Positions 1 to 64,000 of a stretch of DNA of 64,000 nucleotides are shown in pieces. How positions within the stretch are numbered: the first letter of the stretch is position 1; every line of letters starts with the position of its first letter. The notes beneath the pieces are model-generated. The model worked only from the letters and a program-made list of their open reading frames with translations, had not been told where the DNA came from and ran no database searches. Both the position numbers and the translations under genes were made by a program. Origin of the DNA: Balneolaceae bacterium (GTDB lineage: Bacteria > Bacteroidota > Rhodothermia > Balneolales > Balneolaceae); NCBI GenBank assembly GCA_006969905.1, contig CP030887.1, forward strand, positions 1,780,001 through 1,844,000, written 5' to 3'.

Positions 1-1
1 C

Positions 2-3000
2 GATGCTACCCAGTCCATGACAAAAGCAGAAAAAGAACTTTTGGATAAAATGGTAGATCACGATTACGATACCCAGCCCGACCGGTTTATTTTGTCCACA
101 CCTACGGTGAACGGGGAGTTTTTTTACACCGACCAGGGCTTTGTTTTCAAGTCCAGGCAAAAAGTCAAGATCCAGGTATACTTTAAAACCACAAATTCAA
201 ACCTGATTGACTACTGGGAGGTTACAGACGCCGGTGGCATTAAATATACTTTTACTGCGAAAGAGGAAAGCATCGTTTATGCCCATAGTTTCTCCTATCC
301 CATAGGGGGGAGTGGAACGGGAACAGCCTCAGACCTCAGCCACACATCGGCCTGGTACCTTACCAAAATAGAGCATCCCCAAACCAGCAGCGATTTGCTC
401 ATTGAATACTCCGGGACCAGCCACAGCTATTCCGAGCCGGTGGAAGAATCGGCTATTGTGTACGGGACAGCAGTTAGTTCCAGCCCGGTTTTTTGCAACG
501 AGGTACCCGATATGTACGCCGAAAGCGCGGTTGCCACTTCAACAGCTGCCCCGCTGCCCAGTAAAATAAGGTTCTCAAACGATGCCAATACCTATGTAGC
601 GTTTAGCTGGGCCTCGCGGGATGACATTACGGTAAACGGTAAAAGGTTAAGCGAAATAAGGGTGTACAAGCACTCCAACCTGGTCAGGAAATTCAGTTTT
701 GGCCATAGTTACTTTGTAAACGGGGCTCATAAGCGGCTGCGGCTGGACAGTGTTACCGAATACGATTCCGGTAATAATTCCCTGCCTCCGTATTCATTCA
801 CCTATAATACCGGTACCATCCCGGACTATGATTCCAAAGCCATGGACCACTGGGGCTACTACAACGGGCAAAATAACAGCACCCTGGTACCTACCACTGT
901 GCATGATGGAAACACCGTGTTTACAGGGGCCAACCGAAACCCCAATGCAGCCTATGCCCAGACAGCAATACTCACCCAAGTTAAATACCCGACCGGGGCG
1001 ATTACCGACTTGCTGTATGAAGGCAATACCTACAGCTACGTGAATGGTGTGGCAAAGACCTCCAATGGCAATATCGGGGGGGTACGGATCAAACAAATCA
1101 GTTACTCCGATGGAAGCGGAGCTACAAGCCGGGAAAAAGTGTACAGTTATACGCGCTCTAATGACCCCCAGCTATCGAGTGGGAACCTGTATGCAGAGCC
1201 TGCCTTTGCCTCCGTCGGGAGCAGTGTATTTTACGACGGGTCTCAAAACATAACCTGTGGCTACCTGACGATCGGCTCTTCGGCCCCCTTCCAGCTAGGG
1301 GACTACACCTGGAACCAGTTTGGCTATAACCAGGTGACCGAGAAGCAGTCTACGGGCAGCGAATACGGGAAAACCGTTTACCGGTTCGAGAAAAATCCCC
1401 ATAAAGACGAAGGCAAGCTGGACAAAACCGAAACCTATGACCAGGCAGATGCGCTGCATTCAAAAACAGATCATGATTATGTGTATGGAACCGGCTCTAA
1501 ATGGGCCCAGTATGCCACGCCTTCACGCAAAGTTGATACCTATACCCACCCCTTTGGAGCAGGAGGTTTCCGTACCGTACAGGATACCACCTGGATCACC
1601 AATGGGAACTCAATGTGGGAGTACTACGACTACCTGGACTACACCACCCAGGAAGTATACAACGGCACCCCCAACGCGGTAGTAACCACCAAAGATTACG
1701 TGGTCAATACCACGACCATGCTCCCCAGCCAGCTTATTGAACACACAGAAGGGACGGCATCGCGCACCACGCTGTATTCCTACTTCACAAATGCCGCTGC
1801 CCACATCTATAACTACCCGTTGAGTATTTCGGTGACTTCCGGAGCCACGACGCTCACCAAGACCTGGACTGAGTGGACCAACAATTCAGGTATTTCCCCG
1901 GGGGGTAAATGGCGCGCCTGGAAAAGCTGGCAATGGAAAGGGGGGAGCCCGTCCAACCCGCCAAGCAGCGCCAATGCCGTGCTTACCAGCCAGGTCAACC
2001 TATATGACACCTACGGCAATCCCCTGGTGGTGGAAGATGCCGGTGGCCACCAAACCAAGTACTACTACGGCAGTGTGGCTGCTCCATTCTCGCAAAATGG
2101 CCATAACGGGGTTAACGGGGTATACCTGACGGGCATAGAACGGGTTAAAAGCGGGGCGAACCTCTATACCAAAGCCGGGTACAACAGCCGGGGTGAGCTC
2201 ATCAAAATTACCGATGAGAACAATGACGCCCGCAGCTTTACCTACGATTCTTTTGGCCGGCTCAAAGAAACGTATAACCCCAACGGGGAGCGTATAAGCC
2301 GTAATGTGTACTACTATTCGCTGGACGACAATCCAATGTACAACCCGGCTGATCCCAATCGCATAGAAACCATTACCTACAACACCCCGGCGGACACCAC
2401 TGATAAAACCCTTTCTGTCTCCTATCTTGATGGGCTGGGCCGCCCCATCCAGAGCCAGGTGCGCGGGGGCACCCAGGCCATCCTCACCGAAACACGGTAT
2501 AATGACCGGGGATTGCCCGAAGTGGCCTCCCGCCCAATATTAAAAACCGGGGTAAGCGGGTATGTGGCCGACCTGATGGGCGCCGGCTTTGCCCCCGATC
2601 CCGGGGTGCCCTCCACACTGCTGCTGCCGGCCACCTCCCAGGTCGAAGACTACTACGATACGGTAGCCCCCACAGGCGAGGAAGACTATGCCTACTCCTA
2701 CACCCAGTACGAAGCCAGCCCACTGGCGCGGGTGGAAAAGAGCACCCTGCCCGGTTCCACCCACAAAATAGGCTCGGGCAAAGAAGTGGAAACCACTTGG
2801 GGGCTCAACACCACCGAGACCTTCACCATTAACGGAAAAAACTGGGGGGTCAACACCCTGGCCAAGACCGTGACCACCGACCCCAGCGGTAAAGAAACCA
2901 TTGCCTACACCGACGGGTGGGGACGCACCATTGTAAGCGGGGTGAATATGAACCCGGGCGGGGATGACATATTGAACAAAGCCTCCAGCGACCTGGTCAC

Positions 3001-5713
3001 CTACTTTGAGTACGACCTTCGCGGCAACCTGGTGCGCGTGGAAGACCCGCGGGGGCTGGCCACCACTTATAGTTACAACCCGCTGGGGCAGCTCACCGCC
3101 AAGAAGCTCCCCGACCAGGACTACAGCGTAAACTATAAATATGACGAGAAAGGAAGGCTGCGCTTCACCCAGGACCCCAACCAGAAATCGCAGGAAAATG
3201 ACCTGAGCACCAATGTAAGCGGCAACCCCAACTTCACCCAAACCCTGGTGGTCACCACCGATGGCACGCTCAGCTACGATGTATACACCTTCGACTTCTA
3301 TATGGGAGGCTATACGGTCCGGGTACGCCACCAGGAAGCCGGGAATGCCATTATCCATAGCCATTACTTCCCCGGGGATGACCAGCACGCCTGGTCGGCC
3401 ACGGTAGCCCCCGGCACCTACACCCTGGAAGGGGTGGCCGATGATCCCGGGGAACCCATAGCCGGGGCCGGGGGAACCTTTGCCTTCACCTCCTTCGACA
3501 TCTACACCTACACCAGGTACGACGAGCTGGACCGCCCCACCGAAACCGGGCGATATTACGGGGCGGTTGCCTTTGCCAGCGCCAATGCCAACGACCAAAA
3601 CTTCCCGGCCAGCGGCCACACCGCCAACCTGTTGTACTATTACGACGGGGAGCAGGCTTACGAAGACCTGTTATTCCCGCACAACCAGGAAGGCCGCCTT
3701 ACCAAGCTAAGCTACCGGGATTTGAGCGTGGCCACCACCAGTTGGGGGCACACCTGGTACTCCTACAACAGCCAGGGGCTTATTGAATGGATGGTACAAG
3801 ACCCGCCCGGGGTGGTTGGCGAAAAACGCATTGAATACGAATACGATGAGCTGGGCAGGATGACTAAACGTATTTATCAAAGAGGTTTAGCTAATGAGCG
3901 CTTCCAGCTGCGCTACAGCTACGATGGGCTGGGGCGGCTTGCCAAGGTAGAAAGCAGCACCAACGACGGCAGCACCTGGACCCGGGAAGCCGAATACACT
4001 GGGTACCTGGCCGACGGGAGCGTAGGGCAGCTCAAACTGGGCAACAGTGCCGTACAAACCGTAGATTACACCTACACCGTGCAGGGCTGGCTGGATAAGA
4101 TCAACAACCCGGCCAGCATAGGAACCGACAAATTTGCCATGGACCTAGCTTACACCGACAACGGAAACATCAGCAGCCAGCAGTGGCGCCAGCCGGGCCT
4201 TGACGCCAACCTGGCCAGCTATGGCTACAGCTATGATAATGCCAACCGGCTGACCGCGGCCGACTTTGCAGGCACCGTCAACTACGATGTGAGCTATACT
4301 TACGACAAGAACGGCAATATAGAACGTGTAAACCGCCACGGGCAATACGGCTACGATTACCAGACCGATTACTGGACCGGGATAAGCGCCACCAGCAACC
4401 GTATAGTCGATTATTCCCTGGCACAAATTGACTATATTTATATTGGCTATGATGCCAGCGGCAACCTCAACTACAATACCCAGCAGGGGATCAACTCCAT
4501 TGATTATGACTGGCGGAGCCTCCCCGCCCAAACGGTTACCCAGCGCAGGGGAACCATGCACTACGCCTATGATGGGGAGGGCAACCGGGTGCGCAAAGAA
4601 CTTGCCGGAGGGGCCGAAACGCACTACGTGCGCGGGGCCGGGGGTGAAGTACTGGCCGTCTATGAAAACGGAAGCCTGCAGTTCCACAACATCCTGGCGG
4701 GGGCCGACATCATAGGCACCTGGGACGGGTCGCAAAGGCGATATTTCCTCAAAGATCATTTAGGTTCGATAAGGACCACCGTTGACCAGAGTGGTAACGT
4801 GGACGGCTATGACGACTATTACCCGTTTGGCTTGGTTATGCCTGGACGGTCAAGCAACAGCGCCAACCCGAACGATAACTACAAGTTTACCGGGCATGAG
4901 TTGGATGACGAGGCAGGATTAAATATCTATCACATGAACGCGAGAGGAATGGATCCTGTCTTAGGGCGTATGATGCAGATAGATCCGTTAGCAAGTATGT
5001 TTCCAGGGTGGAGCTCGTACAGTTATGCCTTTAACAATCCAATGGGATATACGGATCCAACAGGAATGGCTCCGCTATCTACCCATACAGATTCTTCGGG
5101 AAATGTGTTGGCCGTTTATAACGATGGGGATTTGGGGGTTTATAGACACGAAGATGCAACGACAAAAGAGGAAGTCGATAAAAAAAGAGAAGCAACAGGA
5201 ACTACTTCTGGTGGAGGAGAGAATATGGGGAGAACAGCATTTTGGGATGAATTTGCAACACACGATAATAAAACTGGGAATGTCATTCGCAATGCCGATG
5301 GTTCTGTAAATGTATTAAGCAACAGCAAGATTCATTTTGGAATACAGATTAATACTTTAGTTAATAGTATTTATACTGTTGGAGACTTATCAACCAATGG
5401 TGTTGGGTTGGCTCGCTTAGCCTATCAATCTTCGCCTGGGCAGCAACTTGATATAAAAAGAGGCCCATTAAATGCATCCGATGGATACATGTTAAATGGG
5501 GTATATGTTACTGGTCGTAGTGCAGGAAATTATTTGGCAGGTAGAAATGCTAACTTTGCAGGTCAGTCCTGGAATCGAACTATAAAAGCTGCAGGACTAT
5601 TGCATATGGTAAGTAACGGAATTAACCCACTTAGTGGTTTTTTCCCACCAACATATGGTGAGATACCATCCGCAGCTAGATGGATTCAAATAGGGCATAA
5701 AACTCAATGGTGA
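2..5713 (+). CDS. Rhs/YD-repeat polymorphic toxin protein, 5' end outside the window
   Basis: The frame is open through the left edge (Asp-Ala-Thr-Gln-Ser before the first internal Met at 17), so the N-terminus and start are missing. About 1,900 residues are visible, mostly YD repeats such as YDSFGRLKETYNPNGER near residue 740, counting from the Met at 17. Residues about 1060-1160 are a beta-rich, non-repeat insertion. The Rhs core closes with KDHLGSIR near 1580, DYYPFGL near 1600 and DPTGMA near 1680. Such proteins form a shell that encapsulates and delivers a C-terminal toxin. The last about 215 residues are the variable toxin, and the DNA becomes visibly more AT-rich there. That domain has LDIK, then AGNYLAGRNA, loosely like the DxK...GN...G pattern of Ntox44-type Rhs toxins; this is a weak guess. 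A small lipoprotein gene follows after 6 bp as candidate immunity gene. Confidence 0.95.
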   Translation, partial: DATQSMTKAEKELLDKMVDHDYDTQPDRFILSTPTVNGEFFYTDQGFVFKSRQKVKIQVYFKTTNSNLIDYWEVTDAGGIKYTFTAKEESIVYAHSFSYPIGGSGTGTASDLSHTSAWYLTKIEHPQTSSDLLIEYSGTSHSYSEPVEESAIVYGTAVSSSPVFCNEVPDMYAESAVATSTAAPLPSKIRFSNDANTYVAFSWASRDDITVNGKRLSEIRVYKHSNLVRKFSFGHSYFVNGAHKRLRLDSVTEYDSGNNSLPPYSFTYNTGTIPDYDSKAMDHWGYYNGQNNSTLVPTTVHDGNTVFTGANRNPNAAYAQTAILTQVKYPTGAITDLLYEGNTYSYVNGVAKTSNGNIGGVRIKQISYSDGSGATSREKVYSYTRSNDPQLSSGNLYAEPAFASVGSSVFYDGSQNITCGYLTIGSSAPFQLGDYTWNQFGYNQVTEKQSTGSEYGKTVYRFEKNPHKDEGKLDKTETYDQADALHSKTDHDYVYGTGSKWAQYATPSRKVDTYTHPFGAGGFRTVQDTTWITNGNSMWEYYDYLDYTTQEVYNGTPNAVVTTKDYVVNTTTMLPSQLIEHTEGTASRTTLYSYFTNAAAHIYNYPLSISVTSGATTLTKTWTEWTNNSGISPGGKWRAWKSWQWKGGSPSNPPSSANAVLTSQVNLYDTYGNPLVVEDAGGHQTKYYYGSVAAPFSQNGHNGVNGVYLTGIERVKSGANLYTKAGYNSRGELIKITDENNDARSFTYDSFGRLKETYNPNGERISRNVYYYSLDDNPMYNPADPNRIETITYNTPADTTDKTLSVSYLDGLGRPIQSQVRGGTQAILTETRYNDRGLPEVASRPILKTGVSGYVADLMGAGFAPDPGVPSTLLLPATSQVEDYYDTVAPTGEEDYAYSYTQYEASPLARVEKSTLPGSTHKIGSGKEVETTWGLNTTETFTINGKNWGVNTLAKTVTTDPSGKETIAYTDGWGRTIVSGVNMNPGGDDILNKASSDLVTYFEYDLRGNLVRVEDPRGLATTYSYNPLGQLTAKKLPDQDYSVNYKYDEKGRLRFTQDPNQKSQENDLSTNVSGNPNFTQTLVVTTDGTLSYDVYTFDFYMGGYTVRVRHQEAGNAIIHSHYFPGDDQHAWSATVAPGTYTLEGVADDPGEPIAGAGGTFAFTSFDIYTYTRYDELDRPTETGRYYGAVAFASANANDQNFPASGHTANLLYYYDGEQAYEDLLFPHNQEGRLTKLSYRDLSVATTSWGHTWYSYNSQGLIEWMVQDPPGVVGEKRIEYEYDELGRMTKRIYQRGLANERFQLRYSYDGLGRLAKVESSTNDGSTWTREAEYTGYLADGSVGQLKLGNSAVQTVDYTYTVQGWLDKINNPASIGTDKFAMDLAYTDNGNISSQQWRQPGLDANLASYGYSYDNANRLTAADFAGTVNYDVSYTYDKNGNIERVNRHGQYGYDYQTDYWTGISATSNRIVDYSLAQIDYIYIGYDASGNLNYNTQQGINSIDYDWRSLPAQTVTQRRGTMHYAYDGEGNRVRKELAGGAETHYVRGAGGEVLAVYENGSLQFHNILAGADIIGTWDGSQRRYFLKDHLGSIRTTVDQSGNVDGYDDYYPFGLVMPGRSSNSANPNDNYKFTGHELDDEAGLNIYHMNARGMDPVLGRMMQIDPLASMFPGWSSYSYAFNNPMGYTDPTGMAPLSTHTDSSGNVLAVYNDGDLGVYRHEDATTKEEVDKKREATGTTSGGGENMGRTAFWDEFATHDNKTGNVIRNADGSVNVLSNSKIHFGIQINTLVNSIYTVGDLSTNGVGLARLAYQSSPGQQLDIKRGPLNASDGYMLNGVYVTGRSAGNYLAGRNANFAGQSWNRTIKAAGLLHMVSNGINPLSGFFPPTYGEIPSAARWIQIGHKTQW

Positions 5714-5719
5714 TCTGTT

Positions 5720-6079
5720 ATGAAGAATAAAGTATTTTTGTGTATGACATTTATGTTTTTGTTGCATGTAAGTTGCGAGCGGGTTCCTATTGAAATCAAG
5801 GACTATATAAATTTAAGTGGTGATGATTATTTAGTTGTTTTTAAGCAAAAGTTTCCATTCAGAAGTGAAAACTATGAAGTCACGATTACAAATTTTAAAG
5901 ATAAAGAGATGTTCTATGTTACTTTTGATCAACATAATATATTCTTTGAGATAAAAGATTATGATAGGATTCAACAGAAAAATGATACAGTTTTTGTTTA
6001 TTCAAATTTTAACCCCAAAATTAGAATAGAAGAAAAGAGAGACTACGTATTTAAGTTTATAGATGAACTATCGAACTAA
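5720..6079 (+). CDS. Small lipoprotein, candidate immunity protein for the rhs tail
   Basis: This 119-residue protein begins with a hydrophobic stretch ending in a lipobox, LHVSC, with the lipidated Cys at residue 19, so it should be exported and membrane anchored. I do not recognise the mature domain, which is about 100 residues rich in charged and aromatic residues. It starts 6 bp after the rhs stop, has the same low GC as the rhs toxin tail, and is followed by a terminator. That is the usual place and look of a cognate Rhs immunity gene. If so, the exported location suggests that the tail toxin acts in the periplasm or at the envelope. Function is inferred from position only. Confidence 0.7.
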   Translation: MKNKVFLCMTFMFLLHVSCERVPIEIKDYINLSGDDYLVVFKQKFPFRSENYEVTITNFKDKEMFYVTFDQHNIFFEIKDYDRIQQKNDTVFVYSNFNPKIRIEEKRDYVFKFIDELSN

Positions 6080-6110
6080 GCAAAGCAAGTGGGATAAGAA
6101 ACAAACTAAA

Positions 6111-6140
6111 AGCATCCTGAGCAATTGGGGTGCTTTTTTT
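6111..6140. terminator. Rho-independent terminator between immunity gene and XRE gene, cassette 1
   Basis: A hairpin AGCATCC / GGGGTGCT with a nine-base loop runs into seven T. The same hairpin (GCATCC / GGGATGC plus seven T) stands at the same place in cassette 2 (11846-11874). It closes the rhs-immunity transcript and marks the left end of the repeated cassette. Confidence 0.8.
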
Positions 6141-6148
6141 GTTTGTGG

Positions 6149-6472
6149 CTACTGAATGGCCTTGAGCTTGGTAGCTTTAATAAAATTGTCGATGGTGAGT
6201 AGCAAGGAATCTCTATCCTGTTCTGGGAGCTGTTGTATTTCCTTGGTTCGAGCGAGTACTTCCTTGTCCAGTAGTTCGCCTCCCTCAATCAGGTAATCGA
6301 GGGTAACCCCTAAAGCGTCCGCAATCTTTTTGCCTACATCTATCGAAGGCGTAATCTCACCCCGTTCATAGCGTCCGATAATGGGAGCCGAAGTTCCCAC
6401 CTTTCCCGCCAGTTCTTCCTGAGACCACTTTTTGTCTTTGCGCAATTGAGTAATACGTTGTCCGAATGTCAT
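6149..6472 (-). CDS. XRE-family transcriptional regulator, cassette 1
   Basis: This is a 107-residue protein with an N-terminal helix-turn-helix of the Cro/C1 type: FGQRITQLRKDKKWSQEELAG, then a recognition region SAPIIGRYERGEITPS, then ALGVTLDYLIEGG. The C-terminal helix ends LLLTIDNFIKATKLKAIQ. It points away from the SymE-ATPase-recombinase operon, with 150 bp between the two starts, so it probably represses that operon and itself. The cassette 2 copy (11883-12221) keeps the last about 25 residues almost unchanged, while its DNA-binding half has diverged, so the two regulators probably read different operators. Confidence 0.9.
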   Translation of the reverse strand: MTFGQRITQLRKDKKWSQEELAGKVGTSAPIIGRYERGEITPSIDVGKKIADALGVTLDYLIEGGELLDKEVLARTKEIQQLPEQDRDSLLLTIDNFIKATKLKAIQ

Positions 6473-6622
6473 GGATATATGCCTTTAAGTACCTGTAAAC
6501 AGCAATTAGGAAGAAAGTACGTCATGGATCGGTACTAAACAAACGAATAGGTGTTGCACAAAAGAAACCAATCCATTATAATTAGCACCAATAGGTAACA
6601 GAAAAAAGTTTAGCAAGAATCT

Positions 6623-6817
6623 ATGGCCACCAAACGCACCGTCAAGTTACAGCCCAAGCACCGGGAGCTTGCCCGAAGAAAAACCAGAATTGTCCCGGAA
6701 CTTCGGGTAAATGGAATTTGGCTGGAGCAGCACGGATTTGTGGCAGGCTGTAAGGTGCAGATTACGGTAAAGCAGAACGAACTGGTTATTACTCCCACCA
6801 AAACCCAAGAGCTATGA
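6623..6817 (+). CDS. SymE-family small protein, cassette 1
   Basis: This 64-residue protein has the SymE signature: KLQPKHRELARRKTRIVPELRVNGIWL, then HGFVAGCKVQITVKQNELVI. SymE proteins have an AbrB/SpoVT-like fold; the E. coli member is a type I toxin controlled by an antisense RNA. Here the gene is first in an operon, and its stop overlaps the ATPase start as ATGA, so the two are translationally coupled. The cassette 2 copy is arranged the same way. That suggests a DNA-binding accessory protein of the mobile element rather than a free toxin. No antisense RNA promoter could be established by eye. Confidence 0.8.
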   Translation: MATKRTVKLQPKHRELARRKTRIVPELRVNGIWLEQHGFVAGCKVQITVKQNELVITPTKTQEL

Positions 6818-8328
6818 ACCTGCTCGACACCACCAACCCCGAAGCGCCAACCTTTACCACAGAAGATTTAACGATCACCATTTTAGGCGGGGTAAAATTA
6901 GGCGGTCTGGACAAATTAAGAGTTACCCTAAAAGTGGAGCACGAGGACAACCCTCCAATAAGACAGAATCTGGATTTATACCACAGCTCCCAAGTCGGGA
7001 AACTCACCGAACAGATTGCAGGCTTGTTCGAACTCCCAACGGAAACCATCCAAGAAACTGTTGAAGAACTTACCTCCGAGCTGGAAGCGTGGAGAATGAA
7101 TCAGTTAGAACTGTTGAGCAAACCCAAAACTGAGAAGCCTACACTCTCGGGAACGGAGAAAACCAAAGCCACCAAATGGCTGAAAGCCCCGAAGCTCATG
7201 GAACGCACCCAGGACTTGCTTGGGCAGGCCGGAATCGTGGGCGAAGAAACCAACCGTCTTTTACTCTGGCTGGTCATGAGTTCAAGGAAAACGGCGAGGC
7301 CGTTACACGCCGTTAGTCTCGCATCCAGCGGGGTAGGAAAAACCCATCTGCAACAAACCCTGGCCGGACTGCTTCCACCCGAAGATGTGCTGGAAATGAC
7401 TTCCCTGAGCGGAAACGCCCTGTACTATTTTAAAGGGGATGAGCTCAAACACAAACTCCTGCTCATCGAGGATCTGGACGGGGCGGAGGAAGTCTTATAC
7501 CCGCTGCGGGAACTGCAAAGCAAGGGCAGGCTCAGTAAAACGGTAGCGGTGAAAGGTCCGAGAGGAACTTTGCGGACAGAGATTTTGGAAGTGGAAGGCC
7601 CGGTCTCGGTGGCAGCGGCCACCACCAAAGAAACGATCTATTCCGACAATGCCAACCGGGCGCTGCTGTTAACACTGGACGAATCGGCCGAGCAGGACAA
7701 ACGAATCTTAGATTACCAGCGAAAACTCGCCTCTGGAAAAATAGACCAGGAGAAACAGATCGAAGCGAGGAAATTGTTACAAGCCACCCAACGGCTGTTA
7801 GAACCTGTCGAAGTTCAGAATCCCTTTGCGGAAAGCCTCGGGCTTCCTTCCCAAGTCTTTACTCAACGGCGAGCCAATCAGTTGTACTTGGATTTGATCG
7901 GAGCGATTACTTTTTACCACCAACATCAAAGAGAAACCAAAGCCGGAGCCATCCAAACCAGCCCGGAAGATATCGAGTGGGCGAATAAACTCGCAGCTCC
8001 GGTGTTGCTCAGAAAGTCGGACGAGTTAAGCGGAGCCTGTCGGAGTTTCCTTGAAGAACTCAAATTCCATCTGAAACGAAACAAACAGGATTCCTTTACC
8101 TCTCATGAAATCCGTAAACCGCTACGGATTCCGTACTCCACATTGAAAAGATACTTGCTCCAACTTCGGCAGAACGGATTTGTAGAAGTAGCCGGAGGGG
8201 ATCGAAAGAATGGATTTACCTACCGGATCACCGAGCCGAAGGAATACGAAGAGTTAAAAAACGGAGTACAAACGGCACTGGATGAAGCATTGAGCAAGCT
8301 TCTGGAAACGACCGAAACCGAGGGATAA
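6814..8328 (+). CDS. P-loop ATPase with C-terminal winged helix, mobile-element helicase-like, cassette 1
   Basis: This protein has 504 residues. Residues 170-178 are a Walker A motif (ASSGVGKTH) and 215-222 a Walker B (LLIEDLD). Between and after them come SLSGNALYYF, LRELQSKGRL and a TTKE...NANRALLLTLDES block. From memory this resembles the ATPase domain of primase/helicase proteins on bacterial mobile elements. The last about 90 residues form a winged helix (FTSHEIRKPLRIPYSTLKRYLL, then NGFVEV). The ATPase part is nearly identical to the cassette 2 copy, but the winged helix is not. It overlaps symE by 4 bp and is followed by repeats it may bind, then by two recombinase genes. It probably loads or remodels DNA at the element's recombination or replication site. 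Confidence 0.8.
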   Translation: MNLLDTTNPEAPTFTTEDLTITILGGVKLGGLDKLRVTLKVEHEDNPPIRQNLDLYHSSQVGKLTEQIAGLFELPTETIQETVEELTSELEAWRMNQLELLSKPKTEKPTLSGTEKTKATKWLKAPKLMERTQDLLGQAGIVGEETNRLLLWLVMSSRKTARPLHAVSLASSGVGKTHLQQTLAGLLPPEDVLEMTSLSGNALYYFKGDELKHKLLLIEDLDGAEEVLYPLRELQSKGRLSKTVAVKGPRGTLRTEILEVEGPVSVAAATTKETIYSDNANRALLLTLDESAEQDKRILDYQRKLASGKIDQEKQIEARKLLQATQRLLEPVEVQNPFAESLGLPSQVFTQRRANQLYLDLIGAITFYHQHQRETKAGAIQTSPEDIEWANKLAAPVLLRKSDELSGACRSFLEELKFHLKRNKQDSFTSHEIRKPLRIPYSTLKRYLLQLRQNGFVEVAGGDRKNGFTYRITEPKEYEELKNGVQTALDEALSKLLETTETEG

Positions 8329-8331
8329 GGC

Positions 8332-8418
8332 AAGTAGCCAAAAGTAGCTCACTCCAATAATGAGCTACTTAAAACCAATACAAACAATACAATTAGCTAC
8401 GAAAAACGAAGTAGCTCA
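8332..8418. repeat. Iteron-like repeats AAGTAGCTCA, cassette 1
   Basis: The motif AAGTAGCTCA occurs forward at 8342-8351 and 8409-8418 and reversed at 8361-8370. Weaker relatives lie at 8332 (AAGTAGCC), 8393 (TTAGCTAC) and 8420 (GTGGCTCACG). The 8342/8361 pair is a perfect ten-base inverted repeat with a nine-base spacer. The stretch lies between the ATPase and Int1 genes. Cassette 2 has the same layout with a changed motif, so this looks like a protein-binding array. Confidence 0.65.
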
Positions 8419-8422
8419 GTGG

Positions 8423-8438
8423 CTCACGGAAACGTGAG
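8423..8438 (+). promoter_or_regulatory. GAAA-tetraloop hairpin in the Int1 leader, cassette 1
   Basis: CTCACG-GAAA-CGTGAG forms a perfect six-pair stem capped by a GNRA tetraloop, 16 bases before the Int1 start. In cassette 2 it is TTCACG-GAAA-CGTGAA: the outer C-G pair became T-A on both sides. The compensated change supports an RNA or DNA fold that is used. Confidence 0.65.
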
Positions 8439-8454
8439 AGGGTGAGTAAAAAAG

Positions 8455-9351
8455 ATGGAAAACTTAAACGCTCAATTTGAACAATCCTTACAAGCCTTCA
8501 CCGATTGGCTGGGAATTTTGGGCTATGCCGAGGCGACCCAAAAAGGCATTCCCGAACGGCTGGCCGAATGCTTGAACTGGCTACAGGAAAAAGAAATCAC
8601 ACAGATTCACCAGATCGACCAACACCACATCGAGGCGTTTTTATCGGAGCAGGAAACCCGACCCAACAAGCGAAGGGGCGGAGGCCTTAGTGCCAGCTAT
8701 TTGAACAAATACGTGCAAGCCTTGAAACTGTGGAATTCCTTCCTTGCACAAACGGGCACGGCTCATTTGGAACTCACGCTCGACTACTACGAAGCCAACC
8801 CCGAGTTGCCCACCGTCTTAACGGAATCCGAAATTAAGCAATTGTACCAAGCTTGCACCGACGACGAATTTGGATTGCGTGATCGGGCGATTCTGGGCTT
8901 GTACTACGGCTGTGGGCTGCGAAGAAGCGAGGGCATCACCCTCGACGTGGCCGATGTCCAGTTCAGTCGAGGACTTTTGTACGTGCGCAAAGCAAAAGGC
9001 AACAAAGAGCGCTACGTTCCCCTGGCTGGAGGAGTCGCCGAGGATCTGCGGTGGTACCTGGTCGAAGCTCGCCCCAAACTCCTGAAGAATGCGAGCAACG
9101 CCTCACTCTTAATCAGCCTGCGTGGCACGCGCCCGCAAGGACAAAGTATGGCCCTGCGTCTGGCTGGTCTGGTGGAGAAAGTCGGAATCCCTAAAGAGGT
9201 AGGGTTGCACAGTCTCCGGCACTCCATTGCTACGCACCTGCTGCGCGCTGGAATGCCTCTGCCCGAAATCCAACGCTTTTTAGGCCATTCCTCACTGGAA
9301 TCCACGCAGATTTACACGCACCTAAAAGAAGAGGTGGAAGATGACCTTTGA
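8455..9351 (+). CDS. Tyrosine recombinase Int1 (XerC/D-like), intact copy, cassette 1
   Basis: This 298-residue protein has the full tyrosine recombinase set: Arg156 in GCGLRRSEG, Lys181 in AKGNKER, His252 and Arg255 in LHSLRH, His278 in LGHSS and the nucleophile Tyr287 in IYTH. The N-terminal half is a SAM-like core-binding domain. The integron-integrase extra domain is not seen. The start at 8455 follows a conserved leader hairpin. The stop overlaps the Int2 start by 11 bp, so the two are probably made together and act as a pair. It is the only unbroken Int1 of the two in this window. Confidence 0.95.
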   Translation: MENLNAQFEQSLQAFTDWLGILGYAEATQKGIPERLAECLNWLQEKEITQIHQIDQHHIEAFLSEQETRPNKRRGGGLSASYLNKYVQALKLWNSFLAQTGTAHLELTLDYYEANPELPTVLTESEIKQLYQACTDDEFGLRDRAILGLYYGCGLRRSEGITLDVADVQFSRGLLYVRKAKGNKERYVPLAGGVAEDLRWYLVEARPKLLKNASNASLLISLRGTRPQGQSMALRLAGLVEKVGIPKEVGLHSLRHSIATHLLRAGMPLPEIQRFLGHSSLESTQIYTHLKEEVEDDL

Positions 9352-10225
9352 AAAGTATTTGCAGGAAAAAGGGTTAGCAAAAAAGACGATTCAAACCTAT
9401 TCGTTCAATGTAAGCTTGTTTGAAGAATGGCTGAGAACCTGCCTGCCGGCAGGCAGGGCCGAACTCATTCAGGAAATTACTTACTCGGAGTTGTTGAATT
9501 TTATACGAAATCGAAGATCGTTGGGCGAATCCCGGAACCTGATCGCCAATCGCTTAACAGCCGTTCGCTGGTGGTTGCGCTGGCAAAAAGGCGAAGGACT
9601 CCGAACCACCAATCCAGCGGAAAACCTGTTTTTAAAAGGACAGAAAAGAAGGCTTCCTCATGACCTGTTAGAAGCCGAACAACTCGAAATCCTGTACCAG
9701 GAATTCCCAACGGAAACCATCATCGATCAGCGAAACAAAACGATGTTGGGTTTGCTCGTCCATCAGGGAATCACCACGGGCGAACTGGCCAGGCTGGAAC
9801 CTTTGCACCTGAATTTAGAAGCCGGGACTATTCGGATTTTTCCCACCAAGCAAAGCAATGGAAGAAAGCTCGAATTAAAAGCCTTCCAAGTTCTAGAACT
9901 CTACCGTTACCAGTTGGAAATCCGTCCGAAACTTCTCGAAGAAAAAGGGTTTGATTCCCCAAAACTCATCCTTTCCAATGGAAGCTCGGCCAGCCTGGGA
10001 AACACCTTGCAGATTCTTTCCCGACAACTCAAAAACCAATATTCCTACTTTACTGGGTTCCCTCAAATTCGGGCGAGTGTGATCGCAAACTGGCTTAAAA
10101 CCCATCCGCTCTGACAGGTGCAATATTGGGCGGGGCATAAGTACGTTTCCTCCACGGAGCGCTACCTTTTGGGCGGACTCGAAGGGCTGAAGCAAAGCGT
10201 AGAACAATTCCATCCGTTGCGATAA
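9341..10225 (+). pseudogene. Tyrosine recombinase-like Int2, broken by a TGA near its end, cassette 1
   Basis: The frame is intact for 257 codons, then has TGA at 10112-10114 where the cassette 2 copy has CGG (Arg251). Reading through, the frame continues to TAA at 10223 and restores the missing end. The stop removes the part with the conserved His and the nucleophile Tyr, so the truncated product cannot be an active recombinase. It also carries an in-frame insertion of seven residues, CLPAGR being part of it, made by a 20-bp palindrome at 9438-9457. As in cassette 2, the first catalytic Arg is replaced by Thr (GITTGEL). Confidence 0.85.
9438..9457. repeat. 20-bp perfect palindrome inserted in Int2
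   Basis: The sequence is CCTGCCTGCC followed by its exact complement. It adds about 21 bp in frame against the cassette 2 copy (nine residues between Trp-Leu and Glu-Leu-Ile in place of two) and encodes CLPAGR. It looks like a small dispersed palindromic repeat that entered a coding region. Confidence 0.7.
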
Positions 10226-10240
10226 ATCGAAGCAGATACA

Positions 10241-10598
10241 CGGCGTACTTCAGGCACGAGGTACATAATGGGTAATTATGGTACAGCCCGGGGTTCACTC
10301 CGCATAGCTCTCTGACGGGCAGACTACGTTCACAGCCAAGCCGTCCCATAACGCCATTATGTAAAGTTCGCCTCCAATCCCAACCTTCCCGAACAGCGCC
10401 CCGATCCGCACCAACTTTACATAACCGGCTTATAGGACGAGCGGAATCAGCCCGCAAGAGAGCTAGTGGAGTTTGTACTATAAGATGCGCCCGGTTATGT
10501 AACAGTAGGGGTAAGAACGATCACCCAACCTTGTAAAAGATTCCTCTACTTTTGGTAAACCGAATTGCAAGTAAGCGAGCAAGTAACGATTATAAAAC
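10241..10598. repeat. Folded non-coding block R1, attC-like candidate recombination site
   Basis: This 358-bp block recurs as R2 (16557-16969) in front of the other displaced rhs tail. It holds three nested hairpins. Hairpin 1 is 10262-10363: TACATAATGG and TTATGG pair with CCATAA and CCATTATGTA. Hairpin 2 is 10357-10424: TTATGTAAAGTT with AACTTTACATAA. Hairpin 3 is 10417-10502: TTACATAACCG and CTTATAG pair with CTATAAG and CGGTTATGTAA. Paired outer and inner boxes, unpaired spacers and a tip that differs between R1 and R2 are the architecture of an integron attC site, including AAC...GTT in hairpin 3. It may instead be a structured RNA. The first and last parts are almost identical in the two copies. 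Confidence 0.6.
10547..10554 (+). promoter_or_regulatory. Possible Bacteroidota -7 box upstream of the second rhs tail
   Basis: TACTTTTG fits the TAnnTTTG box and is conserved at the same distance (45 bases before the ATG) in R2 at 16918-16925. A TTG lies upstream, but only 13 bases away, shorter than the usual spacing, so this is a weak call. Confidence 0.35.
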
Positions 10599-11573
10599 AT
10601 GCAGTTAAGCGAGGCACATATTTTTAGCTCCGATGTTTTTCCCCTGGGAATGCAAGAGGGTCAAATTTTTTCCACTTCGGTAAAAAAATGCTCCGACTAT
10701 TACCCGTTTGGACTAACCATGCCCGGACGGTCTTCGAACTCTGCCAATCCGAATGACGATTACAAGTTTACGGGATATGAATTGGATAACGAAGCCGGGT
10801 TGGACATCTATCATGCGAATGCGAGAGGCTACGATCCGGTGTTGGGCAGGTTTATGCAGATTGATCCACTCCACGATCAATTCCCATCATGGAGCACGTA
10901 CACTTATGGGTTGAACAACCCCATGAAGTACATCGACCCAACCGGAATGGCTGCCGAAGAAGCCGGAGGATGTCCACCGTGCAGTTTTGAATACTTCACC
11001 CGTTGGCTGTTCCAGGATTACGACAATACCTACGTGGGCGATCTGGCACGGGCCGATGCCCAGGGGCAATTGGATCAAAAGGTAGCCCAGGATTTAAAAG
11101 ATGCGGGCAACGCTGCGGTAGATGCAACGGCGGAACTGGCGGATAATCTCTCCGATGCTTCGACGTGGGCAGCAGTTGGAGGCATAGGATTAGCCGCAGC
11201 TGGGGTAGCTGCTTCATCAACAGGAATCGGTGCACCTGCAGGAGCTGCAATGGTGAGTTCAGGCATTTCCATTACGGGTACCGCTCTTACGGTAGGAACG
11301 GTAGCTGATGCAACTTCTACTGTAGCCAAAGGAATTGATGCGGTAGCCTTTGATGGTTCTACAGATGCCTTTATAAATCAAGGTGCTGAGCTTGGTATAA
11401 ATATATTAGGTGGTAGGTACTTACCTAAAGTAGGTGCTGCGACAGTACGATATCTTGAAACAGCAACACAAGCAACTCGACGTGTACCTGCATCATTGGG
11501 AATACGGAACACAGTAGGAGTAGCTACAGATGCAACGAGAGTAGCGATTCCTCTAATCCTTTTTAATGAATAA
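10599..11573 (+). CDS. Displaced Rhs C-terminal tail with hydrophobic toxin domain
   Basis: This 324-residue protein has three parts. Residues 1-32 are a leader (MQLSEAHIF...VFPLGMQEGQIFS) not found in the main rhs gene but shared with the third tail. Residues 33-118 copy the end of the Rhs core (DYYPFGL to DPTGMA). Residues 119-324 are a different toxin domain. About 185-240 is Gly/Ala-rich and hydrophobic, which may insert into membranes; I do not recognise the family. There is no shell and no secretion signal, so it should be inert for delivery until recombined onto a full rhs gene through the shared core. It has its own ATG and a small membrane-protein gene 6 bp downstream. Confidence 0.85.
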   Translation: MQLSEAHIFSSDVFPLGMQEGQIFSTSVKKCSDYYPFGLTMPGRSSNSANPNDDYKFTGYELDNEAGLDIYHANARGYDPVLGRFMQIDPLHDQFPSWSTYTYGLNNPMKYIDPTGMAAEEAGGCPPCSFEYFTRWLFQDYDNTYVGDLARADAQGQLDQKVAQDLKDAGNAAVDATAELADNLSDASTWAAVGGIGLAAAGVAASSTGIGAPAGAAMVSSGISITGTALTVGTVADATSTVAKGIDAVAFDGSTDAFINQGAELGINILGGRYLPKVGAATVRYLETATQATRRVPASLGIRNTVGVATDATRVAIPLILFNE

Positions 11574-11579
11574 AGTAGT

Positions 11580-11828
11580 ATGAACGAGTATAAAGAAGGT
11601 TTAGCCCGTAAGCTTGTCGAGTTTTTTAGATCAATTGGAATTGATCCGTTATATGGAGTTACAGTACTTGTATGCCTAGTTGTTATTAGTTATCGAAAAG
11701 ATATACAACGTTGGGAGGAGTTGCCCTCCTGGCATAAAGGGTTAATCATTTCTGCGTTTTTTGGTGCTGTAGTGCTAACAATATTTAGCCTACTACAGTT
11801 AACAGGGGTGATCGACTTGGGTGAGTAG
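11580..11828 (+). CDS. Small two-helix membrane protein, candidate immunity protein
   Basis: This 82-residue protein has two hydrophobic segments, about 26-38 (GVTVLVCLVVISY) and about 54-76 (LIISAFFGAVVLTIFSLLQLTGV), separated by a polar loop. It follows the displaced tail by 6 bp and is itself followed by the cassette terminator, the same place the lipoprotein has in the first unit. A membrane immunity protein would fit a membrane-inserting toxin. The family is not recognised, and the role is inferred from position. Confidence 0.65.
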   Translation: MNEYKEGLARKLVEFFRSIGIDPLYGVTVLVCLVVISYRKDIQRWEELPSWHKGLIISAFFGAVVLTIFSLLQLTGVIDLGE

Positions 11829-11845
11829 CCTTATTGAATTACAAG

Positions 11846-11874
11846 GCATCCTGAGTAATCGGGATGCTTTTTTT
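11846..11874. terminator. Terminator between immunity gene and XRE gene, cassette 2
   Basis: GCATCC and GGGATGC form a stem with a nine-base loop, followed by seven T. It matches the terminator at 6111-6140 in place and sequence and marks the left end of cassette 2. Confidence 0.8.
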
Positions 11875-11882
11875 GTTTGAGG

Positions 11883-12221
11883 CTACTGAATAGCTTTAAG
11901 CTTGGTAGCTTTAATAAAGTTGTCAATGGTAAGCAGCAGTGATTCCCTATCCTGTTCAGGAAGGTTTGCAATATCCTGGAGGCGTTTTAGCATAACAGGG
12001 TCTTTAAGCAAATTATCCTTTTCCATTTCTCCTATTAAGTAACCCACTGTGGTATCTAAAATCTCGGCCAGTTTTTTTGCCGCCTCAATAGAAGGTATCA
12101 TCTCATCCCGTTCATATTTCCCAATCGTAGTTGAAGAAGTTACAAAGAGTTTAGCGAGCTCTTTTTGAGAGAGATTTTTCGCTTTTCTACAGGTGGTAAG
12201 TTTTTGTCCAAATGTGCTCAT
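11883..12221 (-). CDS. XRE-family transcriptional regulator, cassette 2
   Basis: With the ATG at 12221 the protein has 112 residues; an upstream start at 12251 is possible but would add ten residues that are absent from the relative in cassette 1. The helix-turn-helix reads FGQKLTTCRKAKNLSQKELAK, then SSTTIGKYERDEMIPSIEA. The C-terminal 25 residues (NLPEQDRESLLLTIDNF, then IKATKLKAIQ) are nearly those of the first regulator, while the DNA-binding part differs. It is divergent from symE with about 250 bp between, and probably represses that operon. Confidence 0.9.
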   Translation of the reverse strand: MSTFGQKLTTCRKAKNLSQKELAKLFVTSSTTIGKYERDEMIPSIEAAKKLAEILDTTVGYLIGEMEKDNLLKDPVMLKRLQDIANLPEQDRESLLLTIDNFIKATKLKAIQ

Positions 12222-12293
12222 ATCGACATGATAATAGGTATTTGAAACCATAAATGATACTTATTAATGAAGTGTCAGCTACTAAAATAAATA

Positions 12294-12358
12294 TTAGAGC
12301 ATAATAAGATTGATTTTATAAACATTATTATGTTTCTTTACACATGATAATGCTCTAA
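12294..12358. repeat. Inverted repeat in the XRE-symE intergenic region, cassette 2
   Basis: TTAGAGCAT at 12294-12302 and ATGCTCTAA at 12350-12358 are perfect nine-base arms, 47 bp apart, in AT-rich DNA between the divergent genes. It may be an operator for the XRE protein or part of an antisense RNA. Cassette 1 lacks it. Confidence 0.4.
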
Positions 12359-12470
12359 AAATTTTTGCGAAAATTTTGTCAACTATTAATTAAAACAAAA
12401 GTGTAGCAATGAGCTACTGATAAGTAGCAAGAGTACTAAGTCACCAATCAAAAACGCTGAGTAATTTTTT

Positions 12471-12668
12471 ATGCCAAACAAGAAAATTGTCAAGTTACAG
12501 CCCAAACACCGGGAGTTAGCCCGAAGAAAGATCAGGATTGTGCCCGAATTGAGAGTAAATGGGATTTGGCTGGCCGAGCACGGGTTTACCGCAGGTTGCA
12601 AGGTGGAAATTACGGTAAGGCACAATGAACTGGTGATTATTCCGGCAGACCAAACTTTAGGGAAATGA
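12471..12668 (+). CDS. SymE-family small protein, cassette 2
   Basis: This is a 65-residue protein with the SymE core KLQPKHRELARRKIRIVPEL and HGFTAGCKVEITVRHNELVI. It is close to the cassette 1 copy, apart from the extreme ends. The stop overlaps the ATPase ATG as ATGA, again coupling the two. Conservation of both the protein and its coupling in diverged cassettes argues that it serves the element. It probably binds DNA or RNA; a toxic activity as in E. coli SymE cannot be judged from sequence. Confidence 0.8.
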   Translation: MPNKKIVKLQPKHRELARRKIRIVPELRVNGIWLAEHGFTAGCKVEITVRHNELVIIPADQTLGK

Positions 12669-14128
12669 ATAAACTGGATACCACCAACCCCGAAGCCCCG
12701 GTATTTGCCACAGAAGAACTTACCATCACCATATTAGGAGGCGTAAAGCTCGGAGGTCTGGATAAGCTAAGAGTTACTCTAAAAGTAGAGCACGAAGATA
12801 ATCCACCGATCAGGCAAAACCTTGACCTGTACCATTCCAGCCAGATAGGAAAACTCATCGAACAGATCGCAGGGCTTTATGAACTCCCAACGGAAACCAT
12901 TCAGGAAACGATCGAGCAATTAACCAGCGAGTTAGAGCAATGGAGAATGTCCCGGCTGGAACTGTTGAGCAAGCCCAACACGGTGGTTCCCGTGCTCACC
13001 GCTCCCCAGCGCAAGAACGCGCGCAAGTGGCTGCGAAGGCCCAACCTGATGGAACGCACCCAGCAGCTGTTGGGCCAGGCCGGGATCGTCGGCGAAGAAG
13101 TAAATCGTTTGCTCTTATGGCTGGTGATGAGTTCAAGGAAAACAGCGAGGCCGTTGCATGCGGTAAGCCTGGCCGCCAGTGGGGTGGGTAAAACCCATTT
13201 GCAGCAAACCCTGGCCGGGCTGCTTCCGCCCGAAGATGTCTTAGAGGTAACGAGCCTCAGCGGAAACGCCCTGTACTATTTTAAAGGAAACGAACTCAAA
13301 CATAAACTTCTGCTCATTGAAGACCTGGACGGAGCGGACGAAGTGCTCTATCCGCTTCGGGAACTCCAGAGCAAAGGAAGATTGAGCAAAACGGTAGCAG
13401 TGAAAGGACCACGGGGAACGCTTAGAACCGAAATCTTGGAAGTGGAAGGCCCGGTCTCGGTCGCAGCAGCCACCACGAAGGAAACGATCTACCAAGACAA
13501 TGCCAACCGTGCCTTACTGCTTACCTTGGACGAAAGTTCTGAGCAGGACAAAAGAATCTTAGACTACCAACGAAAGTTAGCTTCCGGTACCATCGACCAA
13601 GCGAAACAAACCGAAGCGAGGAAATTGTTACAAGCCACCCAACGGCTTTTGGAACCCGTAGAAGTTCAGAATCCGTTTGCCGAAAACCTCCAACTCCCGA
13701 GCCAGGTCTTTACCCAACGCCGGGCGAACCAGTTGTACCTGGATTTGATCTCGGCGATCACCTTCTACCACCAGCACCAGCGAGAAGTGAAAAACGGAGC
13801 GGTGCAAACGAGCCTGGAAGATATCGAGTGGGCGAACAAGTTGGCGGCTCCCGTGTTGCTCAGGAAAAGCGATGAACTCTCTGGGGCTTGCAGATCATTC
13901 TTAGAAGATTTGAAAACCTATCTGAATACCAAGAAACAAGACGAATTCACGAGAAAGGAAATCCGGTCGGCGTTGCGGTTGCACCCCTCTAAATGCAAAC
14001 GGTACATGGCCGAGTTGTCGGCGTTCGGGTATGTGGAACGAGTGGCAGGAAATAAAAAACAAGGATTCGCTTACGGGCTAACCGGAGCCGATCCCTACGA
14101 GAAACTGAAGCAAGAAGTAGTTCAGTAG
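12665..14128 (+). CDS. P-loop ATPase with divergent winged helix, cassette 2
   Basis: This 487-residue protein keeps the Walker A (AASGVGKTH) and Walker B (LLIEDLD) motifs and the SLSGNALYYF and LRELQSKGRLSKTVAVKG blocks almost unchanged from cassette 1. The C-terminal winged helix is clearly different: FTRKEIRSALRLHPSKCKRY and GYVERVAGNKKQGFAY replace the cassette 1 residues. Its last codons contain the first copies of the cassette 2 repeat (AAGTAGTTCA at 14115). The pattern, constant motor plus exchanged DNA reader, fits a protein that recognises its own cassette's repeats. Confidence 0.8.
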   Translation: MNKLDTTNPEAPVFATEELTITILGGVKLGGLDKLRVTLKVEHEDNPPIRQNLDLYHSSQIGKLIEQIAGLYELPTETIQETIEQLTSELEQWRMSRLELLSKPNTVVPVLTAPQRKNARKWLRRPNLMERTQQLLGQAGIVGEEVNRLLLWLVMSSRKTARPLHAVSLAASGVGKTHLQQTLAGLLPPEDVLEVTSLSGNALYYFKGNELKHKLLLIEDLDGADEVLYPLRELQSKGRLSKTVAVKGPRGTLRTEILEVEGPVSVAAATTKETIYQDNANRALLLTLDESSEQDKRILDYQRKLASGTIDQAKQTEARKLLQATQRLLEPVEVQNPFAENLQLPSQVFTQRRANQLYLDLISAITFYHQHQREVKNGAVQTSLEDIEWANKLAAPVLLRKSDELSGACRSFLEDLKTYLNTKKQDEFTRKEIRSALRLHPSKCKRYMAELSAFGYVERVAGNKKQGFAYGLTGADPYEKLKQEVVQ

Positions 14129-14211
14129 TTCGCAAGTGGTTCGGAGCAAAAACGAACTACTTAACTCCAGCAGGAACAAACAAAAATCCCACCAAAACAC
14201 TAAGTGGTTCG
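14115..14211. repeat. Iteron-like repeats AAGTRGTTCG, cassette 2
   Basis: Forward copies are AAGTAGTTCA (14115), AGTAGTTCG (14124), AAGTGGTTCG (14134 and 14202); CGAACTACTT at 14153-14162 is reversed. All copies have T where cassette 1 has C at the sixth place, and mostly G at the end. The array begins inside the ATPase gene and runs to the Int1 leader. The uniform change across copies suggests a binding site that has shifted specificity. Confidence 0.65.
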
Positions 14212-14215
14212 GTGG

Positions 14216-14231
14216 TTCACGGAAACGTGAA
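14216..14231 (+). promoter_or_regulatory. GAAA-tetraloop hairpin in the Int1 leader, cassette 2
   Basis: TTCACG-GAAA-CGTGAA is a perfect six-pair stem, 13 bases before the ancestral Int1 start at 14245. It differs from cassette 1 by one compensated outer pair, with the loop unchanged. Confidence 0.65.
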
Positions 14232-14244
14232 AGGGTGAGTAAAA

Positions 14245-15141
14245 ATGAACGAATTAGCTCCACATTTTAAGCAATCTTTAGAAGCCTTCACAGAGTGACT
14301 GGGGATTTTGGGCTATGCGGAAGCGACCCAAAAAGGCATTCCAGAGCGTTTAAAAGAAATGTTGTTTTGGTTGCAAGAAAAACAGATTACGAGCATCCAT
14401 CAGATTGATCAATTCCACATCGACACCTTTTTAGCCGAACAAGAAACCCGCCCGAACAAGCGAAGAGGCGGAGGGTTGAGCGCTTCTTACCTGAACAAAT
14501 ACGTGCAAGCTCTCAAGCTCTGGAATTCCTTCCTGGCTCAAACTGGCGCGGCTCATTTAGAACTCACGCTCGATTATTACGAAGCTAATCCAGAGTTACC
14601 CACGGTCTTAACAGAAACCGAAATTAAACAGCTTTACCAAGCGTGTTCGGACGATGAATATGGATTAAGAGACCGGGCGATTCTGGGTTTGTACTACGGC
14701 TGTGGGTTGAGGCGAAGCGAAGGCGTGGCGGTCGATGTTCCGGACGTACAATTCTCCAGAGGCTTGTTGTATGTCCGTGCCGGAAAGGGAAACAAAGAGC
14801 GCTACGTTCCTTTGGCCGGACAGGTGGCGGAGGATCTGCGGTGGTATTTGATTGAGGCACGGCCGAAACTTCTCAAAGAAAACAAATCCTCTTCGCTGCT
14901 CATCAGCTATCGCTCCCGCCGCCCGCAAGGCCAGAGCCTGGCCCTGCGTCTGGCTGGCTTGGTAGAGAAAGCCGGAATCCCTAAACCCATTGGGTTGCAT
15001 TCTCTCCGGCACTCCATCGCTACGCACCTGCTCCGCAACGGAATGCCTCTGCCCGAGATACAGCGCTTTTTAGGGCATTCGAGCCTGGAATCCACCCAAA
15101 TCTACACGCACTTAACCGAGGAGCTTGCCCATGACCTTTGA
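14245..15141 (+). pseudogene. Tyrosine recombinase Int1, broken by an early TGA, cassette 2
   Basis: From the ATG at 14245 the frame reads MNELAPHFKQSLEAFTE and then TGA at 14296-14298, where cassette 1 has TGG (Trp18). After the stop the frame is open to 15141 and keeps every catalytic residue (GCGLRRSEG, GKGNKER, LHSLRH, LGHSS, IYTH). A restart at the TTG at 14308 or at a downstream ATG (14359) would give a protein lacking the first N-terminal helix, so weak function is conceivable. Its stop overlaps the Int2 start by 11 bp, as in cassette 1. Confidence 0.8.
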
Positions 15142-15994
15142 AAGATACTTGCAGGAAAAAGGGTTGGCCAAAAAGACGGTTCAAACCTATGTGTTTAATG
15201 TGAGCCTCTTTAAAGAATGGCTGGAAGAAGAACTCATAAAAGAGATTTCCTATTCGGAGTTATTGAAATTTATCCGCTCTCGGCGTTCGCTTGGGGAAAG
15301 TAGAAACTTAATTGCTTCCCGGATCACGGCGATTCGCTGGTGGTTGCGATGGCAAAAACACGAAGGCAAACGAAGCACGAACCCAGCGGAAGGATTGCAC
15401 CTGAAAGGAGGAAAACGGCGGCTTCCTCATGACCTGCTGGAAGCCGAACAATTGGAGAGTTTGTACCAAGAGTTTCCTTCGGAAAGTTTTATTGAAAGTA
15501 GAAACAAAACGATCATTGGTTTATTGGTTCATCAAGGAATTACGACCGGAGAACTGTCGAGATTAGAACCTGAACATCTAAATTTAGAAGCCGGGACTAT
15601 TCGGATTCTCCCGGTCAAACAAAGTAACGGGAGAACCTTGCAGCTGAAACCGTTCCAAGTGTTGGAGCTGTACAAATACCAGCTGGAAGTTCGTCCGAAA
15701 TTGATTGAAGAACGAGGCAAAGATTCGAATAAACTTATCCTTTCCACCGGAACATCTGATCGGTTAAATAACACCTTACAGATTCTGGCTAACGGACTCA
15801 AAAACGAGTACGGATTCTTTACAGGATTTCCACAGATTAGAGCCAGTGTAATTGCAAACTGGTTAAAGGTTCATCCACTCCGGCAGGTCCAATATTGGGC
15901 AGGTCATAAATATGTTTCCTCCACCGAACGATACTTACTCGGAGGTTTGGAGTCTTTGAAACAATCGGTCGAGCAGTTCCATCCTCTCAGGTAA
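15131..15994 (+). CDS. Tyrosine recombinase-like Int2, intact copy, lacks the first catalytic Arg, cassette 2
   Basis: This 287-residue protein starts at the ATG at 15131 (MTFERYLQEKGLAKKTVQTY); the TTG at 15125 is not needed. It keeps Arg237 (QIRASVIANWL, in place of HxLRHSxATxL), His259 (AGHKYVSS) and Tyr268 (ERYL). The position of the first catalytic Arg is Thr (GITTGELSRL, near 138) in both cassettes. That makes it an unusual partner recombinase, perhaps a structural or regulatory subunit that needs Int1 for catalysis. It overlaps the Int1 frame by 11 bp. It is the only unbroken Int2 in the window. Confidence 0.9.
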   Translation: MTFERYLQEKGLAKKTVQTYVFNVSLFKEWLEEELIKEISYSELLKFIRSRRSLGESRNLIASRITAIRWWLRWQKHEGKRSTNPAEGLHLKGGKRRLPHDLLEAEQLESLYQEFPSESFIESRNKTIIGLLVHQGITTGELSRLEPEHLNLEAGTIRILPVKQSNGRTLQLKPFQVLELYKYQLEVRPKLIEERGKDSNKLILSTGTSDRLNNTLQILANGLKNEYGFFTGFPQIRASVIANWLKVHPLRQVQYWAGHKYVSSTERYLLGGLESLKQSVEQFHPLR

Positions 15995-16026
15995 AACTTT
16001 TAATTCGTTCTTAGATACCAAAAGCG

Positions 16027-16034
16027 TATCTTTG
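16027..16034 (+). promoter_or_regulatory. Possible -7 box for the RHH-RelE module
   Basis: TATCTTTG fits TAnnTTTG and lies 46 bases before the likely antitoxin start. It overlaps one arm of a small inverted repeat AGATAC / GTATCT (16013-16031), a plausible autorepression site. Confidence 0.4.
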
Positions 16035-16072
16035 TCGTACTTGTATGACATATGAACCAAACCCCTTGCATG

Positions 16073-16291
16073 ATGCCGATTACTGTACGTTTAGGAGACT
16101 CCGTAGAAAAGCGCCTTGATGAGCTGGCCAAGCTTACCGGACGCACTAAAACCTATTATATCCGCCAGGCTTTGGAAGAAAAGTTGGACGAGCTGGAAGA
16201 TTTGTATGTGGCTGAGCAACGTCTTGAGCAGCCCGAAGGCAAGCGATGGAGTCTGGAACAATTAGAGCGTGGCGATGACCTGGAAAGTTGA
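16073..16291 (+). CDS. Ribbon-helix-helix antitoxin (RelB-like)
   Basis: The conserved part begins [41 protein letters not shown], a MetJ/Arc-type ribbon-helix-helix, followed by an acidic tail that would wrap the toxin. Starts at 16052, 16070 and 16073 are possible; the last fits family length best (72 residues). The stop overlaps the next gene. It should neutralise the RelE-like toxin and repress the pair. It is present only in cassette 2, between Int2 and the folded block R2. Confidence 0.85.
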
Positions 16292-16547
16292 ATTTGATAA
16301 CCGTGCCCGTAAAGAGCTTCGAAAGCTCGACAAACAAGCCCAGGATCGCATTCTGAAATGGCTTCGTGAAACCCTCGCTACCGAAGAAGATCCCAGAAGA
16401 ACAGGTAAATCCCTGAAAGGACGCATGAAAGGATTGTGGAGATACCGGGTTGGGGATTACCGGATCATCAGCCAAATCCAAGATGAGAACATACTTATTC
16501 TGGTTGTTCGTATAGGTCATCGAAGAGATATTTACGAAGATAAATAG
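16275..16547 (+). CDS. RelE/ParE-family toxin
   Basis: This 90-residue protein starts at the ATG at 16275 (a GTG at 16269 is also in frame): [20 protein letters not shown], then [25 protein letters not shown] and [12 protein letters not shown], the typical RelE fold order with the basic C-terminal residues. RelE proteins cut mRNA on the ribosome. It overlaps the antitoxin gene by 17 bp. Toxin-antitoxin pairs often stabilise gene arrays such as integrons, and this one sits exactly at the boundary of the repeated block. Confidence 0.9.
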
Positions 16548-16556
16548 CCACATTCG

Positions 16557-16969
16557 CGGCGTACTTCAAGCACGAGGTACATAATGGGTAGTTATGGTAC
16601 AGCCCGGGGTTCACTCCGCATAGCTCTCTGACGGGCAGACTACGTTCACAGCCAAGCCGTCCCATAACGCCATTATGTAAAGTTCGCCTCCAATCCCAAA
16701 CCTCATCCAAATTCTTTCCGAACAGCGCCCCGATCCGCACCAACTTTACATAACCGCCTTATAGGACGTGGAACAGCAGGTGCGAAAAGCCCTGAACGAG
16801 GCCGTTCCACCGAGCCAGCGAGAAGGAGTTTGAAGCCCTGCCCATGTACTATAAGAGGCGCTCGGTTATGTAACAGTAGGGGTAAGAACGATCACCCAAC
16901 CTTGTAAAAGATTCCTCTACTTTTGGTAAACCGAATTGCAAGTAAGCAGGGAATATCCGATGTTGAAAC
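16557..16969. repeat. Folded non-coding block R2, attC-like candidate recombination site
   Basis: This is the second copy of R1, 413 bp. Hairpin 1 is 16578-16679 and hairpin 3 is 16746-16873, with the same paired boxes (TTACATAACCG, CTTATAG, CTATAAG, CGGTTATGTAA). The tip of hairpin 3 is 84 bases against 42 in R1 and holds its own stem GTGGAAC / GTTCCAC. The loop of hairpin 2 also differs by a short insertion near 16700. Flanking DNA and stems are nearly unchanged, so variation is concentrated in the tips, as in attC sites. It ends at the ATG of the third rhs tail. Confidence 0.6.
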
Positions 16970-17947
16970 ATGCAGTTAGCCGAGGCACATACTTTTTATC
17001 CTGAAGTTTTTCCTCTGGGAACGCAAGAGGGCAAATTTTTTTCCTCCGCTCTGGAAAAATGCTCCGACTATTACCCGTTTGGACTAACCATGCCTGGGCG
17101 TTCGTCCAACTCCGCCAACCCGAATGACAAGTACAAGTTTACCGGGCATGAACGCGATGACGAAGCGGGAATTAATCTCGACTACATGGGGGCGAGATAT
17201 GCTGATCCTGTCTTAGGAGGTCGTTTTTTAAGCATCGATCCTTTGGCAAGTAAATATCCTTCCCTTAGTCCTTACGCCTATGTGGCAAACAATCCAATAA
17301 ACGCCATTGATCCAGATGGTAGATTGATCGTTTATGTTAATGGCTTTCGTACAGACGCGTATAAATTTTATACTGCTTCAAGAATGCCTCAAAGCCCATA
17401 TAGAGGAATGTCTGCTCCTTGGGATCACAGCCAGAGAATTTACAATAACGATGTTTTCAATTATTGGGGCAGTTTTAGTAATAGTTTTAGCTCACGAATT
17501 GGAGATAATCATCAATTATTCGTTGATGGCATGTATCGTCCTCATTCAACAGGTGGAGATAGATACAGTAGAGGATATAAAGATGGGCAGAGATTGGCCG
17601 AGCAAATATTGTCAGGGAAAGTTGATCTTAACGGCGAAACAATAAAGTTAGTAGGGCATAGTCATGGCGGTGCACATGCTGCTGGAATGGCTGAAGCTTT
17701 ATTGGAAGCGGGTTTACCTGTAGAATCTGTTTTTCTTTTTGCGCCCCATCAACCAGGACAATTTGGTGTTCATTATGGTGTGGGTTCTTCATACCAGTTT
17801 TCAAGAACAGGCGATCATGTATCTTCTGATCAAAGTAAACTTGGCATAGGACAAATATTTGTTGGCGGATCGGAGTTTTCGGGCGTTAGCGGTATTTCAA
17901 GGCTTATTAGAATGCAAAATGGTAACTCGGAAAATATCAGGATTTAA
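16970..17947 (+). CDS. Displaced Rhs C-terminal tail with lipase-like domain
   Basis: This 325-residue protein has the same leader plan as the second tail (MQLAEAHTF...VFPLGTQEGKFFS), then the core end DYYPFGL to DPDG near residue 115, then an alpha/beta-hydrolase-like domain. GHSHGG near 228-233 is a lipase nucleophile elbow with Ser near 230. VFLFAPHQPG follows and GDHVSSD near 283 could hold the catalytic His. Such tails act as phospholipases in other toxin systems. No candidate immunity gene follows: 100 bp later the opposite-strand chromosomal gene ends. It closes the array. Confidence 0.85.
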   Translation: MQLAEAHTFYPEVFPLGTQEGKFFSSALEKCSDYYPFGLTMPGRSSNSANPNDKYKFTGHERDDEAGINLDYMGARYADPVLGGRFLSIDPLASKYPSLSPYAYVANNPINAIDPDGRLIVYVNGFRTDAYKFYTASRMPQSPYRGMSAPWDHSQRIYNNDVFNYWGSFSNSFSSRIGDNHQLFVDGMYRPHSTGGDRYSRGYKDGQRLAEQILSGKVDLNGETIKLVGHSHGGAHAAGMAEALLEAGLPVESVFLFAPHQPGQFGVHYGVGSSYQFSRTGDHVSSDQSKLGIGQIFVGGSEFSGVSGISRLIRMQNGNSENIRI

Positions 17948-18047
17948 AGATGAATAGCTTTTGTTAGTGGGTCCAAAATGATTTTAGACTTTTATGCAAA
18001 ATACTGGACTAGGTGTTCCTGCTTCCAGTATCAATTTAGACTGAGTT

Positions 18048-18638
18048 TTAACCTTTCTTCCCCAACCCAATTCTCGAATACTCCCGGTATTTTCGGGCTT
18101 TGAAATCATAGCTTAGGATCTGTAGTTCAGAAACCATAAAGGAAGCCTGGAGGCTTTTTGTAAGGTACTCCTGTTTGGCCTGTTCAAAAGTTGCTTTGTC
18201 CAGTCCTTTGGCGACGGTAATATGAGGAGTGATACTGGCAGTATAGTTTTTCCGGATGCGGAGTTCCTGCCGGCTGCGGTTCAATTCCGAAGTAATAAAA
18301 TCAAAAGTGTCGGAAGCCTCTACTTTGGCATATATCACTTTACTCTCGTCAAAAAAATCAAAGTCATTTACCTGCAGCTCAAATTGAGGAACATGTTCAA
18401 TACGCTGCCGGAAAAGAGAAAAAGCATCATCTGTGCGATAGTTAAGCAGTAGAAAACTGCATACAGTGATATGCGGTTTGGAATGCTCAGAAGAAAATGT
18501 GCCGTACTTTAACCTGAATGCCTTCTTCAGTTTCATTACTTCTTTAGAAAGCATTTCAGGTACCGGAATCAGCACTAAAAACTGGCTTAATTCATCTTTT
18601 GGTTTGAACAGGGGCATTTGTCGTAACAAGGTAGTCAT
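18048..18638 (-). CDS. 2'-5' RNA ligase / 2H phosphoesterase family protein
   Basis: With the ATG at 18638 the protein has 196 residues. Two HxT motifs, KPHITVCSF and TPHITVAKG, are the catalytic pair of the LigT/2H phosphoesterase superfamily, which acts on 2'-5' or cyclic phosphate ends of RNA or nucleotides. An upstream in-frame start at 18767 would add 43 residues without family similarity and would collide with the next promoter. It is the first chromosomal gene after the rhs array and is convergent with it. The substrate is unknown. Confidence 0.85.
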   Translation of the reverse strand: MTTLLRQMPLFKPKDELSQFLVLIPVPEMLSKEVMKLKKAFRLKYGTFSSEHSKPHITVCSFLLLNYRTDDAFSLFRQRIEHVPQFELQVNDFDFFDESKVIYAKVEASDTFDFITSELNRSRQELRIRKNYTASITPHITVAKGLDKATFEQAKQEYLTKSLQASFMVSELQILSYDFKARKYREYSRIGLGKKG

Positions 18639-18786
18639 GGTAAATCCGTTTAATAATCTGGGGGAGTGTAAGAAATTATATACATATATCATACATATTA
18701 AAAATTTTTGTTCAACCTGAGCAAGTTTTGGCAGGAAAAGTCTTCTAACCTTTTGACTCAGATACAATCAAACAAAGGAGAACATC

Positions 18787-19269
18787 ATGAGACGTATTAT
18801 CAAAACATCCATTTTAGTATTACTGCTTTCCGGTTTTGCAGCTTCCGTTCAGGCGCAGCAAAGAGGAAACAGAATGCAGCAGAACAAAGAATGGGCGCAA
18901 GGACCGAGGGGGGAAGGCAGAATTTTCCAAATGCTTAACTTAACTGATGAGCAGGCAGAACAAGTAAAAGAGATTCGGTTGAACGGACAAAAAGAAGCCC
19001 TGCCTATCCGCAATGCAATGCGTGAAAAAAGGGCGAGACTCCGAACCTTCCGCACCGCTGCAAATTATGATGCAACTGCCACTGAAAAGGTAATAGAAGA
19101 GATCGCTGATCTTAGAGCTGCACAGATGCTAATGCGTGAGCGCCACCGCCAACAGGTAAGAGAGCTGTTGACTGAGGAACAGCGGGTTATTTTCGACTCT
19201 GCTCCGCAAAAAAGACAAGGTATGCGAGGAAAAAAAGGGAACAGACCCGGAAATAAAAGAAACAGGTAA
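18787..19269 (+). CDS. Spy/CpxP-like periplasmic protein
   Basis: This 160-residue protein has a signal peptide (MRRIIKTSILVLLLSGFAAS, cut after VQAQ). The mature part is helical and strongly charged, with LTDEQAEQVKEIR and LTEEQRVIF, the LTxxQ pattern of Spy/CpxP chaperones and metal-stress sensors. It ends in a basic Gly-rich tail. The gene stands alone and is closed by a strong terminator. It may protect envelope proteins; ligand unknown. Confidence 0.8.
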   Translation: MRRIIKTSILVLLLSGFAASVQAQQRGNRMQQNKEWAQGPRGEGRIFQMLNLTDEQAEQVKEIRLNGQKEALPIRNAMREKRARLRTFRTAANYDATATEKVIEEIADLRAAQMLMRERHRQQVRELLTEEQRVIFDSAPQKRQGMRGKKGNRPGNKRNR

Positions 19270-19299
19270 CTTTAGGATAAGGTAGTAGAGGGTTAATAG

Positions 19300-19337
19300 A
19301 AGGCCTTTCGGATGAACTTCCGGGGGGCTTTCTTTTT
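19300..19337 (+). terminator. Terminator after the Spy-like gene
   Basis: AAGGCCTTTCGGA pairs with TCCGGGGGGCTTT (some G-T pairs), six-base loop, then CTTTTT. The first ATG of the next frame at 19312 falls inside this stem, which supports the later start at 19417. Confidence 0.8.
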
Positions 19338-19416
19338 AGGGGCATTTTCAATCTTTAATAAGATTTGTTTGGGTATTTATTTATCGTGCAGCATAACTAA
19401 CTCGCGGTACGTATTT

Positions 19417-22400
19417 ATGAATAAATTCTTCAAGCTTTCATTAGGTCTCGTTTTTCTAATTGGGAGTTCAATTCCTGTAACAGCTCAAAAATCAGATAAA
19501 GACAAACCCTCTGATACCCGTTACGAAACTCCCTGGAACAGTCTTTCTTTTCGCAGCATAGGCCCGGCATTTACTTCCGGCAGGATTGCCGATTTTGCAG
19601 TAAACCCGGATAACATAAGCGAATTTTATGTGGCTGTTGCTTCAGGCGGAGTTTGGAAAACCACCAACGGAGGAATTACCCTGAAACCTGTTTTTGACAG
19701 TCAGGGCTCGTATTCCATCGGTTTTGTTGCGATGGATCCCAATAACAGTAATGTGGTTTGGGTTGGAACCGGGGAAAACAACAACCAGCGCAGTGTTGCC
19801 TATGGTGATGGTGTGTATAAAACCCTGGATGGCGGTAAAAGCTGGAAGCATATGGGGCTGAAAAATTCCGAGCATATCGGGATGATCGAAATTGATCCCA
19901 GGGATTCTGACGTGGTTTACGTAGCGGCAACAGGCCCGCTTTGGAGTGCCGGGGGAGACCGTGGATTATATAAAACAACAGATGGCGGTGAAAGCTGGAC
20001 GAATATACTGGAAGTGAGTGAGCATACCGGGATCAATGAAGTGCACATGGATCCCAGGAACCCGGATGTATTGTATGCAACGGCTCACCAAAGAAGAAGG
20101 CATGTATTCACCTACATAAGCGGGGGGCCTGAATCAGCGATTTATAAATCTACCGATGCGGGTGCTACCTGGAGAAAAATTATGAAAGGAATGCCTTCGG
20201 GAGATATTGGAAGGATCGGGTTGGATATTTCGCCTGCTAATCCCGATGTGGTTTATGCCACGGTTGAAGCTCAGCAGGGCAAACAAGGCTTTTTCAGGTC
20301 AACAGACCGGGGAGAATCGTGGGAGAAGCAAAGCAGTTATGCATCAAGCGGAAATTATTACCAGGAAGTATTTGCAGATCCTGTAGATGTTGATTTGGTA
20401 TATGTAATGAATGTTTATACAGGTGTTTCGGAGGATGGAGGAAAAACCTTTAAGAATGTAGGTGAGCGTAATAAACATATCGACAACCATGCACTGTGGA
20501 TCAATCCGGATAATCCAAGCCACCTTCTCAACGGGAATGATGGTGGTGTGTATGAATCTTTTGATCGTGGCAAAACCTGGAGGTTTTACACCAATCTCCC
20601 GGTAACCCAGTTCTATAAAGTGGCTGTGGATTATGACACCCCGTTTTATAATATATATGGCGGAACACAAGATAATTTCACGTTAGGTGGTCCTTCCCGC
20701 ACTATAGCACCTACAGGTATTAACGATGATGAGTGGTTTGTGACCGTTCTTGGTGATGGTTTTGAGCCTCACGTGGATCCTACTAATCCAAACATTGTAT
20801 ATGCCCAGTATCAGTATGGAAACCTTTTTCGTTTTGACAAGCAAAGCGGGGAGCAGCAAAACATTAAACCACAGGCACCGGATGCAGATTATGATTACAA
20901 CTGGAACTGGGATTCACCTTTCTTTATAAGTGCACATGATAACAAGCGACTGTACTTTGCAGCAGACCGCGTATTACGTAGTGATGATATGGGGCAAAGC
21001 TGGAGAGAAGTAAGTGGCGATTTAACCCGCCAGATTGATAGGAATCGGTTGGAAGTGATGGACAAAGTTTGGCCGATGGATGCGATCGCCAAAAATGCTT
21101 CTACCACTGTTTATGGTAATATCGTGGCAATGGCGGAATCACCTTTGGATGAGAACCTGCTTTTTGCAGGAACTGATGACGGGCTTATTCATATATCAGA
21201 AGATGGAGGTGCAAACTGGACGAAGTATGATAAATTCCCAGGCGTACCCGATATGGTATATGTAAATGAAATCGTTGCATCAGCACACGATCGGAATGTG
21301 GTTTATGCGGCATTCAACAATCACAAAAACGGGGATTTTAAACCATATTTATTGAAGAGCACCAATCTCGGCAAGTCATGGAAATCCATAGCTAATAACC
21401 TTCCTGAACGAGGTTCCATATATTCCATTTCGGAAGATTACATCGAAAAAGACCTGTTGTTTGTAGGAACTGAGTTCAGTGCTTTTGGCAGTGTGGATGG
21501 TGGGAATTACTGGAAGAAACTGAGTAAAGGGTTACCAACCATCGCTGTACGGGATATGGAAATCCAGACGAACGAGGATGATTTGGTACTGGCTACTTTC
21601 GGACGAGGTTTTTATATCATGGATGATATTTCTGCGCTGAGAGAGTTTACCAAAGAAGTAGAACAGAAAGAAGCCCACCTGTTTTCAGTAGCTGATGCCT
21701 ACCAGTACAGGCCATATAGCCGTATTGCTGCCAGTGAAACTATTTCCTGGCTGGGGCCAAAAGGTTTCCAGGGCGAAGATTACTTCATGGGGAAAAACCA
21801 GGAATTTGGAGCTGCTTTTACTTACTACCTGAAAGAGGATATCAAAACGCTTAAAGAACAACGCGAGGCTGATGAGGCTAAGCGCAGAAAAGATGGCGAA
21901 ACAGTATACTATCCGACCTATGAGCAGCTGAAAGCTGAAGACGAGGAAGAAAAGCCTTATTTGATTTTTACAGTTCGCGATGCGAACGACAACATAGTTC
22001 GTGAACTGAGAACTTCACCAAAAAAAGGAATTAACCGGGTACATTGGGACCTGAAATATCCCCAGGTTGATCGTGTACAGACAGATGATGCCAGTCCGTC
22101 GAAAGACTTCGATTCAGGAATTATGGTTCTCCCGGGAGCTTATTCTGTAGAGCTTTCCAAAAGTGTAAATGGGGAAGTCACTTCCATATCAGGTCGACAG
22201 GAATTTTCTGTAAATCCACTGAATAATGTAACATTGCCTGCGAAAGATCCGGATGCCATGCTTGCCTTCCATAAAGACCTGATGGATCTTTCAAAATCAG
22301 CAAACAGTGCCCGAAGAACGTTAAGTGATCTCAGGGAACGGCTGAATTACTACAAGGCGGCATCCAAAGCAGTAGGTAATCCGTCATCATTAGATGAAAA

Positions 22401-22707
22401 GATCAAGACTATGGAAGATGCGTTAAATGATATTGGTTTAAGAATGAGTGGAGATCGGATTGCTGGACAGCTGGAACTCAAGCGGCCCCCTTCTTTAAAC
22501 AACCGGATTAACACAGCGATTAGCGCGGGAATATCTTCCACATCTGATCCCACCAAAACAGCGATGAAAGTAAAAGCTATTGCTGAGAAGTATCTTGATC
22601 CTGTACTGGATATGCTAAGGGATATAGTAAATATCCAGGTTCCTTCGATTGACAACCAATTGAATGAACTGGACGCACCCTGGACTCCGGGCCGTATTAT
22701 CGATTAA
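19417..22707 (+). CDS. Secreted sortilin/VPS10-type beta-propeller protein
   Basis: This 1,096-residue protein starts at the ATG at 19417, which gives a clean signal peptide (MNKFFKLSLGLVFLIGSSIP, cleavage near VTAQ). Repeated Asp-box/BNR motifs (KTTDGGESW, KSTDAGATW, RSTDRGESW, ISEDGGANW) indicate one or two large beta-propellers in the first about 700 residues. A helical, charged C-terminal part with a probable beta sandwich follows. Members are usually annotated as glycosyl hydrolase-like or VPS10 domain proteins without proven activity. It ends in a terminator. Confidence 0.85.
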   Translation: MNKFFKLSLGLVFLIGSSIPVTAQKSDKDKPSDTRYETPWNSLSFRSIGPAFTSGRIADFAVNPDNISEFYVAVASGGVWKTTNGGITLKPVFDSQGSYSIGFVAMDPNNSNVVWVGTGENNNQRSVAYGDGVYKTLDGGKSWKHMGLKNSEHIGMIEIDPRDSDVVYVAATGPLWSAGGDRGLYKTTDGGESWTNILEVSEHTGINEVHMDPRNPDVLYATAHQRRRHVFTYISGGPESAIYKSTDAGATWRKIMKGMPSGDIGRIGLDISPANPDVVYATVEAQQGKQGFFRSTDRGESWEKQSSYASSGNYYQEVFADPVDVDLVYVMNVYTGVSEDGGKTFKNVGERNKHIDNHALWINPDNPSHLLNGNDGGVYESFDRGKTWRFYTNLPVTQFYKVAVDYDTPFYNIYGGTQDNFTLGGPSRTIAPTGINDDEWFVTVLGDGFEPHVDPTNPNIVYAQYQYGNLFRFDKQSGEQQNIKPQAPDADYDYNWNWDSPFFISAHDNKRLYFAADRVLRSDDMGQSWREVSGDLTRQIDRNRLEVMDKVWPMDAIAKNASTTVYGNIVAMAESPLDENLLFAGTDDGLIHISEDGGANWTKYDKFPGVPDMVYVNEIVASAHDRNVVYAAFNNHKNGDFKPYLLKSTNLGKSWKSIANNLPERGSIYSISEDYIEKDLLFVGTEFSAFGSVDGGNYWKKLSKGLPTIAVRDMEIQTNEDDLVLATFGRGFYIMDDISALREFTKEVEQKEAHLFSVADAYQYRPYSRIAASETISWLGPKGFQGEDYFMGKNQEFGAAFTYYLKEDIKTLKEQREADEAKRRKDGETVYYPTYEQLKAEDEEEKPYLIFTVRDANDNIVRELRTSPKKGINRVHWDLKYPQVDRVQTDDASPSKDFDSGIMVLPGAYSVELSKSVNGEVTSISGRQEFSVNPLNNVTLPAKDPDAMLAFHKDLMDLSKSANSARRTLSDLRERLNYYKAASKAVGNPSSLDEKIKTMEDALNDIGLRMSGDRIAGQLELKRPPSLNNRINTAISAGISSTSDPTKTAMKVKAIAEKYLDPVLDMLRDIVNIQVPSIDNQLNELDAPWTPGRIID

Positions 22708-22716
22708 ATTAAAAAG

Positions 22717-22746
22717 CCTGTTCCTAAACTTTGGAACAGGTTTTTT
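22717..22746 (+). terminator. Terminator after the VPS10-type gene
   Basis: CCTGTTCC and GGAACAGG form a perfect eight-pair stem with an eight-base loop followed by six T. Confidence 0.9.
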
Positions 22747-22764
22747 AACTTCCTACCATTCATC

Positions 22765-23487
22765 ATGTTTTTCAAAAGGGCTAAAGAGCGAATATCAACT
22801 ATTGATGTAGAGGGTATGGAAGTGGAAGTAACGCGAAAATCCATTAAGAATTTATACCTCAAAGTTTCGCCTGCTACAGGCAGGATTCGGGTATCAGCTC
22901 CTGTACACGCTTCAGATCGTGTCATTCAGCAATTTGTTAACTCCCAAAAAAATTGGATTGAAAAGCAATTATCTAAGAAAACGAGGGTAAACCCAACTGT
23001 TGAGCTTAACGCACAATCAGGAGAAACACATTTTTTTAAAGGCTTACCATATGTATTGCATGTTATCGCAGCCAATGCAAAACCGAAGGTGTCCTTAGAA
23101 GGCGAAGGGAAATTAGTGCTAAGAGTTCGTCCGGGTTCATCTAAAGAAAAGCGGTTGAGGATACTGGATGATTGGTATCGTGTATACCTGAAAGAAGAAA
23201 TTCCCAGGCTCATTAAGCAGTGGGAGCCTATAATGGGAGTACAGGTAAAAGAGTTCGGGGTAAAGAAAATGAAAACCCGTTGGGGAACCTGTAACATAAA
23301 AGCTCAACGTATTTGGTTAAGCCTGGAACTGGCCAAGAAATCTCCCAAGAGTTTGGAGTATGTGGTCGTTCATGAAATGGTTCACTTGTTGGAGCGCCTT
23401 CATAATAAAAGATTTCATGGATTCATGGATCAGTTCCTGCCAGATTGGAGAGAAAGAAAACAAGAGCTGAACGGCAGAGTTTGTTAA
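22765..23487 (+). CDS. YgjP/WLM-like zinc metallopeptidase (M48-type)
   Basis: This 240-residue protein has HEMVH at about 209-213 and a later His in RLHNKRFHGFMDQFLPDW, the zinc site of the YgjP-like (DUF45) metallopeptidases. The first part is beta-rich (VTRKSIKNLYLKVSPATGRI) and the middle has KKMKTRWGTCN, the usual family signature. No signal peptide is seen, so it is cytoplasmic. It stands alone between a terminator and a 400-bp non-coding stretch. Substrate unknown. Confidence 0.9.
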   Translation: MFFKRAKERISTIDVEGMEVEVTRKSIKNLYLKVSPATGRIRVSAPVHASDRVIQQFVNSQKNWIEKQLSKKTRVNPTVELNAQSGETHFFKGLPYVLHVIAANAKPKVSLEGEGKLVLRVRPGSSKEKRLRILDDWYRVYLKEEIPRLIKQWEPIMGVQVKEFGVKKMKTRWGTCNIKAQRIWLSLELAKKSPKSLEYVVVHEMVHLLERLHNKRFHGFMDQFLPDWRERKQELNGRVC

Positions 23488-23511
23488 GGTTTTACTATTT
23501 TCCTTTTGCCT

Positions 23512-23792
23512 GTCATCCTGAACTTGTTTCAGGATCTTACGAAAGAAGGTTTGGTTTTTAATTGCCTCAGGGTTTCCTTCCTACCTTCTAAATTTGAATT
23601 ATCTCCCTTCACAAAATTCCACTTTTCAAGTATTTTTCTTAGGCTATTATCTCACCGATAAGTATTCACATTTTTCCATAAAATAAGAATGGTTAATCTA
23701 TACTTTGCCATATACATAAGCTTTGTTCATTTTCAGTTGGACTCGTTAAGTTCATAAACCTCACAAAGATCCTGAAACAAGTTCAGGATGAC
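23512..23792. repeat. Non-coding stretch bounded by a perfect 27-bp inverted repeat
   Basis: Gene-free DNA runs from 23488 to 23889. A 27-bp sequence at 23512-23538, itself containing the hairpin CCTGAA-CTTGT-TTCAGG, recurs exactly inverted at 23766-23792, about 230 bp away. This is the look of a small non-autonomous or REP-like dispersed repeat. The AT-rich interior holds no convincing reading frame. Confidence 0.75.
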
Positions 23793-23889
23793 CTAATTAA
23801 CTCCATAAACCAAAACTGTTACAAAATTATTTAAGACCTATAGAGATGACAATGAAAGGGAAGGCGGAGTGAGTTCTTTCTCTAAAGTC

Positions 23890-25455
23890 TCAAACAAACA
23901 GAATCACACAAGCTGCATAGGTAATGATCGCCAATCCACCCGCAACCATGGCAATGGGTAATTGCGTTTTTACATGATCCATTAAATCACATCCTGTTGC
24001 CAGCGAAGAAAGAATAGTAGTATCTGAAATCGGAGAACACTGATCTCCAAACACCGAACCCCCGATTACCGCAGAGAAACAGAGTGTAAGAAAAAACGGA
24101 TCGGGAACGATGGCCCAGGCTAACGGAACAGCTACAGGAAATACCACCGCATAGGTTCCCCAAGAAGTACCGGTTGAAAACGCAATAATCATGCATAAGA
24201 CCATCAGGATACCGGGCAACAAGAAGGGTACGATCAAATCGCCTACTAACTCCACAACATAAGGAGCAGTACCTACGGCATCTGCCACTTCTTTAAGGGT
24301 TACTGCAAAGGCCAGGATAATAGCACCAATGGTTACTCCCTTGCACCCATCCACAAATCCTTCAATCGCATCTTTGAGCTTCATCCCTTTGGCAAGTGCT
24401 ATTCCAAATCCGGCAAGTACTGCCAATACAAAAGCTTCAGGAATGAGTAAGGTCGGGCTGTCTTTCATTCCTAAAATAAAATAAGTGTATACATAAGGGA
24501 TGATAGCGACACCCAATAACGTTCCGATAGGCCCAAAAAAGTCAATAAGACCGGGATTGTAGGAATTGGGGATTTTCATTTTCGTAAGCTCATCAGCAGT
24601 CATGGGGTCAGCAGCGTCACGGTTCAGCTTTCCAGTCTCTCTTGCCCGTTTAATGGCTTTTCGCATTCGCTTTCCGGGTATCCATGGTAGTTTATCCAGG
24701 GCAAAAAGCAGGGTTATCAAAATGGCAAAAATCGCATAAAAGTTAAATGGAAGAGCAGAAAAGAAAAAATTTACGCTTTGTTGAGTGGTTGCAAATAAAG
24801 GCAAAGTTCCAATCACGAGACCTCCCACGTAATAAGGCCATACATTAAAAGGAATGAGTGTAGCTGCTGGTGAAGCTGTGGAATCCACCAAATATGCCAG
24901 TTCCTCGTGAGACACTTTATGCTTATCAGCTACGGGACGAACCGTTGCCCCTGTAAGTACGGTACTTATAGTACCTCCCTGATGGAATACCAATCCCATA
25001 AACCAGGTAAATACTTTGGCAGAAACAGGTCCTTTTACCAACTTACCGCTTGCCCATACCGCAAACTTCTCAGCCCCGCCTGTTCGGGTCCATATTCCAA
25101 TTAACCCCCCTAATGCCCATAGATATACCAACAAAATCAGCGCAAAACTTTCGGTACCGATAGAAGGAATGAGAAACTCCTGGACAATATTGATTTTACC
25201 CGAAATCACTCCGCCTAAACAAATACCCATAAAAAGTGAACTGACAACATCGCCGGTATAAAAAGCCATCACAATAGCCAGTAGTGGTGGAGCAATTGAC
25301 CAAATCCCGAAATGATCTCCGCTTTGGGGAAAGCCTATCGAAACTGAATAATAAATCGCTGCAATAAGAACAGTAATAAAAGCCCCAGTAAAAATACGCT
25401 TTCGGGACTTTGGATTTTGGAAGTTCGAAACAGCATGGTTAAAAGGATTGGGCAT
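23890..25455 (-). CDS. nhaC: NhaC-family Na+/H+ antiporter
   Basis: This 521-residue protein has about eleven hydrophobic segments. Family blocks include GLVFHQGGTISTVLTGATVRP, DSTASPAATLIPFNVWPYY and GGSVFGDQCSPISDTTILSS near the end. NhaC carriers exchange sodium for protons (or malate/lactate in MleN relatives) across the inner membrane, which fits a marine or halophilic host. It is divergent from the cyclase gene with 80 bp between starts. Confidence 0.9.
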   Translation of the reverse strand: MPNPFNHAVSNFQNPKSRKRIFTGAFITVLIAAIYYSVSIGFPQSGDHFGIWSIAPPLLAIVMAFYTGDVVSSLFMGICLGGVISGKINIVQEFLIPSIGTESFALILLVYLWALGGLIGIWTRTGGAEKFAVWASGKLVKGPVSAKVFTWFMGLVFHQGGTISTVLTGATVRPVADKHKVSHEELAYLVDSTASPAATLIPFNVWPYYVGGLVIGTLPLFATTQQSVNFFFSALPFNFYAIFAILITLLFALDKLPWIPGKRMRKAIKRARETGKLNRDAADPMTADELTKMKIPNSYNPGLIDFFGPIGTLLGVAIIPYVYTYFILGMKDSPTLLIPEAFVLAVLAGFGIALAKGMKLKDAIEGFVDGCKGVTIGAIILAFAVTLKEVADAVGTAPYVVELVGDLIVPFLLPGILMVLCMIIAFSTGTSWGTYAVVFPVAVPLAWAIVPDPFFLTLCFSAVIGGSVFGDQCSPISDTTILSSLATGCDLMDHVKTQLPIAMVAGGLAIITYAACVILFV

Positions 25456-25535
25456 AACGATTTTTAGGGTTAAGATAACAGAACACAGATCAATTGCAGA
25501 ATTAGCTATATTCGCTTTAGTGTAAAACTCTTGTT

Positions 25536-26624
25536 ATGCTTAAAAAAACCAGGGCTAAACTTATATTTCTTTTAAAAAGTATCCTTTTTTGGATGGGTGC
25601 TTTTGCTCTTTATTTTGTCGCAAGGAACCTGGGGTTAGAAGATGAGCCGGGTATTATAGTTCAGGATCCCATTACAGGTTTTGAAAGTCTCTATTTCATT
25701 GTTCGAATGGGAGTAGTCACAGGGCTTTTTTACGGTATTATTGAAATTTTCTCAGATTTTCAGTTCCTGTTACGAAAGCCATTAGGAGTACGGTTATTGT
25801 ACAAAGTGGTGGCTTACTTCATCCTGATCAATATTCTTATACAAGTTGCATTGGATATTTTAAGCAGTGTGGTGTCTGTACCGCTGGATATGACAAGGGC
25901 AGAGCTGATGTTGAGCGGGGCGGTCTGGTCTTTTATTATCTACTTTATTGTATGTAGTTCTTTGTTCTCTTTTTTCAGAATGGTTAACGAGAAGTTTGGC
26001 CCGGGTGTGTTATGGAATATGATTTTAGGGAAATACCGCAGCCCGAGAGTGGAAAAAAAGATATTTATGTTTCTTGATTTGAAGTCCTCTACAGCGATAG
26101 CGGAACAACTGGGCTACCGAAAGTACAGTTTACTAATCCAGGAATCTTTTTACGACCTCAATGAAATTGTGCCGGATTTTGAAGGGGAGATCTATCAGTA
26201 TGTAGGTGATGAAGCAGTAATCTGCTGGGATTACGAAAAAGGGATCAAAGACCATATATGCATTGATTTCTATTTTGCATTTCGGGATAAGATATATTCC
26301 CGGAAAGATTACTACCAGGAGCATTTCGGATTAGTGCCCGAGTTTAAAGCCGGTTTACATGGCGGGGAATTGATGGTAACCGAGGTAGGAGTTGTTAAAA
26401 AGGAAATTGCATATCACGGGGATGTAATTAATACAACAGCCCGTATCCAGGAAAAATGTAATGAGTTTGGGGAGTTACTTCTTGTATCGGATGTACTGCA
26501 GACTTCTGCAACCAGTGATTCCAGGTATACATTTGATTCCCAGGGGGATATTTCGCTGAAGGGGAAGGCGGTGCCTGTTCAGTTACATTCAGTGGCAATC
26601 AGATCTGGCATTCCCGAAAATTAA
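25536..26624 (+). CDS. Membrane-bound class III adenylate/guanylate cyclase
   Basis: This 362-residue protein has four predicted membrane helices in the first about 155 residues, then a class III cyclase domain from about 175. KKIFMFLDLKSSTAIAEQLG holds the first metal-binding Asp, GEIYQYVGDEAVICW the second, and KAGLHGGELMVTEVG the next conserved strand. The product (cAMP or cGMP) cannot be fixed by eye. A CBS-domain gene follows 63 bp downstream. Confidence 0.9.
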   Translation: MLKKTRAKLIFLLKSILFWMGAFALYFVARNLGLEDEPGIIVQDPITGFESLYFIVRMGVVTGLFYGIIEIFSDFQFLLRKPLGVRLLYKVVAYFILINILIQVALDILSSVVSVPLDMTRAELMLSGAVWSFIIYFIVCSSLFSFFRMVNEKFGPGVLWNMILGKYRSPRVEKKIFMFLDLKSSTAIAEQLGYRKYSLLIQESFYDLNEIVPDFEGEIYQYVGDEAVICWDYEKGIKDHICIDFYFAFRDKIYSRKDYYQEHFGLVPEFKAGLHGGELMVTEVGVVKKEIAYHGDVINTTARIQEKCNEFGELLLVSDVLQTSATSDSRYTFDSQGDISLKGKAVPVQLHSVAIRSGIPEN

Positions 26625-26687
26625 AAAGCTTGCAATATTCCTCTTATCTGTTAACATACAGATGTAACCGTAAATTGAGGAGGAAGT

Positions 26688-27125
26688 ATGCGAGTTAAAG
26701 ACCTGCTTAGAAAGAAAGGCAATGCCATTTATTCCATAAAACCCGATAACACGGTATATGAAGCTATCGAGAAAATGGCAGACCTGAATGTTGGAGCCCT
26801 TTTAGTGATGGAAGACAATCACCTTGCGGGGATTATTTCTGAACGGGACTACCGTAACAAAGTAATTTTGAAAGGCAGAACTTCAAAAACCACGTTCGTT
26901 CGTGATATTATGACATCGGAACTGGTTACTGTAAAGCCCACTGATGAGATCGGTACCTGTATGCAATTAATGACAGATCAGCATATCCGGCATTTGCCTG
27001 TAGTGGAAAGTGATGATGTGATTGGGGTTATTTCTATTGGGGATGTGGTGAAAGCCGTTATTGAAGATCAGAAGGTTGAGATCAATTCGCTCAAGGATTA
27101 TATCTCAACTGGATATATGCAGTGA
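26688..27125 (+). CDS. Tandem CBS-domain protein
   Basis: This 145-residue cytoplasmic protein consists only of two CBS domains (VYEAIEKMADLNVGALLV, then MQLMTDQHIRHLPVVESDDV). Such stand-alone pairs bind adenine nucleotides and report energy state. A good Shine-Dalgarno-like AGGAGG precedes the ATG. It follows a cyclase gene, so a shared nucleotide-signalling theme is possible but unproven. Confidence 0.9.
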   Translation: MRVKDLLRKKGNAIYSIKPDNTVYEAIEKMADLNVGALLVMEDNHLAGIISERDYRNKVILKGRTSKTTFVRDIMTSELVTVKPTDEIGTCMQLMTDQHIRHLPVVESDDVIGVISIGDVVKAVIEDQKVEINSLKDYISTGYMQ

Positions 27126-27204
27126 TTTTTTAAATAAATTCGTCCTTGAAAACCATTTAACTCTCCGTACCTTCTGGTTTTAAAAAGAACAAACTACGAA
27201 CAGA

Positions 27205-28875
<1,671 letters not shown>

Positions 28876-28985
28876 CAATCTTTTACTTATAAAGTGCGCT
28901 TCTTTTTGTGCATAAAGAATGCATATTTTTATTTTCCATTCTCATTTAATTTAGAACTATTTACTTTTAGAGAGTATCCCCATAT

Positions 28986-29624
28986 ATGAGACGGAACTAT
29001 TACTATTTAACAATAATACTTTTTCTGATTTCTTGTTCAACATCTAGCTCCATTTATCTGGAAGATGGGATTTCAAAAAACTCGATTAATGACCCTTTTT
29101 ATGTAATACCCATTGATAATAGATGGGTTGCTGAAGAGTTGGGACCAAATTTACCAAGCAGTTTGGATCGGGTTTTTTATGAAAATCTTGACTACGCTAT
29201 TTCGAGTGCTACACCCGTTCCCTTTGAAAGGATAAGCCATGAGGAGCTTAGCGCGGAAGGGAATTTTAAACTTAGTAAGCTTCCTGTTAGCTCGGGATCA
29301 TTGGAAGTATATATGGCATCCGAAGAGTTATTGAATAAGCTTACTAATCGGTATGTGATTTTTCTTGAAAATTATTCTTTTCAATCAAGAATAAATTCAA
29401 ATAGTGGGGGTTCCTATGCTGGTCACGAAACAGAAAATACAAGAAATTTAAAATTTATTTCCGAGTTTTATATCTGGGATAATAAGTCGAAGAAAGCAAT
29501 TTCCTGGGGGAAGGTAGAAGAAAGTTCAACGCTTCGTGAAATTCCTAATGAAAATGATTATTCCGACCTTATGAAGAAGGCTGCAATGAAGCTACTAAAA
29601 GAGAGTCCAATCGTTTCTTATTAA
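28986..29624 (+). CDS. Lipoprotein of unknown function
   Basis: This 212-residue protein has a signal peptide with lipobox LISC (Cys 17). The mature part begins with a Ser-rich linker. I do not recognise the fold. The text YVIFLENYSFQSR, a long beta region and a C-terminal helix (DLMKKAAMKLLKESP) recall small outer-membrane-associated lipoproteins that form a curled sheet. It lies alone upstream of the cobalamin riboswitch. Confidence 0.75.
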   Translation: MRRNYYYLTIILFLISCSTSSSIYLEDGISKNSINDPFYVIPIDNRWVAEELGPNLPSSLDRVFYENLDYAISSATPVPFERISHEELSAEGNFKLSKLPVSSGSLEVYMASEELLNKLTNRYVIFLENYSFQSRINSNSGGSYAGHETENTRNLKFISEFYIWDNKSKKAISWGKVEESSTLREIPNENDYSDLMKKAAMKLLKESPIVSY

Positions 29625-29704
29625 TGAGTAATTTAGTTTTTGCATTACCTTGTTTTTCCTCTTAACCTCTTGGTGCAAATGGTTTTCTTTGAGTTCTTCA
29701 ATTC

Positions 29705-29851
29705 AATGAGATTAAAAGGGAATCCGGTGTAAATCCGGAGCTATCCCCGTAGCTGTAAACTCTCAAACAGCTGTTGGCATCAGGCCACTTTTCATCAGAA
29801 GATGAATGGGAAGGCGCTGACAAGCAGAGTGAGCCAGAAGACCTGCCTTTT
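29705..29851 (+). promoter_or_regulatory. Cobalamin (B12) riboswitch
   Basis: The leader has the conserved order GGGAATCCGGTGTAAATCCG, then CCCCGTAGCTGTAA, GGCCACTT, GGGAAGG and the B12 box GAGCCAGAAGACCTGCC at 29831-29847. It is 125 bp before a TonB-dependent receptor. Binding of adenosylcobalamin should repress the receptor and the following gene. The region 29852-29976 probably holds the expression platform. Confidence 0.93.
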
Positions 29852-29976
29852 GCTTAACTGAAACATTCAGGCTTTCGGAGGAAAGGCCGGGAATAGATTC
29901 TTTTCTGAGCATAGCTCACCTTAGGATTTCATCCCACTAATACCGAAAGCTCATTGGTAACCTAATTATTAAAACC

Positions 29977-31833
29977 ATGAGCAAAACTATAATTACTCTT
30001 ATTGGGGTCTTCTTGTGCACCTCACTAATTCAAGCACAAAACTCTGATCAACCTGCTGATACCCTTGAATTGGGAACCGTATTGGTAACTGCATCTAAAC
30101 TACCCACTTCATTAAGAGAGACCACGCGCTCTGCAATTGTTATTGATCAAAAGACAATTGAGCAAAATGTCGGTAAAGATTTGTCACAATTACTTAATGA
30201 ATATAGTGGCATCACAGTAAACGGAGCCTTCAGTAATCCCGGAAAAGACAAAGCCATTTACATTCAGGGAGCCCCGTTGAAATACACATTGATATTAGTA
30301 GACGGACAACCCGTAAATGACCCGTCCGGGAACGGGGGAATAATTGATCTGCGTGCAATTCCACTGGCTAATGTTGAACGGATAGAACTGGTAAAGGGAA
30401 GTATGTCTACTTTATACGGTTCGGATGCGATTGCAGGAGTGATCAATATCATCAGCCGAAAACCGGCAAAAGACCAGGTATCTGCTAACGGAATTCTATC
30501 CTATGGATCGCTAAACAGTTATACAGCTTCGCTTGGTGTGAGTGGATCGGTTGATAAATTAGGATATTCCCTGAATTATGTAAGAGATGGTTCTGATGGA
30601 ATATCCGATGCTGAACAGCCAGATACAGTTTCAACTTCCTTCGATGACGATTCATTTACCCGGGATGCTTTTTCTGGAAAAATCGATATAAAGCCGCTTG
30701 AAGGATTTACCATTACTCCTTTCCTTGATTATTCGTCTTTTGAGGGCGGTTACGATGATGGAAGTTTTGATGATGGGGATAATACTTATAACATTGATTT
30801 GCTGAATACTGGGGCAACTCTCAATTACCGAAAAGAAACATTAAAGCTGAGCGTTGCATATAGTTTTACCAGAACTGACAGGGCATTTGAGAGTAGCTTT
30901 GGAGTATTTGAGGGAAAAGGCAGGCTACACAATATAGATGTATTTGCTTCGGAAAAATTATTTCCCAATATACATTTCTTACTGGGATTAAATGTACAGA
31001 ACCTGGGACTGGATAACGGAAATGATGGAGTTGAAAACCCAAGTGCAGACATTACGAGTCCTTATGCAAACTTGATGATCAGAGACTGGAAAAACCTGAA
31101 TATAGATGCAGGATTGAGAATAAATCGTCATTCTGAATATGGTACTAATTTAACTTATAGCCTTGGTGCAAATTACTCAGTGACCAATGAGCTTCAATTA
31201 ACCTCTTCCTTGAGTACGGGTTTCAGAGCGCCTACTCTTAATGAGTTATACGGTCCTTTTGGGGGAAATACTGAGTTAGAGCCGGAACGAAGTTTATCGT
31301 TTGATGCAGGGATTAATGCAACACTCCTCGAAAACCGATTCAGATTAAGTTCCCTGTTTTTTAGCAGAAAAATAGAAGATTTGATTGTGTCCACTCCGGC
31401 CTTTCTACTCATAAATTCCGGGGATGAGGTAACCAGGGGCATCGAGATAAATACACAGTTAATCCTTAACCATGCCTTCCGGTTTACCGGGTACTATAAT
31501 TACACCTATTTTGATGAAACTGCTTACCGAAGGCCCGACCATACATTTGGAATAGGTACTACTTTCACCCCAATAAATGAATGGACCATTACCCTGCAGA
31601 ACGATTACATAGGAGGGAGAAAAGATATAAGATTTAATCCCGATTTTACTACTTCTGATGTAGTATTAGAAGCCTATTTGATAACTAATCTATATGCTGA
31701 ATATCGAATTCAAGATAGCAGTATTGCACTTTTTACAGATATCAAAAATCTTTTTAATGTAGACTATACTGAAGTATATGGATTTAGTACCCTGGGTTTT
31801 AATGCAAAAGCGGGAGTTCGTTTTCAACTTTAG
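29977..31833 (+). CDS. btuB: TonB-dependent cobalamin receptor (BtuB-like)
   Basis: This 618-residue protein has a signal peptide (ends SLIQAQ), a TonB box region (DTLELGTVLVTASK), a plug domain with GSMSTLYGSDAIAGVINII and a beta barrel ending in VRFQL with a terminal aromatic one residue in. Length fits BtuB. The cobalamin riboswitch upstream gives the substrate. It should import vitamin B12 across the outer membrane. Six bases separate it from the next gene, so the two are one transcript. Confidence 0.93.
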   Translation: MSKTIITLIGVFLCTSLIQAQNSDQPADTLELGTVLVTASKLPTSLRETTRSAIVIDQKTIEQNVGKDLSQLLNEYSGITVNGAFSNPGKDKAIYIQGAPLKYTLILVDGQPVNDPSGNGGIIDLRAIPLANVERIELVKGSMSTLYGSDAIAGVINIISRKPAKDQVSANGILSYGSLNSYTASLGVSGSVDKLGYSLNYVRDGSDGISDAEQPDTVSTSFDDDSFTRDAFSGKIDIKPLEGFTITPFLDYSSFEGGYDDGSFDDGDNTYNIDLLNTGATLNYRKETLKLSVAYSFTRTDRAFESSFGVFEGKGRLHNIDVFASEKLFPNIHFLLGLNVQNLGLDNGNDGVENPSADITSPYANLMIRDWKNLNIDAGLRINRHSEYGTNLTYSLGANYSVTNELQLTSSLSTGFRAPTLNELYGPFGGNTELEPERSLSFDAGINATLLENRFRLSSLFFSRKIEDLIVSTPAFLLINSGDEVTRGIEINTQLILNHAFRFTGYYNYTYFDETAYRRPDHTFGIGTTFTPINEWTITLQNDYIGGRKDIRFNPDFTTSDVVLEAYLITNLYAEYRIQDSSIALFTDIKNLFNVDYTEVYGFSTLGFNAKAGVRFQL

Positions 31834-31839
31834 GAGATA

Positions 31840-32574
31840 GTGCAGAATACTAACCCACATAAAACCATTTTTAACTGGAGCGGGGGAAAGGACAGTTCCC
31901 TCGCTCTATATGAAATGCTTAAAAATCCAGAGTATTCTATTGATGGATTACTCACCAATGTGAACTCTGCGTTAAACCGAATTTCTATGCATGGGGTGCG
32001 TCTGGAGCTTATTCAGGCACAGGTAGATGGCATTGGAATTCCACTTAGTACGTTGAACTTACCTGAACAACCCGACATGGAACACTTCAATAGGATTACC
32101 TCAAATAAACTTGCAGAGCTAAAAGAAAAAGGTTTTTCTCATGCTGTATACGGGGATATCTTTTTAGAAGACTTAAAAAAATACAGGGAGCAGGAGCTTA
32201 AAAAAGCAGGCTTTCAACCTGTCTTTCCGCTATGGCAGCGAGATACTACAGAACTGGTTCATGAGTTTATTGATGCTGGTTTCAAGGCAATAGTAGTTTG
32301 CATTAAGTCAGATTTGCTGGACAAGAGTTTTTGTGGAAGGATTTTGGATCACAATTTCATATATGATTTACCTGATAATGTAGATCCATGTGGAGAAAAT
32401 GGTGAATTCCACACTTTCGTTTTTGACGGGCCTGTTTTTAGGTCACCAATCTCTTTTATAAAAGGAGAAGTAGTTTTTAAGGAATATAAAGCCCCAAAAA
32501 GATCAGATTCTCACTCTAAAAAAACAAATCCTGAAAAAATGGGATTCTGGTTTTGTGATTTGCTCCCTGCCTGA
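31840..32574 (+). CDS. PP-loop ATPase, diphthine-ammonia ligase (Dph6)-like
   Basis: This 244-residue protein starts at GTG (31840), 6 bp after btuB. NWSGGKDSSLALYEML is the PP-loop that activates a carboxyl or amide with ATP; the rest (VYGDIFLEDLKKYREQELKK, then GFQPVFPLWQRDT) is the Dph6/MJ0570 family. Bacteria lack diphthamide, and relatives beside B12 uptake genes are thought to act on corrinoid amides or side chains. That role is inference from the riboswitch-controlled operon. Confidence 0.85.
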   Translation: MQNTNPHKTIFNWSGGKDSSLALYEMLKNPEYSIDGLLTNVNSALNRISMHGVRLELIQAQVDGIGIPLSTLNLPEQPDMEHFNRITSNKLAELKEKGFSHAVYGDIFLEDLKKYREQELKKAGFQPVFPLWQRDTTELVHEFIDAGFKAIVVCIKSDLLDKSFCGRILDHNFIYDLPDNVDPCGENGEFHTFVFDGPVFRSPISFIKGEVVFKEYKAPKRSDSHSKKTNPEKMGFWFCDLLPA

Positions 32575-32670
32575 TAAAAATACCCCATTCGGGTGATTTA
32601 TTAAGAAACTCATACTCTTCATTTTTACTTGTCAACTCAATTCCGGGTACAAAATTAAATGGAGTGCAAA

Positions 32671-34356
32671 ATGCTATCAAAAAGAATACTAGTAATGGGG
32701 CTTTCCGTTCTGGTGCTATCGTGCGCAACGGTACAACAACAGATTGGTAAAGTAGCCCTTAAGCTAATGACAAAGAAGGAAGCTGATTTTGGCAATATAG
32801 CTGCTATCGGCCAATACCAGACAAATGTCTACGCCACTGATGTAGGGATAACAACATTAGGTACAGAAGACTGGGAAGAAGGTGAAAACCTTGTAGGCGT
32901 ACAACTTGTAAAGCCGGAAGGGGCTGTTGGTGTTATCGCTTTAGACGGTACAGTAACCGTAGATGGAATAGAAGCAAAAAGTTATGGGGGTGGAGCATAT
33001 TATGCTCGTTTTGAGAGCAATGATCGTTCTCCAAAAACAGTTAAGCTTACAAGTTCTAATGGCGAGACTACAGAATTTGAAATCTCATCGCTTCCGTCAA
33101 TTGCCATCAAAAGTGTTAACGGAAATGCACAGGGAGCCACTGTTGACCTTAATTCACCACTGGAAATTGAACTTGAGTATGGATCTTCAGCCGAAGGAAA
33201 AAGAGTGATGGTTTCGCTGATCACAAAAGCAGTTGGAGCAAAAGGCTTCGCCAATTTTCAATCCACAGTGATTGATAACAAAATCACAGTTCCGGCAGAT
33301 GCCTTTAAACATAAACATATTGCAGGCGGCGGGCCAACCGGAAAAGATGTTACAAACTGGCAAAAAGGAGAAAACCATCTTCAGGTAACTATCCTGGAAT
33401 CTGATCGCAGTGATACAGGGCAGCCTTTTCCTTATTTCAAAAAAGAAATGCGGTCTTATGATACCGTTCCGGTAAATGTAACGGGAGACGCTGAAGGAAG
33501 AGCGTGGGTTAGGATAAGAGGTAATTCAGAAGAAGCTTCGGGTGAGTTCAAGTACGATGCCACTTCAAGCAATGCATGGTATGCCCGTCCTTTAAATACT
33601 GATATTAAAAGAATAGGGATTTCCTCTCTTAGTGTATCAGGTACATTATATAAGCAGGAAGTAGAAGAAACGGAAAGAGATAATTATGCCACCGGTTACA
33701 GGGAAATAATAACTACTACGAATACTTTTCAGTTTCCCCAGCTTGAAGACAAATATTGGAATCAGTTTTTAGAAAACATATATGCTGATCTTTTAGACAT
33801 GCTGCGATCAGATTACGGCTCAAATATTGTGGATGTAAATGAAATCACTTCAAATCCGATTTACGATGATTTCTATACCCCTGAAGACAAGAACAACAAA
33901 GAATACATAGCCAAGAATCTAAGAGATACAAAACGCCTGATTCCCACTTCATTAGGCGAAATTCTCGAAGACCGTACCACAGTGCTTATTGCCGATGATG
34001 GAACATCCGCCAGACTAATGAGGGATATGAATATGGATGCTTTTATGGATGTAGTAATCAATTACCAGGTAGCAGGTGGCGATGGTGATGAGATTGTCCT
34101 ACTACCAAATGTAAGCTACCGGGTGAGCGGACAAACCCAGGCATTCGATGGCACATCTAATGTCTGGGTACAGGGAAGCATCCAGGGACAGGGAGTCCCT
34201 TTTAGCGAATCTGAGTTTTCTGATCTGAATGCATTGAACCGGATAGGCCAAAAAGATGTAATTATAAAATTGATGAAGCAGTCGATAAAAGAATTATCAG
34301 AAAAACAAGAGGAATTCGGGTATCAACAGATTTGGGTTACAGCACTCGGCAACTAA
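32671..34356 (+). CDS. Large lipoprotein of unknown function
   Basis: With the ATG at 32671 (MLSKRILVMGLSVLVLSCAT) the protein has 561 residues and a lipobox VLSC. The first about 200 residues look like beta-sandwich domains (VGVIALDGTVTVDGIEAKSY). The last part (YRVSGQTQAFDGTSNVWVQG, with MKQSIKELSEKQEEFGYQ) is helical and resembles no family I can name. A terminator follows. Function unknown; probably in the periplasm or outer membrane. Confidence 0.8.
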   Translation: MLSKRILVMGLSVLVLSCATVQQQIGKVALKLMTKKEADFGNIAAIGQYQTNVYATDVGITTLGTEDWEEGENLVGVQLVKPEGAVGVIALDGTVTVDGIEAKSYGGGAYYARFESNDRSPKTVKLTSSNGETTEFEISSLPSIAIKSVNGNAQGATVDLNSPLEIELEYGSSAEGKRVMVSLITKAVGAKGFANFQSTVIDNKITVPADAFKHKHIAGGGPTGKDVTNWQKGENHLQVTILESDRSDTGQPFPYFKKEMRSYDTVPVNVTGDAEGRAWVRIRGNSEEASGEFKYDATSSNAWYARPLNTDIKRIGISSLSVSGTLYKQEVEETERDNYATGYREIITTTNTFQFPQLEDKYWNQFLENIYADLLDMLRSDYGSNIVDVNEITSNPIYDDFYTPEDKNNKEYIAKNLRDTKRLIPTSLGEILEDRTTVLIADDGTSARLMRDMNMDAFMDVVINYQVAGGDGDEIVLLPNVSYRVSGQTQAFDGTSNVWVQGSIQGQGVPFSESEFSDLNALNRIGQKDVIIKLMKQSIKELSEKQEEFGYQQIWVTALGN

Positions 34357-34389
34357 AAACACATAGAGTTCATTAGTTGACACACTTAA

Positions 34390-34420
34390 AAAGCTTTGCA
34401 GGAATGCAAGGCTTTTTTTA
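34390..34420 (+). terminator. Terminator after the large lipoprotein gene
   Basis: AAGCTTTGCA and TGCAAGGCTT pair around GGAA and run into seven T. Confidence 0.85.
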
Positions 34421-34484
34421 ATTAATATACCCTTCACATTTGTTTCGTAAGCTTGACGGAAATCAAAATTTAACGACTATTATC

Positions 34485-35750
34485 ATGTATACCACACCAG
34501 AAAAAGCTGTACAAGTTATCGAATCTAATCAGAGGGTTTTTGTTCACGGGGTTTCTGCTTCACCTTTGCGCCTTATAAGTGCCATGGTTGACCGGGCTGA
34601 TGAATTACGAAATGTTGAAATAGTGCATTTGCATACTGAAGGCGAAGCACGGTATGCTGAAGAGCAGTACAAAGATAGTTTTCGGGTAAATGCCATGTTT
34701 GTAGGTGCAAACGTCCGAAAGGCAGTAAACAGCGGCAGGGGAAATTATATCCCGATATTTTTGAGCGAAATACCGGGCTTATTCAGAAAAAATATACTGC
34801 CCCTTGATGTAGCTATGATCCATGTATCTCCACCCGATCAGCATGGTTTTTGCTCATTAGGTGTATCTGTAGAAGTTACTGTAGCTGCTATCCAATGTGC
34901 CAAGCACGTAATTGCACAGGTCAATCCAAAAATGCCTCGTTCACATGGTGATGGACTGATCCATGTTAAAAATATCGATGCTATGGTAGAGGTAAATGAT
35001 GACCTTCCTGAACAAATTGTTCCCGCACCCGATGAAGCTGAACTTCAAATTGGTAAATACTGTGCTGGCTTAATTGATAATGGGGCAACTTTGCAGATGG
35101 GGATCGGTGCAATTCCTAATGCAGTATTGGCGAGCCTTGGGGATCATAAGAACCTGGGCGTACATACCGAAATGTTTTCTGATGGGGTTATGGACCTGGT
35201 TGAGAAAGGAGTGATAAACGGGAAGAAGAAAAGAGTTCACCCTGGCAAAATTGTTTCCGGTTTCACGATGGGTTCCCGGAAACTCTATGACTTTTTGGAT
35301 GACAACCCCATGATAGCTATGCTTGATATCGCTTATGTAAACGATACAGCTGTTATTCGGAGAAACCCCAAAGTAACAGCAATCAACAGTGCCATCGAAG
35401 TTGATATAACAGGACAGGTTTGTGCTGATTCTATTGGTACGTATCACTATTCCGGAGTTGGGGGGCAGATGGACTTTATCCGTGGTGCTTCCTTATCAGA
35501 AGGGGGCAAGCCCATTATTGCTTTGCCTTCATCTACAAAAAAAGGAATAAGCAGGATTGTGCCATTCCTGAAGCCAGGAGCCGGTGTAGTAACCACGCGG
35601 GCGCACGTTCATTATATCGTTACGGAATACGGTGTAGCAAACTTGTATGGAAAGAACCTCCATCAAAGGGCAAAACTGTTAACTGAGATTGCTCATCCTG
35701 ACCATCGTGAAGACCTGGATAAAGCTATATTCGAGCGATTTAAAAGCTGA
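34485..35750 (+). CDS. Acetyl-CoA hydrolase / 4-hydroxybutyrate CoA-transferase family
   Basis: From the ATG at 34485 the protein has 421 residues. GIGAIPNAVLASLGDHKNLG and VHTEMFSDGVMDL hold the conserved region with the catalytic Glu that forms the CoA thioester. VGGQMDFIRGASLSEGGKPI and HYIVTEYGVANLYGK are the other family blocks. It moves CoA between short carboxylic acids, for example butyrate or 4-hydroxybutyrate and acetate, in the cytoplasm. The exact substrate is not readable. It stands alone. Confidence 0.9.
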   Translation: MYTTPEKAVQVIESNQRVFVHGVSASPLRLISAMVDRADELRNVEIVHLHTEGEARYAEEQYKDSFRVNAMFVGANVRKAVNSGRGNYIPIFLSEIPGLFRKNILPLDVAMIHVSPPDQHGFCSLGVSVEVTVAAIQCAKHVIAQVNPKMPRSHGDGLIHVKNIDAMVEVNDDLPEQIVPAPDEAELQIGKYCAGLIDNGATLQMGIGAIPNAVLASLGDHKNLGVHTEMFSDGVMDLVEKGVINGKKKRVHPGKIVSGFTMGSRKLYDFLDDNPMIAMLDIAYVNDTAVIRRNPKVTAINSAIEVDITGQVCADSIGTYHYSGVGGQMDFIRGASLSEGGKPIIALPSSTKKGISRIVPFLKPGAGVVTTRAHVHYIVTEYGVANLYGKNLHQRAKLLTEIAHPDHREDLDKAIFERFKS

Positions 35751-35833
35751 CGTATAATAATTAGTTAAGAAAGGGCAATAATATATACCTGTAACCATTT
35801 AAGAGGTGGCAACTAAAAACCATTCAGTACAGT

Positions 35834-36364
35834 ATGAAAAATTTTTTGACGTTGATGCTATGTTTTTTCCCTGCTGCTTTTGCTGGTGCGCAAGTAGTGG
35901 AAAATGGTGAAGAGTTTCAGGCATCGAAACAATTCGGGGTAGTAGCATCCACCATTTCAGGTACAGGTATATATTATATAGCCCCGATAAACGAGAAAGA
36001 TAATTTCAAAATAGCGGGGATTTATATTTACGATAGCGAAGATGATTATACCGACTCATTCTTTTCATTAGGAGCGGAGTATCAACGCGATTTTTATGAA
36101 ACAAGAATGCGAAGAGCTTATTTCTTAACCGGTGCCAGTATAGATAATTCAATTTCAGACGATGCTTTCTTTTATGATTATGAAGATGAAACAAGTACCA
36201 GCTCCTTCAATATGGGTGTTGGGGTTGGTGCCGATTTGGGTGACCGGAGTAGGGGTTTGATTATCAATTTTCATCTAACCTATCAATTAACCCAGGGATT
36301 TGATGATTCTGACAGGACACGAGTAGGCTTAGGCGGTGGAATTGCTTTGGGATTTAATTTTTAA
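35834..36364 (+). CDS. Outer-membrane beta-barrel-like protein, unknown
   Basis: This 176-residue protein has a signal peptide (MKNFLTLMLCFFPAAFAGAQ). The mature part has alternating amphipathic strands (FKIAGIYIYDSE, YFLTGASI, SFNMGVGVGADLG, RVGLGGGIALGFNF) and ends in Phe, as small outer-membrane barrels do. Acidic turns (DDYTDS, YDYEDETS) suit a marine protein. No family recognised. Confidence 0.7.
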   Translation: MKNFLTLMLCFFPAAFAGAQVVENGEEFQASKQFGVVASTISGTGIYYIAPINEKDNFKIAGIYIYDSEDDYTDSFFSLGAEYQRDFYETRMRRAYFLTGASIDNSISDDAFFYDYEDETSTSSFNMGVGVGADLGDRSRGLIINFHLTYQLTQGFDDSDRTRVGLGGGIALGFNF

Positions 36365-36415
36365 GAAAAGCCTGGTTTTAATTTATAATATGCTTGCGAA
36401 AGCGTAAACTTTGGG

Positions 36416-37801
36416 ATGAACAACAGGTTCGAATCTCTGGATATACTAAGGGCGCTCGCTATTCTGGGTATGATTCTCTCCGGATACATTGCTTACGGAG
36501 GCGTACTTCCCGGATGGATGTACCATGCCCAGGTTCCTCCGCCTTTACACACCTTCGATCCCTTGGTTCCCGGTTTAACATGGGTAGATCTTGTTTTTCC
36601 TATGTTTCTTTTTACAATGGGTGTTGCCTTTCCTTTTTCATTGAGAAGAAAAATAGAAAACGGAGGTGATCTTAAATCAATAGGTTTAAAATTACTCGAA
36701 CGCTTTTTGCTATTGGCGTATTTCGCAACCTATTATCAACACATCAAACCATATAGCCTGTCTCGTTCTCCTCAAACTACGGAGTGGTTTATTTCATTGG
36801 CAGGGTTCTTTTTGCTAATCGGTGCTTTTGGTGGATACAGCAAGTTCGTTACTAAGAAAAGGTTTACTCAGTATGGGTTTCTTGTAGGTTCTGCAATTTT
36901 TCTTTTCATACTGCATATAGCTTTGGATGGATATGAATTCAAGCTGGTTCGCAGTGATATTATCATTTTGATCCTTTCAAATGTGGCTTTTATTGGGGCA
37001 CTTTGCTGGCTTTTTACCAGGGATAAAATATCTGATCGTTTATTGATTATCATAGGCACTGTAGCGCTGAAATTAGGTGCATCTGTACCGGACTCATGGA
37101 CACAATCTATTTGGACATTCGATGCAATATCATGGCTTTTCCGGGTTAGTTTTTTAGAGTATATGATTATTGTTTTGTCCGGAAGTATAGTAGGGGATTG
37201 GCTTTTCGAAGCATCTAAAAAACAGGTTGAAACTCATCAACAAACCAAAGCTTTGGCAATCTATGGTTCAATCGTAGCTGTTTTATTATTGGTTGGGCTG
37301 AGTCTTTCCGGTTTGTATGCGCGATGGGGAGCTATTACTTTCATAATTCAATTAGCGATACTTACCAGTATCTTAATTCTTGTAAAGAAAAAACCCTCTG
37401 TTGACAGGCAGATAGTAATTTTTTCCAGCGCACTATTGGTTATTGGAATGCTGATGGAACCTTTTGAGGGAGGTGTAAAAAAAGATCCGACAACCATGAG
37501 TTATTTATTTATCTCCTCGGGCCTTTCAGGTTTTATTCTTCTTTTTTGTATGGATTTGCTAAAGGCTGTGCCCCGAAAATCTGTAAGTCTGCTTATAGAA
37601 TCCGGCCAAAACCCAATGGCAGCGTATGTAATACCCGCCATCCTTGTTGTCCCGGTTTTCGGTTTACTCGGTGTGGATGATTGGATGAATTATCTTAATG
37701 CTAACCAGTGGACAGGTTTTCTCAAGGGAATTATATATACCGTGTTAGCTATGGTTATTACATCACAGCTAACACGGAAAAATTTAAGGCTCAAAACTTA
37801 G
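36416..37801 (+). CDS. HGSNAT/DUF5009-like membrane acyltransferase
   Basis: This 461-residue protein has about ten to eleven membrane helices. RFESLDILRALAILGMILSG at the start and GLTWVDLVFPMFLFTMGVAF are typical of the heparan-alpha-glucosaminide N-acetyltransferase-like family, which passes acetyl groups across a membrane to sugars. NPMAAYVIPAILVVPVFGLL is the conserved C-terminal block. The sugar acceptor is unknown. It is convergent with the ABC permease operon, with only 19 bp between. Confidence 0.85.
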   Translation: MNNRFESLDILRALAILGMILSGYIAYGGVLPGWMYHAQVPPPLHTFDPLVPGLTWVDLVFPMFLFTMGVAFPFSLRRKIENGGDLKSIGLKLLERFLLLAYFATYYQHIKPYSLSRSPQTTEWFISLAGFFLLIGAFGGYSKFVTKKRFTQYGFLVGSAIFLFILHIALDGYEFKLVRSDIIILILSNVAFIGALCWLFTRDKISDRLLIIIGTVALKLGASVPDSWTQSIWTFDAISWLFRVSFLEYMIIVLSGSIVGDWLFEASKKQVETHQQTKALAIYGSIVAVLLLVGLSLSGLYARWGAITFIIQLAILTSILILVKKKPSVDRQIVIFSSALLVIGMLMEPFEGGVKKDPTTMSYLFISSGLSGFILLFCMDLLKAVPRKSVSLLIESGQNPMAAYVIPAILVVPVFGLLGVDDWMNYLNANQWTGFLKGIIYTVLAMVITSQLTRKNLRLKT

Positions 37802-37820
37802 GAGAGTTAGAGATATCAGT

Positions 37821-39287
37821 TCACCTCATATCATATCTGAGAAACGCTAAAAAAGCAGCTCCAAATATAATGATGATAAAGATGCCCATTAGCCCAAAGT
37901 CTAAAATACTGGAAGAAACAGCCATTCCTGCAGTTACAACAGGAGCGGTATATTGAGGCATGCCGCTTGTATCCAGGGTTTGATCATCCCTGCCAAAATC
38001 AATTTTTACCCCCGAATCAGAACTTACGTTAATACGGAATCCACCCTGGTTTCCACTTTCAGCTTGTTTTTGTTCGGTGTATTCTACGAAATCATCCCTA
38101 TAAGCACGCATGCTTTCTTCATACCTGTTTTTCATATCGATGTCAGTTCCGGCCAGGTTCATGGCAGCAAGCCGAAATGAGGAGGCCGGTGAAATGCGGG
38201 CAAGGTTAAAAGCTAATTGCTCCTGTATCTTTTTCCGGTTATCGGTTTCTTCAATTAATTTTCTGTTGTTGTCAGTAATATCGATTTGGACTTGTTTCCT
38301 GGCAGCATCGTCTTCTTCCAGCCATTCCCATTCTTTATCGTCACGGTAGGCCTGGCGTTCTTCATTTGTCATTCCGGACATCTCTTCTGATCGGGCACGC
38401 CATTTTTGAGATAATTGAGAAGAATACTGATCCCAGCGGGCTCTTCTAAATGCTTCCTGTTTTGATTCCAGTTGAGCCACAGATTGTACGGGAACCAATT
38501 GGCCTGCCGCCATAATACTCATCCGGGGGAGTATCAAAACACCTCCGATCCAGATTACCAGGAGCAATAAAAATGAAAGAGATGACTTCCGGGTAAGCGA
38601 GGAAACAAGAATACCAACCCCGATAAAAAAAGTAATGTAGAGTACTGATAATCCAATAAAGCTTCCTATGGATATCCATTCTGTTCCTGAAACCGGCACA
38701 TCTAAAATCATGATTAAAAGCAGGCCAATAAGTATGGGTATAAGAAGTGGAACGATAAGGCCCAGCCAGATTCCTACAAATTTTGAAATTAAATACTGCG
38801 CCCTGGAGACAGAGTTTGCAAAGGTGAGTTTCAGGGTTCCATTCTCCCGTTCTCCGTTAATGGCATCATAAGTAAAGAGGATGGCAAATAAGGAAAGCAC
38901 GACCTGTACAATAAATGCAAAATCTATAAACCGGAAGATGGCGAACAAAGTCTCATCCGAGTAAGGGCTTCTAATCAACTTAATATCCTGGAAGTCAGAA
39001 ATACCTGAAAGCCTGCCAATGTCAAAATGAAGGCCGGATACGAATACCTGCATGGGGGAAGGGGCTCTGTGAGCTATATTTCGTACACGGTTCCAGTTAG
39101 AAGCCTGTTCAATATCCTGCCTGGCTATTTGTTGGTTCGCTTCAAATTGAGTTACAGCATTGTGGTATTCCTGGATGCCGATATACACACTGGTAAGAAT
39201 CAGGATAGAGCAGACCAGGAAAGTGGCAACAAATTTGGGGCTCAGAAGAATATTTTTAAGCTCTTTTTCAATTAATAATTTTGTCAT
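37821..39287 (-). CDS. ABC transporter permease (ABC-2 type), second paralogue
   Basis: This 488-residue protein has an N-terminal helix (ATFLVCSILILTSVYIGIQE), a long external helical domain and further helix groups. AINGERENGTLKLTFANSVS and SRAQYLISKFVGIWLGL are the shared marks with its neighbour. The large extracytoplasmic loop ends GGFRINVSSDSGVKIDFG. It is last in the PDZ-NEW3-ABC operon and clearly arose by tandem duplication. It probably forms a heterodimeric channel with the upstream permease. Confidence 0.88.
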   Translation of the reverse strand: MTKLLIEKELKNILLSPKFVATFLVCSILILTSVYIGIQEYHNAVTQFEANQQIARQDIEQASNWNRVRNIAHRAPSPMQVFVSGLHFDIGRLSGISDFQDIKLIRSPYSDETLFAIFRFIDFAFIVQVVLSLFAILFTYDAINGERENGTLKLTFANSVSRAQYLISKFVGIWLGLIVPLLIPILIGLLLIMILDVPVSGTEWISIGSFIGLSVLYITFFIGVGILVSSLTRKSSLSFLLLLVIWIGGVLILPRMSIMAAGQLVPVQSVAQLESKQEAFRRARWDQYSSQLSQKWRARSEEMSGMTNEERQAYRDDKEWEWLEEDDAARKQVQIDITDNNRKLIEETDNRKKIQEQLAFNLARISPASSFRLAAMNLAGTDIDMKNRYEESMRAYRDDFVEYTEQKQAESGNQGGFRINVSSDSGVKIDFGRDDQTLDTSGMPQYTAPVVTAGMAVSSSILDFGLMGIFIIIIFGAAFLAFLRYDMR

Positions 39288-39309
39288 GGTTTATCTCCGC
39301 ATTAATTAG

Positions 39310-40725
39310 TTATCGCAAATCATATTTAAGGAAAGCTGCAAATGCTCCTCCAAAGAATACAAGGTTGAAAAGCATCAACAGGCCAAGGTCGAGAATGCTA
39401 TTGGCAGCAGAAGAGGTAAAAGAGGCAGTCTCATATTGAAATTGAGGGAGCTCATTTACATCAATGGTTTTTTCTTCCTCTTCATCATCATCAGACGTGG
39501 ATATAATCATTCTAAATCCAGAACTGCCTGTGTGTCCCGTTTTCTCATTCATAAAATCTGCATAGATTTTTTGGTAGTCTTTGGCGCTATCCATAAAACG
39601 ATTCTGCAGTTCCAGTGAAGTACCTGCAATTTGTGATGAAGCTAAAGTAAAAACAGAAGCAGGTGATATCCTGGAAAGGTTGAGGGCTATTTTTGCCTGC
39701 TCTCTGCGTTTATTGAGGTATTCTTCATTAATACGTTCCTCAAATGCCTCCATTTTTCGGTTTCTTTCATCACCGAGTTCGCGCATAAACTTGGAAAATT
39801 CCTGCATAACGGCCTGTGGTTCTGTTCCTTCCGGTGCTGAAAAATCAGCCATTTTAGGCCGGTCTTCATCAAACAGCTGGATACGGTAGCGGCTTTTTTC
39901 TGCCGTTATTTGATCTACATTAGGTACTTCTACCATTCTTCCTGAAATCAACACAGAAGCCCTGGGCATAATCAAAACAGCAAAAATCCAAACTACTAAT
40001 CCAATTAGGAATGAATTTGAAGGCCGGTCCGTCATGGCGGATATGCCAATGGCCAAGGCTAAGAACAAACCAAAGTAAGCAAGTCCGGACGCTAAAATAA
40101 GGCCTAATCTAAGCCATTGATCCGAATTAAGGTGGATGCCAAGCAATGGCAACATAGCACAACCGATAAGTAAAGGGATAAGCAGTGCAACGGTAAGGCC
40201 AATGAAAGAACCTGCCAGTTTGCCGCCAATAAATGAGGCCCGGGAAACTGAATTTGAGAAACACAGCTTTAATGTGCCGTTTACTTTTTCACCATTGATT
40301 GCATCATAAGCAAAAATGATAGCAAATAAAGAGAGTACGACCCCAAAAATGAACTCCAAATCCATAAACCGGAAAATGGCAAAGATAGGTTCATCGTTAA
40401 ACCGGGTATTTTCGGGGCGCAATTCACCCCTGCCCGACATCTCAATATTCCTCCCAATATCATTCGATATTCCATTTACCAGAGCCATTAAAGGCTGGGG
40501 TGGTAACATGATGGTATGTTGTACCATCATCCACTCTGAATTTGCAGCCATTTGGTTTTTGTTTTCCTGTATGGTAGCCTCATACTGGGCTTGTGAGGCT
40601 AAATAGTTTTGAGCGCCCATAAAGAAAGAAACAATGATGAGCACAGAGCATACAGCAAAGCTGATAGTAAAACGGCTGCTTTGGATGATTTCCTTGAGTT
40701 CTTTTATAAAGATAAGTTTGAACAT
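39310..40725 (-). CDS. ABC transporter permease (ABC-2 type), first paralogue
   Basis: This 471-residue protein shares its plan with the next gene: an N-terminal helix (ISFAVCSVLIIVSFFMGAQN), a periplasmic domain, then AINGEKVNGTLKLCFSNSVS, ending in a helix before FAAFLKYDLR. The end of the external domain has an acidic run (STSDDDEEEEKTIDVN) that the paralogue lacks. It follows the ATPase gene by about 50 bp. Substrate unknown. Confidence 0.88.
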   Translation of the reverse strand: MFKLIFIKELKEIIQSSRFTISFAVCSVLIIVSFFMGAQNYLASQAQYEATIQENKNQMAANSEWMMVQHTIMLPPQPLMALVNGISNDIGRNIEMSGRGELRPENTRFNDEPIFAIFRFMDLEFIFGVVLSLFAIIFAYDAINGEKVNGTLKLCFSNSVSRASFIGGKLAGSFIGLTVALLIPLLIGCAMLPLLGIHLNSDQWLRLGLILASGLAYFGLFLALAIGISAMTDRPSNSFLIGLVVWIFAVLIMPRASVLISGRMVEVPNVDQITAEKSRYRIQLFDEDRPKMADFSAPEGTEPQAVMQEFSKFMRELGDERNRKMEAFEERINEEYLNKRREQAKIALNLSRISPASVFTLASSQIAGTSLELQNRFMDSAKDYQKIYADFMNEKTGHTGSSGFRMIISTSDDDEEEEKTIDVNELPQFQYETASFTSSAANSILDLGLLMLFNLVFFGGAFAAFLKYDLR

Positions 40726-40776
40726 CGTTTAATTCGGTTTAGTCTTTGAGTTTAAAAGTGTGCCTTAAGAGAGGTT

Positions 40777-41568
40777 TTAAGCTTCACTTAGGTTATTAAC
40801 CAATGAAGGTTCAGCTTCATCCATATAGCCGGCCATGTATTCCACATACAATGTTTCAAGGTTCACACCTTTTAGTTCAGCCTGGGTTTTCTGAGCCACA
40901 AGTATTCCGTTGTTAAGAATACCCACATGATTGGCTATTTCTTTAGCCCTGAAAATGTCATGTGTACTCATAAGAATGCCTTTACCCTCATCCCTGAGTT
41001 CACCGATTAACCGGATGAATTCTTTTCCTGCCTTTGGATCCAGTCCGGAAGTAGGCTCATCTAAAAGTATGGCTGGAGAATCTTTCAGTATGGCGATTGC
41101 AATTCCGCATTTCTGCCGCATACCTTTAGAAAAGTCTTTTAATTTTTTATCAAAAGCCTGGGATTGGAGCCCAACCCGGTTAAGTGCTGTCTCGTAATCT
41201 GAACGGCTATAGTTATGCCGTCCACCCAACCGGACAAAAAAGTCCACATTTTGAATAGCAGTAAAATTAGGATACAACTGCACGTTCTCAGAAACGAACG
41301 CAATATTTGTTTTCGCTTCCAGGGGCTCTTCATTAGCGTTTATACCATTGATAAATGCTTGTCCGCTAGTTGGCTGAATAAAATCCAAAAAGATATTGAT
41401 AGTGGTGGTTTTTCCGGCACCATTACCTCCAAGCATAGCATAAATCTCTCCGGGTAGTACCTGAAGATCCAGGTTATCGAGTGCTTTAACCCCATCTTCG
41501 TACACTTTGGTAAGGTTACGGGCCTCAAGCAAAGGGGCTTGCTTAATCGTTTCATTCATAGTATCCAT
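40777..41568 (-). CDS. ABC transporter ATP-binding protein
   Basis: This 263-residue cytoplasmic protein has Walker A GGNGAGKTT, signature DFSKGMRQK (SKG in place of SGG, common in this subfamily), Walker B AILLDEPTSGLD and the H-loop STHD. It powers the two permeases encoded downstream. The second Met (MNETIKQ...) is an alternative start. It is third in the operon. Confidence 0.95.
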   Translation of the reverse strand: MDTMNETIKQAPLLEARNLTKVYEDGVKALDNLDLQVLPGEIYAMLGGNGAGKTTTINIFLDFIQPTSGQAFINGINANEEPLEAKTNIAFVSENVQLYPNFTAIQNVDFFVRLGGRHNYSRSDYETALNRVGLQSQAFDKKLKDFSKGMRQKCGIAIAILKDSPAILLDEPTSGLDPKAGKEFIRLIGELRDEGKGILMSTHDIFRAKEIANHVGILNNGILVAQKTQAELKGVNLETLYVEYMAGYMDEAEPSLVNNLSEA

Positions 41569-41591
41569 GAGCGTTATATTGAGTTAATATT

Positions 41592-43094
41592 CTATTTCTT
41601 TGAAAGCTTAATACCGAAGTAAACCAGCCCGCCTACCAATCCAAGAATCAGGAAAAGAATCAGTGAGGTACCGACAATACTGGCTTCGGCTTCAATTTGA
41701 ATGGTGAATGTTTTGTCTTCAGCATTTACAGGCTGGTTGTCAGATAAAGCAGTGGAGCGCATTCGTGCTTCATACTTTCCCACGCTTATGTCAGCCGGTG
41801 GAGTAAGGATTAACCGGATGGTAGCTTCTTCGCGAATATCCAGTGAAGGAATGATGACAGGATCAATCTCCTTCTGCCATTGAAAAGGCACATCAACCTC
41901 AAACTCGATATTGTCCAGTCTTCTGGAGCCTTCGTTTACAACTCTGAAGCTAAACTCAACCACTTCTCCTGCTTTACCGGTATTAAAAAGCTGAGGTGCT
42001 TTTATTACGAGTTCACCTACACCTCTTGGAACCATCTCAAGGCGAACATAACCTACATCCAGCGCTTTGATCTCTTCTTCGGACCAGGTTTCGTTGATAC
42101 GTTCATTTACTAAACCGATTTTATCACGAGGTACAGCCATTACAAAGAAGTCAACGGGTTCGTCCATAGCTACATCATCAGTTGGGCGGTCCGGTAATGA
42201 GATTTGAAGCGTTGCATCACGGGTGTTGTTGCTTTTGGTAAATTTTATCTGGCTGATTCGCCCGGACTGGCCCACTTCACTAAAAAATCTTGCAACGGAT
42301 TTTGGCAGGTTTACTACTTCAAGTTTGTAAGTATCATCCGTTCCACTGAACAGCTCTAATCCAAGGCCAAAAGTTGCCGAGCTTCCAAGTTCGATTTCCT
42401 GGGAAAAGCGCTCTGATTGAATAAGCACTTTATTTGCAGAAGCATCTTTTTGAAGAAATACTTTAGGGCTTCTGGAAGCACCATTTCCATAAATTATGTT
42501 TACAGTTACTTCATCCAGGTCCTGCAGTAATTCAAACTCTACCGTTTCAGGGTTGCCACTTCGCAGTTCCGAAAGTTTAATCTCATAAGGCGTGCTTATG
42601 ATGGCTCCATCATCATTACTCAGCGATACATATACATTATGGATTACATCGGGTTGGAGGGAACGGAAAATCTCATCTTCCATTTCTACGATTTGGGCAA
42701 ACTCTGCAGTAGCGCTGGTGGTATTAGCTAGTGTAACACGTACCCTTTTTTTACCTGTTTCATCCTGTGATTTTACAGCTTCCTTAATGCTTACAAATTG
42801 TTGCTCAAAAAGGAGTACAAGAAGCGATTGCTGATAATTTACTTCAGCATCCAGGAAAGTATTGCGGGCAGCTTCATAGTCTTCTCTCGAAATCAATTGA
42901 CGATTATAAAGCTCTTCCTGCCTGTTCATTTCACTCAGGGCACGCTCATAGGAGCTTTTTGCTCTTTTCAAGCCCAGAAGGGGATAGCTGTCATCCCGGG
43001 CATTAGGGAATGGGCTTTGGGCGCTGGCCGTGGCTGGCACAAGCAACCCAAAACCCAAGGCAAACAACAGTAAATATAAAACTCGGTTCATCAT
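41592..43094 (-). CDS. Membrane-anchored NEW3/COG1470-like protein
   Basis: This 500-residue protein has a signal peptide (ends ATASAQ) and one C-terminal membrane helix (SLILFLILGLVGGLVYFGIKL) with a short KLSKK tail, so most of it lies outside the inner membrane. Early residues are coiled-coil-like (KSSYERALSEMNRQEELYNR). Later residues are Ig-like, with FRVVNEGSRRLDNIEFEVDV, the NEW3 type. The start overlaps the PDZ gene stop as TAATG. It probably assists the ABC complex as an outer subunit. Confidence 0.8.
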   Translation of the reverse strand: MMNRVLYLLLFALGFGLLVPATASAQSPFPNARDDSYPLLGLKRAKSSYERALSEMNRQEELYNRQLISREDYEAARNTFLDAEVNYQQSLLVLLFEQQFVSIKEAVKSQDETGKKRVRVTLANTTSATAEFAQIVEMEDEIFRSLQPDVIHNVYVSLSNDDGAIISTPYEIKLSELRSGNPETVEFELLQDLDEVTVNIIYGNGASRSPKVFLQKDASANKVLIQSERFSQEIELGSSATFGLGLELFSGTDDTYKLEVVNLPKSVARFFSEVGQSGRISQIKFTKSNNTRDATLQISLPDRPTDDVAMDEPVDFFVMAVPRDKIGLVNERINETWSEEEIKALDVGYVRLEMVPRGVGELVIKAPQLFNTGKAGEVVEFSFRVVNEGSRRLDNIEFEVDVPFQWQKEIDPVIIPSLDIREEATIRLILTPPADISVGKYEARMRSTALSDNQPVNAEDKTFTIQIEAEASIVGTSLILFLILGLVGGLVYFGIKLSKK

Positions 43095-43825
43095 TAGTTT
43101 CTGGTTCTGATGTTGAAGTTTCCTTGAGATGCCGGTTTTTTCATTGAAAGGATTTTTTCTTCGCCATCCACTTCAAAAGTGATATTCAGTTCTTCTCCTA
43201 CCTTGATGTTCTTAATTAATTCAACAGCTTCTTTTGCAGTCTCAGGAGAAGTTCCGTTTATAGTTTTTAGGACAAATCCATCTTTAGGGCCAAATTCTTT
43301 TACGGCTTCAGGTGCAATCATATCAATGAAGCGTTCTATGATTACGTTGCCATCCTTATCTCCAAACAGGATGCCAAGTTCAGCTGCCAGGGTTTCTGTA
43401 GTTGCACCAGGGTTTCCAGTATTATTACCCATCGTCATTGTACGCATACCCGAATCTTCAGGCATGTCTCCCTTTTTTGCACGTACAATAAATCTTTCTT
43501 CACCTCTCCTTACCCCTACCTTTATTTCTTCGTCATCTTTAAGGTTGTTATATATATCGCGGATCGTTGCTATGTCTTTAATTCTTTTTCCATTTGCCAT
43601 CAAAATCACATCTCCGGCTAATAGCTTGTCTCCGGGCGTATCATCATTACCCCCAAGGCGTATCCGGACTACCACTTCATCATCTTGTTCAACCAGTACA
43701 GCTTTAAGCTCCTGCAATATGAGCGAAGAGTTAGCATCCAGGGTCATTCGCTGTTGCGCAAAAGCCTGATCATCACTAAAAAAGGTTATAAAAAAGAAAG
43801 TGGGTATTAAGACAAGTTTTTTCAT
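43094..43825 (-). CDS. Secreted PDZ-domain protein
   Basis: The ATG at 43825 gives a 243-residue protein with signal peptide (MKKLVLIPTFFFITFFSDDQ, end AFAQQ). A PDZ domain follows (GDKLLAGDVILMANGKRIKD, then IRDIYNNLKDDEEIKVGVRR), and a second, divergent one near the end (DGFVLKTINGTSPETAKEAV). No protease domain is attached. It is first in the five-gene operon and divergent from the two-component genes, with about 145 bp between starts. Confidence 0.85.
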   Translation of the reverse strand: MKKLVLIPTFFFITFFSDDQAFAQQRMTLDANSSLILQELKAVLVEQDDEVVVRIRLGGNDDTPGDKLLAGDVILMANGKRIKDIATIRDIYNNLKDDEEIKVGVRRGEERFIVRAKKGDMPEDSGMRTMTMGNNTGNPGATTETLAAELGILFGDKDGNVIIERFIDMIAPEAVKEFGPKDGFVLKTINGTSPETAKEAVELIKNIKVGEELNITFEVDGEEKILSMKKPASQGNFNIRTRN

Positions 43826-43971
43826 TACTGTTGATTTAGTTTTGGAATTGAACGGCGCCAATATTCGAAATCAAACAGTATCAGTTGTTAAGCACTCGCA
43901 AAATGTTTGTTAAGGATGTTAAATCGATGCTAAATCTTTTTGAATAGCTTTAAAACACAGTAATTTTGGGC

Positions 43972-45891
43972 ATGAAAAATACATGGATGACATACGGTTT
44001 TCTTGGGGTTATGGCGGTTGCGCTGATAACTTTGGCCGTGTTGCAATACCATTGGTTGGGTAGTGTAAGTGATGCCGAAAAGAAAAGATTGGAAGAAACC
44101 CTTGATGCTTCTTCAACTAATTTTGTTGCAGACTTAAATCGAAATTTTTCTCAACTAAGCCAGGTTTTTAAACTCCAGATTACGAAAGAAGGGAGGGAGA
44201 TTGAAGAAATGCTTGGGGACGCTTACCTGGAATGGATATCAGCCAGCACGTACCCCGGTTTGGTGGATTCAGTTTTCTATATCCGGAACATTTCTTCGGA
44301 TGAAACTGAGATTCAATTGTTTGAGTCAGATCCTGCACGCTTAAGTAATACAGAAGTGCCAGGGTTTATTACACAGTGGTTAAAAAACCAAAAAGAATCT
44401 AAGCAAAGCCCAAGTTCTAGGATTGATATTATGCGATTTCCTGAACTGGGAGAGCCGTCATTGATGTCAGTGCCTGTTCAGGTATTGGATTTGGTTACCA
44501 TGGAAAATATGAATATAGGAAGTAACCTTCGTGTAAGCCTGAATATAGATCAGGCAGATCATGTGGTTCTTATCCAATTGAACGACGATGTTATTAAGGA
44601 GCAAATAGTCCCGGATATTGCCAGAACTTACTTTTCTGAATCGTACGATGATCAATATAATATTAGTTTTGTAAAGAGCACGGATGATGAACAGAAGGTC
44701 TATTTAACTTCTGTTCCTGAGGGTGAGATTCCGGAACCGGATGTGAAAAAAGCGTTACGAAGTTTTGATTTATCGAGTGTGTTTGTTCTTCAAACTAATA
44801 GGGAAAGCACAAGGGATACCAAAGGATTTAGTGTTTTTAAGAGTACAGACTCTTTAAATTCACATATTGAGAGTATCAGGTTCAATACAGGGGATGCTCA
44901 AGAAAGGAGAGGTATTTTTCAAGGTTTTTCAACCTGGACAAAACACTCGGACAGTTCAGATCAACGAATGACTGTAAGAACAGATACTACAATAACCGCT
45001 TCTATTACGGCAGATTTAAGTACTGTAAACTGGGAATTTTGGTTGAGTTTAAAAGAGGGTTCCCTGGATAAATTTGTAGCTAAAACAAAGAATAAAAACC
45101 TGGCAATCAGCTTTGGGATTCTTCTGATCCTCGGGTTCTGTGTGGTAATGATTGTAGTGCTTTCCCAGCGTTCAAGGGATTTAGCGGAAAAACAGATGCT
45201 ATTTGTAGCCGGGGTCTCTCATGAATTACGCACTCCGTTAACAGTAATTCGTTCAGCTGCCGAAAACCTAACTGAAGGAGTAGTACAGGATGAGCAGCGC
45301 AAGAAACAGTATGCTGATTTAATGCTAAAGGAGGGGAGAAGGTTGAGTGATATGGTAGATCAAATTATGGAGTTTTCAGGTATTCAATCCGGTAAACGCG
45401 TATATCAGTTTTCATCTGTTAATTTGAATGATTTTGTTCTGCTGTTGAATGAAGAATGCAAAATGGCATTACAAGAAAAGGGAATGCAGCTCGAATACTC
45501 TTTAAATTCAGATATCAAAGATTTTTCAGCTGACAGGGATGCTATTTTTCTGGCACTTTCTAATCTTATTAAGAATGCCATAAAATTTAGTGGTGAAAGT
45601 AAGAAAATTCAGCTTCGGATTGATAGCCAGAAAGTAAATACAGTCTCTTCAATACGTTTCCAGGTCCAGGATTTTGGAGTGGGTATCCCCGAAGATGAAT
45701 TGAAGTCAATATTCGAACCTTTTTACCGGGGCAAAAGGTCGGTGGAGGAACAGGTAAAAGGTAACGGGATTGGGCTGAGCCTTGTATCAAAAGTAGCAAA
45801 AGCTCATGATGGATCAGTTACTGTAAAAAGCAAAGTAGGAGAAGGCTCCACATTTACCTTAGTAATTCCGGTTGAACAGCATGGAAAATAA
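43972..45891 (+). CDS. Sensor histidine kinase
   Basis: This 639-residue protein starts at the ATG at 43972. It has a first helix (MTYGFLGVMAVALITLAVLQ), a periplasmic sensor of about 350 residues, and a second helix (LAISFGILLILGFCVVMIVV). HisKA follows, with the phospho-acceptor in GVSHELRTPLTVIRSAAENL, then HATPase with NLIKNAIKFSG, DFGVGIPEDEL and GNGIGLSLV. TAATTTTG at 43961 resembles a -7 box. The stop overlaps the regulator gene. Its ligand is unknown. Confidence 0.95.
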   Translation: MKNTWMTYGFLGVMAVALITLAVLQYHWLGSVSDAEKKRLEETLDASSTNFVADLNRNFSQLSQVFKLQITKEGREIEEMLGDAYLEWISASTYPGLVDSVFYIRNISSDETEIQLFESDPARLSNTEVPGFITQWLKNQKESKQSPSSRIDIMRFPELGEPSLMSVPVQVLDLVTMENMNIGSNLRVSLNIDQADHVVLIQLNDDVIKEQIVPDIARTYFSESYDDQYNISFVKSTDDEQKVYLTSVPEGEIPEPDVKKALRSFDLSSVFVLQTNRESTRDTKGFSVFKSTDSLNSHIESIRFNTGDAQERRGIFQGFSTWTKHSDSSDQRMTVRTDTTITASITADLSTVNWEFWLSLKEGSLDKFVAKTKNKNLAISFGILLILGFCVVMIVVLSQRSRDLAEKQMLFVAGVSHELRTPLTVIRSAAENLTEGVVQDEQRKKQYADLMLKEGRRLSDMVDQIMEFSGIQSGKRVYQFSSVNLNDFVLLLNEECKMALQEKGMQLEYSLNSDIKDFSADRDAIFLALSNLIKNAIKFSGESKKIQLRIDSQKVNTVSSIRFQVQDFGVGIPEDELKSIFEPFYRGKRSVEEQVKGNGIGLSLVSKVAKAHDGSVTVKSKVGEGSTFTLVIPVEQHGK

Positions 45892-46576
45892 ACCCAGAAT
45901 TCTTTTGGTCGAAGATGAAGAAGGTCTGGTTATGACTATCCAGGACCGGCTTGAAGAGGAGAATTATATCGTAGATACGGCCACAGATGGAGAAGAAGGA
46001 TTTAAAAAGGCATTATCTGATCAGTATGATGTAATTATTCTTGACCTGATGCTCCCGAAAATGGGTGGGCTTGATGTCTGTAAAGACCTGAGAAGCAGAG
46101 ATATTGAAACCCCTATTATTATGCTTACTGCAAAAGGGCAGGTAATTGACAAAGTGCTGGGGCTTAAACTGGGCGCAAACGATTACATGCAAAAACCTTT
46201 CGAGATGATGGAGCTACTTGCCCGTATAGAAGTTCAACTTCGTAAGAAAAGCAATAAGCAGGAAAAGCATCTTGAAAGCGAGTATTCTTTTGCAGATGTG
46301 ACTATGGACTTCAGGAAAATGGTGATCAAAAAAGGAGGAGAAGTGATTACTCTTTCAGCAAAAGAGTTTCAGCTTCTTAAGTTTCTGGTCGAGAATGAAG
46401 GGGGAATTTTAACACGGGATCAGCTGCTTAACGAAGTGTGGGGTTATGATGCACTTCCTTCCACCAGAACAGTAGACGTACACATTGCTTGGCTGCGCCA
46501 AAAGCTGGAAGAAGACAGCCGTTATCCAAAACACATACTGACCGTACACGGTTTTGGGTATAAGTTTGTGCAGTGA
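45881..46576 (+). CDS. OmpR-family response regulator
   Basis: With the ATG at 45881 the protein has 231 residues. The receiver has the acidic pair EDEE, the phospho-acceptor in DVIILDLMLPKMGGLDV and Lys in YMQKPFE. The C-terminal winged helix (TLSAKEFQLLKFLVENEGGI, then RTVDVHIAWLRQKLE) is the OmpR/PhoB type. It overlaps the kinase by 11 bp. The pair most likely controls the divergent PDZ-ABC operon. Confidence 0.95.
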   Translation: MENKPRILLVEDEEGLVMTIQDRLEEENYIVDTATDGEEGFKKALSDQYDVIILDLMLPKMGGLDVCKDLRSRDIETPIIMLTAKGQVIDKVLGLKLGANDYMQKPFEMMELLARIEVQLRKKSNKQEKHLESEYSFADVTMDFRKMVIKKGGEVITLSAKEFQLLKFLVENEGGILTRDQLLNEVWGYDALPSTRTVDVHIAWLRQKLEEDSRYPKHILTVHGFGYKFVQ

Positions 46577-46614
46577 TATTGTATTAAAGGAAGTTTTATA
46601 AAACATTCACTTTT

Positions 46615-46680
46615 GCGAACGAAGTGAAGCAATCCCACAATCTTCTAAGCCTTTAAACGGAGATTGCTTCGCAGGCTCGC
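46615..46680. repeat. REP-like hairpin between regulator and dps
   Basis: GCGAACGAAGTGAAGCAATC near 46615 pairs imperfectly with GATTGCTTCGCAGGCTCGC near 46662. It looks like a dispersed hairpin element and could end both convergent transcripts. Confidence 0.5.
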
Positions 46681-46710
46681 AAATTATAGCGGAGATTTTA
46701 TTGGGTGCGC

Positions 46711-47187
46711 TTACTTCTTTAAAAAGGCTGAATACATCCAGACTGTTTTTTCCTGCTCGCGGATATAATCACTCATTTGTGCATTGGTGCCTTCATCATC
46801 TATATCTGCAGATAGATCAAGAATCTGTCGTTGCTTTACCAATAAAACTTTAAAAGCATCCAAAATTTCTTCTACCGCTTTGCGCCCGTTTTTCACTTCA
46901 TCACTTTCTGGAATAGATGAACCATCCAGGTATTTTGAGAATTTATGATCTGGTGAATATCCCAGGGTAAGAACCCGTTCTGCAATTTCATCTATTTTCA
47001 CAAAAAGATCATTGTATAGCTCTTCAAATTTTACATGTAATTCAAAGAATTTCTCACCCTGTATATTCCAGTGATACCCTCTTGTATTCTGGTAAAAAAT
47101 TGAATAGTTGGAAAGCAGGTCATTCAATAAGTCGGCAAGTTCCTGGCTTTTCCCTGCATCAAGACCAATTCTGTTTAGTTCGCTCAT
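46711..47187 (-). CDS. dps: Dps-family ferritin-like DNA-protection protein
   Basis: This 158-residue protein shows the Dps ferroxidase pattern: His39 and His51 in GYHWNIQGEKFFELH, Asp66 and Glu70 in KIDEIAER. The spacing of 12, 15 and 4 is that of known Dps. It should form a 12-subunit shell that oxidises and stores iron and protects DNA from peroxide. Cytoplasmic. Stands alone, convergent with the regulator gene. Confidence 0.93.
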   Translation of the reverse strand: MSELNRIGLDAGKSQELADLLNDLLSNYSIFYQNTRGYHWNIQGEKFFELHVKFEELYNDLFVKIDEIAERVLTLGYSPDHKFSKYLDGSSIPESDEVKNGRKAVEEILDAFKVLLVKQRQILDLSADIDDEGTNAQMSDYIREQEKTVWMYSAFLKK

Positions 47188-47303
47188 TTTAGTTGTTTAG
47201 TTAGTTTCAATTTTGCACAATAGAGAAGTAATATGAAGAAAAAAAGAATTAATGGTAAAGATAAGCAAACTTGTTAGCCCTGGTTTGCCTTTCTGTAAAG
47301 TAC

Positions 47304-48722
47304 TTACTTCTGAATCTTAGCTTTATATTTTGGCCGCATTAAATTTTCTTTGCTTAAGATATCATCTAGTTCAGCTTCTGAAAGCAACTCTTTTTCAAGT
47401 ACTAATTCACGAATAGTTTTGCCTGTGGCTATAGCTTCACGGCCAATTACATCTCCCATGTGGTGGCCTATGTACGGATTCAGAAAAGTAATAAGCCCTA
47501 CTGAATTGAGGACCATTTGTTGAGTATGATCAGAATTGGCAGTAATACCAGAAATACATTTATCTGCTAAGGTTACTGTAGCGTTAGATAGTAATTCTAT
47601 TGATTCGAACAGGCATTGTGCAATCACAGGCTCCATAACATTCAACTGTAATTGTCCCCCTTCTGCAGCAAAAGAAATGGTTACATCGTTGCCAATAATT
47701 TTAAAGCATACCTGATTTACAACTTCCGGGATAACGGGGTTTACTTTAGCTGGCATTATGGATGAACCGGCTTGTAACCTGGGGAGATTAATTTCATTTA
47801 AGCCACACCTTGGCCCCGATGAAAGCAAGCGAAGGTCATTACATATCTTTGAAAGCTTAACGGAAGTACGTTTCAATGCTCCGGATATCATTACATAGGC
47901 ACCACAATCTGAAGTTGCTTCGATGAGGTTTGGTGATTTTACAAAGTTGGCTTTTGTGAATTTTTGGAGATACCCAATTGATATTTCTGAAAACTCTTTA
48001 GGTGCGTTAATTCCGGTACCAATAGCTGTAGCACCCAGGTTAACCTCAAGGATAAGATCACGGCTGTTTTCCAGGCTTTTTATTTCTTCTTTTAAGTTGG
48101 TAGACCAGGCTCCGAATTCGTCTCCTAAAGACATGGGAACAGCATCCTGTAATTGAGTTCTTCCCATTTTAAGGACATCAGCAAATTCTATCGCTTTTTT
48201 GTCAAGTTCATCAGTGAGGTACTGAATTTGCTCAATAAGATGATTTATATAGAAATAGATAGCCACCCTGAAGCCGGTAGGATATGCATCGTTAGTAGAC
48301 TGGCATTTGTTTACATGATCATTGGGGTTCAATACTTCATAATTACCCATCTCATATCCATGTAATACCAGACCTACATTAGCAATTACTTCATTCACGT
48401 TCATATTCACCGAAGTACCGGCTCCACCCTGGAATACATCAAGCGGGAAATATTCAATATACTTGGATAAGTCGGCCAGAATAGCATCACAGGCAGCAGT
48501 GATCATTCTTGTTTTGTCTTTTGCAAGCGTTCCGATTTCTTCGTTGGCTGCTGCACAAGCCTTTTTAGTGAGAATCAATCCCTTAACAAAGACCGGGTAC
48601 TCGCTGATTTTTGAGTTAGAGATTTGAAAATTTTGGAGTGCCCTGTGAGTATGAATTCCGTAGTATAATTCATTGGCGATCTCGATATCGCCCAGCAGGT
48701 CTTCTTCCTTTCTAAGTTTCAT
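47304..48722 (-). CDS. aspA: Aspartate ammonia-lyase
   Basis: This 472-residue protein has the fumarase/aspartase signature [20 protein letters not shown] and [20 protein letters not shown] and [18 protein letters not shown]. The C-terminal block is [20 protein letters not shown]. It converts aspartate to fumarate and ammonia in the cytoplasm. The sequence around STNDAYP and the length fit AspA better than fumarase C. Alone in its transcript. Confidence 0.93.
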
Positions 48723-48812
48723 TTGGTGAGTTATTTAGGCTTGATAATGTTTTCAGAATATAGGGTTCCCTACTTTATAGGCAACAATAAAAACTAACCA
48801 TGTAGGTCTTAT

Positions 48813-49811
48813 TTAAACCTTCGTTCCAAGAATCTTATCCATTACCCAACTGGTATGTGTTGCTGTTAACCCGGTTGATGGATGTTTCAGCTCTTCACCT
48901 AGTAGCTGATCTCTCATATTCTCAACATGGTAAAGTTGTATGTGCTTGGGATTTTCAATAAAAACTTCCTGCCTGTTACCATTACTATCCAGCAGCAATG
49001 AATTTTCCTCAAAAATGGAGAACTTGATCTTTCCTTTGCTACCGTAAATGGTAACCCGTTCCTCGTTCTGGCTGCACCCAAAGTTCCAGCTTCCCGCTCC
49101 GGTTACTCCGTTTTTATGTAGCCAACATGCGGTCACAGCATCTTTTGCGTCATACAGGTTTTGCTGGTTAAGGCTTATCCCATATGCATCCTTTATATCA
49201 CCTAAAAGAAAAGTGAATAGGTCAAGTCCATGACTGGCCAAATCATCAAAGTAACCGCCTGGAGCTACTTTTGGGTCAGTTCGCCACTTGTATTTTCTCG
49301 ATAAGTCAAGTTCACTAGGGGTTTTATTTAAATGCCAATTTATATGTCTTACGTCACCAATCCGGCCATCTTCTAGCCATTCTTTGATTTGGGTAAATCG
49401 TAGTAAAGAACGCCTGTAATAGGCTACGAACAGTGGCAGGTTTTTTTCTTTAAATGATTCATAGATAGCCAGGCTCTCTTTGTAACTTGGAGCCAGGGGT
49501 TTTTCTATACAACAAGGTTTACCCGCTTTGGCAACTTTAAGTCCATAGTGCATATGGGTGTCAGGTGGGGTGGCTATATATACGGCATCAATTTCTTTGT
49601 CATTTATCAATTCATCCGCATCGGTGTAGTATTTTTTGATACCATGTCTTTTTGCATAATCCTGCACTTTATACAAATTGCGCCTCATTACCGCTACAAG
49701 TTCGAACCCATCTGTCTGTTTGTAAGCAGGACCGCTTTTAACCTCTGTTACATCTCCACATCCAATTATCCCCCACCGGATGGGCTTATCATATTTTATT
49801 TGATCAGCCAT
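48813..49811 (-). CDS. Gfo/Idh/MocA-family oxidoreductase
   Basis: This 332-residue protein begins with a Rossmann fold (RWGIIGCGDVTEVKSGPAYK) and has CIEKPLAPSYKE with the catalytic Lys of the family. The C-terminal half is the usual open beta sheet (GVTGAGSWNFGCSQNEERVT). It likely oxidises or reduces a sugar or cyclitol with NAD(P). The substrate cannot be read. Neighbours give no pathway hint. Confidence 0.9.
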   Translation of the reverse strand: MADQIKYDKPIRWGIIGCGDVTEVKSGPAYKQTDGFELVAVMRRNLYKVQDYAKRHGIKKYYTDADELINDKEIDAVYIATPPDTHMHYGLKVAKAGKPCCIEKPLAPSYKESLAIYESFKEKNLPLFVAYYRRSLLRFTQIKEWLEDGRIGDVRHINWHLNKTPSELDLSRKYKWRTDPKVAPGGYFDDLASHGLDLFTFLLGDIKDAYGISLNQQNLYDAKDAVTACWLHKNGVTGAGSWNFGCSQNEERVTIYGSKGKIKFSIFEENSLLLDSNGNRQEVFIENPKHIQLYHVENMRDQLLGEELKHPSTGLTATHTSWVMDKILGTKV

Positions 49812-49925
49812 GCAAATTCATTATTTATATCAGGAATCAGTTCTCAAAATTGCAATAAACTGATTTAAAGAGAATTGAGAACTTATACAAAGCAATGTAA
49901 GAATATAATGTTCTTATGCTTTCAA

Positions 49926-51167
49926 TTAATTTACCTGGCTTTTCTTAGCAGCATTCTCTCTTTTAGAAAAATTATACTTTAGCCGGTCAATCTCGATCAG
50001 CCATTGTGTCATTGATCTGGGAAACCCGTGCTTATCAATTTGGGTTGGTATCAATTCTTTTACATTTTCTTTGTAAGTATCAATAATAGTTTCAAGACTA
50101 TCAGAACTCAATAATCCGGAGTTTATCAACTCATCAAAGCGGGCATCATAGGCCTCTTTAAAATCTACATTTTCATATAATAGATTAAACAAATCTGATA
50201 TAGGGTTTTTGTCATTGTTGTTGACAGGGTCGGTGATAAAACTAAGCGGTGGTGAGTTTGTTTTTTGCAATGCAGACATATCTAAATCGAACAAAACAAA
50301 CCTAAAAAGACCGTCATTTACAGCAAACATGCGAACATTGTTTAGTGGCCAATCTATATTGCCTATGTAAGACTGGTAAATGATATAATCAATGAAGTTT
50401 GAAATATCGAGTTCGGTTATCAAGTAATCATAGTTTTTTTGATCAATGGCTTCAAAAAAATTATCAATCCGTTCAAAATTGCCATCCTTTTTTTCTACTA
50501 TACCATCGTCAATAATCCTGGCCAAAGTAATATTATCTTTTTTTACGCCATAAAGTCGGGAAAGGCCATGTGCGTTAGTTTCTGTTCTTATATTCATTAA
50601 TCCTAAAAACGAATCGTTCACAAACACTACTGCTTGTTCTGTATACATTAAATCAAGATCCAGTTCTGCATTAACTGCGAGTTTTGATAAGCTTATATCT
50701 TTTAGCATAGTGAGTTTGAAATCGTTACCAGAATTTCGAAGTCTAAACGATTTGATTTTATCAAGAGAGTGGAAGGGTAAAACTTCAGGATCAATCAGCT
50801 GCCTGTTTGAATTGTTGAAGGTATCATCAAACTTTAAACCCAGGGATTTTAAATCGAAAGAAGCACTAAATGTGCCTTTTACCTCTAATTCAATCAATTC
50901 GTTTTCTATTAAAGTCTGGCCATTTTTGTACAAGTTAAAAAGCCCTTCAATTTCGATTTCTTCCTCATAATTTGAGTACATGGAATTAAATTCATTTTGG
51001 TCTACTACCAGATTTATCACTTTAAGATCTGTGAGTATATTCGAAGGGGTCAGCGTTTCATAATCCTGTACAGCAATATTAACTTCCTCGTTATAGATGC
51101 TGCAGTTAAGGATGAACACGAATAGTACAAGAATGAAGAATATTGGCTTAAGATATTTAATCTTCAT
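49926..51167 (-). CDS. CotH-kinase-like lipoprotein
   Basis: This 413-residue protein has a signal with lipobox ILNC (Cys 22). Family blocks are IKSFRLRNSGNDFKLTMLKD, SYIGNIDWPLNNVRMFAVND and FRFVLFDLDMSAL, the nucleotide- and metal-binding elements of CotH atypical kinases. A helical C-terminus follows. CotH proteins phosphorylate proteins or modify cell-surface material. The gene is followed upstream (3 bp away) by a barrel-like protein gene, so the pair is one unit at the cell surface. Confidence 0.8.
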   Translation of the reverse strand: MKIKYLKPIFFILVLFVFILNCSIYNEEVNIAVQDYETLTPSNILTDLKVINLVVDQNEFNSMYSNYEEEIEIEGLFNLYKNGQTLIENELIELEVKGTFSASFDLKSLGLKFDDTFNNSNRQLIDPEVLPFHSLDKIKSFRLRNSGNDFKLTMLKDISLSKLAVNAELDLDLMYTEQAVVFVNDSFLGLMNIRTETNAHGLSRLYGVKKDNITLARIIDDGIVEKKDGNFERIDNFFEAIDQKNYDYLITELDISNFIDYIIYQSYIGNIDWPLNNVRMFAVNDGLFRFVLFDLDMSALQKTNSPPLSFITDPVNNNDKNPISDLFNLLYENVDFKEAYDARFDELINSGLLSSDSLETIIDTYKENVKELIPTQIDKHGFPRSMTQWLIEIDRLKYNFSKRENAAKKSQVN

Positions 51168-51169
51168 AA

Positions 51170-51727
51170 CTATTTAAGCTTGTAAACAATGCCAAGGTAT
51201 AATCCATTATCCGGGCTATTGACTGTATAGATACCCGGAGCATTACTCATTGACCAATTTGTATAAAAATTAAAACTGATGTTTTCTGTGTAGCGATAAT
51301 TGAGCTTTGTCAAAAAATCAAGTCGCAAGTTATGATCCTTTTTAAAAAGGTTGATGCTGTTTAAATCTCTGTTATTCTCAACACTCAAACCCATACTAAA
51401 GATCACTCTTTCTAAAGGCTGAAAGCCAAGATATATTGGAAGTTGAATGCGGAAGTTATGAGAAACAAAACTTACCAGTTCAGCATCCTTTTGTCCCCTG
51501 TTGTACTTGGTAAAAAGTCCTGTTTCAAAATAGAAGTTTTGTTTTAAGGCTTTTTGATAACTACCACCCAACCGAATGCTTAGTGTATTAGTGTTATAAA
51601 AATCCAGGTTCTCAGGAGTGGTTTTATTTTGGAACGCATGGCCCAGCCCAATTTCTGCTCTTAATCCATTCTGTGCGTAAGAATATTTACTGCCTAAGAT
51701 TAGAATTAGCAGAACTAATATTTTCAT
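51170..51727 (-). CDS. Outer-membrane barrel-like protein, unknown
   Basis: This 185-residue protein has a signal peptide (MKILVLLILILGSKYSYAQ). Strand-like alternation is clear: LSIRLGGSYQKALKQNFYFE, RIQLPIYLGFQPLERVIFSM, ISFNFYTNWSMSN, GLYLGIVYKL. It ends in Leu-Lys instead of an aromatic residue. It lies 2 bp before the CotH-like gene in the same direction. It may anchor or partner that lipoprotein. No family recognised. Confidence 0.7.
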   Translation of the reverse strand: MKILVLLILILGSKYSYAQNGLRAEIGLGHAFQNKTTPENLDFYNTNTLSIRLGGSYQKALKQNFYFETGLFTKYNRGQKDAELVSFVSHNFRIQLPIYLGFQPLERVIFSMGLSVENNRDLNSINLFKKDHNLRLDFLTKLNYRYTENISFNFYTNWSMSNAPGIYTVNSPDNGLYLGIVYKLK

Positions 51728-52010
51728 TAATTATTAAGTGCATTTAAATGTGGACTAATCAAAAAAAGAAAAGTAAAGATGACCTTTATAACCTCTGTAA
51801 TACGTATGAGATGAATAATAATTTTAGTCAATTTCTTTTGTAAGAATTTTAAAAGATCAGGAACATATTCACTGAATTAGAAAGCCAAAGTATTAATAAC
51901 ATTGGTACATACCTAACATTACTGATCTGAATTAATGGTTGATTTTAAAAACTTCTTTTAACTCTCGTAATCACCTGCGATATTCGTGCACCTTTCATTT
52001 AACTAAACAA

Positions 52011-53294
52011 ATGATAAAACAAGACAATTCTAAAGGGCTTTTTGCGTGGGCACTATACGATTGGGCAAATAGTTCTTACTTCGTAATTATCCAAACTTTT
52101 ATTTTTGCAGCCTATTTTACTAAAACTATCGCAGAAAATGTGGAAGTCGGTACGGCACAATGGGGTAATATGATCAGTATTGCAGGAATTGTAATTGCTA
52201 TAGGGGCACCTGTTTTCGGAGCAATTGCGGATCAGGCTGGTAAACGAAAACCCTGGATCGGGTTTTTTACAGTGATGTGTGTAATTGGTTGTGCCATTTT
52301 ATGGTATGCCAAACCTGATCCTTCTTCTTTATGGTTGGCTTTATCTATGGGTTTTGTAGCAACCATTGGGGCCGAATTTGCTTTTATTTTTTACAGCGCA
52401 ATGCTACCTGATTTAGTACCACCTGAAAAACTTGGAAGATGGAGTGGCTGGGGTTGGGGACTTGGTTACGCAGGCGGCCTTGCTTGCCTGCTAGTGGCTT
52501 TATATGCATTTATTCAAACAAATGGTGCCTGGTTAGGATTGGATCCCGAGCAGTCAGAGCCGGTGCGTGCCACCTTTGTACTCACTGCAATTTGGTACAG
52601 CTTATTTAGTTTGCCTCTGTTTTTAACGACCCGGGATAATCCGTCCACTAATAAGAAGGTAAGCACAGCCGTGAAAGATGGTTTTGTTCAACTTAAGTTG
52701 TCAATAAAAAAGGTAAGTGAATTTAAAAATATTGTGCGTTTTCTGATTGCGCGCATGTTTTATAACGATGCTATTGTAACCATTTTTGCAATGGGAGGGG
52801 TATACGCCGCTGGTACATTTGATATGAATGAACAGGATATTTTGCTTTTTGGGATTGGTCTTAATGTTACGGCTGGTCTTGGCGCTTTTGGCTTTGCCTG
52901 GTTAGATGATAAATCAGGAAGTAAGTATACGATTAATGCATCCATAGTAGGCTTACTAATTCCATTGATCGCATTAATCATCGTAGAAAGTACGCTGTGG
53001 TTTATTTTGTGGGGATTGGTGTTGGGAATATTTGTAGGTCCGATTCAATCTGCTTCCAGATCTTTTATGGCCCGCCTCTCTCCACCGGAACTCACCAACC
53101 AGATGTTTGGATTGCTGGCACTTTCAGGTAAAGTGACATCATTTATCGGTCCTTTCCTCGTAGGGTTCTTAACTCTAAAATTTGGAAATCAGCGAATTGG
53201 TATGACTGCTATTCTTTTACTGCTGATTATCGGATTTGTGCTTATGTTTACAGTGAAAGAAAAGCAAGCCCCATCTGTAGCAATAGTTGAATAA
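52011..53294 (+). CDS. UMF1-family MFS transporter
   Basis: From the ATG at 52011 the protein has 427 residues and twelve predicted membrane helices. LFAWALYDWANSSYFVIIQT at the start is the mark of the UMF1/Atg22-like branch of MFS. AIADQAGKRKPWIG is the cytoplasmic loop motif between helices 2 and 3. Substrates in this branch are poorly known, amino acids in the yeast relative. Followed by two PH-domain membrane genes after 6 bp, perhaps one transcript. Confidence 0.88.
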   Translation: MIKQDNSKGLFAWALYDWANSSYFVIIQTFIFAAYFTKTIAENVEVGTAQWGNMISIAGIVIAIGAPVFGAIADQAGKRKPWIGFFTVMCVIGCAILWYAKPDPSSLWLALSMGFVATIGAEFAFIFYSAMLPDLVPPEKLGRWSGWGWGLGYAGGLACLLVALYAFIQTNGAWLGLDPEQSEPVRATFVLTAIWYSLFSLPLFLTTRDNPSTNKKVSTAVKDGFVQLKLSIKKVSEFKNIVRFLIARMFYNDAIVTIFAMGGVYAAGTFDMNEQDILLFGIGLNVTAGLGAFGFAWLDDKSGSKYTINASIVGLLIPLIALIIVESTLWFILWGLVLGIFVGPIQSASRSFMARLSPPELTNQMFGLLALSGKVTSFIGPFLVGFLTLKFGNQRIGMTAILLLLIIGFVLMFTVKEKQAPSVAIVE

Positions 53295-53300
53295 AAAATT

Positions 53301-53786
53301 ATGAATGGAAGTCCTGAAAAGAGAATCGATCCAAATGCTAAAAAAGCATGGAGAATAACCGGGCTTAGCTTTGGCCTTTTCTGGTTTGTAATACCCGCAG
53401 GTTACTTTCTGATTTTTGGGAAAGCGATTGAAGAATTCTCTGTAGTTATTCAGGCTGTTCTTAGTTTATTTGCCATTACGGCGTATATAATAACCGGTTT
53501 TTTGTTACCATCTCTAAGATGGGAAAGGTGGAGGTACGATCTGTCAGAGAATGAAATCGATTTACTTCGGGGTTTTATCATCAAAAAGAGAACACTCATA
53601 CCCATCAACAGGGTACAGCATGTAGATACATCGCAGGGTCCTGTGTACAGAAAGTTTGGGTTATCGTCTGTGAAAGTGTCAACTGCTGCCACAACACATG
53701 AAATCCCGGCGTTAAATGAAGAGGTTGCCGCAGAGGTGAGAAACCGTATTTCTCAATTAGTAAGATTGGCTAAAGAGGATGTCTGA
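53301..53786 (+). CDS. PH-domain membrane protein (YdbS-like)
   Basis: This 161-residue protein has two membrane helices (GLSFGLFWFVIPAGYFLIFG, then VIQAVLSLFAITAYIITGFL) followed by a bacterial PH domain (RYDLSENEIDLLRGFIIKKR, then PINRVQHVDTSQGPVYRKFG). This is the YdbS plan. The stop overlaps the next gene by 8 bp. With YdbT it probably forms a membrane complex linked to envelope stress. Confidence 0.9.
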   Translation: MNGSPEKRIDPNAKKAWRITGLSFGLFWFVIPAGYFLIFGKAIEEFSVVIQAVLSLFAITAYIITGFLLPSLRWERWRYDLSENEIDLLRGFIIKKRTLIPINRVQHVDTSQGPVYRKFGLSSVKVSTAATTHEIPALNEEVAAEVRNRISQLVRLAKEDV

Positions 53787-55209
53787 ATATAAAAGACAGC
53801 ACTGGGCCGCAGCCATAGACCAGCTTTTTAATGTCATAAGGGCAAATCTTATCCCCTTCATTATACTATTTGTTGTGGGTACCCGAAGTTCCGATAGTAT
53901 GGTGTTCTGGTATGTATTGTTAGCAGGTTTAGGATTTAGTTTTATTACAGGGATATTGTCGTGGTTTCTTTTCAGGTACCGGGTTTTTGAAGAAGAATTG
54001 CAAATCAAGAAGGGCATTCTTATAAGGAAGAACCTATATCTTTCCAAAGACCGAATCCAGGTTATAGATATAACCGAAGGTATTGTTCAACGCTTATTTG
54101 GTTTAGTTAAAGTTGAAATTAAAACAGCGGGAGGAGGTACAGAAGGAGCTACCATCAGAGCTATTACTAAGTCTGAAGCTAACGCGCTGAGAGAAGAACT
54201 TAGAAAGACTAAAACAATAGAGGAGGGACAGGAAGAGATACAATCAGAGGTTGTTGAAGAGCGAGTTCTGGATAGCTGGAAGATCACTAACAGAAACCTG
54301 GTGAAGGCGGCATTTACTTCAGGAAACTTTGGTTTGATTGCATCTATTTTGGGAGCGACATTTGGCCAAATGGAGTCATTCATTAATGAGGAAAATATTC
54401 AATACCTGATTGATAGTTTACCCGGCCTTAATAATGTGACGCTGATAATAACAGGGGTAGTATTGGTGATTGTATTGTCATGGGGGTTGTCATTCCTGGG
54501 TGTTATTTTCAGCTATTCTGATTTCCGCGTTCAAAAAAGTGAAAAAGAGTTATTGATTACATCGGGTCTTATTGAGAAAAAACATATTACTATACCGTTT
54601 AACAGGATTCAGGCGGTACGATTTGTAGAAGGAGTACTCAGGCAACCATTCGGGAGCGGGATGTTGTATGTGGAGAGTGCGGGTTTTGAACAGAACCAAA
54701 AAGACCGGTCAATTGTCCTTGTGCCCTATATATCCAAACATGAGATCCAGGGATTTTTTGAGAGATTTATCCCGGAATTTGAAACTGTAAGCTTTGAGGT
54801 AAAGCCTCCGCAAAGGGCTTTTTTTAGATATTTGAGGCGCCCGAATTATTTGCTGCTTATTCTATTACCTTTGGCCTGGTTCTTTTGGGATTTAGGATGG
54901 GTATTAATTTTTTCGATTATCCCGTTACTTTATTTTGGTTGGCTTAAATTCAGGGATGCAGGAATAACAGTGAAAGAAAACCTTATTTCTTTGAGATTCA
55001 GGAATCTGGCAAGAACAACAGCTTTCTTATTAAAAAAAAGAGTACAGGTAGTGGATGAACGTGTCAATCCCTTTCAGGCTCGTAAAAAGCTTTCCAATTT
55101 CATGGTTACAGCAGCATCCGGATCAGCTGGGATACAATTTGAGATTGATGATTTAGATGGTACAGAGGTTTCAAAGCTTAGAGATCAGATTCTGAGAAAA
55201 ACAATTTAG
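53779..55209 (+). CDS. PH-domain membrane protein (YdbT-like)
   Basis: This 476-residue protein has three PH-like domains (RYRVFEEELQIKKGILIRKN; LITSGLIEKKHITIPFNRIQ; GITVKENLISLRFRN) separated by pairs of membrane helices. YdbS and YdbT usually come together, as here, with coupled translation. A small acetyltransferase gene begins 2 bp after the stop, which ties this unit loosely to the arsenic genes. Confidence 0.9.
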   Translation: MSEYKRQHWAAAIDQLFNVIRANLIPFIILFVVGTRSSDSMVFWYVLLAGLGFSFITGILSWFLFRYRVFEEELQIKKGILIRKNLYLSKDRIQVIDITEGIVQRLFGLVKVEIKTAGGGTEGATIRAITKSEANALREELRKTKTIEEGQEEIQSEVVEERVLDSWKITNRNLVKAAFTSGNFGLIASILGATFGQMESFINEENIQYLIDSLPGLNNVTLIITGVVLVIVLSWGLSFLGVIFSYSDFRVQKSEKELLITSGLIEKKHITIPFNRIQAVRFVEGVLRQPFGSGMLYVESAGFEQNQKDRSIVLVPYISKHEIQGFFERFIPEFETVSFEVKPPQRAFFRYLRRPNYLLLILLPLAWFFWDLGWVLIFSIIPLLYFGWLKFRDAGITVKENLISLRFRNLARTTAFLLKKRVQVVDERVNPFQARKKLSNFMVTAASGSAGIQFEIDDLDGTEVSKLRDQILRKTI

Positions 55210-55211
55210 CA

Positions 55212-55643
55212 ATGATCAGGTCAGCTACTAAAAAAGATTTCCCGGTAATTACGGAGCTTCTTCGTACCAATAATCTTGTTACCTCCGATTTAGAGGGAGA
55301 GAATATATCTTTCCTGGTTTATGAAACAGGAGCTAAAATTGTAGGGTGCATCGGGCTCGAAATATTTGGTAAGCAGGCCCTTCTCCGTTCTCTTTGTACA
55401 GATGTAAATTATAGAGGAAAGGGCATCGGGTATAAGCTTGTTGAAGCATTGTTTTCCAAAGCTAAAAAAGAATCTATAACCACTTTGTATCTGCTTACAG
55501 AAACAGCAGATACTTTTTTTGAAAAGAGAGGCTTTGCAGCAATAGCCAGAGAAAGTGCAAATTCAGCTATTCTAAAAAGCAGGCAGTTTATTGAGTTATG
55601 CCCCGATTCCGCAGTTTGTATGAAAAAAGAATTTGCCCTGTAA
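55212..55643 (+). CDS. arsN2: ArsN2-like GNAT acetyltransferase, arsenic detoxification
   Basis: This 143-residue GNAT-fold protein has LRSLCTDVNYRGKGIGYKLV, with the acetyl-CoA loop RGKGIG, and FFEKRGF near the end. Length and the ISFLVYETGAKIVGCIGLEI block match ArsN2 proteins of ars operons. It lies just upstream of arsR. Relatives acetylate organoarsenicals such as arsinothricin; the exact substrate here is inferred. Confidence 0.8.
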   Translation: MIRSATKKDFPVITELLRTNNLVTSDLEGENISFLVYETGAKIVGCIGLEIFGKQALLRSLCTDVNYRGKGIGYKLVEALFSKAKKESITTLYLLTETADTFFEKRGFAAIARESANSAILKSRQFIELCPDSAVCMKKEFAL

Positions 55644-55651
55644 ATTATATA

Positions 55652-55667
55652 ATCGTAATATTACGAT
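55652..55667. promoter_or_regulatory. Palindromic operator directly before arsR
   Basis: ATCGTAATATTACGAT is a perfect 16-bp palindrome and its last base is the one before the ATG of arsR. A near copy precedes the DUF6428 gene. It is a good ArsR-binding site candidate. Confidence 0.75.
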
Positions 55668-55994
55668 ATGGGTAAATCAAAAACAGATTCTTTCACTGAT
55701 CAGCAAAACCGCCTTGCAAAAACTGCTAAAGCTATGGCTCATCCTGCCCGGATTGCCATCCTTCAGTTTCTGGCAAAGCGAAACAGTTGTGTTTGTGGGG
55801 ATATTGTTGAAGAATTGCCCTTGTCGCAATCAACGGTATCTCAACACTTAAAGGAACTCAAAGAAGCCGGGTTAATAGTCGGTGAAATAGATGGTCCCAG
55901 TGTGTGCTATTGTATTGATCACTCAGGCTGGAAAAAGCTTACAAGCGATTTGAGTTTGTTTATGGAGGAACCTAAAAACATGAATTGCTGCTAA
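55668..55994 (+). CDS. arsR: ArsR-family metalloregulator
   Basis: This 108-residue protein has a winged helix: [55 protein letters not shown] gives the Cys pair of the ELCVCDL-type arsenite site. It represses until arsenite or antimonite binds. Two palindromes flank it (before its own start and before the next gene), so it probably controls both itself and the downstream genes. Confidence 0.93.
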
Positions 55995-56012
55995 AAAAAT
56001 TTACGATAAATA

Positions 56013-56028
56013 ATCGCAATATTACGAT
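56013..56028. promoter_or_regulatory. Second ArsR-type operator, before the DUF6428 gene
   Basis: ATCGCAATATTACGAT is the first palindrome with one changed base, again ending one base before an ATG. A half-site TTACGAT lies at 56001-56007. Confidence 0.7.
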
Positions 56029-56472
56029 ATGAATACTAAAGAACTACTATATACATTAGAAACAGAAAAAGGAAAATCACTGAAGTTTAAACTTCCCGAT
56101 GGAGTTGATATAACGGGTGATTTGCATATAACAGAAGTAAAGAACTATACCGTAAACTCTGTGGACTGCGGAAGCAGGGCCAGTACATTTGACGAAACGG
56201 TCATACAGCTTTGGGTTAATGATTTGTCTGACAGAGATCCAAACTGGACTACTGACAAGGCTATAGGTATAATAAACAAAGTAGGTAAAATGCAGGATTA
56301 TTCTCCGGAGGCAGAAGTATTCATTGAATATGGTGATGCCAATTATCCAACCATTAAGTACTCTGTTTCAGAATTTGAAGTTACCTCAAATGAATTAATC
56401 ATTCGTTTATATTCAAAGCCTACTATGTGTAAGCCAAGAGAAGAGCTGGAACTGTCAACAGGTTGCTGCTGA
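56029..56472 (+). CDS. DUF6428-family protein of the ars operon
   Basis: This 147-residue cytoplasmic protein has TLETEKGKSLKFKLPDGVDI, HITEVKNYTVNSVDCGSRAS, DETVIQLWVNDLSDRDP and a C-terminal CCxx-like tail (STGCC). It matches, from memory, the DUF6428 proteins found between arsR and arsC in Bacteroidota. Cys residues in DCGS, TMCKPRE and the terminal CC could bind arsenite. Biochemical role unknown. Confidence 0.75.
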   Translation: MNTKELLYTLETEKGKSLKFKLPDGVDITGDLHITEVKNYTVNSVDCGSRASTFDETVIQLWVNDLSDRDPNWTTDKAIGIINKVGKMQDYSPEAEVFIEYGDANYPTIKYSVSEFEVTSNELIIRLYSKPTMCKPREELELSTGCC

Positions 56473-56531
56473 TCAGTTTTAAAAAAGCTTATGTAACTGG
56501 AACATGGCTAACTATAAAGGAATAAATACCC

Positions 56532-56939
56532 ATGAAAAATATACTCGTTCTCTGCACAGGAAATAGTTGCCGGAGCCAGATGATGGAAGGTTGGCTCAGG
56601 CATTTTGGCGATGAAAATCTGCTGATAAAGAGTGCAGGGATAGAAACTCATGGGGTAAATAAGAAAGCCATTGCCATAATGAAAGAAGCAGGGATCGATA
56701 TCTCCAGGCATACTTCAAATCATATAGATGAGTATTTATCTATTGATTTTGACCTGATTGTCACTGTCTGTGATCACGCTAAAGAGCGTTGTCCTGTGTT
56801 TCCATCCACGGCAAAAAAGATACATTATAATTTTACGGATCCTGCGAAAGCACAGGGAAGTGAAGAAGAGGTATTGAATGTATTCAGGCAGGTACGTGAT
56901 AAAATAAGGGATTTCTCAAAAAGCCTGGTGAACCAGTAG
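56532..56939 (+). CDS. arsC: Arsenate reductase, thioredoxin-coupled ArsC type
   Basis: This 135-residue protein has a low-molecular-weight phosphatase fold: loop LCTGNSCRSQMMEGWL with the nucleophile Cys, and VTVCDHAKERCPVFP with the two resolving Cys seven residues apart, the thioredoxin-linked class. It reduces arsenate to arsenite in the cytoplasm. No arsenite exporter gene is in this window, so export must be encoded elsewhere. Confidence 0.92.
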   Translation: MKNILVLCTGNSCRSQMMEGWLRHFGDENLLIKSAGIETHGVNKKAIAIMKEAGIDISRHTSNHIDEYLSIDFDLIVTVCDHAKERCPVFPSTAKKIHYNFTDPAKAQGSEEEVLNVFRQVRDKIRDFSKSLVNQ

Positions 56940-56948
56940 AAATGACAA

Positions 56949-56978
56949 AAAAGTGGATACCTACTGGTATCCACTTTT
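56949..56978. terminator. Bidirectional terminator between arsC and the ZIP gene
   Basis: AAAAGTGGATACC, TACT, GGTATCCACTTTT: thirteen perfect pairs, with A and T runs on both sides, serve both converging genes. Confidence 0.9.
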
Positions 56979-56992
56979 AAGGAAAATAAAAA

Positions 56993-57826
56993 TTAGCCAA
57001 GCGAAACATCCAACACCATCATCACACAAAATCCGACCATAGTTCCAAGTGTAGCTATATCGGTATTACCGTGTTGCTGGCTTTCGGGTATCAGTTCTTC
57101 AACCACAACATAAATCATGGCACCGGCCGCAAAAGCTAAAGCATAAGGGAGTATTGGAGTGATAAAGATAACCGCCGCCGCACCAATAACAGCGGAAACA
57201 GGTTCTACAACCCCGGATATTTGTCCATAAGTAAAACTCTTTTTAACACTGACTCCTTCACGGCGAAGAGGCATAGAAACAGCCATACCTTCCGGGAAGT
57301 TTTGAATCCCAATTCCCAAAGCTAGTGCAATTGCTCCTGCTACCGTTGCTGTACCTGTAGGATCAACACCGGTTGCAGCAGCTCCAAAAAGAACACCAAT
57401 TGCCAGCCCCTCAGGTATATTGTGGAGGGTAATTGCAAGTACTAACAGGGTAGAGCGCCGCCAGCTTGTTGGCACACCTTCCGCTTGAGAAGTATCAAGG
57501 CCTAAATGAAGATGGGGCATATACTGATCACAGATACGCAGAAATACACCGCCTCCTAAAAAACCAATTACAGCTGGTAACCATGCGATTACACCTTGTG
57601 CTTCAGCCATGTCTATTGAAGGGATAATGAGTGACCAGACACTTGCGGCTATCATTACACCTGCTGCAAATCCCATCATGCTGTCCAATAAAGTATAGTT
57701 CACCTTTTTAGTAAAGAACACCAGGCTGGCACCAAGTGCGGTTACGCCCCATGTGAAAAGCCCACCAAGAAGGGCCTGAATTACGGGGTTTAGTTCAAAA
57801 AACCACTGGGGTATAAATTCCATCAT
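56993..57826 (-). CDS. ZIP-family metal transporter
   Basis: From the ATG at 57826 (the next codon is also ATG) the protein has 277 residues and eight membrane helices. [16 protein letters not shown] and [16 protein letters not shown] are the two metal-binding helices of ZIP proteins (GufA-like). EELIPES is near the end. It imports zinc or another divalent metal. A long perfect palindrome upstream points to a metal-dependent repressor. Confidence 0.92.
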
Positions 57827-57863
57827 AATTTTTCTTTGAAATATACTTATTAACCTAGACAAA

Positions 57864-57893
57864 TATAATATTTAGTTTTGACTAAATATTATA
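57864..57893. promoter_or_regulatory. Long palindromic operator of the ZIP gene
   Basis: Thirteen-base arms (TATAATATTTAGT and ACTAAATATTATA) around TTTG. The inner part TTTAGTTTTGACTAAA looks like sites of DtxR/MntR-type metal repressors. It lies 37 bp before the ZIP start and 77 bp before the divergent gene. Confidence 0.7.
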
Positions 57894-57970
57894 AAGTCTT
57901 TATAAAACTCTCTTTAGAACAAAAGTTTCTGCAATTATATTAAATTAAATCAACCAACAGGTTCAGCTAA

Positions 57971-58693
57971 ATGAAAATGGGTAGTAATGTTCTTACCACT
58001 CCTATTAATGAAGGGGAAGTAAGAATCCGGGTACATGTTCTTAGTTTATATTGCCAGATAGAAAATACGGCTCCGGATTTTCTAAGCCTGGAAGAGGACA
58101 CTCCATATTTGATTATCGATGTGGCTGATGATGAGGTTGCAAAATTTATAGATATTCAGAAGAGAGAGCTGGTTGTAAATATCGATGCTTCAACCAAAGA
58201 GTATTATGTACTAAACCTGAAAGAAGACATTTGGTTTGATGTGAACATGGCACTTGTTGGGGCTGTCTGGAAGTCGGATTTTAAATTTACCATTGAATCG
58301 AAACACCCAAAATACCTCAAATATACTATTGAGGACCTGGATCATGAGGTACAATGGTTACAGGCAGATCCAAAAACCAATGAAATAAAATCGGTAAGCG
58401 ACAGCCGTAAAAAATTTAAACCCCAACCGGTTAGTGGCGAAACACTTTTTTCGTTAGAGGAAATATCCAGGGCTTCAGATATGCTGGGCAGGGCCATTAA
58501 AAAAATTGACCTGCGGACAGGAAGCGCATTTGTACGGTTTAATTCTGAAAAAGGAAGGTTAGATCCGTTGATTATCAGTATTGCAGAGAAGTTAGGTTAT
58601 TTAGTGGAAGTGATAGATAGCGAGATGGCCCGAAGATTAGAAATAAAAGGAGACCGGGTGAGCCACAAGATCTCCTTACTTCGTAATTATTAA
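57971..58693 (+). CDS. Unknown cytoplasmic protein
   Basis: This 240-residue protein has no signal and no membrane helix. The first half is beta-rich (GEVRIRVHVLSLYCQIENTA, LIIDVADDEVAKFIDIQKRE), the second half ends in KLGYLVEVIDSEMARRLEIK. No family recognised. It is divergent from the ZIP gene and shares its operator region, so metal control is possible. It is convergent with the beta-propeller gene, 8 bp apart. Confidence 0.7.
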   Translation: MKMGSNVLTTPINEGEVRIRVHVLSLYCQIENTAPDFLSLEEDTPYLIIDVADDEVAKFIDIQKRELVVNIDASTKEYYVLNLKEDIWFDVNMALVGAVWKSDFKFTIESKHPKYLKYTIEDLDHEVQWLQADPKTNEIKSVSDSRKKFKPQPVSGETLFSLEEISRASDMLGRAIKKIDLRTGSAFVRFNSEKGRLDPLIISIAEKLGYLVEVIDSEMARRLEIKGDRVSHKISLLRNY

Positions 58694-58701
58694 AACAAAA
58701 C

Positions 58702-59853
58702 CTAGCTCTGTTTCCAGAAAATAATGCCACCGGCTTGTTTACCGGTTTCAACAACCGCTACACGTTCCATTTTCTCCAGGTTTATAATATCAACAGAACC
58801 CGGCTCGCCACCGATGCCTTCAACAGAAATAAAAGCATATTTGTTATCTGTTGATATGGCTACTCCATGAGTTACGCGTCGGCTCATATCAATTCTTTTA
58901 AGCTCTTTTCCGGTTTTTAAATCCCATAAAGCTGTTTTGGCTTCTCCTTTATAGGTAGCTACCAGTAGTTTTCCATCGTGGGTTACTTCCAGATTATAGG
59001 GGGCTTTACCGGTTTTAAAACGGCGATTTACTTCCCATTTATCTGTATCAATTTCGATAATTTCATCATTTCCATTTCCGGCAATATACACCAATGGTTT
59101 TGAAGGGTGGGGATCTGCCCAGGTAGGTTTTACCTCAGGGTTATGCATTTTCATATCCATCTTTTTATCGTCTGATCCATGAGCAGAATGATCCATTTTG
59201 CTATGATCCATCCTTTTGGAATCCATTTTCATTTTATCAGAACCGCTAACCAAATTGAGTTTTCGTTCAACTTCCATAGAGATTGTATTGATCTCAATAA
59301 GCTCATCGGTCATCATCGAAACATGGTAATGATAACGCCCATCGCTATCAATGCGTGATCCATGTGGCATGATTCCGGTTTCTATATCTGCAACACGGAT
59401 CATACTTTCATAATCAACAACAGAAACCGTACTTGGGATCATATCTCCATGCAGGTTAAAGTTCACTACATATAATAAACCTGTAGCTGGGGAAATATCC
59501 ATACTGGCAGGAAATAGGCCGAGATCTACTTTACCCATGAACTCATCGGTCCCGGTTTTATATTTCCATAACTGCCCGTAAGGCATACCATGTGCAATAC
59601 TTACAAACCAGTATTTACCATCAGGGGAGATGGTTAAACCGTGCGGCCCTTCATTTTCTGCAGGGAAAACCCCTACTTCAGTAGTACGGGCAATTTCTGC
59701 TGTTTCAGTTTTTCCATCAAACCGGATGAGTGAGACTTCATCATCTGATTCGGCAGCCACATAAACGTAATAGTCCTGGGCGATGGAATCTGCAGATAAT
59801 AAAAAGACCCCCAAAAGGAAGAGGGTCCATTTTAAACTTTTAAAGTGCTTCAT
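58702..59853 (-). CDS. Secreted YVTN-type beta-propeller with Met/His-rich loop
   Basis: From the ATG at 59853 the protein has 383 residues and a signal peptide (ends ADSIAQ). Repeats such as HGLTISPDGKYWFVSI, MDISPATGLLYVVN, YNLEVTHDGKLLVATY and HGVAISTDNKYAFISV mark a beta-propeller. A loop near residues 206-232 is full of Met, His and Asp (KMKMDSKRMDHSKMDHSAHG), as in copper-binding segments. It overlaps or directly follows the LVIVD gene and is one unit with it. Confidence 0.85.
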   Translation of the reverse strand: MKHFKSLKWTLFLLGVFLLSADSIAQDYYVYVAAESDDEVSLIRFDGKTETAEIARTTEVGVFPAENEGPHGLTISPDGKYWFVSIAHGMPYGQLWKYKTGTDEFMGKVDLGLFPASMDISPATGLLYVVNFNLHGDMIPSTVSVVDYESMIRVADIETGIMPHGSRIDSDGRYHYHVSMMTDELIEINTISMEVERKLNLVSGSDKMKMDSKRMDHSKMDHSAHGSDDKKMDMKMHNPEVKPTWADPHPSKPLVYIAGNGNDEIIEIDTDKWEVNRRFKTGKAPYNLEVTHDGKLLVATYKGEAKTALWDLKTGKELKRIDMSRRVTHGVAISTDNKYAFISVEGIGGEPGSVDIINLEKMERVAVVETGKQAGGIIFWKQS

Positions 59854-59870
59854 AGCTTTTATAATTATAA

Positions 59871-61874
59871 TCAATTAGTTCCCGATACAGGCCGGTCGTG
59901 GAGTTTAATAGCCCATAGTCCGGTATTCCAGTCTGAAATAAAAATATAGCCTTTATAAGGTTGTGGCCCCCACGTAAACGGGGTGTTGGGAATTAATGAT
60001 TCCGGGTGATTGGGCTCAAAGCTGGCAATTTCCCTACCCTGATCATACAAGTTACCCATTAGTTCCCCTGAAATATCCACAATTCTCAGTCCTGCATTGT
60101 AATAAGCTACATACATCACATCATCAATAATCCAGAAGTTGTGAGTTCCGGCTTCCGGTATTTGGTATCGTGCAACTTCATCAGGATTTTCCCAGCCATC
60201 AAACTTAACAAAGTGAATCCATCCACGGGCACCAACCGGGTTAGTACGCGAAGGCAGGCCGAAAGGAAATGCTTCGTCTCCGGCCACAACATAGAAATCT
60301 CCTGTCGATTTACTTTTAAAAGGAAAGGCTGCATGGTTCCAGCCGCTTGGGTATGTATAACTTCCCAACTTAACCGGGTTTTCAGGTGAACCTCCGGCAC
60401 CTGGCATGTCGGCACTTGTATTACTTCCGATATCCACGGCTACAATTCCGTCGCTCCAGTTTGAAGAGTATGCAATACCATCCTGTATCCAAACATCGTG
60501 AATAGCATGACCCGGAGTGTCGAGTTCAAACCGGCCAACGGTTACCGGATTTTCAGGGTCATCAATATTAATGATATCGTACCTGCGCCCATTATTAACT
60601 GCATAAACATGGTTTTCATAAATGAAAGCATTGTGTACACCACCTGTTAGCCCTTCGTTATACTCAGATAGAATTTTGACTTCTCTCGGGTTAGTAACAT
60701 CAAGTATAACCATACCATTTTTACGGTCAGAGGCACCTTCGCGGGTAATTACCGCAATGCGTCCATCTTCTGATACTTTAACATCATTTACGGTACGTGC
60801 ATCTACCCGAACCGTATCAATGGCGGTTATATTGTAAGGATCGGTTACATCCCAGAAGTATGCATCACCATTTGCTCCCCATGTTCCGGTTACTGCATAA
60901 TCTCTTCCGTCAACCCCTTCCCATACCCAGAGGTCAGAAGTGTGTACATCCAGTACGGCACCATGGCCTACCACCTCTACATCTTTTTTCACATTTCGTG
61001 CCTCAACCCTGATAATTTGTTGCGCGAATGCTGTACCCGATTTAGCCATGAGTGTGTACAGGCCGGGTTGGTTGGCAACAAACTTACCTTCTTGTGATAC
61101 CTGGCCTGAGGCTCCGTTGCCTAAATCATCATCGGGCTGTGCTATATAGGAATAAATGACGGGTACGTCCGTTAATGTCCGGCCTCTTCGATCTTTAGCT
61201 ACAGCATCAAAGTTGATTACGTCACCGGTATTCGCAATAGTAGTTTGGTTATTAATCTCAATGGTTTCGGTTGGGTTCGATATAACTTCCCCTTTGTAGG
61301 TTGCTTTTTTGCCTTCAATCTCAGCAGTAATTGTGAACTTACCGGGCTTTTTAGTAATCAGTTTGCCATGTATCAATTCGGCTATTTCTTTATTTGAAGT
61401 TGAATAGGTAAGCTCAGGGTTTTCTCGTATTAAACTTGCTTCATCTATCACTTCAACAGCAATATCAATCGTTGAGCGATCATAAATATTCTCAGGAATT
61501 CCTAAAAATTTAACAGAAGCAATGGGAGGGAAGGCCACATTCACTTTAAAATCTTTTCTGACACGTTGTTCACGGCTGCCTACTGTAATTGCAATTACAG
61601 TATAAGTGCCCGGTTTCATTCCTTTAATTAACCCGGTTCGGGTAACAGCCAGGCTTCTTCTGGACCTGGAGAAGAATATAACTGTATCGGGTTGTGCTTC
61701 ACCTGCTTCATCTACTAAGGTGGCTTTTAATTGAAGTTCTTCCCCAACATCAATAGTTATAGGATCCGGCTCAATTATAATTTTTCTTTCCTGGGCTAAA
61801 ACGGCAGTGCTGGTAAGTAATAAAAGCACTGTCATTAATGTAGCAATGTTTCCTTTCTGGAAATTGATATTCAT
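59871..61874 (-). CDS. Secreted protein with Ig-like and LVIVD repeats
   Basis: This 667-residue protein has a signal peptide (ends TAVLAQ). Residues about 30-290 are Ig-like domains of the Big_2 kind (IDVGEELQLKATLVDEAGEA, GVISNPTETIEINN). The rest has LVIVD-type repeats (VILDVTNPREVKILSEYNEG, NIDDPENPVTVGRFELDTPG, RIVDISGELMG), a beta-propeller. It heads a two-gene unit with the Met/His-rich propeller. Both are extracytoplasmic; partner and ligand unknown. Confidence 0.85.
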   Translation of the reverse strand: MNINFQKGNIATLMTVLLLLTSTAVLAQERKIIIEPDPITIDVGEELQLKATLVDEAGEAQPDTVIFFSRSRRSLAVTRTGLIKGMKPGTYTVIAITVGSREQRVRKDFKVNVAFPPIASVKFLGIPENIYDRSTIDIAVEVIDEASLIRENPELTYSTSNKEIAELIHGKLITKKPGKFTITAEIEGKKATYKGEVISNPTETIEINNQTTIANTGDVINFDAVAKDRRGRTLTDVPVIYSYIAQPDDDLGNGASGQVSQEGKFVANQPGLYTLMAKSGTAFAQQIIRVEARNVKKDVEVVGHGAVLDVHTSDLWVWEGVDGRDYAVTGTWGANGDAYFWDVTDPYNITAIDTVRVDARTVNDVKVSEDGRIAVITREGASDRKNGMVILDVTNPREVKILSEYNEGLTGGVHNAFIYENHVYAVNNGRRYDIINIDDPENPVTVGRFELDTPGHAIHDVWIQDGIAYSSNWSDGIVAVDIGSNTSADMPGAGGSPENPVKLGSYTYPSGWNHAAFPFKSKSTGDFYVVAGDEAFPFGLPSRTNPVGARGWIHFVKFDGWENPDEVARYQIPEAGTHNFWIIDDVMYVAYYNAGLRIVDISGELMGNLYDQGREIASFEPNHPESLIPNTPFTWGPQPYKGYIFISDWNTGLWAIKLHDRPVSGTN

Positions 61875-61901
61875 AGTAGGTTAGTTTTTTTGGGTTTTGA
61901 T

Positions 61902-61983
61902 ACACGGCTTCTTTTATAAAACAGAAGCTCATTAAACTATAAATTATATATAATATATAGCAAAACAGTTAGATAAGCCGTGT
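61902..61983. repeat. Nested inverted repeats upstream of the LVIVD gene
   Basis: ACACGGCTT (61902) and AAGCCGTGT (61975) are exact complements; inside, GCTTCT and AGAAGC also pair. Between them lies a near-palindromic AT stretch. The non-coding region runs 61875-62164. It may be an operator or folded leader of the minus-strand gene. Confidence 0.45.
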
Positions 61984-62164
61984 TTTAATCATTCTTACAA
62001 TTAATTAAAAAAATTCCAGAAATAGTATTTTTGAAACCGCTTTTTACGCTTATTTAAATCTCTTTTTACGTATTTTTTAACTCTTCATAAGGATGGATTT
62101 GATTCCTTTTTTTGTTACAGGTACTTATAAACAACCTTAATCTTAATTTTCAGGATTTACGTTA

Positions 62165-64000
62165 ATGGATATCAGCTTTGAGAAAGAAGTTTTTGCTCAC
62201 CGGCACAATGGAAATGACTTACAGGCAACAAAAGAAATACTGCAAACCATCAAAGCTGATAGTATAGATCAGTTGATTGATGAAACCATCCCGGAAGGTA
62301 TAAGGCTTTCCAAAAAATTGAATTTACCATCTGCATTAAGTGAGGTGGAGTTCTTATCTGAGTTCAAAAAACTGGCCGGAAAAAATAAAATTTTCAAATC
62401 CTTTATTGGTATGGGGTATTACGATACTCATGTACCTAACGTGATAAAAAGAAACATCCTGGAGAATCCAGCCTGGTATACAGCATACACCCCTTACCAG
62501 GCAGAAATTGCACAAGGCCGGTTAGAAGCCCTCATTAATTTCCAGACTATGGTTAGTGATTTAACCGGAATGGAAATTGCTAATGCTTCTCTGCTTGATG
62601 AAGGTACTGCAGCAGCCGAGGCTATGAGCATGCTTTTAGGCCAAAGAAAAGGGGCGAAAAGAAAAGAGGCGACTACTTTTTTTGTTAGCGATTTATGCCA
62701 TCCGCAAACTATCGATATACTAAAAACACGGTCAGAGCCCATAGGCGTTGAAATTGTAGTCGGAGACTATAAAAAACTGGACGTGACAGAATCAAAATTA
62801 TATGGGCTTTTACTTCAATATCCTGCAACCGATGGTTCAGTTGAGGATTACTCAAATATTATTGCAGCAGCCCAGGAACACAGCGTACACACTGTAGTAG
62901 CTGCTGATTTATTAAGCCTGACTTTACTAACCCCTCCGGGAGAAATGGGAGCCGATGTTGTAGTAGGTACTACCCAGCGCTTTGGAGTACCTATGGGTTA
63001 CGGTGGGCCACATGCTGCTTATTTTGCAACAAAAGAAAATTTTAAGCGCCAGATTCCCGGCCGTATTATCGGGGTAACACAAGATGCAGAAGGTAAGCCG
63101 GCCTATCGTATGGCTTTGCAAACCAGGGAGCAGCACATTCGCCGGGAAAAAGCCACATCCAATATTTGTACGGCCCAGGTTTTATTAGCAGTAATGGCGG
63201 GGATGTATGGTGTTTATCATGGCTCAAAGGGGCTAAAGAATATCGCTTCGAAAATTCACGGCCTTACAAAACTTACTAAACAGGGTTTGGAAGCTTTTGG
63301 GATTGAAATCGAAACGGAGACCTTTTTTGACACCATTACCGCAAAAGCTAATGAAGAAGCCCTTCGTGCAGTAGCCGAGAAACATCAGGTCAATTTCAGA
63401 TACTTTGGAGATAACAGAGTTGGAATCTCGTTTGATGAGGCAAAGGAACTGAGTGACGTAGAGCTGATCCTGAACATTTTTGCAGAAGCCCACGGTAAAA
63501 TAAATGAGTTTGATACTTCCTCTGCAAGTACTTCTTTAAAAGTAGAGCTTCCTGAAGAGCTAAACCGTGCCTCAGAATATCTGGATCATCCTGTATTCAA
63601 GCTATACCACACAGAGCACGAAATGCTCAGGTATATGAAGCAACTGGAAAACAAGGATCTTTCGCTGGTGCATTCCATGATATCGCTGGGCTCTTGCACT
63701 ATGAAGCTGAATGCCACAGCAGAGATGATTCCTGTTACATGGCCTGAGTTTGGACAAATTCATCCTTTTGCCCCTCAGGATCAGGCAGCCGGATACACTC
63801 AATTGTTCAATGAGCTTAATGAATGGCTGAGTGAGATCACGGGGTTTGATGCGGTTTCTTTGCAACCAAACTCAGGCGCTCAGGGAGAATATGCAGGTTT
63901 GATGACTATTCGTGCATATCATCAAAACAGGGGAGACCACAATAGAAATGTGGCTTTAATTCCGAATTCAGCACATGGCACTAACCCCGCCAGTGCAGTA
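62165..64000 (+). CDS. gcvP: Glycine dehydrogenase (P-protein), 3' end outside the window
   Basis: The ATG at 62165 opens a frame that stays open to the right edge (612 codons). [58 protein letters not shown] and [18 protein letters not shown] are the standard N-terminal blocks of GcvP. Further on, [14 protein letters not shown] and [11 protein letters not shown] begin the second half. The PLP-binding Lys lies beyond the edge. It decarboxylates glycine in the glycine cleavage system. Confidence 0.97.

What the first reader, a model, noticed from the sequence alone, without database searches (positions are those of the whole stretch)
10241..10598. R1 block with attC-like nested hairpins in front of a displaced tail
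Seen: three hairpins share alternating TTACATAA cores. Hairpins 1 and 3 have outer and inner paired boxes with unpaired spacers, and hairpin 3 has AAC/GTT in its outer boxes. Known: attC sites have this plan and are recombined as folded single strands. Inference: R1 may be the recombination site of the cassette.
Basis: partly seen in the sequence, partly recalled or inferred. Interest (0 to 1): 0.85.

Follow-up and report, generated by a model that had tools for sequence, protein, structure and literature searches.

The report
Hairpin end of toxin-tail swapping cassette
This stretch is the folded end of a DNA cassette, found across one large bacterial phylum, that appears to carry its own DNA-joining enzymes and to plug new toxin tips in frame into a big toxin gene while pushing the old tip downstream.

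Summary
The hairpins are real, conserved and in a telling place. R1 (10241-10598) holds two attC-like hairpins in opposite orientation (10261-10364 on -, 10417-10502 on +). A covariance model from 18 hairpins of 12 genomes finds the element in 46 of 74 further Bacteroidota loci: 82 of 84 places lie between Int2 and the next toxin tail. In 395 genomes it is in 16 of 32 with a module match and 8 of 363 without (6 of 22 against 8 of 363 without the genomes that trained the model).

The crossover is not in the hairpins. In nine loci with near-identical tandem copies, main|tail and R|tail sequences meet at the R/tail border. Six are bounded on both sides: windows of 5, 8, 8, 9, 10 and 35 bp. In Rhs genes the border is the YYPFG-type codons; in one non-Rhs toxin 8 bp is the only homology.

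Best reading: R1 is the 3' end and attachment site of an insertion cassette (tail, immunity, regulator, ATPase, Int1, Int2, R). Int1 has a complete active site; Int2 lacks two catalytic residues in 28 of 29 members, suggesting one-strand exchange as in integrons. Binding, folding in cells and recombination are untested.

The parts
17..5713 (+). main polymorphic toxin gene, Rhs type, 1898 aa, with its current tail 0
   Evidence: ORF; RHS_repeat and Rhs_assc_core
4814..4830 (+). core site in the main gene, GACTATTACCCGTTTGG (DYYPFG codons)
   Evidence: this exact spelling at all 3 sites of the locus, at 0 of the 5 other DYYPFG sites found in the genome
5720..6079 (+). small gene behind tail 0, presumed immunity gene (position only; no Pfam match)
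6149..6472 (-). HTH repressor of unit 1 (RstR-family model above its cut-off)
6623..6817 (+). small SymE-like protein of unit 1
   Evidence: (PF08845)
6814..8328 (+). ATPase of unit 1 (Walker motifs read by eye; no Pfam match); relatives are fused to a CHC2 zinc finger and Toprim
8455..9351 (+). Int1 of unit 1, XerC/D-like tyrosine recombinase
9341..10114 (+). Int2 of unit 1, cut short by an in-frame stop; its similarity to the other Int2 copies goes on to about 10222
10241..10598 (+). R1 block
10261..10364 (-). hairpin A (short-spacer-first orientation on the - strand)
10357..10424 (.). alternative middle hairpin, excludes A and C
10417..10502 (+). hairpin C
10599..11573 (+). displaced tail 1 with R-coded leader before the Rhs core
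10695..10711 (+). core site at the R1/tail 1 border
11580..11828 (+). small gene behind tail 1, presumed immunity gene (position only)
11883..12251 (-). HTH repressor of unit 2 (similar to the unit 1 gene by its end; used as query in later calls)
12471..12668 (+). SymE-like protein of unit 2 (by likeness to the unit 1 copy)
12665..14128 (+). ATPase of unit 2
14308..15141 (+). Int1 of unit 2
15125..15994 (+). Int2 of unit 2, full length; catalytic Arg I and the HxxR His replaced
16070..16291 (+). antitoxin-like ORF (73 aa) in front of the ParE-like gene; name by position only
16269..16547 (+). ParE/RelE-like toxin gene between Int2 and R2 (absent from unit 1)
16557..16969 (+). R2 block (hairpins 16577-16680 on - and 16746-16873 on +)
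16970..17947 (+). displaced tail 2
17066..17082 (+). core site at the R2/tail 2 border

Best explanation
R1 is the 3' end, and with it the attachment site, of an insertion cassette that exchanges the C-terminal toxin tails of polymorphic toxin genes. The cassette is [tail + immunity gene + HTH repressor + ATPase (primase-fused in some relatives) + Int1 + Int2 (+ toxin-antitoxin pair) + R]. As a circle it would carry one site: R hairpins, then about 190 bp, then a short core, then the tail start. Int1/Int2 recombine that core with the matching core in the main gene (DYYPFG codons in Rhs genes). The new tail is then fused in frame, the old tail is pushed downstream, and it now stands behind R. 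The hairpins carry inverted CATAA boxes like Xer-type half sites and serve as folded or arm-type binding sites for the recombinases. Shown by sequence: cassette anatomy, conservation and covariation of the hairpins, junction position and size. Inferred: that Int1/Int2 act on R, the circle, the single-strand form, and one-strand exchange finished by replication.
For: Gene order: of 97 ATPase copies in 79 named loci, 90 have Int1 and 83 Int2 behind, 80 an Rhs core upstream, 82 the divergent HTH, 43 a core downstream; 33 show all five (many contigs end early). For the 30 G loci: 38 copies, 37, 36, 30, 27, 23; 17 show all five. Hairpin: alignment A1 has 47 double-sided changes against 18.8 in shuffles, 0 of 500; A3 has 102 against 41.4, 0 of 500 (fitted to the model). 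Position: 82 of 84 places in Int2-to-tail gaps; 36 of 44 complete gaps carry one. Association: 16 of 32 against 8 of 363 genomes, p 2.6e-14; without the 10 genomes that trained the model, 6 of 22 against 8 of 363, p 3.8e-5.

Junctions: main|A, R|A, R|B arrays with crossover windows of 5 bp (L204/L245 GGCGG), 8 bp (G490 CTTTTGGG; G295 TGAATTGG), 9 bp (L226 CCCTTTGGC), 10 bp (L259 GGCGGGATGG) and 35 bp (G212). Longer identical runs elsewhere in the same cores were not used: up to 26 bp in L204/L245, 12 in L226, 14 twice in G490. In G295, a non-Rhs toxin, the next longest run is 5 bp.

R ends carry a dif-like motif (near CGCATAAACTAYTATCC) in 17 of 53 R junctions scored, against 4 of 69 others. 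Int1: Arg I 34/34, His 34/34, Arg II 34/34, Tyr 33/34; Int2: Arg I 1/29, His 1/29, Tyr 27/29. Window core spelling: 3 of 3 locus sites, 0 of 5 others.
Against: No binding, cutting or excision was observed, and no circle or empty site was looked at. The last hairpin ends 155-1170 bp from the tail-core match, so the hairpins' part in the reaction is inferred. 16 of 32 genomes with an ATPase match gave no hairpin at E 0.001 with strict filters, 8 of 29 gave none at E 1, and 8 of 44 complete gaps have none; G420 has a different 19-bp inverted repeat instead. The association is partly circular, since 10 of the 16 genomes trained the model. Hairpins also occur away from the module, next to other gene sets; all the strict hits of G189 are of this kind. 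One of five covariation measures (pair types) does not exceed shuffles in A3 (172 of 500). L242 and L250 have the border 384 bp further upstream, at YDTNGN codons. In the window the tail cores are only 72-77% identical to the main gene's, so no recent crossover can be placed there, and the window's R ends lack the CATAA core motif. Orientation is not uniform: of 21 gaps with two hairpins 11 are -+, 9 are ++ and 1 is --.
Confidence: 0.68

Rival explanations
1. The hairpins themselves are the recombination site, as in integrons: Int cuts inside the folded hairpin boxes and cassettes are bounded by hairpins.
For: attC-like plan with outer and inner boxes and asymmetric bulge; in several cross-genome comparisons homology begins within 2-11 bases of the hairpin foot; a toxin-antitoxin pair stands in front of R2 and not R1, and R1/R2 identity starts 20 bp outside hairpin A.
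Against: In the nine duplicated arrays read, the switch between main|tail and R|tail is at the R/tail border, not in a hairpin. No second hairpin was found on the far side of the toxin-antitoxin pair.
Confidence: 0.15
2. Tails move by ordinary homologous recombination between Rhs cores, as Jackson et al. proposed for enterobacteria, and the module is a passenger that inserts beside tails.
For: Rhs cores share coding similarity; arrays with many tips and few module copies exist (G398 with ATPase remnants only, G183 with one module beside eight tip cores); the published model uses homologous recombination with circles (PMC2935791, passages).
Against: Crossover windows of 5-10 bp in five of six bounded loci, longer identical runs not used in three of them, and a non-Rhs toxin with no other run above 5 bp. 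The module recurs at tail junctions in many genera.
Confidence: 0.12
3. R is a transcribed structured RNA (leader, attenuator or guide) that controls the displaced tail or the module.
For: Covarying stem with some G-U/U-G cells; conserved flank of about 170 bp with further inverted repeats.
Against: Box sequences on both strands are nearly invariant, as expected for protein recognition; the element occurs in both orientations relative to the tail; no Rfam match in R1, or anywhere in 7 further loci.
Confidence: 0.1
4. The hairpins are priming or replication origins for the primase-helicase relative encoded by the module, and the recombinases use only the core at the tail border.
For: In G295 and G265 the ATPase is fused to a CHC2 zinc finger and Toprim, as in DnaG primase; the last hairpin ends 155-210 bp before the tail core in 20 of 36 gaps.
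Against: The window's own ATPases match neither domain yet R is kept; the boxes resemble recombinase half sites.
Confidence: 0.15

Closest known systems
Integron attC / IntI cassette system
   Same: Cassettes with a folded imperfect hairpin of paired boxes and extra bases on one strand; insertion at one site; Xer-related tyrosine recombinase (PMC4792948, passages). Older cassettes pushed downstream and toxin-antitoxin pairs in arrays are likenesses recalled, not looked up.
   Different: Crossover outside the hairpin, in coding sequence, fused in frame; two recombinases, one with a degenerate active site; ATPase or primase-helicase in the cassette; the recombinase genes lie inside the cassette; Int1 scores 125 against a cut-off of 265 for integron integrases.
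CTXphi integration by XerC/XerD
   Same: A folded hairpin recombined by Xer enzymes, named as the only reaction resembling cassette recombination (PMC4792948, passages); that one active recombinase suffices is recalled; an RstR-family model hits the HTH.
   Different: Own recombinase pair instead of the host's; crossover not in the hairpin; cargo is a toxin tail; no phage genes seen in the unit.
Rhs displaced-tip arrays (Jackson et al. 2009)
   Same: Main gene followed by displaced tips; a circular intermediate is postulated.
   Different: [quoted passage not shown] here a recombinase module sits in the array and crossover windows are 5-10 bp in five of six bounded loci.
rAID immunity-gene arrays of Bacteroidales
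   Same: Tyrosine recombinase, conserved intergenic motifs, orphan immunity genes, same phylum (PMC12247911, passages).
   Different: One recombinase and immunity genes, no toxin tails described in the passages; its motifs were not compared here.

Membership tests
Integron | IntI-type integrase (integron integrase model, I2 insertion) | tested here: not met
   TIGR02249 125.2 bits, cut-off 265, for unit 1 Int1; unit 2 Int1 aligns along XerD 1a0p without a long insertion
Integron | hairpin site with outer and inner boxes and extra bases on one strand | tested here: met
   structure and bulge; the RYYYAAC/GTTRRRY box consensus (recalled) was only looked at by eye and not found
Integron | crossover in the R box of the hairpin | tested here: not met
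   junctions at the R/tail border
Integron | single-stranded folded substrate, replicative resolution | not testable with these tools
   needs strand-specific transfer assays
Xer-type site-specific recombination (incl. CTXphi) | XerC/D-related recombinase with complete active site | tested here: met
   Int1:
Xer-type site-specific recombination (incl. CTXphi) | short core of inverted arms around a 6-8 bp spacer at the crossover | tested here: inconclusive
   dif-like R-end motif in 17 of 53 R junctions scored; windows of 5-10 bp in five of six bounded loci; arms not defined
Xer-type site-specific recombination (incl. CTXphi) | use of the host's dif site | tested here: inconclusive
   two simple patterns found no site in G000; the host's real dif was not located
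Rhs displaced-tip array | main Rhs gene followed by tips with their own core fragment | tested here: met
Known structured RNA family (Rfam) | match above gathering score in R | tested here: not met
   window (only a distant cobalamin riboswitch) and 7 loci

The most novel reading that the evidence does not exclude
A third class of folded-hairpin recombination, besides integrons and CTXphi: a self-contained cassette that encodes one active and one catalytically degenerate Xer-like recombinase plus a primase-helicase relative, is taken up as folded single-stranded DNA through the R hairpins, exchanges one strand at a short core inside the coding sequence of a toxin gene, is completed by replication, and so fits new toxin tips in frame onto polymorphic toxins throughout the Bacteroidota.
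Probability: 0.35. Interest if true: 0.95.

Novelty: new variant of a known kind. Interest (0 to 1): 0.84.

Why it matters
[quoted passage not shown] Here a conserved recombinase module and its likely attachment site sit in the arrays, which makes the question testable in E. coli. If the hairpins work as folded single strands, it would extend hairpin recombination beyond integrons and CTXphi, with a built-in pair of one active and one degenerate recombinase. It also gives a marker for tip arrays across a phylum.

Tried and rejected
Rejected: 'R is repeated in the G398 array' - those blocks are Rhs main-gene coding sequence. Rejected: a host dif site made of exactly these boxes; two simple patterns found none in G000. 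Rejected: an Rfam family at gathering score. Led nowhere: the first genome-contig scan with Int2 alone found nothing; no solved structure matches the ATPase by sequence. An early reading that the crossover lies in the hairpins was dropped. A crude motif scan of Int2 active sites was replaced by an alignment.

Results against my reading: 8 of 44 complete gaps without a hairpin, 17 of 35 truncated gaps without one; off-module hairpins; L242 and L250 use another border; of the 12 loci with recent repeats, L216, L234 and L241 say nothing about the main/tail border, and L245 only together with L204 (overlapping pieces of one contig). In the G loci, G012's repeat is not at a tail border, and G420's repeats join one module to different tails. 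The main gene is not verifiable in L230 (contig begins 31 bases upstream) or L255 (no long open frame), is short in L214, and is cut by the contig in L204 and G490. G212's window of 35 bp is compatible with either mechanism. The 32 'module' genomes include remnants (G398, G760) and one 33-residue match (G241).

Rows dropped or unequal: 5 of 79 loci (L192, L193, L195, L202, L248) were left out as contigs already held; these and L200, L201 were left out. One search scored only junctions with a YYP-like site (53 of 67 R junctions, 69 of 89 others), counts repeated cassettes separately, and mis-places the site in a few, the window's two among them; of the 4 'other' hits, three (L241, L246, L263) have an A-tract like R ends and lie 42-588 bases from a contig start with no Int2 before them. 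One search left out duplicates and frames shorter than 240 or longer than 400 aa and used the G loci only. The 84 places include 4 counted twice through the L204/L245 overlap (80 without). The 16/32 against 8/363 table was made by reading the lists (same request, taken to be the same draw) and typing the four counts into.

Literature: ten searches listed no description of this module or its hairpins; the library lacks most subscription papers. Passages only were seen of PMC3482391, PMC7073777, PMC6421346, PMC13183296, PMC4792948, PMC2935791 and PMC12247911.

Full report
What is at the coordinates. R1 lies between the second of two tyrosine recombinase genes and a displaced Rhs tail. It holds four boxes of the type TTACATAA in alternating orientation, which make hairpin A (10261-10364), hairpin C (10417-10502) and an alternative middle hairpin that excludes both. 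A and C are the same element in opposite orientation: outer box, 5-nt spacer, inner box, loop, inner box, longer spacer (7 nt in A, 11 nt in C), outer box. The folds pair much of the spacers and bulge the extra bases on one strand. The second copy, R2 (16557-16969), is 92% identical over the first 212 aligned bases, while the ATPase and integrase regions of the two units have drifted to 77% and 74%. A DNA search of the 3.49-Mb genome found only these two R blocks, and the model described below found four hairpins, all in them.

What surrounds it. The locus is a main Rhs gene with tail 0, then two units of the same order: HTH repressor on the other strand, SymE-like small protein, ATPase, Int1, Int2, R, displaced tail; behind tails 0 and 1 stands a small gene, presumed to be immunity by position. 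In unit 2 a ParE-type gene with an antitoxin-like ORF sits between Int2 and R2. Int2 of unit 1 ends at an in-frame stop. Int1 is XerC/D-like (best solved relative XerD, E 1.9e-29). The ATPase matches no Pfam family, but relatives in G295 and G265 carry an N-terminal CHC2 zinc finger and Toprim domain, the parts of a DnaG-type primase.

The module is widespread and tied to toxin tails. The ATPase was matched in 2 of 146 relatives and 13 of 394 genomes of the phylum, both counts with the window's own genome, and in 32 of 395 of a class within the phylum, remnants included. A scan of named genomes found 256 relatives among the candidates and kept 79 loci, from Aquimarina, Tenacibaculum, Flagellimonas, Arenibacter, Salegentibacter, Fulvivirga, Mucilaginibacter and others. 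Of 97 ATPase copies in these 79 loci, 90 are followed by Int1, 83 by Int2, 80 have an Rhs core upstream, 82 the divergent HTH, 43 a core downstream within the contig, and 33 all five; 68 of 79 loci have an Rhs core on at least one side. Two loci have other toxins in place of Rhs: G265, whose main gene ends in an AHH nuclease domain, and G295, a short toxin with a signal-peptide-like start.

The hairpin is conserved by structure. An alignment of 18 hairpins from 12 genomes has 47 cells with both sides changed, against 18.8 in shuffles and at most 22 when the partner is slid. A covariance model from it was run on 74 named loci that did not contribute to it. It found 84 distinct places in 46 loci (80 without an overlap of two loci); 82 lie between Int2 and the next tail or the contig end, in 133,563 of 922,116 bases, and the other two are near contig starts, upstream of a tail core with no Int2 in view. 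Of 44 gaps with both ends visible, 36 carry at least one hairpin and 21 at least two; of 35 gaps cut by a contig end 18 do. The last hairpin ends 155-210 bp from the tail-core match in 20 of the 36. New hairpins aligned to the model show 102 double changes against 41.4; the number of pair types is not above the shuffles (this alignment leans towards the structure). In the 395-genome set the model hits 16 of 32 genomes with an ATPase match and 8 of 363 without. Ten of the 16 had trained the model; without them it is 6 of 22 against 8 of 363, p 3.8e-5. No Rfam family matches R1, and none was found in 7 further loci. A flank of about 170 bp on one side of the hairpin is also conserved across families.

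Where the crossover is. Nine loci carry near-identical tandem copies that can be read as main|A ... R|A, in some with R|B behind: G212, G490, G295, L204/L245, L214, L226, L230, L255, L259 (the main gene is not verifiable in L230 and L255). In these nine, identity between main|A and R|A begins at the R/tail border. Where R|B is also present, R|A and R|B part again at or just behind that border. The crossover is therefore confined to 5 bp in L204/L245, 8 bp in G490 and G295, 9 bp in L226, 10 bp in L259 and 35 bp in G212. Homologous recombination would be expected to use the longer identical runs that lie further inside the same cores (26, 17, 15, 12 and 11 bp in L204/L245, 12 bp in L226, 14 bp twice in G490), and in G295 there is nothing else to use: the longest other run is 5 bp. 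L242 and L250 share another border, at YDTNGN codons 384 bp further upstream. In the window the three core sites are spelled GACTATTACCCGTTTGG, a spelling used by none of the five other DYYPFG sites found in the genome, but the tails have diverged too far to place a crossover.

The R side of the border. Many R ends run A-tract, CGCATAAAC, TAYTATCC and then the tail. A motif scan finds this in 17 of 53 R junctions and 4 of 69 other junctions; three of these four lie near contig starts and have the A-tract of an R end. It resembles a Xer-type half site (recalled), and it shares CATAA with the hairpin boxes. The window's own R ends have the A-tract but not CATAA.

How it probably works. The arrangement main|new tail ... 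R|old tail is what results when a circular cassette, carrying one site at the R/tail junction, integrates into the main gene at the core: the new tail is fused in frame and the old tail is displaced behind R. In G295 R even supplies a signal-peptide-like start to the displaced tails (MNNHFKIYLIVALSFFTSFNLSANDTFFSIENKGDRVC), fused at the same codon to two different tails. The hairpins would then be the arm or the folded handle of the site. The recombinase pair points the same way: Int1 keeps Arg I, His and Arg II in 34 of 34 and Tyr in 33, whereas Int2 lacks Arg I in 28 of 29 and the HxxR His in 28 of 29 while keeping the tyrosine in 27. A pair with one degenerate partner would be expected to exchange one strand and leave a junction for replication, as integrons do when one monomer is held inactive (PMC4792948, passages); a primase-helicase relative in the cassette would suit that. 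These last steps are inference.

What it is not. It is not filed as an integron: the integrase fails the integron model and the crossover is not in the hairpin. The published homologous-recombination model alone does not explain it; [quoted passage not shown] The rAID arrays of Bacteroidales are the nearest system of the same phylum in print that I saw (PMC12247911, passages), with one recombinase and immunity genes. Ten literature searches listed no account of the present module; that library is incomplete.

Limits. Everything here is comparative sequence analysis. Counts over loci are not independent, since related genomes and repeated cassettes are included. The hairpins occur in a few places without the module. 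The role of the hairpins in the reaction, single-strand use and replication are untested.

Noticed in passing
L134-L137 (G189), L143-L144 (G295), L160 (G209), L162 (G606): The same hairpin occurs away from the module beside a small gene set (NKGxNSGKP protein, in G189 often with MARQKGIIKLKGTIGD... and GKYFIRKRYS... proteins; the names DUF6943, DUF6266, DUF5675 are recalled). The other side differs and in L134, L135 and L137 looks by eye like defence genes. In G189 and G295 its outer flanks are conserved too.
   Followed up: partly
L147:7165-7231 and L148:8443-8559 (G553): Hairpins next to a 193-aa ORF (MSLQGCRTTADYLNW...) that looks by eye like a small tyrosine recombinase, on the strand opposite to the module.
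   Followed up: no
L027, L028, L085, L097, L100 and others, right flank of hairpins: About 170 bp beside the hairpin is conserved across families, often at 75-80% identity, with further nested inverted repeats (TGGCGCATnTTTTTG ... CAAAAAGTGTGAC).
   Followed up: partly
window 16070-16547; L029 2344-2969; L100 8026-8555; L096 3270-3796 and 2530-3053 (- strand): Pairs of small genes that look like ParDE/RelBE-type toxin-antitoxin pairs recur between Int2 and R or beyond; only the window's toxin was tested against Pfam. In L100 and L096 an extra copy of the Int2 3' end stands next to them.
   Followed up: partly
L030 (G420) 6050-6094 and 11917-11987: G420 gave no hairpin of this family but has other strong palindromes, one in front of the module and one in its Int2-to-tail gap.
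   Followed up: no
window 6623-6817 and 12471-12668: A SymE-like small protein overlaps the start of the ATPase gene in both units; its role in the module is unknown.
   Followed up: no
window 29663-29864: Cobalamin riboswitch (RF00174, 109.7 bits).
   Followed up: no
L186: A module locus on a contig labelled Rickettsiales MAG, ATPase 72% identical to the Bacteroidota query; mis-binning or transfer.
   Followed up: no
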